Shown here: positions 1 through 36,793 of the stretch, piece after piece | How positions within the stretch are numbered: the first letter of the stretch is position 1 | Layout of the letters: each line of letters opens with the position of its first letter | DNA from: an uncultured bacterium | GTDB taxonomy: Bacteria; Planctomycetota; Phycisphaerae; Phycisphaerales; SM1A02 | NCBI GenBank assembly: GCA_903891095.1 | Contig: CAITDI010000044.1 | Coordinates: 1 to 36,793, forward strand | DNA length: 36,793 nt | Direction of reading: 5' to 3' | Program-made: the position numbers and the translations under genes | The notes under the pieces: model-generated | Databases searched by the model: none | What the model was told of the DNA's origin: nothing | Seen by the model: the letters and a program-made list of their open reading frames with translations, nothing else

Positions 1-1190
1 CCGCCGAAGAGCTCGTCGCCGCCGTCGCCCGACAGCGCGACGGTCACGCTGCGGCGCGCGATCTGGCTCACGAGCAGCGTCGGGATCTGCGAGCTGTCCG
101 CAAACGGCTCGTCCCAGATCTCCGCAAGGCGCGGCACGGTCGCGAGCGCTTCGTCGCCCGTCGCGTAGACCTCGGTGTGATCGGTGCCGAGGTGCCGCGC
201 GACCGCGCGCGCGTACGGCGCTTCGTCGAGATCCTTCGGGCCGAAGCCGATGGTGAAGGTCTTCACGGGCCGCGACGATTCCGCCTGCATCGCCGCGACG
301 ACCGCGCTCGAGTCGATGCCGCCCGAGAGAAACGCGCCGAGCGGCACGTCCGCGACCATGCGCCGTCGCACGCTTGCGCGCAGCGCGTGGTCGACGGCGC
401 CAAGCGCGTCGTCGTCGCTGCCCGCAAACGGATTCGCGCGCGCATCGCGCACGAGGTCGCGTGAATGCCACCAGCAGCGCTCGTCGATCTGGCGCGTTGC
501 GAGGTCCACGCGCATCAGGTGCCCCGGCCGCAGCTTCGCGACCTCGGGATGGATCGACAGCGGACCAGGCACATAGCCGTGCCGCATGAACAGCGTGAGC
601 GCGCCGCGATCGACGGAGAGCTTCATCGCGGCAAGCGCGCGCATCGCCTTGATTTCGCTGGCAAACACGAGCGATGCGCCCTCGGGCATCGCGTGGCTTC
701 CGCGGGCAAACGCGCGGCCGCCCGTGCATCCGACGTACAGCGGCTTCACGCCAAAGCGGTCGCGCACGAGCCAGAGCACGCGCTCCGCGCGATCGAGCAC
801 CGCGAACGCGAACATGCCCTCGAACCGCGCGATCGCGCGCTCGACGCCGGCGTCTTCGAACGCCGCCAGCATCGCCTCGGTGTCGGAATGCCCGCGGAAA
901 CCGTGGCCGCGCGCGGCCAGATCCGCGCGCAGCTCCGCATGGTTGTAGACCTCGCCGTTGAACGCGATCTCGTAGCGCCCGCTCGCGCTGCGCATCGGCT
1001 GATGCCCGGCAGGCGAGAGGTCGAGGATCGAAAGCCGGCGAAACGCGAGGCCCACGCGCGTGGCCGCGTCGAACGCGATGCCCTCGTCGTCAGGTCCGCG
1101 GTGCACGAGGCAGCGCGCCATCGCGGCGAGCGCCGACGACGGATCGTCCACGCAGCCGGCAAAGTCGACAAAGCCTGCGAAACCGCACAT
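1..1190 (-). CDS. Asparagine synthase-type glutamine amidotransferase (3' end cut by window)
   Basis: Glutamine-hydrolysing asparagine synthase family (class II amidotransferase plus ATP-dependent synthetase domain). Translation starts MCGFAGFVD, so Cys2 is the N-terminal nucleophile; HRGPDDEG and the FNGEVYNH glutaminase motifs follow. The synthetase PP-loop SGGIDS lies at about residues 289-294, and LSGDGGDELFGG is the last part visible before the window edge. About 396 codons are present; the family is usually 600-650 residues, so roughly a third is missing. The gene is last of a leftward operon, 12 bases after the O-antigen ligase-like gene. In polysaccharide loci such proteins often amidate uronic acids rather than make free asparagine; that role is inferred from context. 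A second family member lies at 4982-6826. The ATG has no Shine-Dalgarno sequence but has a GATACT hexamer 8 bases upstream. Confidence 0.93.
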   Translation of the reverse strand, partial: MCGFAGFVDFAGCVDDPSSALAAMARCLVHRGPDDEGIAFDAATRVGLAFRRLSILDLSPAGHQPMRSASGRYEIAFNGEVYNHAELRADLAARGHGFRGHSDTEAMLAAFEDAGVERAIARFEGMFAFAVLDRAERVLWLVRDRFGVKPLYVGCTGGRAFARGSHAMPEGASLVFASEIKAMRALAAMKLSVDRGALTLFMRHGYVPGPLSIHPEVAKLRPGHLMRVDLATRQIDERCWWHSRDLVRDARANPFAGSDDDALGAVDHALRASVRRRMVADVPLGAFLSGGIDSSAVVAAMQAESSRPVKTFTIGFGPKDLDEAPYARAVARHLGTDHTEVYATGDEALATVPRLAEIWDEPFADSSQIPTLLVSQIARRSVTVALSGDGGDELFG

Positions 1191-1204
1191 GTCGCGAGAG
1201 TATC
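1191..1204 (-). promoter_or_regulatory. Candidate -10 element, possible leaderless start of the amidotransferase gene
   Basis: On the minus strand GATACT (1204-1199) is preceded by TGT, giving an extended -10 pattern, and ends 8 bases before the ATG at 1190. It overlaps the stop codon of the upstream ligase gene, so it would be an internal operon promoter. No -35 box is obvious. The support is the same arrangement in front of four other genes of this window. Confidence 0.4.
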
Positions 1205-2549
1205 ACACGCCGCGCTGCGGGAGCGAGTATCCGTCCGCGCGCGGCAGGGCGGCGAGCGCCGCGACCACGGCCGCGTGCGCGAAGGCGAGGTTCATGAGCT
1301 CGACGCACTCGGTGGTCATCGCCAGGAACACGAACGCCAGCGCCGCCGCCGCGCCCGCGCACACCGCGTCGCGCCGCGCGTTGCCGATCGCCGCGCGCAG
1401 GAGCGCAAGCATCATGCCGACGAGCGCCGCGAGACCCACGATGCCGCCCTCGAGCAGCGCGCGCACGTAGCTCGAGTGCGGATGCACGGCGAGCACTTCG
1501 CCCTGCGAAATGCCTGTGTCCGTGATCATGCGCGCCGTCTCGGGATGCGCCGCGACGATCGACCTGAAGCTGCCCACGCCGCTGCCGACGAGCGGATGCG
1601 CGGGGACCTGCTCAAGGCAGATTCGCCACCAGTAGAGCCGCAGCCCGATCGACGAGAAGCCCTTCGCGCCGCTGAGTCCCGCGGGCGTCTCGCTGAGATA
1701 GCGCAGGAAATCGCGACCAAACAAGGCAATCGCAGCGATCGCGAGCAGGATCAGCGGAACCGCGGCCTTGGCCACCTCGCGCGGGCGCGCGTGGCGCCAC
1801 GCGATCAGTGCCACCACGAGCGTGGGCAGCACGAGCACAAGCGCGAGCGCAGGCTGCCGCGACGCCGCGAGCGCGATGCCCGCTGCGCACAGCATCATCG
1901 CGAGGCCGATCGCCACGCGCGCCGCGCGCGATGCGCCGCACCAGAGCCCGGTCGCAACCAGGATCGCGCCGCCCGCGCAGATCGACGCCACCGCGGGCAG
2001 CGCCGCGAGTCCGGCGGGTCGCCAGGTCGCGCCCTGCGCGGGGAGAAGCACGCCGAATTTCTGCGCGATCTGCACCGCCGAGTTGGTCGCGGCCGCGGCG
2101 ACCAGCGCCCACGCGATCGCGCGCGCGCGGTCCAGCACCGGCCATATCGCGAGCGCGACGAGCAGCAGCCGTTGCGCGGCGAGCAGCTTGAACGCCCCCG
2201 CGCCCATCGGCGACCACGCGACTGTGATCGCGCTCCACGCGCACCACGCAAACCCGAACCAGAACGCCGGCCAGCGGAAGAGCGCCGTCAGCAGCACGGG
2301 AAACCGCAGCACGCGCGCGAACCACGTGCCGAGCAGGATCCCCGTGGCGATGCCGTTCGGCGCCTGGTCGAGCGTCGCGAAGTACGCGAACACGATCGCC
2401 GCGCACGCATGCACGGCGTGCCCGTAGCGGTCGTGCGAGCGAACGTCGCGCAGCACATCCGCGAGCTCCAGCGCCGACGGCGGCGGCCACGCGCGCGTGC
2501 GCGGCGCGCTTCGGTCGAACCACGGCGAGAAGGCGCGTGCCGCACTCAT
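1203..2549 (-). CDS. O-antigen ligase / polymerase-like membrane protein (Wzy_C family)
   Basis: A 448-residue integral membrane protein with about ten or more hydrophobic segments. The soluble loop after the middle contains a WWR-LEQVPAHPLVGSG-type segment followed by HPHSSYVRALLEGG, which fits the O-antigen ligase/polymerase (Wzy_C, PF04932) signature of a periplasmic loop with conserved His followed by a Gly-rich membrane segment. Such proteins transfer a finished glycan from undecaprenyl diphosphate to an acceptor, or polymerise repeat units, on the outer face of the inner membrane. The start ATG at 2549 overlaps the stop of the preceding glycosyltransferase in an ATGA junction, implying translational coupling. 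With an ABC exporter in the same locus, a ligase role fits better than a Wzy polymerase, but sequence alone does not separate them. Confidence 0.8.
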   Translation of the reverse strand: MSAARAFSPWFDRSAPRTRAWPPPSALELADVLRDVRSHDRYGHAVHACAAIVFAYFATLDQAPNGIATGILLGTWFARVLRFPVLLTALFRWPAFWFGFAWCAWSAITVAWSPMGAGAFKLLAAQRLLLVALAIWPVLDRARAIAWALVAAAATNSAVQIAQKFGVLLPAQGATWRPAGLAALPAVASICAGGAILVATGLWCGASRAARVAIGLAMMLCAAGIALAASRQPALALVLVLPTLVVALIAWRHARPREVAKAAVPLILLAIAAIALFGRDFLRYLSETPAGLSGAKGFSSIGLRLYWWRICLEQVPAHPLVGSGVGSFRSIVAAHPETARMITDTGISQGEVLAVHPHSSYVRALLEGGIVGLAALVGMMLALLRAAIGNARRDAVCAGAAAALAFVFLAMTTECVELMNLAFAHAAVVAALAALPRADGYSLPQRGV

Positions 2550-3688
2550 GCGCCGAGCGCCTCGATGATCGTCGCGTTGACCTTGCGCGCGTCGAAGCGC
2601 TTCTCCGCGAGTTCGCGCGACGCCGCGGACATCGCCGCGCGCTGCGCAGGATCGGCGGCGAGCGCAAGGCATGCGTCGCCGAGCGCACGCGCATCGCGCG
2701 GAGGAACGAGCAGTCCGTTCACGCCGTCGATGACCGTCTCGCGGCAACCGGGCGCGTCGCTGGTGATCACCGCGCGTCCCGTCGCGAGCGCCTCGAGCGT
2801 CGACTTCGGCGTGCCTTCGCGATACGACGGCAGCACGAACACGCTGCACGCCGCGAGCTCCGCGCGCACGTCGTCGAGGCGGCCTGCATAGCTGATCGCG
2901 CCGTCGGCGATCCATGCATCGAGCTCCGCGCGCGCGATCGCCGCGGGATTCGAATCGATCCATCCCACCAGCCGAAAGCGGCAGTCCGCGCGCTCCGCGC
3001 GAACGATGCGCGCCGCCTCCGCGAACTCGCGCACGCCCTTGTCGCCGAGCAGCCGCGCGACCATGAGGAACACGATGCCCCCGGAGCCGTCGTCGCCCGA
3101 TGGCAGCGGTTGCCGCGGGAACTGCGCGAGATCCACGCCCGAGCCCGCGATCCGCCGCACGTCGCGCGCCTGCGCGAGCAATCCGCGCGAACGAAGCTCC
3201 GCCTCGTCGTCGCCGTTCTGGAAGAGCACCGTCGTCGCGTCGCGCATCGCGCCTCGGTAGAGCCGCGTCGCCGCAAATCGCAGCACGCGCGCGCGCAGCG
3301 AATTGCCCGTGAATGCAAAGCCAAGCCCCGTGACCATCGCGACGCGCCTTGCGTCGCCCGCCGCGCGCGCGGCCGAAATCGCATGGAACACGGGCTTCGG
3401 GTTGGTCGCGAGCACCGCGTCGGGCCGCAGCCGCTCGAACAGCGCGCGGAAGTGCGCGCGCGTCGCGCGCTCCTTGAAGGGATTCACGCCCGTCCGGTCG
3501 AGCGGCGACCACTCGACCTCGGCGCCGATCGCGCGGATCTCCGCCGCGACCTCGTCGATCGCGCGCTCGATCGGCTTCGGCGTAGACACGACCACGCGAT
3601 GCCCGCGCGCGACGAGCTCGCGCACCAGCGTGCCGCGGAACGCGACGACGGTGTCGCCGATTCCGTTGACGATGACGATCGTGGCCAT
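2546..3688 (-). CDS. Family 4 glycosyltransferase (GT-B), PglA-like
   Basis: A 380-residue cytoplasmic GT-B glycosyltransferase. The N-terminal half opens with IVNGIGDTVVAFRG and has VTGLGFAFTG near the middle, both typical of the Glyco_trans_4-like domain of PglA/CapM-type enzymes that add a sugar to an undecaprenyl-linked acceptor. The C-terminal Glycos_transf_1 domain has the EGTPKSTLEALATGRAVITS donor-site motif. An upstream in-frame ATG at 3706 would add six residues, but a strong AAGGAG (3701-3696) sits 7 bases before the ATG at 3688, so the shorter form is chosen. It lies 48 bases after the 3737-4933 glycosyltransferase and overlaps the ligase gene by 4 bases. The sugar donor cannot be told from sequence. 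Confidence 0.85.
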   Translation of the reverse strand: MATIVIVNGIGDTVVAFRGTLVRELVARGHRVVVSTPKPIERAIDEVAAEIRAIGAEVEWSPLDRTGVNPFKERATRAHFRALFERLRPDAVLATNPKPVFHAISAARAAGDARRVAMVTGLGFAFTGNSLRARVLRFAATRLYRGAMRDATTVLFQNGDDEAELRSRGLLAQARDVRRIAGSGVDLAQFPRQPLPSGDDGSGGIVFLMVARLLGDKGVREFAEAARIVRAERADCRFRLVGWIDSNPAAIARAELDAWIADGAISYAGRLDDVRAELAACSVFVLPSYREGTPKSTLEALATGRAVITSDAPGCRETVIDGVNGLLVPPRDARALGDACLALAADPAQRAAMSAASRELAEKRFDARKVNATIIEALGA

Positions 3689-3695
3689 GCGTGCG

Positions 3696-3701
3696 CTCCT
3701 T
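3696..3701 (-). promoter_or_regulatory. Ribosome binding site that decides the start at 3688
   Basis: Minus-strand AAGGAG lies 7 bases upstream of the ATG at 3688. It lies inside the six codons that the alternative ATG at 3706 would add, so it favours the shorter protein. Confidence 0.7.
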
Positions 3702-3736
3702 GCCATGCGTGCAATCTACGGCAGGAGCCGCGCCGA

Positions 3737-4933
3737 TCAGCGCCCGAGCGCGGGTTCCGCCGCGGAAGTCTCGCGCGCATCGCTGCCGCGCCGCGAGTCG
3801 GTGCCCCGGCGTTCGGCGACCACCTCGCGGTACAGCTGTCCGTAGCGCGCGGCGATCGATTCGATCGAGAAATGCCTGCGAATCCGCTCACGCGCGGCCT
3901 CGCCCATGAGCATGCGCGCGGTGCCGCCCATCGCGGCGAGCGCGACGAGCTCCGACGCCAGCCGGGCGGCGTCGCCGCAGGGAATCACGCGACCGGCGTC
4001 GCCGATCACATCCGCCGTGTCGCCGCTGTCCGTGCCGACGACGGCGAGCCCGCAGGCCATGCCTTCGCCCACCGCATTGGGGCAGCCTTCGGTCGCGCTC
4101 GACGAAACGAGCACATCGAGCCCGGCCATCACGCGCGGCACATCGACGCGCTCGCCAAGCAGGCGCAGTCGGCCGCGCAGGGGACCGCGTGCGGCTTCGA
4201 GGCAGCGCTCATGCGTCTTGGTTCCATGTCCCGCGCAGACGAACACCAGCCGTGGATCCTGCGCCGCGGCCATCTCCGCCGCGCGGAAGAAGAGCCCGTG
4301 GTCCTTGCTCGGATGCACGCGCGCGATGATTCCCGCAGCGACGGCGTCATCGGCAAGCCCGAGTTCCGCGCGCATTTGCGCGCGCGCCACGGGATCGGGC
4401 TTGAAGCTCTCGACCTCGAAGCCGTTCGGAATCACCAGGCTCTTGCGGTTCACGTAGCCGATGCGCGCGTGCTGGTCGCGGCTCACGCGCGAGTTGTTGA
4501 CCATCGCGTCGGCATGCGGCGCGAGCACGCGCCCCGAGCGGATCACGGCTTGCGTCAGGTAGCGCTCCTTCGAGATGTCGTAGAGCGACTGGCGGATGTT
4601 CCACACCACGCCCGTCTTGCGCGGCAGCCACGGCCTCGCGAGGCTTGCCGCGACATTCGAGTGGTACATCCACGACTGCACGAGGTCGGGCCGGCACGCG
4701 CGCAGGATCGTCACGAGACGACGCAGCGCGCGCGGGCTCACCTCGCCGCGGCGGAGGTCGAGGCTCGCGACCTCGATGCCCATGTCGCGCACGATCTCGA
4801 TCAGCGCGCCGTCGTTCACGAGCGTCACAACCGTCGGCTCGAACTCCGAGCGGTCCATCGCGCGCAGCAGCTTGAGCAGCATCTGCTCGGCGCCCCCGAC
4901 GGAAAGCGTGGTGATGAAGTGAACGACGCGCAA
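3737..4933 (-). CDS. Family 4 glycosyltransferase (GT-B), TTG start
   Basis: A 398-residue GT-B glycosyltransferase. It begins RVVHFITTLSVGGAEQML, the Glyco_transf_4 N-terminal signature with a GGAE nucleotide-sugar loop. The Glycos_transf_1 half contains ARVHPSKDH and SSSATEGCPNAVGEGMACG, the usual donor-binding E-x7-E region. The probable start is TTG at 4933, preceded by GGAGAG (4947-4942) at suitable spacing; no better in-frame ATG exists nearby. It is the second gene of the leftward operon, 48 bases after the amidotransferase gene and 48 before the next glycosyltransferase. It is similar in layout to the pair at 12178-15143 but lacks their 90-100 residue N-terminal extension. Donor and acceptor are unknown. 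Confidence 0.87.
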   Translation of the reverse strand: MRVVHFITTLSVGGAEQMLLKLLRAMDRSEFEPTVVTLVNDGALIEIVRDMGIEVASLDLRRGEVSPRALRRLVTILRACRPDLVQSWMYHSNVAASLARPWLPRKTGVVWNIRQSLYDISKERYLTQAVIRSGRVLAPHADAMVNNSRVSRDQHARIGYVNRKSLVIPNGFEVESFKPDPVARAQMRAELGLADDAVAAGIIARVHPSKDHGLFFRAAEMAAAQDPRLVFVCAGHGTKTHERCLEAARGPLRGRLRLLGERVDVPRVMAGLDVLVSSSATEGCPNAVGEGMACGLAVVGTDSGDTADVIGDAGRVIPCGDAARLASELVALAAMGGTARMLMGEAARERIRRHFSIESIAARYGQLYREVVAERRGTDSRRGSDARETSAAEPALGR

Positions 4934-4981
4934 GTGGCCAGCTCTCCGGGTGCGCGGCGTGCGCGCAATTCGGGGCGCAGT

Positions 4982-6826
4982 CTACGCGCCTTGCCGTCGC
5001 TCGCGAAGCCAAAGCTCGAGGATCAGCATCGGCCACAGCCGATAGATCGAGAATTGTGCGGGATCGCGCTGTTCTTGGACAAACCGAGCGAGCGCGTCGC
5101 CATCGAGATGGTCGCGCAACGCAGCATCGCTCCCCAGGGATTCATCCGCGATCTTGAGGAGCGCGGCCTGCGACCAGCACTTTGCAGGCAATCCGAAGCC
5201 CATCTTGCGCCGCTCCATCCACTCGCGCGGGAGGTACTCCATCGCGAGATCCTTCAGGATCTGCTTGGTTCCTTGCGGCGGCTGCCAGAGCAGCGCGTCG
5301 GGCAGCGTCGCCGCGAACTGCGCCAGCTCGCGATCGAGCAGCGGACAGCGCACCTCGAGCGAAGCCTGCATGCTCATGCGGTCGACCTTGGGCAGCACCG
5401 CGCCAGGCATGTAGGTGCGCGCATCGAGCGCGCGCATGCGCTGCAGCGGCGTGCGCGCGCGATCAGAAAGAAGCCTTTGCCAGCGCTTGAACTGGGCGGC
5501 GGCGTTCGGCGGCATTGTTCCGCCCATCAGCTCCTTGACGCGCTCGGGCTGGAACATCAGCCACCGCGGCGACAGGTAGCGGTCCGCGACCGTCGACGCG
5601 CGCTGCCCGCGCAGCCGCATCTTCATGCGGCCGATGAAGCCGCGCGCGTCCATCGCCCCTTCGTTGAGCGTGTCGCGATAGCGGCCGTAGCCGCCGAAGA
5701 GCTCGTCGCCGCCGTCGCCCGACAGCGCGACCGTCACATGTTGCCGCGTAAAGCGCGAAAGCAAGAGCGTCGGCAGGCACGACGAGTCGCCGTTCGGCTC
5801 GTCGAGCCGCGCGGCGATCTCGGGCAGCATCGTCATCGCGTCGGGCGAGAGCACGTCGTCGCGGTGGTTCGTGCCGAGCAGACGCGCGGTCTCGCGCGCA
5901 AAGAGATGCTCCGTCGCGTCGGGATCGTCGAATCCGATCGAGAACGTGTCGACCTTGCGGCCGAAGTCCTTCGCCATCACCGCGACCACGAGCGAGCTGT
6001 CGACGCCGCCCGAGAGGAACGCGCCGAGCGGCACATCGCTCTCAAGCCGCTTTTCCACGGCATTCCGCACGAGTCGGCGCAGTTCGTCCTTCGCCTCCGC
6101 GGGCGTCATCCGCGTCTCGGGCACCTTGCCGGGCTCGAACTCGAAGCAGCGCCGCGTCTCCCACTGCGCGTCGTCGAAGTTGATCGACATCGCGTCGCCG
6201 GGATTGAGCTTGCACATCCCGTCGTAGATCGCGAGCTCGGTCGGGATGTACTGCACGAGGAGATACGCCGCGAGCGCCGCGCGCGACACCGTGCGGTCGA
6301 CGAACGGCAGCCGCTCCAGCGCGCGCATCTCGCTGGCGAACGCGAAGAAACCGTCGCCTTCCGCGATGTACAGCGGCTTCTTTCCGAACGGATCGCGCGC
6401 GAGCACGAGCCGCCTCTCGCGCGCGTTCCACGCGGCGAACGCGAACATGCCGTCGAGCTTCTCGACCTGCTCGAGGCCGGTGTCCTCGAACATGTGCGCG
6501 AGCACCTCGGTGTCGCTGTTCGAGCGAAACGCGTGGCCCTTGGCCTCGAGCTCCTTGCGCAGCGCGCGGTGGTTGTAGATCTCGCCGTTGAAGACGACCT
6601 GCACCGAGCCGTCCTCGTTCGCCATCGGCTGCCGACCCTCGGGCCGCAGGTCGATGATCGAGAGCCGCCGGTGCGCGAGCGCGACGCGCCCGTCCTCCGA
6701 CACCCAGGTCGCGCCGTCATCGGGTCCGCGATGCGTCATCGAGTCGCGCATCGCCGTCGCGAGGCGTTCGATCTCCTCGCGGCCGATGCCGCGCCCCGTG
6801 TCGATGATGCCTGCGATTCCGCACAT
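4982..6826 (-). CDS. asnB: Asparagine synthase (glutamine-hydrolysing) type amidotransferase
   Basis: A 614-residue, full-length member of the asparagine synthase B family. Cys2 of MCGIAGIID is the glutaminase nucleophile; HRGPDDGA (32-39), FNGEIYNH and SDTEVL follow. The synthetase half carries the pyrophosphatase loop SGGVDS at about 272-277 and the SGDGGDELFGGY motif. Known chemistry is ATP-dependent transfer of glutamine amide nitrogen to a carboxylate. As first gene of a polysaccharide operon, divergent from a methyltransferase/ABC-exporter operon, it could amidate a sugar acid instead of aspartate; that is inference. The ATG at 6826 is fixed by the required N-terminal Cys, although the frame stays open further upstream. 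The DNA at 5691-5731 is identical over 41 bases to 1-41 in the second amidotransferase gene. Confidence 0.93.
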   Translation of the reverse strand: MCGIAGIIDTGRGIGREEIERLATAMRDSMTHRGPDDGATWVSEDGRVALAHRRLSIIDLRPEGRQPMANEDGSVQVVFNGEIYNHRALRKELEAKGHAFRSNSDTEVLAHMFEDTGLEQVEKLDGMFAFAAWNARERRLVLARDPFGKKPLYIAEGDGFFAFASEMRALERLPFVDRTVSRAALAAYLLVQYIPTELAIYDGMCKLNPGDAMSINFDDAQWETRRCFEFEPGKVPETRMTPAEAKDELRRLVRNAVEKRLESDVPLGAFLSGGVDSSLVVAVMAKDFGRKVDTFSIGFDDPDATEHLFARETARLLGTNHRDDVLSPDAMTMLPEIAARLDEPNGDSSCLPTLLLSRFTRQHVTVALSGDGGDELFGGYGRYRDTLNEGAMDARGFIGRMKMRLRGQRASTVADRYLSPRWLMFQPERVKELMGGTMPPNAAAQFKRWQRLLSDRARTPLQRMRALDARTYMPGAVLPKVDRMSMQASLEVRCPLLDRELAQFAATLPDALLWQPPQGTKQILKDLAMEYLPREWMERRKMGFGLPAKCWSQAALLKIADESLGSDAALRDHLDGDALARFVQEQRDPAQFSIYRLWPMLILELWLRERRQGA

Positions 6827-6848
6827 GATTCTTGCGAGTGGACGAGCG

Positions 6849-6854
6849 AGAATA
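6849..6854 (-). promoter_or_regulatory. Candidate -10 element for the leftward polysaccharide operon
   Basis: Minus-strand TATTCT ends 22 bases before the ATG at 6826, within the 88-base gap between divergent operons. No clear -35 partner was seen. Confidence 0.35.
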
Positions 6855-6902
6855 GCAGGAACCTTCCCGCGCCATTGCCGCGCGGTGACGCGAAAAATTG
6901 CG

Positions 6903-6908
6903 TAATCT
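6903..6908 (+). promoter_or_regulatory. Candidate -10 element for the rightward export operon (possible leaderless start)
   Basis: TAATCT ends 6 bases before the ATG at 6915. A start of transcription 7 bases after this hexamer would fall on the A of the ATG. There is no Shine-Dalgarno sequence between them. Confidence 0.45.
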
Positions 6909-6914
6909 CCGCGC

Positions 6915-8126
6915 ATGTCCGCGACCACGGGAACGCACGAGCCCATCACCGACGAGCATGCGCAGGGGAGTCCGAAAGGCACCGATGAATCCCTGCGTTT
7001 CGGCTTCGGCCGCAACTGGTCGGACTTCATCGAGCAGCACTTCTCCGACGCGCGCGTCGAGTCGAGCCGCGAGCATCTTCTGCGCGCGCTGCGCCTCGAG
7101 TCGCTCGCGGGCCTGGGCTTTCTCGACATCGGCTGCGGCAGCGGCCTGCACTCGCTTGCCGCGCTGCGCGCAGGCGCGCGCACCGTCGTCGGCTTCGACT
7201 TCGACCGCGATTCGGTCGCCACCAGCATCAAGGTCCGCGACATGACCGTCGGCGCCTCCGCGCCGTGGACCGTCGAGCAGGGCTCCGTCCTCGACGACGC
7301 GCGCATGCGCCAGCTCGCCAAGGCCGACATCGTCTACTCGTGGGGCGTGCTGCACCACACGGGCGAGATGTGGAAGGCCATGGAAAACGCGGTCATTCCG
7401 CGCAAACCCGACAGCGTCGTCTACATCGCGCTCTACTCGAGCGACCAGTACGTCGATCCGCCGGCCGACCACTGGGTGCGCATCAAGCGCGCCTACAACC
7501 AGCGTGGAACGCTCGGCAAGCGCCTCATGGAATGGTCGCACGCCTCGCGCCTCTTCTACGGCGGCCTCGTCAACGGCCAGATGCCGTGGAGCGTCATGCG
7601 CAACTCCAACGTGCGCGGCATGGACTTCTGGACCGACATCCGCGACTGGCTCGGCGGCTGGCCGATCGAGTTCGCGTCGTACGTCGAGGTCGAGCAGTGG
7701 GGCGCGCGCCACGGCCTGTCGATCGTCAACGCGATCGTCGGCGAAGGCTGCACCGAGTACGTGCTCGCCGACACGCGCCACAACGCCAAGTGGGCCGCGG
7801 AAGAGCAGCGCCGCCTCGCATCGCGCAAGCCGCTCGTCGGTCCGTTCACGCAGCAGATGTCCAACGGCCGCCCGACGCGTGCGTGGACCGCGCCCCTGAA
7901 GGACCTCGCGGGCCGCTGCGATCAGTCGCTCACGCCGCGCGGCTCGCGCGTGATGCTCTACGACGGCGACCGCGCATTCGGCCTGCCGCACTTCATGCAC
8001 GACCACGTGCACCGCTACGGCAGCGGCCGCTTCTCCCACTGGCAGGACTACGTCCTGTTCTCGACGCCCGACGGCAGCGATCCCAATGCTGAACCCTCGC
8101 GCTGGTCGTACTGCGCCGACTACTGA
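6915..8126 (+). CDS. Class I SAM-dependent methyltransferase of the export operon
   Basis: A 403-residue cytoplasmic protein. SAM-binding motif I is FLDIGCGSGLHS at about residues 69-80, the acidic end of strand 2 is FDFDRDS (94-100), and VYSWGVLHHTG (140-150) is the post-II/IV region typical of Methyltransf_11/12 folds. The C-terminal half (about 230-403) is conserved-looking but not assignable. It leads a five-gene rightward operon, 16 bases before the Wzm-like permease gene. A methyltransferase next to an ABC glycan exporter can act on a sugar in the repeat or as a chain-terminating cap; which one applies here is not visible. The frame is open only from this ATG. Confidence 0.85.
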   Translation: MSATTGTHEPITDEHAQGSPKGTDESLRFGFGRNWSDFIEQHFSDARVESSREHLLRALRLESLAGLGFLDIGCGSGLHSLAALRAGARTVVGFDFDRDSVATSIKVRDMTVGASAPWTVEQGSVLDDARMRQLAKADIVYSWGVLHHTGEMWKAMENAVIPRKPDSVVYIALYSSDQYVDPPADHWVRIKRAYNQRGTLGKRLMEWSHASRLFYGGLVNGQMPWSVMRNSNVRGMDFWTDIRDWLGGWPIEFASYVEVEQWGARHGLSIVNAIVGEGCTEYVLADTRHNAKWAAEEQRRLASRKPLVGPFTQQMSNGRPTRAWTAPLKDLAGRCDQSLTPRGSRVMLYDGDRAFGLPHFMHDHVHRYGSGRFSHWQDYVLFSTPDGSDPNAEPSRWSYCADY

Positions 8127-8142
8127 CGCGAGCACCGAACGC

Positions 8143-8955
8143 ATGTCCGCCCTCGCCGCGATCCTCCGCTCCACGCTGCTGCGCAACCGCGAGCTCACGC
8201 TCGAGCTCGCGCGCCGCGAGGTGATGGAGCGCTACGCCGGCGCCGCGCTCGGCTCGATCTGGGCCGTGCTCACGCCGCTGCTCACGATGGGCATCTATGT
8301 CGGCCTTTTCGGCTTCGTGTTCCCCACGCGCTTCGGCACGACGGGTTCGCCGTGGCTCGGCGCCGCGCTGATTCTCTCGGGCCTCGTGCCGTGGATCACC
8401 GTCGCCGACTGCGCGGTGCGCGCGCCGAGCGTGCTGCTCGCGCACCGCGCGCTCGTGCGGCAAGTCGTCTTCCCGATCGAGGTGCTGCCCGCGAAATCCG
8501 CGATCGCGTGCCTCGTGCCGCAAGGCGTCGGCACCGTCGTCGGCCTCGCGATCGCGCTCTCGACGGCGGGGCCGTCGCCGATGCTCGCGCTGCTGCCTGT
8601 CCTGTGGATCGTGCAGATCGCGCTCATGCTCGGGCTCATGCTGCTCCTCGCCACGCTCGGCGTCTGGCTGCGCGACCTGCGCGAGATCATGGCGTTCCTC
8701 GCGAACGTCGGCCTCTACATCGCGCCGATCCTGCTGCTTCCACAGGTGATCGACGCGCTGCCGCGCCCCGCGCAGTGGCTGATCATGGCGAATCCATTCA
8801 GCCACATGGTCTGGTGCTACCACGATGCCGTGGTGCTGCAGTCGTTCGCGCATCCGTGGTCGTGGCTCGTGTTCCCCGCATTCGCCGCGTGCGCGCTCGC
8901 GCTCGGCGCGCGGCTCTTCACGCGGCTCAAGCCCGCGATGGGAGAAGCGCTGTGA
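8143..8955 (+). CDS. wzm: ABC-2 type polysaccharide export permease, Wzm-like
   Basis: A 270-residue membrane protein with about six transmembrane helices. The N-terminus (RNRELTLELARREVMERYAG followed by ALGSIWAVLTPLL) matches the conserved start of O-antigen and teichoic acid ABC-2 permeases. It forms the channel that carries lipid-linked glycan across the inner membrane. An in-frame ATG at 8086 would overlap the upstream methyltransferase by 41 bases; the ATG at 8143, 17 bases after that stop, gives the usual family N-terminus and is preferred. The stop overlaps the start of the ATPase gene in a GTGA junction, as expected for subunits made in equal amounts. Confidence 0.88.
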   Translation: MSALAAILRSTLLRNRELTLELARREVMERYAGAALGSIWAVLTPLLTMGIYVGLFGFVFPTRFGTTGSPWLGAALILSGLVPWITVADCAVRAPSVLLAHRALVRQVVFPIEVLPAKSAIACLVPQGVGTVVGLAIALSTAGPSPMLALLPVLWIVQIALMLGLMLLLATLGVWLRDLREIMAFLANVGLYIAPILLLPQVIDALPRPAQWLIMANPFSHMVWCYHDAVVLQSFAHPWSWLVFPAFAACALALGARLFTRLKPAMGEAL

Positions 8956-10220
8956 ACACGCCGCAGGCTCCCGCGCTCCGCATCAGCGGCGTCTCGAAGG
9001 CGTTCGAGATCTACGCGTCTCCCGCGCAGATGCTGCTCGAACTCATCGGATTCGGCACGCGGCACGAGCGCTTCCAGGCGCTCACCGGCGTGAGCGTCGA
9101 GATCAACCGCGGCGAAGTCGTCGCGATCGTCGGCCGCAACGGCGCAGGCAAGTCGACGCTGCTCAAGATCGTCGCGGGCACCCTCGCCGCCGACAGCGGT
9201 GCGGTCGCGGTCAATGGCCGCCTCTCCGCGATCCTCGAGCTCGGCACGGGATTCCATCCCGACTACACGGGCCGCGAGAACATCATCATGGGCGGCCTCT
9301 GCCTCGGCATGACGCGCCGCGAGATCCTCGCCAAGCAGGACGAAGTCGCCGCGTTCAGCGAGCTCGGCGATTTCCTCGACCGCCCGTTTCGCACGTATTC
9401 AAGCGGCATGCAGGCGCGGCTCTGCTTCTCCACCGCGCTTGCGTGCGAGCCGTCGATCCTCGTCGTCGACGAGGCGCTCTCGGTCGGCGACGTGCGCTTC
9501 CAGCGCAAGTGCTTCGCGCACTTCGAGCAGCTTCGCGCGCGCGGCACCACGATCCTGCTCGTCTCGCACGACATGAACGCCGTCGCGCAGATCTGCGACC
9601 GCGCCGTCTGGCTCGAGCGCGGCAAGGTCGTCGCCGTCGGCAGCGCGAAGGAAGTCGCGGAGAACTACCTGCGCGCGATGCTCGCTCCGAGCGACGCGTC
9701 GGCGCCGAAGTCCAGCGATGCAGCCGCGGCTTCTGCGACGCACCTCGGCGGCGACATCGCGCCCGAGATGCGCTACGGCTCGGGCGCGGCCGTGATCGAG
9801 CGTGTCGAAGTCGTCGACGCCGCAGGAAATCCCGTCGATCTCCTGCGTCCGCGCGCGAGCTACACGCTGCGCGCGCGCGTGCGCGCCGTGCGTCCGCTCG
9901 ACGACCTCCACGTCGGATTCGCGATCCGCACCGTGCGCGGCGTCGAGGTCTTCTCGATCAACCCGCGTCCGCAGCGCGTCGCGCCCGTGCCGCTCGCGCC
10001 AGGCGAAGGCGTCACCGCCGAAATCGCGTTCACCAACCATCTCGCGCCCGGCGACTACTTCGTCACCGTCGGCGCGTGGGGGCTCGGCGACGACGCGCAC
10101 CACGACCGTCGCGTCGATGTCCTCCAGCTGCATGTCGCGGGCGACATCGGCGCGCTCGCGCAGTCGCTCGTCGATCTCGACGCCGAATACCGCTTTACGG
10201 CCAAGGAATCCGCGCGATGA
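8952..10220 (+). CDS. wzt: Polysaccharide ABC transporter ATPase with C-terminal glycan-recognition domain, Wzt-like
   Basis: A 422-residue ATPase starting at GTG 8952, which overlaps the permease stop. Walker A is GRNGAGKST (61-69), the signature is SSGMQ (150-154), Walker B is ILVVDEAL (169-176) and the switch His is in VSHDM (204-208). Residues from about 260 onward form an extra beta-rich domain (ERVEVVDAAGNPVD..., GVEVFSIN) of the Wzt_C kind. In E. coli O8/O9a and related systems this domain recognises the modified non-reducing end of the O-chain before export. Its presence here, between a methyltransferase and a sulfotransferase gene, suggests substrate selection by a terminal group. 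The following gene starts in an ATGA overlap at 10217. Confidence 0.9.
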   Translation: MNTPQAPALRISGVSKAFEIYASPAQMLLELIGFGTRHERFQALTGVSVEINRGEVVAIVGRNGAGKSTLLKIVAGTLAADSGAVAVNGRLSAILELGTGFHPDYTGRENIIMGGLCLGMTRREILAKQDEVAAFSELGDFLDRPFRTYSSGMQARLCFSTALACEPSILVVDEALSVGDVRFQRKCFAHFEQLRARGTTILLVSHDMNAVAQICDRAVWLERGKVVAVGSAKEVAENYLRAMLAPSDASAPKSSDAAAASATHLGGDIAPEMRYGSGAAVIERVEVVDAAGNPVDLLRPRASYTLRARVRAVRPLDDLHVGFAIRTVRGVEVFSINPRPQRVAPVPLAPGEGVTAEIAFTNHLAPGDYFVTVGAWGLGDDAHHDRRVDVLQLHVAGDIGALAQSLVDLDAEYRFTAKESAR

Positions 10221-11191
10221 GCGGCGTCGTATTCCACGTCGGCTTGCCCAAGACGGGCACGACCACGCTGCAGAAGGCCGTGTTTCCGCGCCTCGCGGGC
10301 GTTGCGTACGCGGGCAAGCGCATCCCCGGCTACGGCTTCGCGACCACCGCGCTCGGCGAAGCGATCGCCGCGACGATCTCGGCCGACAGCGCGCTCGCCG
10401 ATCCCGCGCCGCAGCTCGCGGCTGCGATCGCCGAGCTGCGCGCGCAATGCGGGACGAGCACGCTGGTGATCTCCACCGAGTCGCTCGCGCATCCCGCCGC
10501 GCGCGACCTCGGCCTCGTCGCGCATCGCCTCGCGCGCGCCGCGTCCGACGCACGCATCCTGATCACGCTCCGCGAGCAGGAATCGCTCGCGCTCAGCTGG
10601 TTCCGCTCGCACGGCCGCTTCGCGCAGTACCTCTTCACGCACAAGTCGGAGGCGGAGCGCATTCCCGCGCAGCTCACGCAGCGCGCCTGGTGGGACCTCG
10701 TCGTGCGCGAGCCGCGCGCGGGGCTGCTCGCCACGCTCGACTTCGACGCGATCGTCTCCTGCTACGAGCGCCACTTCGACGGACGCGTGACGGTGCTTCC
10801 GCTCGAGCTGCTTTCCCAAGACGCCGCGAGCTATGCCGCGCGCCTCGCGTCGGTGCTCGAGGTGCCAGCATCCGCCTGCGCACCGCACCTCGCGGACGCG
10901 CACGAAAACAGGGGACTTTCCGCACGTGAAGTCGCCGCAGGAAGATTCCTCGCACGCCTCGGCCGCAGCACGAGTTTTCTCGAGCACCGCGATACAAGCG
11001 CGCTCCGACGGTGGCTCGCCGCCGGTCCGCGCGCCGATGCCGCGCTCGACGCGTCGATCGCCGCCGATCTCCGCGCGCGGTTTGCCGCGGGTAACGCGCG
11101 CCTTTCCGCGCGCCTTTCCTCAAGCCCTTCCTCACGCCTTGCATCGTCTACCGACCTCTCGCTCGCCTCGCTCGGCTACGCGTGCGCGTGA
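10217..11191 (+). CDS. Sulfotransferase-like protein with PAPS-type P-loop
   Basis: A 324-residue protein. The N-terminus FHVGLPKTGTTTLQ places a P-loop at residues 9-17, the 5'-phosphosulfate loop of the carbohydrate sulfotransferase family. A strand near residues 111-115 followed by RE-Q-S-SWF fits the 3'-phosphate-binding arginine and serine region (R-x7-S type). Known enzymes transfer sulfate from PAPS to a sugar hydroxyl. It is translationally coupled to the Wzt-like gene by ATGA, so sulfation of the exported glycan is the simplest reading. No PAPS-making genes are in the window. The last 30 residues are Ser/Ala/Leu-rich and low in complexity, encoded by short direct DNA repeats near 11095-11120. 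Confidence 0.75.
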   Translation: MSGVVFHVGLPKTGTTTLQKAVFPRLAGVAYAGKRIPGYGFATTALGEAIAATISADSALADPAPQLAAAIAELRAQCGTSTLVISTESLAHPAARDLGLVAHRLARAASDARILITLREQESLALSWFRSHGRFAQYLFTHKSEAERIPAQLTQRAWWDLVVREPRAGLLATLDFDAIVSCYERHFDGRVTVLPLELLSQDAASYAARLASVLEVPASACAPHLADAHENRGLSAREVAAGRFLARLGRSTSFLEHRDTSALRRWLAAGPRADAALDASIAADLRARFAAGNARLSARLSSSPSSRLASSTDLSLASLGYACA

Positions 11192-11195
11192 TACT
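11190..11195 (+). promoter_or_regulatory. Candidate -10 element ahead of the 11205 gene
   Basis: GATACT overlaps the stop of the sulfotransferase gene and ends 9 bases before the GTG at 11205, which has no Shine-Dalgarno sequence. It would be an internal promoter giving a nearly leaderless mRNA. Confidence 0.35.
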
Positions 11196-11204
11196 CTCCC
11201 GCGC

Positions 11205-12161
11205 GTGAGCATCGCCAACCACGCAGCACCCGCGCTTCCCCGCAACCCGCACTTCGACGACCAGCGTGTCGTGTGGAGCGACGAATACTCCGGCGCGTAC
11301 CAATCGGTCGCGTACGACCAGCAGTTCGACGACCAGTGGCGGCTCTTCCTCGAGCGCAAGACGGGCTTCTGCGACCACACCGGCGTCGAGACCACCGACG
11401 AGTACATCGACGACCGCATCGCCGAGCTCACGGGCGTGCGCGATTTCCTCTGGCGCAAGAAGTGGGGCGCGCTCGCGCCGATCATGTCGCGCCTCACCGG
11501 CCGCACCGCGCGACAGGAACGCCGCGGCGTCGGCGGCCGCCTCTGGCTCGAGCCCAAGTTTCCCGTCGACTTCTTCCAGGGCAAGCGCTGCCTCGACGCA
11601 GGTTGCGGCGCGGGCCGTTGGACCAAGACGCTCGCCTCGCTCGGCGCGCGCATGAAGTCGATCGACGTCTCGCGCCACGGCCTCGAGTCGACCAAGCGTT
11701 TCAACGACGACGTCGAGAAGTGCAGCATCTTCGAGCTTCCGTCGCGCGCCGAGTTCCAGCGCGCGTTCGACTTCACGATTTGCTGGGGCGTCGTCATGTG
11801 CACGCACGATCCGCGCGCGGCCTTCGACGCGGTCGCCGCGACGGTCAAGCCGGGCGGCTCGCTCTACCTGATGGTGTACGCGCCCACGTACCACGTCTCG
11901 CCGCAGGTCCTCGAGTGGCGCGCGCGCTATCACCGCGAATGCCGCACCTTCGAGGAGAAGCTGCAGTTCGCCTACTCCGTCGCCGACCGCCCCGAGAACG
12001 CGATCAACCTGCTCGACATGCTCAACACGTTCTACAACTGGACGATCCCCGAGGCGGTGTGCGAGCAGTGGTTCCGCGCGAACGGCTTCCGCGACATCAA
12101 GCTGCTCAACCGCGACGAGCCGCACGCGTGCGGCCTGCACATGCTCGGCACGCGCGCGTGA
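11205..12161 (+). CDS. Class I SAM-dependent methyltransferase
   Basis: A 318-residue protein starting at GTG 11205. Motif I is CLDAGCGAGRWTKTL (129-143), followed by SIDVSRHGLES and a late FTICWGVVMCTHDP stretch (post-II/IV), then KPGGSLYLMVY, the usual Methyltransf_11/23 layout. The 128 residues before motif I, rich in Trp, Asp and Tyr, look like a substrate-recognition part. It closes the rightward operon, 13 bases after the sulfotransferase gene, and converges on the glycosyltransferase pair (16 bases to 12178). Similar proteins occur in glycan clusters, sometimes as sugar C- or O-methyltransferases; the substrate is unknown. The frame is open upstream of the GTG, but that part lies inside the sulfotransferase gene. 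Confidence 0.83.
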   Translation: MSIANHAAPALPRNPHFDDQRVVWSDEYSGAYQSVAYDQQFDDQWRLFLERKTGFCDHTGVETTDEYIDDRIAELTGVRDFLWRKKWGALAPIMSRLTGRTARQERRGVGGRLWLEPKFPVDFFQGKRCLDAGCGAGRWTKTLASLGARMKSIDVSRHGLESTKRFNDDVEKCSIFELPSRAEFQRAFDFTICWGVVMCTHDPRAAFDAVAATVKPGGSLYLMVYAPTYHVSPQVLEWRARYHRECRTFEEKLQFAYSVADRPENAINLLDMLNTFYNWTIPEAVCEQWFRANGFRDIKLLNRDEPHACGLHMLGTRA

Positions 12162-12177
12162 GTCTCGCGGCCGGCGC

Positions 12178-13668
12178 TCACGCGTAGAGCGCGCACATCG
12201 ACCGCGACATCCGCTCCAGCGAGAACTCCGCGTGCGTGAACGCCCGCGCGTTCGCCGACATGCGTGCGCGCAGCGCGTCGTCGTGCACGATCGCGAGCAC
12301 TCCGCGCGAGAGTGCCTCGGCATCGCCGCTGTCCGCGAGGATTCCCGTCTCGCCATCGCGCACCGCATCGGGGATGCCGCCGACCTTCGTCGCCACGACG
12401 GGCGTGCCCATCGCCTGCGCCTCGACGAGCACGTTCGGCGTGCCCTCGACGCGCGAGGTCAGCAGCGCCACATCCGCTGTCGCGAGCAGCGCGATCGCAT
12501 CGTTGCGTCGCCCGAGCAGCCGGAATGATCCGCCCATCGGCGCCGCAGCACGCGCGAGCTCGTCGCGCATCGGGCCATCGCCCGCCACGCAGAACAGCGC
12601 GCGCGGCTCCTTCGCGAGCACGCGTCGCGCGACATCTGCAAACAGCAGCGGCTGCTTCTCGTCGCCGATGCGAAACACTCCGACCACCAGCGGCCGACCG
12701 GCTGCGCCCAGCTCATCGCGCAGCGCCGCACGGCGCGCGTCGTCCGCCGACGCGAGCACCGATGGATCGAGTCCGTTGCGCACGACGCCGATCCGCGCGC
12801 GGTCGATGCCGATCCACCGCGCGTAGTCGTCCGCGCCGGCCTCGGAGTTCGCGCACATCCGCACGCGCGCGTCCGCTGCGAGCACGCGGTACCACGGCAG
12901 CATCCACGGCTGGCACCACGCCGGAAAGTGCGTGGGGTTGAGCGAGCGAAACGTCAGCACCACGCGCGGCACGCCGACCGCGAGCGCCGCGACGCCCGCG
13001 CAGATGTTCGCGTGATCGAGCCACGCCTGCACGACATCAGGCCCGCTCGCGAGGAACTCGCCTGCGAGGTCCGTCGCGTACGGCCGCAATGCAAGCGGAA
13101 TCGCCATAAGCCGCCGCCGCAACTGCTCGTCCTGCGCGAATCTCCTGCGCACTTCATCCGACGCCGTCGTCGCAGCGCCCGCGTGGACGAGCGGAATCCC
13201 CGCGTCGAGCACCATCGGCGCGTAGTGCGCATGAACGCCTTCGCACGCGTTGAGCGTGAGTACGCGCTGATCCGCGAGCCCGAGACGCTGCGATTCTCCC
13301 GCAAACAGCGCGAGCTGACGCTCCGCGCCGCCTGCAGCGAGGCTGCCGATCACCTGCACCGCGCGTGGCCGTACCGCCCGTGGCTGAACCGCGTCGCGCT
13401 GAACCGCATCGCGCTGCACCGCCCGTGGCTGAACCGCGTCGCGCTGAACCGCGTCGCATTGCACGCATGCCTGCGCGTCGATCACCCACGCGCACGCATC
13501 GACCGAAGGCGCAGGCGCGATCGCGCCCGACAGCGCACGCGCCGAGGCAATGGCCTTCGCGCCGACCACGCGCGCCGCGCGCCGCGCGCCCGCGCGCGCC
13601 ACGCGCATGCCAAGCGCGGCAACGCGCTGGCCAAGCGGCGGGCGCAGGCACTGCTCGTAGACGCCCAT
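12178..13668 (-). CDS. Family 4 glycosyltransferase with pentapeptide-repeat linker
   Basis: A 496-residue GT-B enzyme. Residues 1-70 are an Ala/Arg-rich extension and residues 71-105 are five-residue repeats of the RDAVQ/PRAVQ kind. The catalytic part starts with VQVIGSLAAGGAERQL (about 104-119) and ends with EGTPNVLVEAQAMGTPVV and GGIPD, the donor-binding signature of Glycos_transf_1. It is the paralogue of the gene at 13668-15143 and its ATG shares one base with that gene's stop (TGATG). In the paralogue the region before the catalytic part is not repetitive, so the repeats look like local expansion in this copy. Its role is sugar transfer in the polysaccharide locus; donor unknown. Confidence 0.85.
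   Translation of the reverse strand: MGVYEQCLRPPLGQRVAALGMRVARAGARRAARVVGAKAIASARALSGAIAPAPSVDACAWVIDAQACVQCDAVQRDAVQPRAVQRDAVQRDAVQPRAVRPRAVQVIGSLAAGGAERQLALFAGESQRLGLADQRVLTLNACEGVHAHYAPMVLDAGIPLVHAGAATTASDEVRRRFAQDEQLRRRLMAIPLALRPYATDLAGEFLASGPDVVQAWLDHANICAGVAALAVGVPRVVLTFRSLNPTHFPAWCQPWMLPWYRVLAADARVRMCANSEAGADDYARWIGIDRARIGVVRNGLDPSVLASADDARRAALRDELGAAGRPLVVGVFRIGDEKQPLLFADVARRVLAKEPRALFCVAGDGPMRDELARAAAPMGGSFRLLGRRNDAIALLATADVALLTSRVEGTPNVLVEAQAMGTPVVATKVGGIPDAVRDGETGILADSGDAEALSRGVLAIVHDDALRARMSANARAFTHAEFSLERMSRSMCALYA
13354..13473 (-). repeat. 15-bp tandem repeats inside a glycosyltransferase gene
   Basis: Eight contiguous 15-base units, of which seven are clear and the last (13459-13473) is degraded. 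On the plus strand there are two unit types, CTGAACCGCGTCGCG and CTGCACCGCCCGTGG, mixed in the order B, B-variant, A, A, B, A, A, degraded. The period is a multiple of three, so copy-number change keeps the frame. Confidence 0.9.
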
Positions 13669-15143
13669 CAGCCGCGCTCCTTGCGCGCATACATCGCGAC
13701 CGACTCATCGACCATCCGCTGCAGCCCGAACCGCTCCGAGACAAACGCCCGCGCCCGCGTCGAAAGCCGCGCGCGCAGCGCGTCATCGCCGAGCACCTCG
13801 AGCACGTGCCGTGAGAGCGCATCGGTATCGCCGACATCGCACAGGAATCCGCTGCCGCCGTGCTCGACCGCATCGACCGTTCCGCCGCCGCGCGTCGCGA
13901 CCACGGGACAGCCAAGCGCCTGCGCCTCGAGCAACGCATTCGGAGTGCCTTCCTTGCGCGACGCGTGCATCACGATGTCCGCGACCGACAGCAGCGCCGC
14001 CACGTCGCTCCGTCGTCCGAGCAGGCGGAACCGCGCCGCGTCGACCGCGTTCGTCTGCGCCTCAAGCGCCGACTTCATCGGACCGTCGCCGGCCACGAGC
14101 ACGCATGCATCGTCGTTCGCGCGCAGCACGCTGTTGGCGGCGCGCGCGAAATCAAGCGGTTCCTTCTCCTCCGCCACGCGAAACACGCCGAGCACCACGC
14201 GCCGACCTTCGACACCGAGCTCCGCGCGCAACGCGGCAAGCGCCGCGTCATCAGGCGGCTGCATCGCCGCATGATCGAATCCATTCGGGATCACCGCGAA
14301 CCGCTCGCGCGGCACGCCCATCCAGTCCGCGTAGTCCTCCGCGCCCACCCGCGAATTGCCGATGAACCGCACGCGGTCCGAGCTCGCGAGCCTCCGGTAC
14401 CACGCCAGGAAGTACGGCGCGTCGATCATCGGAAAGTTCGATGGATTCACGTTCCGCGTCGAGAGCACGATCGTCGGCACGCCAGCGATAAACGCCGCGA
14501 TCGCGCCCCAGATGTTCGCGTGATCCAGCCACGCATGCACGACGTCCGGCTTCAGCCGCACAAACTCGCACGCGAGCTCGATCACCCAAGGCCTGTACGC
14601 GGGATCAACCGCGATCAGCCTGCGCTGCATGCCCTTGTCGAGCGCGAGCGCCGCCGCCGTCGCCTCGTCGCGCGTCGCGCCCGCGACCTCGACGATGACG
14701 CCGCCGTCCTGTGCGAGCGGCAGGTAGTGCGCAGCCGTGCCCACCAGTGGATTGGTGAGCATGATCCGCGCCTCGACCGATCCGCCTCGGAGCGACTCGC
14801 GCGCGAGATACACCAGCTGTCGCTCGGCGCCACCCGCGGAAAGGCTCCCGATCACGTGCACGACGCGCGGCCGGTCGCGCGGCGGCGGCGCGTACGCCGG
14901 GAGCGCGAGGATTTCCTTCGCGAGCTCGTCATCGGACGCGAACGCCGGCGCTTCCTGGCGAACGCTGCCCCGCATGGCCTGCACGGCCTGCGGTCGAACG
15001 CCGAACAGTCCGAGCGCCCTCGACGAGCCGACCCACATCGCGCGCCTCATCAGGTGCGGAACACGGCTCCAACGCGTCAACGAAATCGCCTTCGACATGG
15101 TCGGCGCGCGAAGACGATCGAGTTCGGCCGTGTAGCAACGCAT
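13668..15143 (-). CDS. Family 4 glycosyltransferase with N-terminal extension
   Basis: A GT-B glycosyltransferase of up to 491 residues. The catalytic region begins VVHVIGSLSAGGAERQLVYL at about residue 94; the C-terminal part has EGTPNALLEAQALGCPVVATRGGG. The first 93 residues are a basic extension with a hydrophobic stretch, also present in diverged form in the paralogue downstream. The start is uncertain: the ATG at 15143 and a second at 15098 (MSKAIS) both lack a good ribosome binding site. It heads a two-gene leftward unit convergent with the export operon and divergent (69 bases) from the methyltransferase at 15213. The paralogue shares GGAERQL, HAWLDHANI-type and EGTPN motifs, so tandem duplication followed by divergence is likely. 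Confidence 0.85.
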   Translation of the reverse strand: MRCYTAELDRLRAPTMSKAISLTRWSRVPHLMRRAMWVGSSRALGLFGVRPQAVQAMRGSVRQEAPAFASDDELAKEILALPAYAPPPRDRPRVVHVIGSLSAGGAERQLVYLARESLRGGSVEARIMLTNPLVGTAAHYLPLAQDGGVIVEVAGATRDEATAAALALDKGMQRRLIAVDPAYRPWVIELACEFVRLKPDVVHAWLDHANIWGAIAAFIAGVPTIVLSTRNVNPSNFPMIDAPYFLAWYRRLASSDRVRFIGNSRVGAEDYADWMGVPRERFAVIPNGFDHAAMQPPDDAALAALRAELGVEGRRVVLGVFRVAEEKEPLDFARAANSVLRANDDACVLVAGDGPMKSALEAQTNAVDAARFRLLGRRSDVAALLSVADIVMHASRKEGTPNALLEAQALGCPVVATRGGGTVDAVEHGGSGFLCDVGDTDALSRHVLEVLGDDALRARLSTRARAFVSERFGLQRMVDESVAMYARKERG

Positions 15144-15197
15144 CGGAAACAGCCGTCAACGGACGAGCAGGGGACGAATCCCTGCGTCCCACCGCGG

Positions 15198-15203
15198 TAG
15201 ACT
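15198..15203 (+). promoter_or_regulatory. Candidate -10 element ahead of the 15213 gene
   Basis: TAGACT ends 9 bases before the ATG at 15213. The intervening bases are G-rich (GGGCGG) but do not form a normal Shine-Dalgarno sequence. Confidence 0.35.
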
Positions 15204-15212
15204 TGGGCGGCG

Positions 15213-16778
15213 ATGCTAGCCGAATCAGGCCACACCAGTCTTCTCGAGCAGGTGCTCGCGGCGTTCGAGTCGCTCGGCTATCCACGCGAGGTCGTGACGC
15301 AGTGGTCGATCCCCGCGCCGGACGCGGCCGATCTCGCCGCGCATCTCGCGCGCGAGCTTGCTTCCGCGCCGGCTCCGCGCGTCCTCGAGGTCGGCACCTT
15401 CGTCGGCACGAGTGCGCTGTTCATGCTGCTCGCCGATCCGCGCTCGGAAGTGCACACGATCGATCCGAACTTCCCGCTCGAGGTCGAGTTCGACGCGATG
15501 GACTGCGGTCATCGCAACGCCGACCTCGCCAAGCGCACGCAGGATGTCGCCGCGCTCGCCGCCGATCGGCTGGGCATCCGCGCGCGGCTTCATCTGCACG
15601 CGGGCGGATTCTCGAGCGAGGCCACCTTCGCGGGCATCGACGCCGTCGTTCCCGCCATCGGTTCCGATGTGATCCGCGCGCACGGACCGTTCGACGCGGT
15701 CTTCGTCGACGGCCTGCATTTCGAGGATGTCGTCCTCAGCGACCTGCGCCTCGCGGCGACTGCGGTGCGCGATGGCGCGCCGATCCTCATGCACGATGCG
15801 ATCGGCTACTGGGGTTCGTGCGTGCGCCGCGCGGTGGGGCGGTTCCTCGAGCAGCATCCGCACTTCAGCTTCTCGCACGCGCCGTACGCCGACCTTTACC
15901 GCAGCGTCGCGCGTCTCTCGACCAAGCCGATCGACGCGCCAGCGCCCGCCGTCCGCGCGGAACTCTGCTTCGGCGCGCATCTCGCCAAGCACGCGGAGTA
16001 CGCGGGCCGCGCGATCACCACGACGTTCCCCGCGCTGGACGCGCACGCATGCGACGCGCTTTCCGCGCCGCTCGCCGCACGCATCGGCTGCGACATCAAC
16101 GACAAGAGCGACAAGAGCGGCAAGCACGCGCCACGCTGCGCGGTCGCGCTCGCCACGTTCGATGAGCTCGCGCCCGACGTCGCCAACGCCGAACTCGCGC
16201 GCATCGCAGGAGAAGGCAGCACGCGCAACGACATTCTCATCCTCGGCTTCACGCCGCCAGGAGAGCAGGGCGCCGCGGGACCGTGGTCGCGTCCGCTCGC
16301 GTCGCGCGTCGCGGCGCTCGACGCGATTGGCTTCGACGCCTACGACATCATCGTGCCGTTCCTCGAGCCGTTCTCCTACGCGCTCGGCAGCGGCTGCGTG
16401 CTCCCCGTGCGCACGACGTTCCTCTCGACCACCGTCGTGGCCGTCCGCCGCGGGAGCGCGGCGTCAGCCCGGTGCGCCGCGCTCGAACGCATCGACGCAG
16501 CCAGCGCGCGTCGCATCGACGACGTCCGCACGCAGCGCGCGCATGAGCACGCGATGCTCGCCTCCGTCGATGCGCGCCGCATCCATCTCGAGTCGAAGTT
16601 CGCCGTGCTCGCCGCCGAACACGAGGCCATGCGCGTCAAGCACGCATCGCACGATGCCGCTGTCGCCGGCCTGCAGTCGCGCGTCGATGAACTCACGCGG
16701 CGCCTGCAGCACATGCTCGATTGGCGCGTGCACATCGGGCGCCATCACTTCTGGCGCCGGCCGAACGCGAAGGTGTAG
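15213..16778 (+). CDS. Class I methyltransferase (Methyltransf_24-like) with C-terminal domain and helical tail
   Basis: A 521-residue protein. Residues about 55-240 form a SAM methyltransferase: VLEVGTFVGTSALFML (57-72) is motif I, HTIDPNFP (81-88) is strand 2, and FDAVFVDGLHFEDVV with HDAIGYWG resembles the TylF/CmcI and Methyltransf_24 groups, which O-methylate sugars and small molecules. Residues about 300-415 form a second domain I do not recognise. From about 425 to 505 the sequence is charged and heptad-like (DAASARRIDDVRTQ, ESKFAVLAAEHEAMR, LQSRVDELTRRLQHML), probably a coiled coil; the last residues are basic and aromatic. Such tails occur on glycan-locus methyltransferases that join membrane or chain-length complexes, but that is inference. 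It converges on the VCBS gene at 16810. Confidence 0.78.
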   Translation: MLAESGHTSLLEQVLAAFESLGYPREVVTQWSIPAPDAADLAAHLARELASAPAPRVLEVGTFVGTSALFMLLADPRSEVHTIDPNFPLEVEFDAMDCGHRNADLAKRTQDVAALAADRLGIRARLHLHAGGFSSEATFAGIDAVVPAIGSDVIRAHGPFDAVFVDGLHFEDVVLSDLRLAATAVRDGAPILMHDAIGYWGSCVRRAVGRFLEQHPHFSFSHAPYADLYRSVARLSTKPIDAPAPAVRAELCFGAHLAKHAEYAGRAITTTFPALDAHACDALSAPLAARIGCDINDKSDKSGKHAPRCAVALATFDELAPDVANAELARIAGEGSTRNDILILGFTPPGEQGAAGPWSRPLASRVAALDAIGFDAYDIIVPFLEPFSYALGSGCVLPVRTTFLSTTVVAVRRGSAASARCAALERIDAASARRIDDVRTQRAHEHAMLASVDARRIHLESKFAVLAAEHEAMRVKHASHDAAVAGLQSRVDELTRRLQHMLDWRVHIGRHHFWRRPNAKV

Positions 16779-16809
16779 CCTTCGGGTCTAGTTCGCTCGC
16801 GTCGCCGCC

Positions 16810-18387
16810 TTACGGCGCGACCACGCCCCACTGCGTGTTGGCATTGCGAATGAATCCGCCCTGCGTCTTCGCGAAGCCGTCCAGGATCCACGCATTCACA
16901 TCGCCCGTCAGCGTGTTGCGCCAGACGATGTCGTACTTCCCGTCGCCGTTGAGGTCGCGCAGACCGTCGATGCGCCAGACGGAGCCGATCGCAGCGCCGT
17001 TGTTCATGAGTCCGCCGGTCACGCGCTGCGTGCCGTTCATCATCCACGCGCACACCGTGCCCATGGTGCGATGACGCCAGATCACGTCGGCCTTGCCGTC
17101 GCCCGACACGTCGGCCACGCCCGCCACGAGCCACTCGGCCGCGACCGGTCCCGAGACGTTGGTGATGTTTCCTTGCGTACCGATGTCGAGGCCCTGCATC
17201 AGCCACGCACTGACCACGCCGCTCGACGCGCGCCACAGGATGTCCTGGTGACCGTCGCCGTCGAGATCGGCGATCGCTTCCGCGGTCTTGCCGCTGGCGT
17301 TTCCGATCAGGCCGCCGGCGATCTTCACAAAGCCTTCCATCAGCCACGCGTTCACGTTGCCGGACACCGAATCCTGCAGCACGATGTCGCCGCGGCCGTC
17401 GCCTGAGATGTCGCCGATGCCGACGCACTGCCAGTTGGACGGAATCGGCAGCGAGATCGCGCCCTTGGCCAACACGGTCAGTCCATCGGTGAGCCACGCG
17501 TGAAAGCGCCCCTGCGCATCGCGCCACACGATGTCGGTCGAGCCGTTTCCATCGAGGTCGCCCATGCCCTGCAGCGTGTATCCCGCAGGAACAGCATCGC
17601 TAAACACGCCGCCCGCCTTGCGGCCGACGCCAAGCATCAGCCATCCCGCGAGCTGCCGCGAGATCGGGTTGTAGAACAGCAGATCCGACCGGCCGTCGTA
17701 GTCGAGTTCGTCGGCCGCGTACTTCGTGAGTCCGCCCGACGGATAGAAGAACTGCCGCGAGCCCGTGCCGAACGCGACCGCGCCGCTGTTCGCGTAGCCC
17801 ACGGTCCCTTCAAACTGCAGGTTCAGTCCAGGCGCGTATTGATCGGCGGTCACGACGAACACACCCAGCAGCACCTTCAGGTCCGAGCCTGCGAGGCCAA
17901 AGCTGTTCGTCGGCGGAATGTTGTACCAACCGGCCGCGCCGCCGATCTCGTTGGCGTCGACGAACTTCGCGTCGTTGAAGCCAGGATCCGCGATCGTTCC
18001 GTTGAGCATGTTGCCTTGCAACGCGCCGATGGTCACGTATGTGTCGAATCGCCACGCCTCGCCCGGCGGCAGGTAGCCCATCGGGAGAAAGCTCTTGGGG
18101 ATCTCATCGATCACCGATTCGGCCTGGAAGAACACCGCCGTCGCCTGCGGATCGATCGCATTCGCAAGCGACGCGGTCACATTGAACGCGTTGAGCACGC
18201 GGTCCGTCGGGTCGTCGAAGGTCGCGTAGACCTCCATGACGTGGTACGTGTTCTCCGTACCTTGGACGACGTAGCTCGTGCTGCCGAAGCCTGTGAAGTC
18301 GGCCGTCGCGGGCGACGCCGCGATCGAGATCGCTGCGGTGAGGGATGCGACGGCGGTGATGGACGCAGCGAGAGGACGGTTGCGCAT
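16810..18387 (-). CDS. Secreted six-blade FG-GAP/VCBS repeat protein A
   Basis: A 525-residue exported protein. Residues 1-29 form a signal peptide ending ATA before DFTG. Residues 30 to about 224 are a beta-rich N-terminal domain (STSYVVQGTENTYHVMEVYATF...) that I do not recognise. Residues about 225-525 hold six blades of pattern D-L-D-G-D-G-x-x-D-I-V-W-R-x5-G-x-V-x-A-W-L-M-x-G, with calcium-binding Asp loops; this fits VCBS/FG-GAP (PF13517) beta-propeller blades. The last blade closes with GGFIRNANTQWGVVAP at the C-terminus. The start at 18387 gives the cleanest signal peptide and has AAGAG about 9 bases upstream; in-frame ATGs at 18411 and 18423 are possible. Its front end differs from those of the three neighbouring cassette genes. 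No sorting signal is visible. Confidence 0.85.
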   Translation of the reverse strand: MRNRPLAASITAVASLTAAISIAASPATADFTGFGSTSYVVQGTENTYHVMEVYATFDDPTDRVLNAFNVTASLANAIDPQATAVFFQAESVIDEIPKSFLPMGYLPPGEAWRFDTYVTIGALQGNMLNGTIADPGFNDAKFVDANEIGGAAGWYNIPPTNSFGLAGSDLKVLLGVFVVTADQYAPGLNLQFEGTVGYANSGAVAFGTGSRQFFYPSGGLTKYAADELDYDGRSDLLFYNPISRQLAGWLMLGVGRKAGGVFSDAVPAGYTLQGMGDLDGNGSTDIVWRDAQGRFHAWLTDGLTVLAKGAISLPIPSNWQCVGIGDISGDGRGDIVLQDSVSGNVNAWLMEGFVKIAGGLIGNASGKTAEAIADLDGDGHQDILWRASSGVVSAWLMQGLDIGTQGNITNVSGPVAAEWLVAGVADVSGDGKADVIWRHRTMGTVCAWMMNGTQRVTGGLMNNGAAIGSVWRIDGLRDLNGDGKYDIVWRNTLTGDVNAWILDGFAKTQGGFIRNANTQWGVVAP

Positions 18388-18577
18388 GGGGCGATCTCTT
18401 GAAAACGGCATTCGAAGCCGCATCGTTTGTCGCCATCGGCGCGTGGAATGAGGGGATTGACCCGTGTTCCCGCGCGCCTTCCCGAATTGCGCGCTTCCCG
18501 CCGAACAATCCGTCTGCGCCGGTTGTGCGGGCAGGGTTGATATCTCGGGGCGCCTTGCTTGCCCGTCCTTCAACTCA

Positions 18578-18612
18578 AATGAAACAGGCGCCGCCGATGT
18601 CGGCGACGCCTG
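18578..18612 (-). terminator. Intrinsic terminator of the 18662-21400 gene
   Basis: Arms 18585-18597 and 18600-18612 form a 13-bp stem with one mismatch and a two-base loop. On the minus strand it is followed by TTTCATTT, about 50 bases after the stop codon. Confidence 0.85.
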
Positions 18613-18661
18613 TGGTGATGCGTTGTTGGCGAGTCTGAGCTTGTGACTCTGGTTCGCCGCG

Positions 18662-21400
18662 TCAGTTGGCCGCGACCTGGACCTTCGAAGTGGTCCCGTT
18701 CGGGAACACGATCTTGATCTCCCACTTCGGTCCCGAGTTCTCCTGGGCAAGCTCGGCCGAGTGCGGTGCGCCGGTCGGATTGGCGTTGATCGCAGTCGTC
18801 ACCGCCGCAGCGGAGGACACGGTCGCGGACGAGAGCGCGCCGATGGCTTCCGAGTAGTTGGCGAGCTGCGCCGCAGTCGGAGTCCACGACGTCGTGCTCA
18901 CGATCGCCCGCGTCGCGGCGTTGACAACGACGCGCACGAGTTGGCCGTTCGAGGCGCGCCACTGCGTGACGGCCACGTAGTACACGCCCGACTGCAGTTC
19001 GACTTCGCTTTCGAGGACAGGCAGGCTGCTGGTGGTCATGGCTGCGTTGATCGACGCGGTGTACGAGCTGCAGGACACGGTCGCGTTGTTGCCGCTTCCG
19101 CCGCCGCCGCTGTTGCCGCCGCCGCCGTTGCTTCCGCCGTTGCTTCCGCCATTGCCTCCGTTGCCACCGCTGCCCACGGAGTCGTCGTAGTCGTTCTCGT
19201 TCGAGTCGTCGCGGTTGTCATCGTCGCCCACGCCGTCGCGGCCGTGGTCGTCGTTGTAGTCGTCGTCGTTCAGCATCGACCATGAGGTCGCGACGTTCTT
19301 CACGAAGCTGCCCGCGGTCTTGGTGAAGCCGTTCATGAGCCACGCATTCACGTCGCCGGTGCTCATGTTGCGCCACAGCAGGTCTTCATTGCCGTCGCTG
19401 TTGAGATCGCCGGCTGCCTCGACGCGCCAGTTGAGCGGGATGCCTGCGTTCATCACGCCACTCGACTTGAGCGCCGTGCCGTCCATCATCCAGCCCGTGA
19501 CCGCGCCGGTCACGCTGTTGCGCCAGACGATGTCCCTCTTGCCGTCGCCGTCGAGGTCGGCGATCGCGACGGTCTTCCACTCCGCGGTCACCGGCGTCAC
19601 GCCCGTGATCGGCGAATCGGACACGATCGTCAGGCCGTTCATCATCCACGCGCGCATCTCGCCTGCAGCGGTGCGCCAGAGGATGTCGCCGCGACCATCG
19701 CCATCAAGGTCGGCCACGCCCGCGTAGATCAGGCCGAGCGCGTTGCCCACGGCGCCGCCGGAGGTCTTGGTTCCGCCGCTCATGATCCACGCGTTCACCT
19801 GCCCAGTGAAGCAGTTGCGGAGGATCACGTCGGCCTTGCCGTCACCCGAGATGTCGGTGAGCGCGAGGTACTCCCAGTCGAGACCGACGCCGCCGGAGAT
19901 CGCACGGTCATCGCTCACGGCGAGACCGTTGAGCCGCCACGCGCGGAACGCGCCGGTCGTCTTGTTGCGGAACAGCACGCTCGAGCGTCCGTCGCCGTGG
20001 AAGTCGCCGACGCCGAGGTACTCGTGGCCCGCGATGGTGTTCGGCACGATGCCGCCGCCATCCTTCGCGAGGCCGTTCATCGTCCACGCCGCGATGTTTC
20101 CGCTCGCGGGGCTGAACCAGAACACATCGCTGCGGCCGTTGTCATCGAGGCCCGCGCGTGCGTACTCGAGTCGATAGTGGTAGCCAGCGCCACGATTCAA
20201 CGCGCCGTTGGCGGTGGTCGGCGCGCCGACCATCACGCGCTCGCCCGCGATCGCGAGCGCATTCGCGAAGCCGCCGAGCACGGAGCCCGTCGACGCCGCA
20301 AGCTTGGAGCCTTCCTGCCAGACGCCCGTGCCCATGCGACGGTAGACCGTCGCGCTGCCCGCGCTCGCGACGCCGCGAACGGTGTCGAGCGGCGCGCCGA
20401 CGACGAGACGATCGTCGCTCGCCGCGAGCGCTGCGCCAAAGCGGTCGCCCGCCGCAGCATCGCTCGGCGTGATGCGAGCCGCCGACGGCCAGCTCAGGTC
20501 GGTCGCGCGCTGGTACACAAACGCAGCGCCGCAGGGGAGTCCGCTGTTGAGTGCATCGGGTGCACCGACAAACGCCCAGTCGCCCGCGATGGTGCCCGAG
20601 AGCGCCACCGAGGTGCCGTAGCCGATCGCGCCTGGTTCGCCAGCGGCGAACACGGCGGCCTGCGACCACGAGCCAGTGTTTCGGAAGAGGTACGCCGCAC
20701 CGGCGCCTGCAGCGTGTGCGGGCGCGCCGATGAGCGCGCGCGACGAACGCATCGCGACCGACGCACCAAAGTGGTCCGCGACCGCGCCGTCCGATGCAGT
20801 CAGCTTCGACTGCTCGACCCACGTGTTTCCCGTCGAGTTGCGGAACACATACGCCGCGCCACGGTCGGCCGCGCCTGCGACATCCGCGCCCGGCGCGCCC
20901 ACGACGACCGAGTCGCCGTTCATCGACACCGCCGCACCGAACTGGTCGCCTGCGACGCCGTCCGACGCCGTCAGCTTCGCGACCTGCGTCCAAGTCGCGC
21001 CGCTCTTGCGGAACACGTACACCGCGCCTTGATTCGCGCTCGCGCCACCTGGCCCGAACGGTGCGCCCACGACGACGATGTCGCCTTGCAGCGCGACGCT
21101 CGCGCCAAACGCATCTGACGCCGCGGCGTCGCTCGCGACCAGCGTCGCCGACACCGACCAGGTGTTGCTCGAACCACGATCGAGGATCGTCGCGGTGCCC
21201 GCGCCCGAGTTCGCGCCCGGCGCGCCGTACACGCTGCGACCGCTGTCCGTGGCGACCGACGCGCCAAAGGACTGGCTCGCAGCCGTCGACACGGGCGAGA
21301 GGACCAGGCGTTCCGTACGCGTCACGACTTCCTGCGCGGAAGCGGAGGCGATGAAGCAAAACGACAGACCAATCACCGAGGCAAGTTTCATGTTGTTCAT
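18662..21400 (-). CDS. Secreted FG-GAP protein B: integrin-type propeller, VCBS cassette and PepSY-like C-terminus
   Basis: A 912-residue exported protein. The signal peptide is about residues 1-22 (SASA before QE). Residues about 24-415 are FG-GAP repeats of integrin-alpha type, with repeated motifs such as FGASVA, VVVGAP and GAAYVFR. Residues about 417-708 are the six-blade VCBS cassette shared with the neighbouring genes, closing with GSFVKNVATSWSML. Unlike the others, the chain continues: a low-complexity linker (709-775) rich first in Asp/Asn and then in Gly/Ser, then a 137-residue C-terminal region. That region has two segments (ELQSGVYYVAVTQW...VVVNAATRAIVS and AELAQENSGPKWEIKIVFPNG) resembling PepSY repeats. 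The start has AGGGA upstream at 9-base spacing; a second ATG three codons in is possible. It has its own terminator. Confidence 0.87.
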   Translation of the reverse strand: MNNMKLASVIGLSFCFIASASAQEVVTRTERLVLSPVSTAASQSFGASVATDSGRSVYGAPGANSGAGTATILDRGSSNTWSVSATLVASDAAASDAFGASVALQGDIVVVGAPFGPGGASANQGAVYVFRKSGATWTQVAKLTASDGVAGDQFGAAVSMNGDSVVVGAPGADVAGAADRGAAYVFRNSTGNTWVEQSKLTASDGAVADHFGASVAMRSSRALIGAPAHAAGAGAAYLFRNTGSWSQAAVFAAGEPGAIGYGTSVALSGTIAGDWAFVGAPDALNSGLPCGAAFVYQRATDLSWPSAARITPSDAAAGDRFGAALAASDDRLVVGAPLDTVRGVASAGSATVYRRMGTGVWQEGSKLAASTGSVLGGFANALAIAGERVMVGAPTTANGALNRGAGYHYRLEYARAGLDDNGRSDVFWFSPASGNIAAWTMNGLAKDGGGIVPNTIAGHEYLGVGDFHGDGRSSVLFRNKTTGAFRAWRLNGLAVSDDRAISGGVGLDWEYLALTDISGDGKADVILRNCFTGQVNAWIMSGGTKTSGGAVGNALGLIYAGVADLDGDGRGDILWRTAAGEMRAWMMNGLTIVSDSPITGVTPVTAEWKTVAIADLDGDGKRDIVWRNSVTGAVTGWMMDGTALKSSGVMNAGIPLNWRVEAAGDLNSDGNEDLLWRNMSTGDVNAWLMNGFTKTAGSFVKNVATSWSMLNDDDYNDDHGRDGVGDDDNRDDSNENDYDDSVGSGGNGGNGGSNGGSNGGGGNSGGGGSGNNATVSCSSYTASINAAMTTSSLPVLESEVELQSGVYYVAVTQWRASNGQLVRVVVNAATRAIVSTTSWTPTAAQLANYSEAIGALSSATVSSAAAVTTAINANPTGAPHSAELAQENSGPKWEIKIVFPNGTTSKVQVAAN
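19080..19280 (-). repeat. Low-complexity Asp/Asn then Gly/Ser linker in protein B
   Basis: Encodes roughly residues 709-775. The first half is rich in GAC and AAC codons (DDDYNDD, DDDNRDD), the second in GGC/GGA/AGC codons (GGNGGSNGGSN). It separates the VCBS cassette from the C-terminal domain. Confidence 0.8.
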
Positions 21401-21483
21401 AGTGAGATCCCTAGTTACGAGGACGACAGCCGTAGGAACCGCGGGGCGATACGCAGATACGACGGCGCGATAAATATGCCTCA

Positions 21484-21520
21484 GAAAAACGGACTCGCCC
21501 CCGAATTTCGGGGGCGAGTC
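21484..21520 (-). terminator. Intrinsic terminator of the 21581-24028 gene
   Basis: A perfect 13-bp stem (21492-21504 with 21508-21520) and a three-base loop. On the minus strand it is followed by C-G-TTTTT. It lies about 60 bases after the stop codon. Confidence 0.93.
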
Positions 21521-21580
21521 GTCAGATTTCGGAGTTTCTGGCGCCGATTACTCGCGGCGCCAGAGGTAGTTACGGGCAAC

Positions 21581-24028
21581 TCACGGGTTCACGATGCGCC
21601 AGTCCAACGACGCTCTGCGGACGAACGCGCCGACGCGCTTGACCAGGCCTTCCATCAGCCAGACGTTGACGTCGCCGGTCGAATTGTTGCGCCACACGAT
21701 GTCCGACATGCTGTCGCCATCGAGGTCGGTCAGCGTCGCCAGGGTGTAACCCAGCCCGACGCTCGTGGTGACCACGCCTCCCGACTTCTTGGTGAGGCCG
21801 TCCATGAGCCAGCCGTTGACCTGACCAGTGGTGTTGTTGCGCCAGAGCAGATCGGCCTTGAAGTCGCCGTCAAGGTCCGCCATGCCGGCTGCCGACCACT
21901 CGAGCCCAACAGCCGCCGCATCGGCGATGTCGCCTTGCGCCTGGATCGTTAGCCCATTGAGCCGCCAACCGCTCACCACACCAGTGCTGCTGCGCCAGAG
22001 GATGTCCGCGTCGCCGTCGGCATCGAGGTCGCCGATGCCAAGGAACGTCAGGCCGGTCGCCGTGCCGATCAGGCCGCTGCCAGTCTTGATCAGTCCGGCC
22101 ATCTTCCAGCCGTACACCTTGTTGTCGGTGGCGCTCTTCCACAGGATGTCGCCGTTGCCATCGCGGTCGATGTCGGCGATCGCCAGGAGGCGGTAGTCGC
22201 CCGGAACCACACCGGTGATCGTCCCGCTCTGCGCCACGGCCGTGCCGCTCATCAGCACGCCGCGCACTGCGCCGGTCGTGAGGTTGCGCTCGACGATGTC
22301 CGAGCGCCCGTCGCCGTCGAGGTCGCCAAGTCCGCCGAAGGAGAAGCCCGCCGGCGCGGTCTCGTCCAACGCGCCACCCGAGGTGCGGGTGCGGCCCGAC
22401 ATGAACCACACGCTGAACTGCCGCGTGGTCGGATTGAACCACACGATGTCCGCCTCGCCATCGCCATCGAGATCGCTGATGGGCTTGAGCTCGCAGGTAT
22501 CCGGAATGCCGTTGCTGTTGCGGTCGGGAATCGTTCCGTCCGCGAGCTCGCAGCTGTCAGGCTTCTCGTTCAAGTTGCAGTCTGCCGAGTCGTAGTAGTA
22601 GTGAGCTCCCACCTTCGCTGCCGAGGTCGGGCACTCCACGCTGGACACCAGCGCCGACGCTGTGAGCCGGAAATGCGCCGCGCCGTTGTCGAGCAGCGCG
22701 TTGTAGAGCGTCGCCGGGAGGAAGATCGTCTCCTTCTGGAACGACGTCGGGCAGTTGAGACCGCCCTGCAGGAAGATGTAGTCGATGATCTGGTCGTTGA
22801 ACTTGAGCGTCAGGTACTCGCCCGGCGAGCCGAGGTCCGCCTTGACCTCGACTTCGACGATCACATCACCGACCGCGTTCGGAAGATTCGTGCCATCCGC
22901 CGCCGCAGTCGACGAGCTCGAGTACGGCGTGACCTGGACGCCAGCGAGGGTGGTCAGGCCACCTTCGCAGGAATCGATTCGGTTGTCGCTGTTGCAGTCG
23001 AACGTTGGATGCGTCGCGATGTCCTCGATGTCCGACACCTCGTTCGAGTCGCAGTCGCGGAAGTCCAGCTGTGCGGCAAAGCCAAGGCCGACTTCGAAGT
23101 CCCCGTAGACCGTGAGGACCGGCTGCAGCGGGGGCTCGTTCAGGTTGTTCGAATTGTTGCCCCAGATAAGGATCTGATTGTCGGAACGGCGCGCGGCGAT
23201 CGAATAGCCGTACGCGCGGAGCTGCGTGTAGGTCTGGCCCGTGCCCAGCGTGGGGACCTCGAGCTGCAGCAGCGAGTTGTCGCCAACCACTTCGACGGTG
23301 CCGTCCGACTTGAGATACGCGGTGGTGTTCCATGCGCAGACGATGTCGGAGACGGTCACGCCGCTGCCGAGCGTGGGCTGCGTGCCTTCGCCCTCCGAGT
23401 TGTCGCCCCACAGAACCACCGTGCCATCTGCCAACAGCGCGCCCGCGTGGTCGAGGCCACCGGAGAAGGCCGTCGGATGCGTGACGCGCACCGGAACCGT
23501 CGTCTGTCCCGCACTGTTGTCGCCCCACGCGAGCAGTTCGCCATCGGCGTTTCGACCAAGCGTGAAGAACGCTCCGCAGCGCACGAGGTCGTACGCCGAC
23601 GCGCTCGTCGCGACGTCGCACTGGTTGAAGGTGTTCGAGCCGAAGCACACGATCACGCCGTCCGATCGCAGCAGCGCCGAGTGCGCGCCGCCGCAGGCAG
23701 CCTGCGTGTAGGTCACGCCCGTCGGCAACGCGGGAGCGGTCAGCTGCCCGTCGTCGTTGCGACCCCACCCACGCACCACCCTGCCTGGCTCGAGGATCGA
23801 GATGCCGTGACCGTCGCCGAGCGCGAAGCACTTGAATGCCTCGGTGTAGCCGAGGTTCGGCGTATCAGTTCCGCCCGAAGGACTGAGTCCCCACGCAGTG
23901 ATGGTGCTCGTGTCGTCGGCGAATGCGGCACCTGCGATGGCGCACGCCACCACAATGGGCAGTCCGAGATAGGCGCCGAGGCGCGAGAGCGAGGAGCGGG
24001 TTCGGGTGAACTTCAGGGGCTTCTTCAT
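21581..24028 (-). CDS. Secreted protein C: RCC1-like propeller, calcium-loop linkers and VCBS cassette
   Basis: An 815-residue exported protein. The signal peptide is about residues 1-37 (GAAFA before DD). Residues about 40-325 hold RCC1-like repeats (GWGRNDDGQL, CFGSNTFNQC, AWGDNSAGQT, LWGDNSEGEG, WGNNSNN), forming a propeller. Residues 325-357 and 483-514 are Cys/Asp-rich calcium-loop segments (DCDSNEVSD, DCNSDNRIDSC, DRNSNGIPDTC), of the thrombospondin-3/dockerin-like sort common in planctomycete exported proteins. Between them, residues 358-482 look like a beta-sandwich domain I cannot name. Residues 515-815 are the six-blade VCBS cassette ending GAFVRRASLDWRIVNP. The ribosome binding site is weak (GGAA about 9 bases upstream). 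It has its own strong terminator and a 312-base gap upstream. Confidence 0.88.
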   Translation of the reverse strand: MKKPLKFTRTRSSLSRLGAYLGLPIVVACAIAGAAFADDTSTITAWGLSPSGGTDTPNLGYTEAFKCFALGDGHGISILEPGRVVRGWGRNDDGQLTAPALPTGVTYTQAACGGAHSALLRSDGVIVCFGSNTFNQCDVATSASAYDLVRCGAFFTLGRNADGELLAWGDNSAGQTTVPVRVTHPTAFSGGLDHAGALLADGTVVLWGDNSEGEGTQPTLGSGVTVSDIVCAWNTTAYLKSDGTVEVVGDNSLLQLEVPTLGTGQTYTQLRAYGYSIAARRSDNQILIWGNNSNNLNEPPLQPVLTVYGDFEVGLGFAAQLDFRDCDSNEVSDIEDIATHPTFDCNSDNRIDSCEGGLTTLAGVQVTPYSSSSTAAADGTNLPNAVGDVIVEVEVKADLGSPGEYLTLKFNDQIIDYIFLQGGLNCPTSFQKETIFLPATLYNALLDNGAAHFRLTASALVSSVECPTSAAKVGAHYYYDSADCNLNEKPDSCELADGTIPDRNSNGIPDTCELKPISDLDGDGEADIVWFNPTTRQFSVWFMSGRTRTSGGALDETAPAGFSFGGLGDLDGDGRSDIVERNLTTGAVRGVLMSGTAVAQSGTITGVVPGDYRLLAIADIDRDGNGDILWKSATDNKVYGWKMAGLIKTGSGLIGTATGLTFLGIGDLDADGDADILWRSSTGVVSGWRLNGLTIQAQGDIADAAAVGLEWSAAGMADLDGDFKADLLWRNNTTGQVNGWLMDGLTKKSGGVVTTSVGLGYTLATLTDLDGDSMSDIVWRNNSTGDVNVWLMEGLVKRVGAFVRRASLDWRIVNP

Positions 24029-24340
24029 ATGGGGTTCCAGCTTTCCGACCTTCGCAACTGCGGTTGTGACGCAGCACAGGAAGGTTCGTCATCGACCATC
24101 CGACCGCCTGAATGCGACCGGGGGTGGGTGGTTGTATCGGTCCAAAAGCAGCCTCGACCACACCGCCGCCAGGGTTCGTTGGCGAAACGGGCGACTCAAG
24201 ACGCCTTCCTGCCCCGACGGGTTCAGCCGATCGCGTGGTAGTGACTCCTACGGCGCAAATACAGGTTGGAAAAAGAAGCCGGCCCTCGTCGCGGAGACGA
24301 GGGCCGGCGGGTGCGGAAGAGTTCTGTGCTGCTCAGCGGA
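24029..24340. other. Intergenic region between two cassette genes
   Basis: The 312 bases hold the terminator of the 24341-25882 gene (24269-24308) and the upstream region of the 21581-24028 gene. I see no gene, and no clear sigma-70 or sigma-54 promoter for the downstream gene. Confidence 0.6.
24269..24308 (-). terminator. Intrinsic terminator of the 24341-25882 gene
   Basis: A perfect 13-bp GC-rich stem (24278-24290 with 24296-24308) and a five-base loop. On the minus strand it is followed by TTCTTTTTCC. It lies about 30 bases after the stop codon. Confidence 0.93.
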
Positions 24341-25882
24341 TCAGCGGAGGACCTGCCAGGAGCTCTGGACGCCGCGGATGAACGAGCCAGACTGCTTGGT
24401 CAGGCCATTCATCAGCCAACCGTACACGTCGCCGGTGGTCTTGCTGCGCCAGATCATGTCGCCGCGACCGTCGCCGTTCAGGTCGGGGGTTCCGACGATC
24501 TGCCAATCGGCTCCGACCGAGGTCGAGATGTAGTTGCCGGAGACGCGGCGGACGCCGTTCATCAGCCAGCCCGTCACGATGCCGGTGTTGGAGTCCTGCC
24601 AGATCACGTCGGCGTGGTTATCGCCATCGAGATCGGTCATGCCGACGACCTTCCAGTTCGGGGCCGGCGAGCAGGCATTGCCCACGTAGCCAGAGAAGGT
24701 GATCGTCAAGCCGTCCATGATCCAGCCGATGACGTTGCCGCCAGAGTTCTGCCAGAGCATGTCCTGCTTGCCGTCGGCGTTGAGGTCGCCGATGCCGAGG
24801 AACTTGAGTCCCGCGGAGTCGCCGATGTTTCCGCCCGCGGTCTTGGTGAGACCGTTCATGAGCCAGCCGCGGACCTCGCCGGTCGCGCTGTTGCGGAGCA
24901 CGCAGTCAGCCTTGCGGTCGCCGTTGAGGTCACCGATCGCGATGATGTCCCAGGACGCCTCGAGCGAACCCGAGATGAAGCCCTGCGAGATGACCGAGTT
25001 GCCGTTCATCAGCCACGCCGAGAAACGGCCCGTGCTGAGGTCGCGCCAGATCATGTCGGCGTGACGGTCGCCATCGAGGTCGCCGAGGCCGGAGGACTTG
25101 GCGTTCGCGCCGGGATCAGCCGAGGTGTAGCCGCCGCTTGCACGGGTCAGGCCGTCCATCGTCCAGATCGTCGACTTGCGCGAGCTCGGGCTGAACCACG
25201 CCACGTCGGACTTGCCGTCGAGGTTGAAGTCGTCGCGCACGAATGCAGCCGCGGCCTGGGCAGGGGCGTTGCACTGCACGTGGTCGATGTAGATCGGGAT
25301 GATCGACGAGATCGCGATGCTGTCGATGCCGGCAGCGTTCTCGACGCCGATGAAGGTGTCGTCGCTCGCGTCGTTCGCGTTGCTGAGCACATCAAAGACG
25401 CGGGTCTCAGACGAGCCGTCGATGAAGTACACGGTGACCGTGACCGGCGCAGCGGCGCCGAGGCCGCTGGTGTCCGTGATCACGAAGCCAGCCTGGGTCG
25501 GCTGACCGCCGAGCTGCTTCGCGATGAAGGTGATCTGCGAGAAAGCGGGGTCGAAGACCGGGCCCCACGCGCCGAGCGGAAGGCTCTTGCCGAGAGCGCC
25601 GTTGCCGTCGATCGACTGATCGTCGGCGTCGACGGAGTTGCCGTTGTCGACGACCGCAGCGGGCTGGAACGAAAGTCCCACCGTGCGTGCGCCCTCGAAG
25701 TCATCGACGATCAGCGCGTCAACTGCGAACGCGCTGTCGGACTTCGAGTGGTATCCAGCGATCTGGCTCCAGGTGGAGGCTCCACCCGCGAGCGCGGCCG
25801 AAGTCGCGAGCGAGCTTGCGAGTCCAGCGGCGACGAGGCCGAAGGTGCGAACGGTGTTCGCGTTGCTATTCCAAGTCTTCAT
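24341..25882 (-). CDS. Secreted six-blade FG-GAP/VCBS repeat protein D
   Basis: A 513-residue exported protein. The signal peptide is about residues 1-32 (SAALA before GG). Residues 33 to about 210 are a beta-rich N-terminal domain (VDDFEGARTVGLSFQP, VTVYFIDGSSETRVFDVL) that may be a lectin- or CBM-like sandwich; no firm family. Residues about 212-513 are the six-blade VCBS cassette (DLDGDRHADMIWRD, DLNGDGRGDMIWRS), closing GSFIRGVQSSWQVLR. The ATG has a strong AGGAG 7 bases upstream, the best ribosome binding site of the four cassette genes, and a perfect terminator follows. It is the closest of the four to the sigma-54 regulator gene, which lies on the same strand 306 bases upstream. Confidence 0.87.
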   Translation of the reverse strand: MKTWNSNANTVRTFGLVAAGLASSLATSAALAGGASTWSQIAGYHSKSDSAFAVDALIVDDFEGARTVGLSFQPAAVVDNGNSVDADDQSIDGNGALGKSLPLGAWGPVFDPAFSQITFIAKQLGGQPTQAGFVITDTSGLGAAAPVTVTVYFIDGSSETRVFDVLSNANDASDDTFIGVENAAGIDSIAISSIIPIYIDHVQCNAPAQAAAAFVRDDFNLDGKSDVAWFSPSSRKSTIWTMDGLTRASGGYTSADPGANAKSSGLGDLDGDRHADMIWRDLSTGRFSAWLMNGNSVISQGFISGSLEASWDIIAIGDLNGDRKADCVLRNSATGEVRGWLMNGLTKTAGGNIGDSAGLKFLGIGDLNADGKQDMLWQNSGGNVIGWIMDGLTITFSGYVGNACSPAPNWKVVGMTDLDGDNHADVIWQDSNTGIVTGWLMNGVRRVSGNYISTSVGADWQIVGTPDLNGDGRGDMIWRSKTTGDVYGWLMNGLTKQSGSFIRGVQSSWQVLR

Positions 25883-26188
25883 TTGTGATCTCCTCTTCCG
25901 GTATCCCTATTCACTCTGCCGTGCTTCCCTCCGCGGAAGCATGGCAACAACATTCTCGTTACCCGGTGGCACCCACCGCCAGGCAACGCGAAGTCTTCCG
26001 TGACCTCGACACAGGAGTTCCCTCTGCCGAGATGCTAATCAATCGCCGAGGCGATTGCCCGAAAGTTTCCGCAGTTCGAGTGTGACACGGAAGGCGAATC
26101 CGTCCATAGCGCTCGGCTCATTTCCACCAACTGCGTTCGTGATCGGCCTGCACAAGCGGTACAGACGGCACCAGAGCGTCGCAGCGGT
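25883..26188. other. Intergenic region with hairpins upstream of a cassette gene
   Basis: No gene seen. Three inverted repeats are present: 25923-25940 (6-bp arms, loop of six), 25964-25978 (6-bp arms, loop of three) and 26040-26057 (8-bp perfect arms, loop of two). The last could end the regulator gene but lacks a T-run. The first two fall 40-96 bases before the start at 25882 and could lie in its 5' untranslated region. Confidence 0.5.
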
Positions 26189-27679
26189 TCAGCAGGCCTC
26201 GCCCATGGCGCCAAGCCCGAGGTCGCGCATCTTCCGATAAAGAGTGGTGCGGTTGATGCCCAGGCTCGCTGCAGCCTTGGAACGGTTCCATCCATGCGCT
26301 GCGAGCGCCGCAAGCAGCGCCGCGCGCTCCGGATCGCGCATCGCGTCCGCGAGCGACTTCGACTTCGCGGCGCTGGCTGAACCCGCCGACGCGCCAGCAT
26401 CCAACGCACGTTGCGGCGCCGCGAACGGCAGTGGTTCGATGGGCTCGGCCGCACGAACGACGGCAGCGTTCAGAATTCGTTCAGGCAGATGTGGGCGGTC
26501 GATCCACGCTCCGTCGCACACGATTGCCGCGCGCTCGATGGCGTTCTCGAGCTCGCGCACATTGCCAGGCCACGCGTAAGCGCGCATCGCCTCGGCGGCC
26601 TCGGCGGTGAAGCCGAGGATGGTGCGTCCAAGCTCCGCACTCTTGCCGCGCAGGAAGTGCTCCGCAAGCGCCGTGGTGTCGTTCGGCCTCTCGCGCAGCG
26701 GCGGCAGTTCGATCGGCAGCACGTGCACGCGATAGAAGAGGTCCTGCCGGAAGCGACCTTCCTCGACAAGCCGCTCGAGCGGCTGGTTCGAAGCAACGAT
26801 GACGCGGACATCGACCTCGATGGTGTCGTCTGCGCCCACAGCCTCGAACTTGCGCTCCTGCAGCACGCGCAGCAGCTTGAGCTGCATGGTCGGCGACGCG
26901 GAGTTGATCTCGTCGAGAAACAGCGTTCCGCCGTCCGCCGCGAGGAATCGACCCTTCTTGTCCGCGATCGCGCCGGTGAATGCGCCCTTCACGTGACCAA
27001 AGAGTTCGCTTTCAAGCAGCGTCTCGGGGATCGATCCGCACGCGAGCTCGACGAACGGCATCGCTGCACGCGTCGAAGCGCGGTGAATCGCGCGGGCCAA
27101 CATGCTCTTGCCGGTTCCCGATTCGCCGTGGATGAGCACCGTCGAACGCACGCGACTCGCGGCACGCGCGAGTTCGAGCGCGCGCCCGAGCCGTTGATCG
27201 CGGCCGACGATCTGCGCGAGTGCATCGCCTGATTCCGCGGCTGGCTGTTCGCGGCTCGCGCGTGTGTCCAGCGTGTTTCGCGTTGCCGCGCGGGCAACGG
27301 TCTGCGCCAGTTCATTCGCGCTGAACGGCTTCATGAGCACGTCGGCGGCACCCGCGCGGATCCACTCGATCGCGCGAGCGGCCGCGATGTCGGCACCGCA
27401 GGCGATCACCGAAGTTCGAGCGCAGGCGCCTCGGGCCGACTGAAGCAAGCCCAGCAGCTCGCGGTCGCGCCCGCCGACATCGGCGAGCACGATCGCCTCG
27501 GCGTGTCCTCGCAGGGCCGCAACGACCTGGTCCACGGTCCCAGCGATTTCGCACCCGTAGCCGAGCGTCGACAGCGTCTGTCGGACCGCCGCCGCCGCGT
27601 ACGGGTCGGGGTCCAACACCACAACGCGAGCATGGCAGCTCGTGGGCACGGAAAGGCCGGCTGGTTCCTTCTCGCTCAC
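26189..27679 (-). CDS. Sigma-54-dependent transcription activator, NtrC-type, with atypical receiver
   Basis: A 496-residue bacterial enhancer-binding protein. The N-terminal receiver-like domain (about 18-130) has Asp67 in VLADVGG and Lys117 in LMKPF. The central AAA+ domain has Walker A GESGTGKS (185-192), the sigma-54-contacting loop GAFTGA (232-237), Walker B GGTLFLDE (250-257) and the WPGNVREL motif. A Fis-type helix-turn-helix (NRSKAAASLGINRTTLYRK) ends the protein. The GTG at 27679 is chosen because GAGGAG lies 10 bases upstream; a TTG at 27697 in the same frame has a poorly placed site. The receiver lacks one of the paired acidic residues (LDPDP instead of a DD pair) and the Thr/Ser position looks like Cys. 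No histidine kinase gene is nearby. Targets are unknown; adjacent genes are candidates. Confidence 0.9.
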   Translation of the reverse strand: MSEKEPAGLSVPTSCHARVVVLDPDPYAAAAVRQTLSTLGYGCEIAGTVDQVVAALRGHAEAIVLADVGGRDRELLGLLQSARGACARTSVIACGADIAAARAIEWIRAGAADVLMKPFSANELAQTVARAATRNTLDTRASREQPAAESGDALAQIVGRDQRLGRALELARAASRVRSTVLIHGESGTGKSMLARAIHRASTRAAMPFVELACGSIPETLLESELFGHVKGAFTGAIADKKGRFLAADGGTLFLDEINSASPTMQLKLLRVLQERKFEAVGADDTIEVDVRVIVASNQPLERLVEEGRFRQDLFYRVHVLPIELPPLRERPNDTTALAEHFLRGKSAELGRTILGFTAEAAEAMRAYAWPGNVRELENAIERAAIVCDGAWIDRPHLPERILNAAVVRAAEPIEPLPFAAPQRALDAGASAGSASAAKSKSLADAMRDPERAALLAALAAHGWNRSKAAASLGINRTTLYRKMRDLGLGAMGEAC

Positions 27680-28034
27680 CGTTCGATCGCTCCTCAAGCC
27701 TTCTATCGAGGCTGTTGCTCATCGGCGCGGCTAGGACCGCACCGCAGGTCGACGGGTTTGATTGCAGCGGAGTTTCAGTTATCGGGACGGCTCTGGCCGC
27801 CATCGTCGGAGCGAATTGCAGGTCGTTGACGGGCGGCTCGCGTCAAGTTGCACAAAATCGCGACGAGATTCGGTCATACTCCGCGACCTGCCCCGTTTGG
27901 TGCGGCTCTCGCCGCGCGCCATTCCGGCCCGCAGCAAGTCGCCTGACGCTAGGTCAGATCCATGTCAGGTCAGATCCACGCCAGGTCAGATCCACGTCAG
28001 ACCAAGCCCTGATGGCAAGTTTGGAGCCGAACCC
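27680..28034. other. Divergent intergenic region with tandem repeats
   Basis: The 355 bases lie between the leftward regulator and the rightward Gly/Met-rich protein gene. They hold a CATACT hexamer (27875-27880), a possible -10 for the rightward gene, and three 16-base direct repeats (27951-27998). The frame of the 28035 gene stays open through here, but the predicted peptide has no signal peptide or known motif, so I treat it as non-coding. Confidence 0.6.
27951..27998 (+). repeat. Three tandem 16-bp repeats upstream of the 28035 gene
   Basis: Units are 27951-27966, 27967-27982 and 27983-27998, each AGGTCAGATCCACGTC with one or two changes (the first has ATGTC, the second ACGCC). AGACC, a partial fourth copy, follows. 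They end 36 bases before the start codon. Confidence 0.9.
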
Positions 28035-29954
28035 ATGCTGAATCGTCTTACCACCGTTTCCCTTCGCTCCGCGATCGTCGCGGCTGCTGCCTTCATCGGC
28101 AGCGAGACCATGATCTTTGCCCAGAACCAGCCCCCGGCCGGACAGGGTTCGCAGCAGGGCGGCGGTGCTGGCCGCGGTCAGGGTGGCGGCGGTGGCCGAG
28201 GTGGCAACCAGGGCGGTGGCCGTGGCGGCATGGGCGGCATGGGTGGATTCGGCGGCATGGGTGGCGGCATGGGCGGCGGCCGCGGCGGCATGGGTGGCAT
28301 GGGCGGCATGGGTCGCGGCATGCAGGATGTTCGCGAGGCCCTCGAGGCCGACTTCCAGCGCCGCGACGTGACCCTCTTCGTCCGCCAGCTCAAGCTCACC
28401 GAAGACCAGAGCGGCGTCCTCGAGACCCTCTTCGTTGACTACGAGGCGCAGTACCAGCCCGAGGCCGAGGCGATCACCACCGCGATGACCGAGATCGGCA
28501 GGAAGATGATGAGCACCTTCATGACCCCGGAGCGCCAGCAGCAGATGCAGGACACCTGGGGTCAGATGCAGAAGGAAATGCAGGAGGCCGAGGCCGCGAA
28601 CGGCCCGATGGACGACGACACGCGCCGCGCGTTCTTCCGCGAGCGCATGCAGAAGGCCAGCGAGAAGTTCGCCCAGGAAGTGCAGAACTCCGGCATCGAC
28701 GCAGAGGTCAAGGCCGCGATGGGCGAGATGCTCACCAAGCTCGAAGGCTGGCAGACCCGCAAGGCTTCTCTCCGCGACAACTTCACGCAGGGCCTCAAGG
28801 TCGTTCTCGACGACGAGCAGCTGGCCGGCTGGCCGGCGTTTGAGCGCTTCCTCGTCCGCGAGAAGACCCTCCCGCGCGGCCGCATCTCCGGCGAGAACGT
28901 GAACCTGTTCTTCCTCGTCGACGAGCTCCGTCTCCCGCAGGACCAGTTCGCCAAGCTCGAGCCGCTCTTCAACGACTACGAGACCCGTCTCGACTCGTCG
29001 CTCCGCGCGCGCAACTCGTACATCGAGCAGTCGATGCCGAAGCTCTTCAAGTCGATCCAGACCTCGGATGTCGACGGCGCCAAGCTCATCTTCAAGCGCC
29101 AGGCCGAGCTCCGCTCCGCCGTGCGCGACGTCAACGACGAGTTCCGCAAGTCCATGGTCATCGCCCTCGGCGAGTCGACCTGGGCCAAGTCGCTCGACAA
29201 GGCCGTCCTCGAGAACGGCTGGGACCGCATCTACCGCGCCACGACGACCGACCGCATGTTCGAAGAGGCCATGAAGATCCAGGGCCTCGATCCGACCGTG
29301 CTGCAGGCCGTCACCGACCTGTACGCGCAGTACGGCAACGAAGTCGCTCCGATGAACGAGCGCCTGAAGAACCTCGCGCGCACCGAAGAGCCCGACCAGA
29401 TCGTCGCCGACGGCGAGCGTTTCGTGAGCATGGTCGGCCAAGGCGTTTCGGGAATGGTCCGCAACATGGGCGGCGGTCCGAACGGCAACCAGAACCGCGC
29501 CGACGACGCGTCCCGCAAGGCTTTCGATGAGCGCAATGCCCTCGGCGAGCGCTATCAGGAGCGTCTCAAGGCACTCCTGACCCCCGAGCAGTGGGACAAG
29601 CTCCCGAAGGGCCGTGGCCAAGGCGGCGGTCGTGGCGGCAACGGCGGCCCCGGTGGCGGAGGCAATATCCAGGGTCTTCTCGATCGTCTGCCCGAAGAGC
29701 AGCGCAAGCAGTTCATGGACGCCGTCGACAAGAACAAGAACGGCAAGGTCGATGAGGACGAGCAGCAGGCTGTCCGCGACTACATGCGCCAGCAGTTCGG
29801 CAACATGCGCGGCGGCGGCCAGGGCGGCGCTGGCGGTGCGGGCGGCCAGGGTGGCGGAGCTCAAGGCGGCGGCGGCGGCGGCCGAGGCCGCGGTGGTCGT
29901 GGCGGCCAGGGTGGCGGCAATGGCGCCAACGGCGGCGGTAACGGCGAGGTCTGA
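28035..29954 (+). CDS. Secreted Gly/Met-rich protein with LTxxQ-like helical repeats and EF-hand
   Basis: A 639-residue exported protein. The signal peptide is about residues 1-30 (MIFAQ). Residues about 36-96 are low complexity: first Gly/Gln/Arg, then GGM/GGF repeats with many Met residues. Helical units follow: VRQLKLTEDQSGVLETLFVDYEAQ near 116-139, a second with VDELRLPQDQFAKLEPLFNDYE, and a weaker third (GLDPTVLQAVTDLYAQYG). These recall the LTxxQ motif of Spy/CpxP-type periplasmic proteins, repeated within one chain. An EF-hand loop DKNKNGKVDEDE is at 565-576, followed by a Gly-rich tail with Arg. The ATG at 28035 has GGAG about 9 bases upstream and gives the signal peptide. A strong terminator follows. 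Function unknown; metal or calcium binding in the envelope is an inference. Confidence 0.82.
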   Translation: MLNRLTTVSLRSAIVAAAAFIGSETMIFAQNQPPAGQGSQQGGGAGRGQGGGGGRGGNQGGGRGGMGGMGGFGGMGGGMGGGRGGMGGMGGMGRGMQDVREALEADFQRRDVTLFVRQLKLTEDQSGVLETLFVDYEAQYQPEAEAITTAMTEIGRKMMSTFMTPERQQQMQDTWGQMQKEMQEAEAANGPMDDDTRRAFFRERMQKASEKFAQEVQNSGIDAEVKAAMGEMLTKLEGWQTRKASLRDNFTQGLKVVLDDEQLAGWPAFERFLVREKTLPRGRISGENVNLFFLVDELRLPQDQFAKLEPLFNDYETRLDSSLRARNSYIEQSMPKLFKSIQTSDVDGAKLIFKRQAELRSAVRDVNDEFRKSMVIALGESTWAKSLDKAVLENGWDRIYRATTTDRMFEEAMKIQGLDPTVLQAVTDLYAQYGNEVAPMNERLKNLARTEEPDQIVADGERFVSMVGQGVSGMVRNMGGGPNGNQNRADDASRKAFDERNALGERYQERLKALLTPEQWDKLPKGRGQGGGRGGNGGPGGGGNIQGLLDRLPEEQRKQFMDAVDKNKNGKVDEDEQQAVRDYMRQQFGNMRGGGQGGAGGAGGQGGGAQGGGGGGRGRGGRGGQGGGNGANGGGNGEV

Positions 29955-30002
29955 TCCTCGTCCGCGCCTACCAACGGGCAGCCCTTTCGTGAATGCAACT
30001 CC

Positions 30003-30033
30003 AAGGCGCGCGCGGTCTCCGCGCGCGCCTTTT
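30003..30033 (+). terminator. Intrinsic terminator of the 28035-29954 gene
   Basis: A perfect 13-bp stem (30003-30015 with 30019-30031) with a three-base loop, running into TTTT. It lies about 50 bases after the stop codon. Confidence 0.93.
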
Positions 30034-30076
30034 CATTTGCCTTAGGCGCGCGCCGCGAGCGACTGAACGTCGCGTG

Positions 30077-30082
30077 TATCCT
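30077..30082 (+). promoter_or_regulatory. Candidate -10 element for the serine acetyltransferase gene (possible leaderless start)
   Basis: TATCCT ends 7 bases before the ATG at 30090, immediately downstream of a strong terminator, so this gene needs its own promoter. There is no Shine-Dalgarno sequence before the ATG. Confidence 0.5.
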
Positions 30083-30089
30083 CCGACCA

Positions 30090-30929
30090 ATGGACGCTCA
30101 ATCGCAGGACGCGTGCGCAGACCATCTCCGGGCACTCGCGGCATCCGCGACGAACGGCTCGGCACCGTCCGAGCAGGTCTTGATCGCGACGCTTGAAGCG
30201 CTGCGAGCCCTTGTTTTCCCGGAATTGCGTGCGCCGCAGGTTTCCGGCGACGCGCTCGCACGGCAGGTTGTTCGGGGCTTCTCGACACTCGTCGCCGAGG
30301 CGTGCGCCGCGTGCGCGCAGACTGGGAACGATGACGCGGCCAGCGCGTTCATCGCCCGCATCCCGCGGATCGCCGAGCGGCTCGCGCTCGATGTCCGCGC
30401 CGCGTACGACGGCGACCCCGCCGCGACCAACGAGCTCGAGATCGTCGTGTGCTACCCCGGCGTGCGCGCTCTCGCAGTGCATCGCTTCGCGCACGAGCTT
30501 GACTCCCTCGGCGTTCCTCTGCTCCCGCGCATGATGGCCGAGCACGCGCATCGCGAGACTGGCATCGACATCCATCCGCGCGCGACCATTGGCGACGCGC
30601 TCTTCATCGATCACGGCACGGGCGTCGTGATCGGCGAGACCGCGACCATCGGCAACCGCTGCCGCATCTATCAGGGCGTCACGCTCGGTGCGAAGAACTT
30701 CGATCGCGAGCCCGACGGCTCGATGCGTCGCGGCTACAAGCGCCATCCGACGCTCGAGGACGACGTCGTGGTCTACGCGGGCGCCACGATCCTGGGCGGA
30801 GACACGGTGATCGGCAAGGGCTCCGTCATTGCCGGCGGCGTGTTCCTCACCAAGAGCGTGCCCGCGGGACATGTCGTGACCGGCCCGAAGGTCGAGCTGC
30901 GCATGATCTCGATGGGCGGGGCGATCTAG
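30090..30929 (+). CDS. cysE: Serine O-acetyltransferase
   Basis: A 279-residue cytoplasmic enzyme that makes O-acetylserine from serine and acetyl-CoA, the first step of cysteine synthesis. Residues 1-150 are the helical N-terminal region with YPGVRALAVHRFAHEL (122-137). The left-handed beta-helix follows with hexapeptide repeats: GIDIHPRATIG (158-168), FIDHGTGVVIGET (172-184) and CRIYQGVTLGAKNF. The expected catalytic and substrate residues are present: Asp160, His175 and His219 by comparison with E. coli CysE. Its length and C-terminus suit the longer EpsC/SAT-like forms. The next gene starts one base after its TAG. It could supply cysteine synthesis, with sulfur metabolism also relevant to the sulfotransferase in the window, though no link is shown. 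Confidence 0.93.
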   Translation: MDAQSQDACADHLRALAASATNGSAPSEQVLIATLEALRALVFPELRAPQVSGDALARQVVRGFSTLVAEACAACAQTGNDDAASAFIARIPRIAERLALDVRAAYDGDPAATNELEIVVCYPGVRALAVHRFAHELDSLGVPLLPRMMAEHAHRETGIDIHPRATIGDALFIDHGTGVVIGETATIGNRCRIYQGVTLGAKNFDREPDGSMRRGYKRHPTLEDDVVVYAGATILGGDTVIGKGSVIAGGVFLTKSVPAGHVVTGPKVELRMISMGGAI

Positions 30930-30930
30930 C

Positions 30931-32208
30931 GTGGCGAGCGCGCGAAATAGGCTCGTGCTTGCGATCGGAGCGCTGGGTTTCGCCAGCGGTCTGCCGAACG
31001 TGCTCATCACCGACACGCTTTCGGCCTGGCTGTCCGATCTTGGGTTCAAGCCCGCGGACATCGGCTTGCTTTCGGCGCTCACGCTGCCATACGGCCTCAA
31101 GTTGCTGTGGGCCCCGTTGCTCGACCGATTTCCCGCGCCTGGTTTCGCGTGGCTTGGCCTGAGGCGCAGCTGGATCGCGCTGTTCTGCGCGATGCTCGCG
31201 GCGGCCTTTGGTGTTCTCGCGTGGGTTGGTCCCGAGAGTGCGCAGTCCCCTGTGATTCCCGCGGCAATCGCGGGCCTCGCGATCGCGGCGATCTCCGCCT
31301 CGCTCGACGCCGCCGTCGACGCGCATCGAACCGACAGCGCGAGCGGCGGCGAAGAAGGACCAGCAGCGAGCGCCTTCGTGCTTGGCTACCGCGTCGCGTT
31401 CGTCTCGATCGGCGCGGCGGTGCTCATGCTGCACGGCAAGATCGCGCTGCTCTTCGGTCCCGAGGGCGATCCCACGGCGCGTTCCCTCGCGTGGCGCGTC
31501 GCCATCGCCGCTGGTGGCAGCGCGATGCTGCTCGGCGTCGGCGCCGCGCTTCTTTCTCCCGAGCCGCCCAAGCGCCGCTCGCCGGAGACGCTGCGCGACG
31601 CGGTCATCGAGCCGCTCCTCTCCTTCGTGCGTTCGTTTGGCGCACGCATCGCGGTGGTGCTGTTCGTGGCGCTGCTCTTCCGTTTGCCCGACCTGCTTGG
31701 CAACAAGATGACGATGCCGTTCCTTCGCCAGGAACTCGGCTTCGACATCGCCGAAATCGGCACGATCCGCCAGTTTCTCGGCTTCGCCATGACGATCGTC
31801 GGTGCGGTCATCGGTGGCGTCTGCGTGAAGCGGTGGGGGCTGTTCCGCGCGCTTGTCGTCTTCGGCGTGCTGCAGATCGCGTCGAACGCGGGCTACCTGG
31901 TGCTCATCTCAACCGGTAAGTCGCTCCCGGCGTTCGCCGGCGTGGTGATCGTCGAGAACCTCTGCAACGGGCTCGTCAGCGCGGCGTTTGTCGCGTACTT
32001 CATGACGCTCTGCGAGCCTCGGTTCGCGGCCGCGCAGTACGCGATCCTCTCCGGACTGATGTACCTCGCGAGCGCGGTGGTCGGCAGCGTGAGCGGCATC
32101 CTGGTCGAACGCCTGGGCTACCAGGGGTTCTTCATCCTCTCGATCGTCGTGGGCATCCCGCCGCTCCTTGCGCTTCCGTGGGCGATGCCGCGCAAAATCG
32201 AGGCCTGA
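30931..32208 (+). CDS. MFS transporter, AmpG-like
   Basis: A 425-residue membrane protein with about twelve hydrophobic segments. The N-terminus (GALGFASGLPNVLITDTLSAWLSDLGF, then LPYGLKLLWAPLLDRF) matches the PAT/AmpG branch of the major facilitator superfamily. AmpG imports anhydromuropeptides in peptidoglycan recycling; other members carry different substrates, and nothing nearby identifies this one. The start is GTG at 30931, one base after the stop of the serine acetyltransferase gene, so the two are probably co-transcribed. No other peptidoglycan-recycling gene is in the window. Confidence 0.82.
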   Translation: MASARNRLVLAIGALGFASGLPNVLITDTLSAWLSDLGFKPADIGLLSALTLPYGLKLLWAPLLDRFPAPGFAWLGLRRSWIALFCAMLAAAFGVLAWVGPESAQSPVIPAAIAGLAIAAISASLDAAVDAHRTDSASGGEEGPAASAFVLGYRVAFVSIGAAVLMLHGKIALLFGPEGDPTARSLAWRVAIAAGGSAMLLGVGAALLSPEPPKRRSPETLRDAVIEPLLSFVRSFGARIAVVLFVALLFRLPDLLGNKMTMPFLRQELGFDIAEIGTIRQFLGFAMTIVGAVIGGVCVKRWGLFRALVVFGVLQIASNAGYLVLISTGKSLPAFAGVVIVENLCNGLVSAAFVAYFMTLCEPRFAAAQYAILSGLMYLASAVVGSVSGILVERLGYQGFFILSIVVGIPPLLALPWAMPRKIEA

Positions 32209-32228
32209 ACCCGTCGCGTCGTCGGCTC

Positions 32229-32234
32229 TATACT
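32229..32234 (+). promoter_or_regulatory. Candidate -10 element of the aconitase gene
   Basis: TATACT lies 31 bases before the ATG at 32266. A poor -35 match (CTGAAC) lies about 18 bases upstream. An AGGA sequence precedes the ATG at usable spacing, so this gene appears to have a normal leader. Confidence 0.5.
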
Positions 32235-32265
32235 CGGCGCTTCGCCAGTACAGGACCAGACGACC

Positions 32266-34965
<2,700 letters not shown>

Positions 34966-34996
34966 TCGCGCGCGAACCACAACGGCATCAAGCAGT

Positions 34997-35030
34997 CAGG
35001 CGGGGCTCACGCCCCGCCTGATTCATTTTT
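34997..35030 (+). terminator. Intrinsic terminator of acnA
   Basis: A perfect 10-bp stem (34997-35006 with 35011-35020) and four-base loop, followed by ATTCATTTTT. Confidence 0.93.
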
Positions 35031-35100
35031 GCCCGCGCGCATCCGCCGCAAAATGTGCGAATCCTCCGACATCCGACCTGGGCTCGTTAGGTTGGTCGAG

Positions 35101-35107
35101 AAGGAGG
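35101..35107 (+). promoter_or_regulatory. Ribosome binding site that decides the comF-like start at 35113
   Basis: AAGGAGG ends 5 bases before the ATG at 35113. An earlier in-frame ATG at 35029 lies within the terminator's T-run and has no such site. Confidence 0.8.
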
Positions 35108-35112
35108 AAGAG

Positions 35113-36066
35113 ATGTCCAAGCACCAGACACCACGGGACAGCATGCAGGGGACGGTGACGCGCGACATTGCGGAGCTTCGCCGCCACGAGGGCGAGGGCG
35201 CAAGGTTTGTCGGCACGGCGATGAGGGTCATCCTGGCCGCCGATCGTGCGCGCCGACGGATAGAGCAATTGAAGCAGCGCGCGATGATGCTGAGGCAGCT
35301 CGAGCGTTCGCTGTTTGGCCATCGAATGCCGCTGGCTACGACCTTGATCGCGGAGGCAGGGTGGCGGCGTGATTCGGTCGATGCGTACTGCCCACGTTGC
35401 GGCAGCAGCCGGGCGCCCTTTGAGGATCTGCTCGAGGGGTGTGGCGATTGCCGCGGTCGAAGACTCGGATACGCGGGACTTGTGCGCCTCGGACGGTTTG
35501 CCCCGCCGCTCTCGCAGTGGGTACCCGCGATCAAGCACCGCGCGTGGCAAGGCATGGGTGTCGCGCTAGGACGAGAGCTTGCGGACCAGGTTGCAGCAGC
35601 TGCCGAAGCGGGCGTCATTCGGCCTCCCGAGCTCGTCGTGGCGGTCCCCACCCATTGGACGCGGAGCTTGACGCGTGGCATCGACCACGTGCATGTCCTC
35701 TCGGAGGCCCTCGCGAAGCGGCTTGGTGTGCCTCTTGTTCCAGCCCTCAGTGCCCGGCTAGCGCTGCACCAGACAGGCGCAAGCAAACTTGCGCGCCTGG
35801 GAAACAAGGGCAGGTACCGCCTGACGGGTGCAGGGCAATCCATCCGTGGGCGCAACGTGCTGTTGGTGGACGACGTCCGTACGACCGGGAGTACCCTTCG
35901 GCAGGCGGGGAAGGCGTTGGCGGCGGCCGAACCGTTGTCCGTCACGGCGGCTGTCTGTGCTGCCGTGGACAGCCCACGGAGAAATGCCATCGCCTCTCAG
36001 GTCGCACAGTGGCAATCCAGGGGAAGTGGGCATGCCGACGAGACGCAAAATGTGGATAAGTTCTGA
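35113..36066 (+). CDS. ComF-family phosphoribosyltransferase with N-terminal extension
   Basis: A 317-residue protein. Residues 1-90 form a charged, probably helical extension (RRRIEQLKQRAMMLRQLERSL). Residues 93-113 hold a zinc-ribbon pattern, Cys93/Cys96 and Cys110/Cys113. The phosphoribosyltransferase domain follows with VVAVPTHWTRSLTRGID (175-191), HQTGASKLARLGNKG (219-233) and the PRPP loop VLLVDDVRTTGST (249-261). Typical ComF proteins are about 220-240 residues, so the extension is unusual. ComF is needed for DNA uptake in naturally competent bacteria, and related proteins are widespread without proven roles. The start at 35113 is set by an adjacent AAGGAGG. The codon mix is less GC-extreme than in the neighbouring genes. 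Confidence 0.85.
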   Translation: MSKHQTPRDSMQGTVTRDIAELRRHEGEGARFVGTAMRVILAADRARRRIEQLKQRAMMLRQLERSLFGHRMPLATTLIAEAGWRRDSVDAYCPRCGSSRAPFEDLLEGCGDCRGRRLGYAGLVRLGRFAPPLSQWVPAIKHRAWQGMGVALGRELADQVAAAAEAGVIRPPELVVAVPTHWTRSLTRGIDHVHVLSEALAKRLGVPLVPALSARLALHQTGASKLARLGNKGRYRLTGAGQSIRGRNVLLVDDVRTTGSTLRQAGKALAAAEPLSVTAAVCAAVDSPRRNAIASQVAQWQSRGSGHADETQNVDKF

Positions 36067-36646
36067 GGCAGGAAGATTTTCATGTCCGAAAACTAGAGCT
36101 GAATGGTCGGCGCGCCGGCAAACCGCATCTATGCGTCTGAATAACGCTGCTTCTAGGACGAGCATCGACAGAACAGGCGTGGTTCTCGGGCGAGAGAACG
36201 TTTGCAGCCGAAATCAAAGCAAAATCGCCGACACGAACCCGTTCATGGGGGTTGACAGGGTTTGTGGTTTCGCTAACATCCCCGACCCGCGACTGATCTC
36301 AGTTGCGGGACGCGGCCTCAGCCGCGCTATCTTTGACAAGTCAGCAGTTGGAATGCCGCGAGGATGTTTCGCGCAGGACATAGGGCACGACCCTAGTCTG
36401 AAGCGCAATTTCGCTGCCACCACAGTGGCAGCAGATGAACATCCTTCGTGATGCCAAAGACAATGATCAATTCCAGTGATCGCTGTCAGTCCGGATCGCA
36501 AGATCTGGCTGGTAGTGATGTTCATCAGATACGGTGGATTTGCCATCCACCACTCTCGGCTGGAACCGAGAGACGACCGGCCAACGCAAACACGTTGGTT
36601 AGGCCGGGCAAACCTTCAACGGTACGCAGCGTAAGCTGCTTAAAAC
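36067..36646 (+). other. Gene-free rRNA promoter and leader region
   Basis: A 580-base stretch with lower GC than the coding DNA and no credible gene. It contains a promoter (36252-36279) and a series of hairpins: 36381-36395, 36413-36432 (8-bp perfect arms), 36533-36551 (7-bp arms), 36554-36571 (6-bp arms), 36577-36607 (bulged stem) and 36626-36639 (5-bp arms). The sequence TGCTTAAAAC just before the 16S start resembles an antitermination boxA, a weak match. Confidence 0.6.
36252..36279 (+). promoter_or_regulatory. rRNA promoter
   Basis: TTGACA (36252-36257), a 16-base spacer and TAACAT (36274-36279). The -35 is a perfect sigma-70 consensus, the only one in the window followed by a plausible -10. 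It lies about 370 bases before the 16S 5' end. Confidence 0.65.
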
Positions 36647-36793
36647 TTATTGAAGAGTTTGATCCTGGCTCAGATTGAACGCTGGCGGCATGGCTAAAAC
36701 ATGCAAGTCGAACGCGTGTAGCAATACACGAGTGGCGAAAGGGCGAGGAATAGATTCCTACGTACCCCGGAGTCAGGGATAACCATCGGAAAC
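36647..36793 (+). rRNA. rrs: 16S ribosomal RNA, 5' end (cut by window)
   Basis: The universal 5' region is exact, including the 27F priming site at 36654-36673, then ATTGAACGCTGGCGGCATGG and ATGCAAGTCGAACG. The segment GGCGAAAGGGCGAGGAATAG replaces the usual GTGAGTAAC form and fits planctomycetes. Only the first 147 bases lie in the window. The exact 5' end is estimated by alignment with the E. coli start. Confidence 0.97.

Follow-up and report, generated by a model that had tools for sequence, protein, structure and literature searches.

Four genes with a common six-blade unit

The window, that is, the whole analysed stretch of 36,793 nucleotides, contains four minus-strand genes at 16810–25882, each with one six-blade FG-GAP/VCBS unit (hereafter the cassette). 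All four proteins score above the gathering threshold for FG-GAP_3 and FG-GAP, and each cassette has six loop positions of the DxDxDG type, one per blade. The signal peptides of the four proteins were judged by eye only.

Gene 1 (type A, 16810–18387) encodes a putatively secreted protein with a beta front domain (17722–18300) and a C-terminal cassette (16813–17721; model mcbcca11bf828). Its ORF is open as far as 18750, and the start is probably the ATG at 18387 rather than the TTG at 18750, which overlaps gene 2. Gene 2 (type B, 18662–21400) has an FG-GAP_2 front, an internal cassette (19268–20164), an acidic/Gly-rich linker and a PepSY-like tail. The part C-terminal of this cassette comprises 201 residues (18665–19267; PepSY 24.6 bits with a cut-off of 24), and a tail of 177–201 residues is present in all 11 type B orthologues of gene 2. 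In gene 3 (type C, 21581–24028), RCC1 repeats and a Cys/Ca-loop front precede the cassette (21584–22486). Gene 4 (type D, 24341–25882) combines a beta front domain (25241–25801) with a cassette (24344–25240) showing six blades in its model, the block having a pLDDT of 88–98 from residue 221.

The original prediction placed a six-blade unit at the end of each protein. The unit is found in all four, but in gene 2 it is internal and followed by the PepSY-like tail, so it is not an end module there. The differing front ends were confirmed by Pfam, which assigned FG-GAP_2 to gene 2 and RCC1 to gene 3 and matched no family to the fronts of genes 1 and 4. Since the models of the latter two front domains are of low confidence, no fold is claimed for them.

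In the neighborhood of the cluster, a sigma-54-dependent NtrC-type response regulator (26189–27697, minus strand) and a conserved Gly-rich protein (27762–29954, plus strand) each have homologues at the cassette locus in 12 relatives. On the other side, two GT4 glycosyltransferases (12178–15143, minus strand) adjoin the cluster, and the same polysaccharide region includes an O-antigen ligase (Wzy_C; 1203–3512, minus strand), a Wzm-like polysaccharide export permease (8086–8955, plus strand; 28 bits, far below the equivalog cut-off of 380) and an ORF containing Wzt (ABC_tran and Wzt_C; 8352–10220, plus strand), whose true start lies downstream of the ORF start. Wzm homologues in three further loci (L052, L054 and L055) score above the cut-off for ABC2_membrane.

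In seven genomes, the type A gene is followed directly by a Wzm homologue in the same orientation, and the pair of ABC2_membrane and ABC_tran/Wzt_C was confirmed in three of these seven loci. In this window, Wzm and gene 1 are about 8 kb apart and on opposite strands, and no Wzm homologue was found within the examined stretch in six of the 15 type A loci. Sigma-54 promoters upstream of the cassette genes were also considered and rejected: none stood out among 52 genes (at best, a fraction of 0.115 of random stretches scored equally well; four more genes had too little upstream DNA), and no such sites connect the genes with the neighboring regulator.

Inheritance and age of the cassette

Position-matched blades of different proteins share 42.4% identity, in comparison with 35.8% for different blades within one protein and 34.5% where neither position nor protein is common. 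The observed mean for same-position blades was reached in none of 5000 permutations. As complete units, the cassettes of genes 2–4 are 42–44% identical to that of gene 1. The tree of the 24 blades requires 8 changes for position labels against 16 for protein labels, and a tree of 264 blades from 44 cassettes, built without the four diverged genomes and types E and F, requires 10 against 30. Thus, blades cluster by position rather than by protein, as had been anticipated. The identities and the trees together bear out the view that the six-blade unit was transmitted as a single block and became combined with unrelated fronts.

The marks proposed for individual blades are present in the four proteins, including blade 4, which is one residue short at the predicted place in all four according to the blade alignment, but only part of them is kept genus-wide. 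In a set of 56 cassettes from 17 genomes, which omits the type B-like gene of genome G031 because its cassette matches the model only in part, blade 3 is 48 residues long in 52 cassettes, and blade 6 is 47 residues long, likewise in 52. The marked position of blade 3 is occupied by L (23 cassettes), F (24), W (8) or S (1). In blade 1, the strict form of the mark, [FY]-x-P, occurs in 24 of the 56 and the P alone in 37. Over the four types (44 cassettes), 37 columns are at least 90% conserved. Thirty-five of them are Asp, Trp, Gly or Met and two are Arg, so no common ligand patch is plain from the sequence.

Full cassettes are found in all 15 other genomes of the genus, and the combinations of front end and cassette form orthologous types throughout the genus and in one other genus. 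Mean cassette identity is 46% within a type across genomes and 38% between types of one genome. On these sequence comparisons the cassette is an old unit, and its four types are older than the genus. Since orthologues are closer than neighbors, recent local duplication and concerted evolution among neighboring cassettes are both rejected. The closest relatives of a cassette were expected in the adjacent genes, with unrelated genomes as the alternative; they belong to neither and are located within the genus, in related genomes.

In the cassette tree, types B and C are each recovered as a starred clade and type A as an unstarred one (89/72). Type D is not monophyletic in the best tree, with type E falling inside part of it, and a constraint of type D to one clade is not rejected (p-AU 0.076). 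The idea of variable recognition parts did not hold, as the fronts of orthologues show identities similar to or higher than those of their cassettes (A, 50 vs. 47%; B, 64 vs. 56%; C, 44 vs. 43%; D, 45 vs. 45%), and no hypervariable fronts appear in these identities.

Among 297 sampled genomes of the class, with seven candidates scored per genome, a strong cassette score was restricted to this genus. A wider spread through magnetotactic Nitrospirae loci (L071–L081 and L084) was rejected: tblastn aligns these over almost the full length (among the 80 of 84 matches listed), but their fit to the profile is piecewise and mostly covers blades 4–6. In seven of the eight outside rows of alignment A6, blade 3 has 49–50 residues, in contrast to 48 in the cassette; in the eighth (L083) it has 48 and the other blades differ. 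An ORF from Chloroflexaceae (L082) gave a single-piece, end-to-end profile match of 208 bits, so a cassette relative outside the family is possible.

Predicted fold and the C-terminal slot

The predicted cassette model contains 23 strands of at least three residues and a two-residue last strand, in six groups, which would correspond to a six-bladed propeller with four-stranded blades. Propeller chains are the top structural matches of both models. For two models, the top solved match is a chain of UmbA4, a protein of Streptomyces umbrella particles, with bound teichuronic acid (TUA; PDB 9oee), at Z 30.7 (2.6 Å, 304 residues) and Z 29.5 (2.9 Å, 310 residues), followed by chains with Z 16.8 and 16.1. 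The two matches are not independent, because the models are of paralogues and were built on mostly common alignment rows, and some of the aligned residues lie outside the cassette, as the aligned ranges start in the front (residues 128 and 40).

UmbA4, whose propeller is a lectin, resembles the cassette proteins in being a secreted multi-domain protein with a C-terminal six-bladed propeller and Ca-type loops. They differ in phylum and partner domains and share 15–17% identity, and no toxin system is implied for the cassette proteins. UmbA4 was not among the matches of the PDB sequence searches (profile, E up to 0.1; single sequence, E up to 10), nor among the best 50 rows of Foldseek alone. 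According to a section of PMC13274773, the six-bladed propeller of UmbA4 binds TUA, a wall polysaccharide, and VCBS-like propellers are described in part of PMC9218822 as typically tied to carbohydrates and also to protein–protein interactions. Integrin-type bacterial FG-GAP propellers likewise have FG-GAP/Ca-loop blades, and the front of gene 2 is of the FG-GAP_2 kind; they have seven blades and a Cage motif, as described in part of PMC3192720, in contrast to six blades in the cassette.

The census of type A fronts, made without the 22 weakest of 107 matches (E 1.7e-7 and weaker), comprised 88 ORFs, 80 of them complete after removal of eight running off contigs. Their ends were PEP-CTERM-like in 51 cases, six-blade in 18, other blades in one, dockerin/Ca-loop in six and "other" in four. 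By eye, three of the last four are dockerin-like (nine in total) and one belongs to none of these classes. Blade-less type D fronts, with one type D ORF (G011) left out, showed PEP-CTERM-like ends in two cases by rule and two by eye, and a dockerin-like end in one. For types B and C, ends were counted in 20 stretches picked from 8 and 128 matches, respectively; 14 of the 17 complete type C-front ORFs elsewhere in this genome are dockerin-like by eye and none carries the cassette.

All 18 type A-front and all 15 type D-front six-blade ORFs end in or right after the last blade, and none of their C-termini has a P-rich motif with a transmembrane stretch and a basic cluster. No match was obtained in the NCBIfam dockerin search of the four proteins (E up to 0.01). 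The cassette therefore fills an interchangeable C-terminal slot, the same position that PEP-CTERM and GC-type dockerin ends occupy behind related front domains. This lends independent support to the proposal of a common anchor. In contrast to PEP-CTERM ends, the cassette is a folded domain of 300 residues that lacks a transmembrane or basic tail and is therefore not expected to follow an exosortase route. Exosortases are present in 40 of the 41 genomes, this one included, and the two systems thus coexist.

"Choice-of-anchor" families, in the NCBI naming, are similar in that one N-terminal family carries alternative C-terminal attachment modules; we know of no propeller among these anchors. PEP-CTERM itself has been tied to exopolysaccharide loci (in part of PMC1569441).

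Possible roles of the cassette

There is a conserved block with a predicted fold, a common C-terminal slot and a conserved locus; we infer sugar binding, the identity of the sugar and an anchoring role. Our leading, still tentative, reading is that the cassette may be a lectin-like six-bladed propeller, serving as an interchangeable C-terminal module that keeps a variety of proteins attached to polysaccharide of the cell itself. The proteins would be exported by the Sec route, in view of their by-eye signal peptides. The cassette, as a calcium-loop VCBS beta-propeller, would then bind a polysaccharide belonging to the envelope or matrix of the same cell. The likeliest candidate is the one exported by the linked Wzm/Wzt locus. 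Once bound, the cassette would keep its front end on the cell surface with no need for exosortase processing. The structural match to UmbA4, the C-terminal slot common to cassette, PEP-CTERM-like and dockerin-like ends, polysaccharide genes in the same window and Wzm beside the type A gene in seven relatives speak for retention. Against it stand the low identity to UmbA4 and its absence from the sequence-search and Foldseek matches, the internal cassette of gene 2, the lack of a plain ligand patch, the distance of Wzm here and its absence from six of 15 type A stretches, and the missing sigma-54 link.

The propeller could instead face outward, as a lectin or adhesin for foreign glycans (algal, particle or neighbor-cell), with the fronts as spacers or further binding domains. 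UmbA4, the best structural match, recognizes wall polymers of other cells, and the conservation of the orthologous fronts is unlike that of fast-changing recognition parts. However, the same front families elsewhere have PEP-CTERM-like or dockerin-like ends in that position, nothing C-terminal of the cassette could anchor it (the gene 2 tail aside), and in seven relatives the cluster leads into export genes for self polysaccharide; we consider this reading rather unlikely. A protein–protein platform, which would bind no sugar and would either assemble the four products or attach them to a partner in the outer membrane, is more improbable still. The types stay together at one locus genus-wide and propellers, including integrins, are common protein-binding scaffolds, but no conserved non-structural patch common to all types is plain and no candidate receptor was found. 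Least probable is that these are ordinary paralogous FG-GAP/VCBS proteins, the propeller being a leftover of duplication without common function. Duplication with divergence accounts for the common block and VCBS-type matches are frequent in genomes of the order; on the other hand, the fronts come from unrelated families, the cassette apparently acquired a new front at a later stage (type E within D), and the position-specific blade lengths kept in most of the 56 cassettes speak for constraint.

Retention on self polysaccharide may be extended, more doubtfully, to a third class of planctomycete C-terminal surface-retention module: a lineage-specific six-bladed lectin propeller that would bind Wzm/Wzt-exported self polysaccharide and would have replaced exosortase tags and dockerins on at least four unrelated secreted front families, all at a single conserved locus. 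Searches of the open-licence PMC literature turned up no article describing a propeller anchor of this kind. To our knowledge, the attachment of the many large secreted proteins of planctomycetes is little understood. If a folded propeller can replace a sorting tag or a dockerin, this would offer a simple test of how the polysaccharide coat of these cells is decorated, and it would be a natural case of shuffling of C-terminal attachment modules, with each alternative seen among related proteins.

The four genes and their cassettes

The four-gene cluster (16810-25882, minus strand) carries one six-blade FG-GAP/VCBS unit of ~300 residues per gene, at the place and in the form of the original prediction. 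In the case of gene 2 the cassette is not terminal as had been supposed, but internal, followed by 201 residues with an acidic stretch, a linker rich in Gly and a PepSY-like domain (24.6 bits against a cut-off of 24). Judged by eye, the most likely start of gene 1 is 18387. The cassettes of genes 2, 3 and 4 share 42-44% identity with that of gene 1.

Sequence comparisons indicate that the six blades constitute one block. Blades of the same position in different proteins are 42.4% identical, against 35.8% for different blades of one protein, and none of 5000 permutations attained the observed mean. The tree of the 24 blades groups them by position and not by protein (8 vs 16 label changes), as the proposed duplication of the whole unit would have it, and the tree of 264 blades from 44 cassettes requires 10 changes by position vs 30 by type. 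Across 56 cassettes from 17 genomes, the length of a blade is in most cases set by its position: 48 residues for blade 1 (51/56) and blade 3 (52/56) and 47 for blade 6 (52/56), the exact values varying with the placement of the cut between blades. Two of the blade-specific marks described for the four proteins weaken across the genus: blade 1 has an [FY]-x-P motif in 24/56 cassettes, and blade 3 has L in 23/56 and F in 24/56.

Distribution and types of the cassette

In the source genome (98.6% complete), a four-cassette profile found six full-length matches, the four of the cluster plus one each on contigs C20 and C18, and otherwise only partial ones below 40 bits. Each of the 15 other genomes searched in the genus has one full cassette or more, and in 14 at least two lie on a single fetched contig. 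Among 21 genomes of other genera of the family, full cassettes occur in one (G031); the remaining family and order genomes searched gave partial matches at best. A class sample of 297 genomes, evidently without G031, yielded four at E <= 1e-40, namely the source genome and three of its genus. A type-B-like gene of G031 (L059, 6243-9005, minus) matches only ~130 of 300 cassette positions, and its cassette is therefore diverged or degraded. Among the matches listed, proteins with a varying number of VCBS blades, of this general sequence type, occur in Nitrospirae MAGs and Candidatus Magnetobacterium casense (L071-L081, L084), which are magnetotactic.

The 56 cassettes were sorted by the N-terminal module (front) into types A, B, C and D (genes 1 to 4, respectively), E and F. 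Type E is found in G009 and at the C20 locus (L064, 7539-10319, minus), where the new front of ~600 residues matches DUF7453 weakly, under the cut-off. Type F, at the C18 locus (L065, 5264-7132, plus), has a diverged A-like front that clusters with those of A. The cassette tree resolves B (99/100) and C (98/92) as starred clades and A as a clade at 89/72. Type D is not one clade and includes type E, with constrained D monophyly not rejected (p-AU 0.076). For type E, a D-like cassette joined later to a new front is suggested. The loci of G004, G007, G010 and G011 (L060-L063) represent a subgroup of the genus with strongly diverged cassettes on long branches.

Excluding types E and F, cassettes of one type from different genomes have a mean identity of 46.4% (331 pairs), against 37.7% for different types within a genome (67 pairs) and 35.2% between genomes (980 pairs). 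Since same-type cassettes across genomes are closer than different types within one, the four types are older than the diversification of the genus.

Alternatives at the C-terminal position

When front-domain profiles were run against 61 genomes, 32 had type A fronts and 20 had type D fronts. Among 88 type-A-front ORFs inspected, 8 run off contigs; the 80 complete ones end in PEP-CTERM-like sequences (51), the six-blade cassette (18), dockerin/Ca-loop repeats (6), other blades (1) or otherwise (4, of which 3 are dockerin-like by eye). PEP-CTERM-like ends combine a P-x-P-G-type motif, a hydrophobic stretch and a basic cluster, and are so named because curated models accept only part of them: L174 exceeds the PEP_CTERM cut-off (24.4 bits against 16), L169 falls under the cut-off, and the common PAPG...RRRR ends tested (L175, L185) gave no match. 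For dockerins, L180 passes dockerin_GC (30.3, cut-off 29).

The 21 type-D-front ORFs comprise 15 with the cassette, 2 PEP-CTERM-like, 1 dockerin-like, 2 others (both PEP-CTERM-like by eye) and 1 with other blades that runs off its contig. Elsewhere in the source genome, we sampled another 23 type-C-front ORFs, of which 6 are open and 17 complete; the complete ones show a dockerin-like pair by eye (14/17) or another tail (3/17), and none has a cassette end. One of four other type-B-front ORFs has a dockerin-like end. Related fronts thus carry PEP-CTERM-like, dockerin-like or cassette ends, and the cassette is therefore one option among several for this position. Exosortase (PF09721) is present in 40/41 genomes, with two matches in the source genome. 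RCC1 plus Cys/Ca-loop proteins form a large family scattered through the source genome (128 matches), many with dockerin-like ends.

Predicted fold, neighborhood and proposed role

AlphaFold2 (17-row alignment) modeled the gene 4 cassette with high confidence (block means 88-98) as 23 strands of at least three residues plus a short last one, that is, six groups of four; the gene 4 front was modeled poorly. The gene 1 model is similar at slightly lower confidence (blocks 77-97, last 64). For both models, VIA-align placed first 9oee_A, the teichuronic-acid-bound structure of the Streptomyces umbrella-particle protein UmbA4, with Z 30.7, rmsd 2.6 Å and 17% identity over 304 residues for gene 4, and Z 29.5, 2.9 Å and 15% over 310 for gene 1, the aligned ranges starting within the fronts (residues 128 and 40, respectively). 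Psathyrella-type GlcNAc lectins follow at Z ~16-17. Foldseek ranked other propellers at the top with low TM-scores, and 9oee was not among its 50 best rows. The UmbA4 paper describes a six-bladed propeller with two sites recognizing the polymer (PMC13274773). Because PDB sequence searches do not list UmbA4, the likeness is taken as a match of fold and not as demonstrated homology.

The window also encodes an O-antigen ligase, an asparagine-synthase-like amidotransferase, three glycosyltransferases, methyltransferases, a Wzm-like permease and a Wzt ATPase with Wzt_C. Of the 15 loci whose cluster includes a type A gene, 9 have a Wzm homologue. In seven (L052, L053, L054, L055, L057, L060, L067) it is encoded 110-257 bases downstream, on the same strand, as measured between ORF and alignment edges, with Pfam-confirmed Wzm/Wzt pairs in three (L052, L054, L055); in the window and G008 it is non-adjacent. 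In the available stretches of the other six, several of which end early, none was found. On the other side of the cluster, 12 relatives have a homologue of the NtrC-type regulator at their loci. The Gly-rich protein P0005 (27762-29954, plus), also on that side, has homologues close to the type D gene in 12 relatives (63-73% identity in 11, 46% in G031); no family model matches it above cut-off, and an EF-hand match is weak. The type C gene lies between B and D in the window (21581-24028) and three relatives (G013, G014, G005; L050, L051, L052), and in four others (L053, L054, L055, L057) ~5 kb past D on the opposite strand, beyond a hexapeptide gene; its position has moved between relatives.

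Architecture, predicted fold, the shared C-terminal position and the neighborhood are the observed basis for a tentative proposal, somewhat short of an even chance, that a lectin-like propeller keeps a variety of secreted proteins attached to polysaccharide of the cell itself. Against it count the internal cassette of gene 2, the distance of Wzm from the cluster in the window, and the fact that no promoter link of the cassette genes to the neighboring NtrC-type regulator was found. Sequence columns of 44 cassettes likewise revealed no plain non-structural conserved patch: the 37 columns conserved in at least 90% are 35 Asp/Trp/Gly/Met and 2 Arg. The strongest rival, an outward-facing lectin, is rather unlikely. 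Under retention, the propeller would bind the cell's own polysaccharide and the attached secreted protein would be held there, the cassette taking the place of an exosortase tag or a dockerin.
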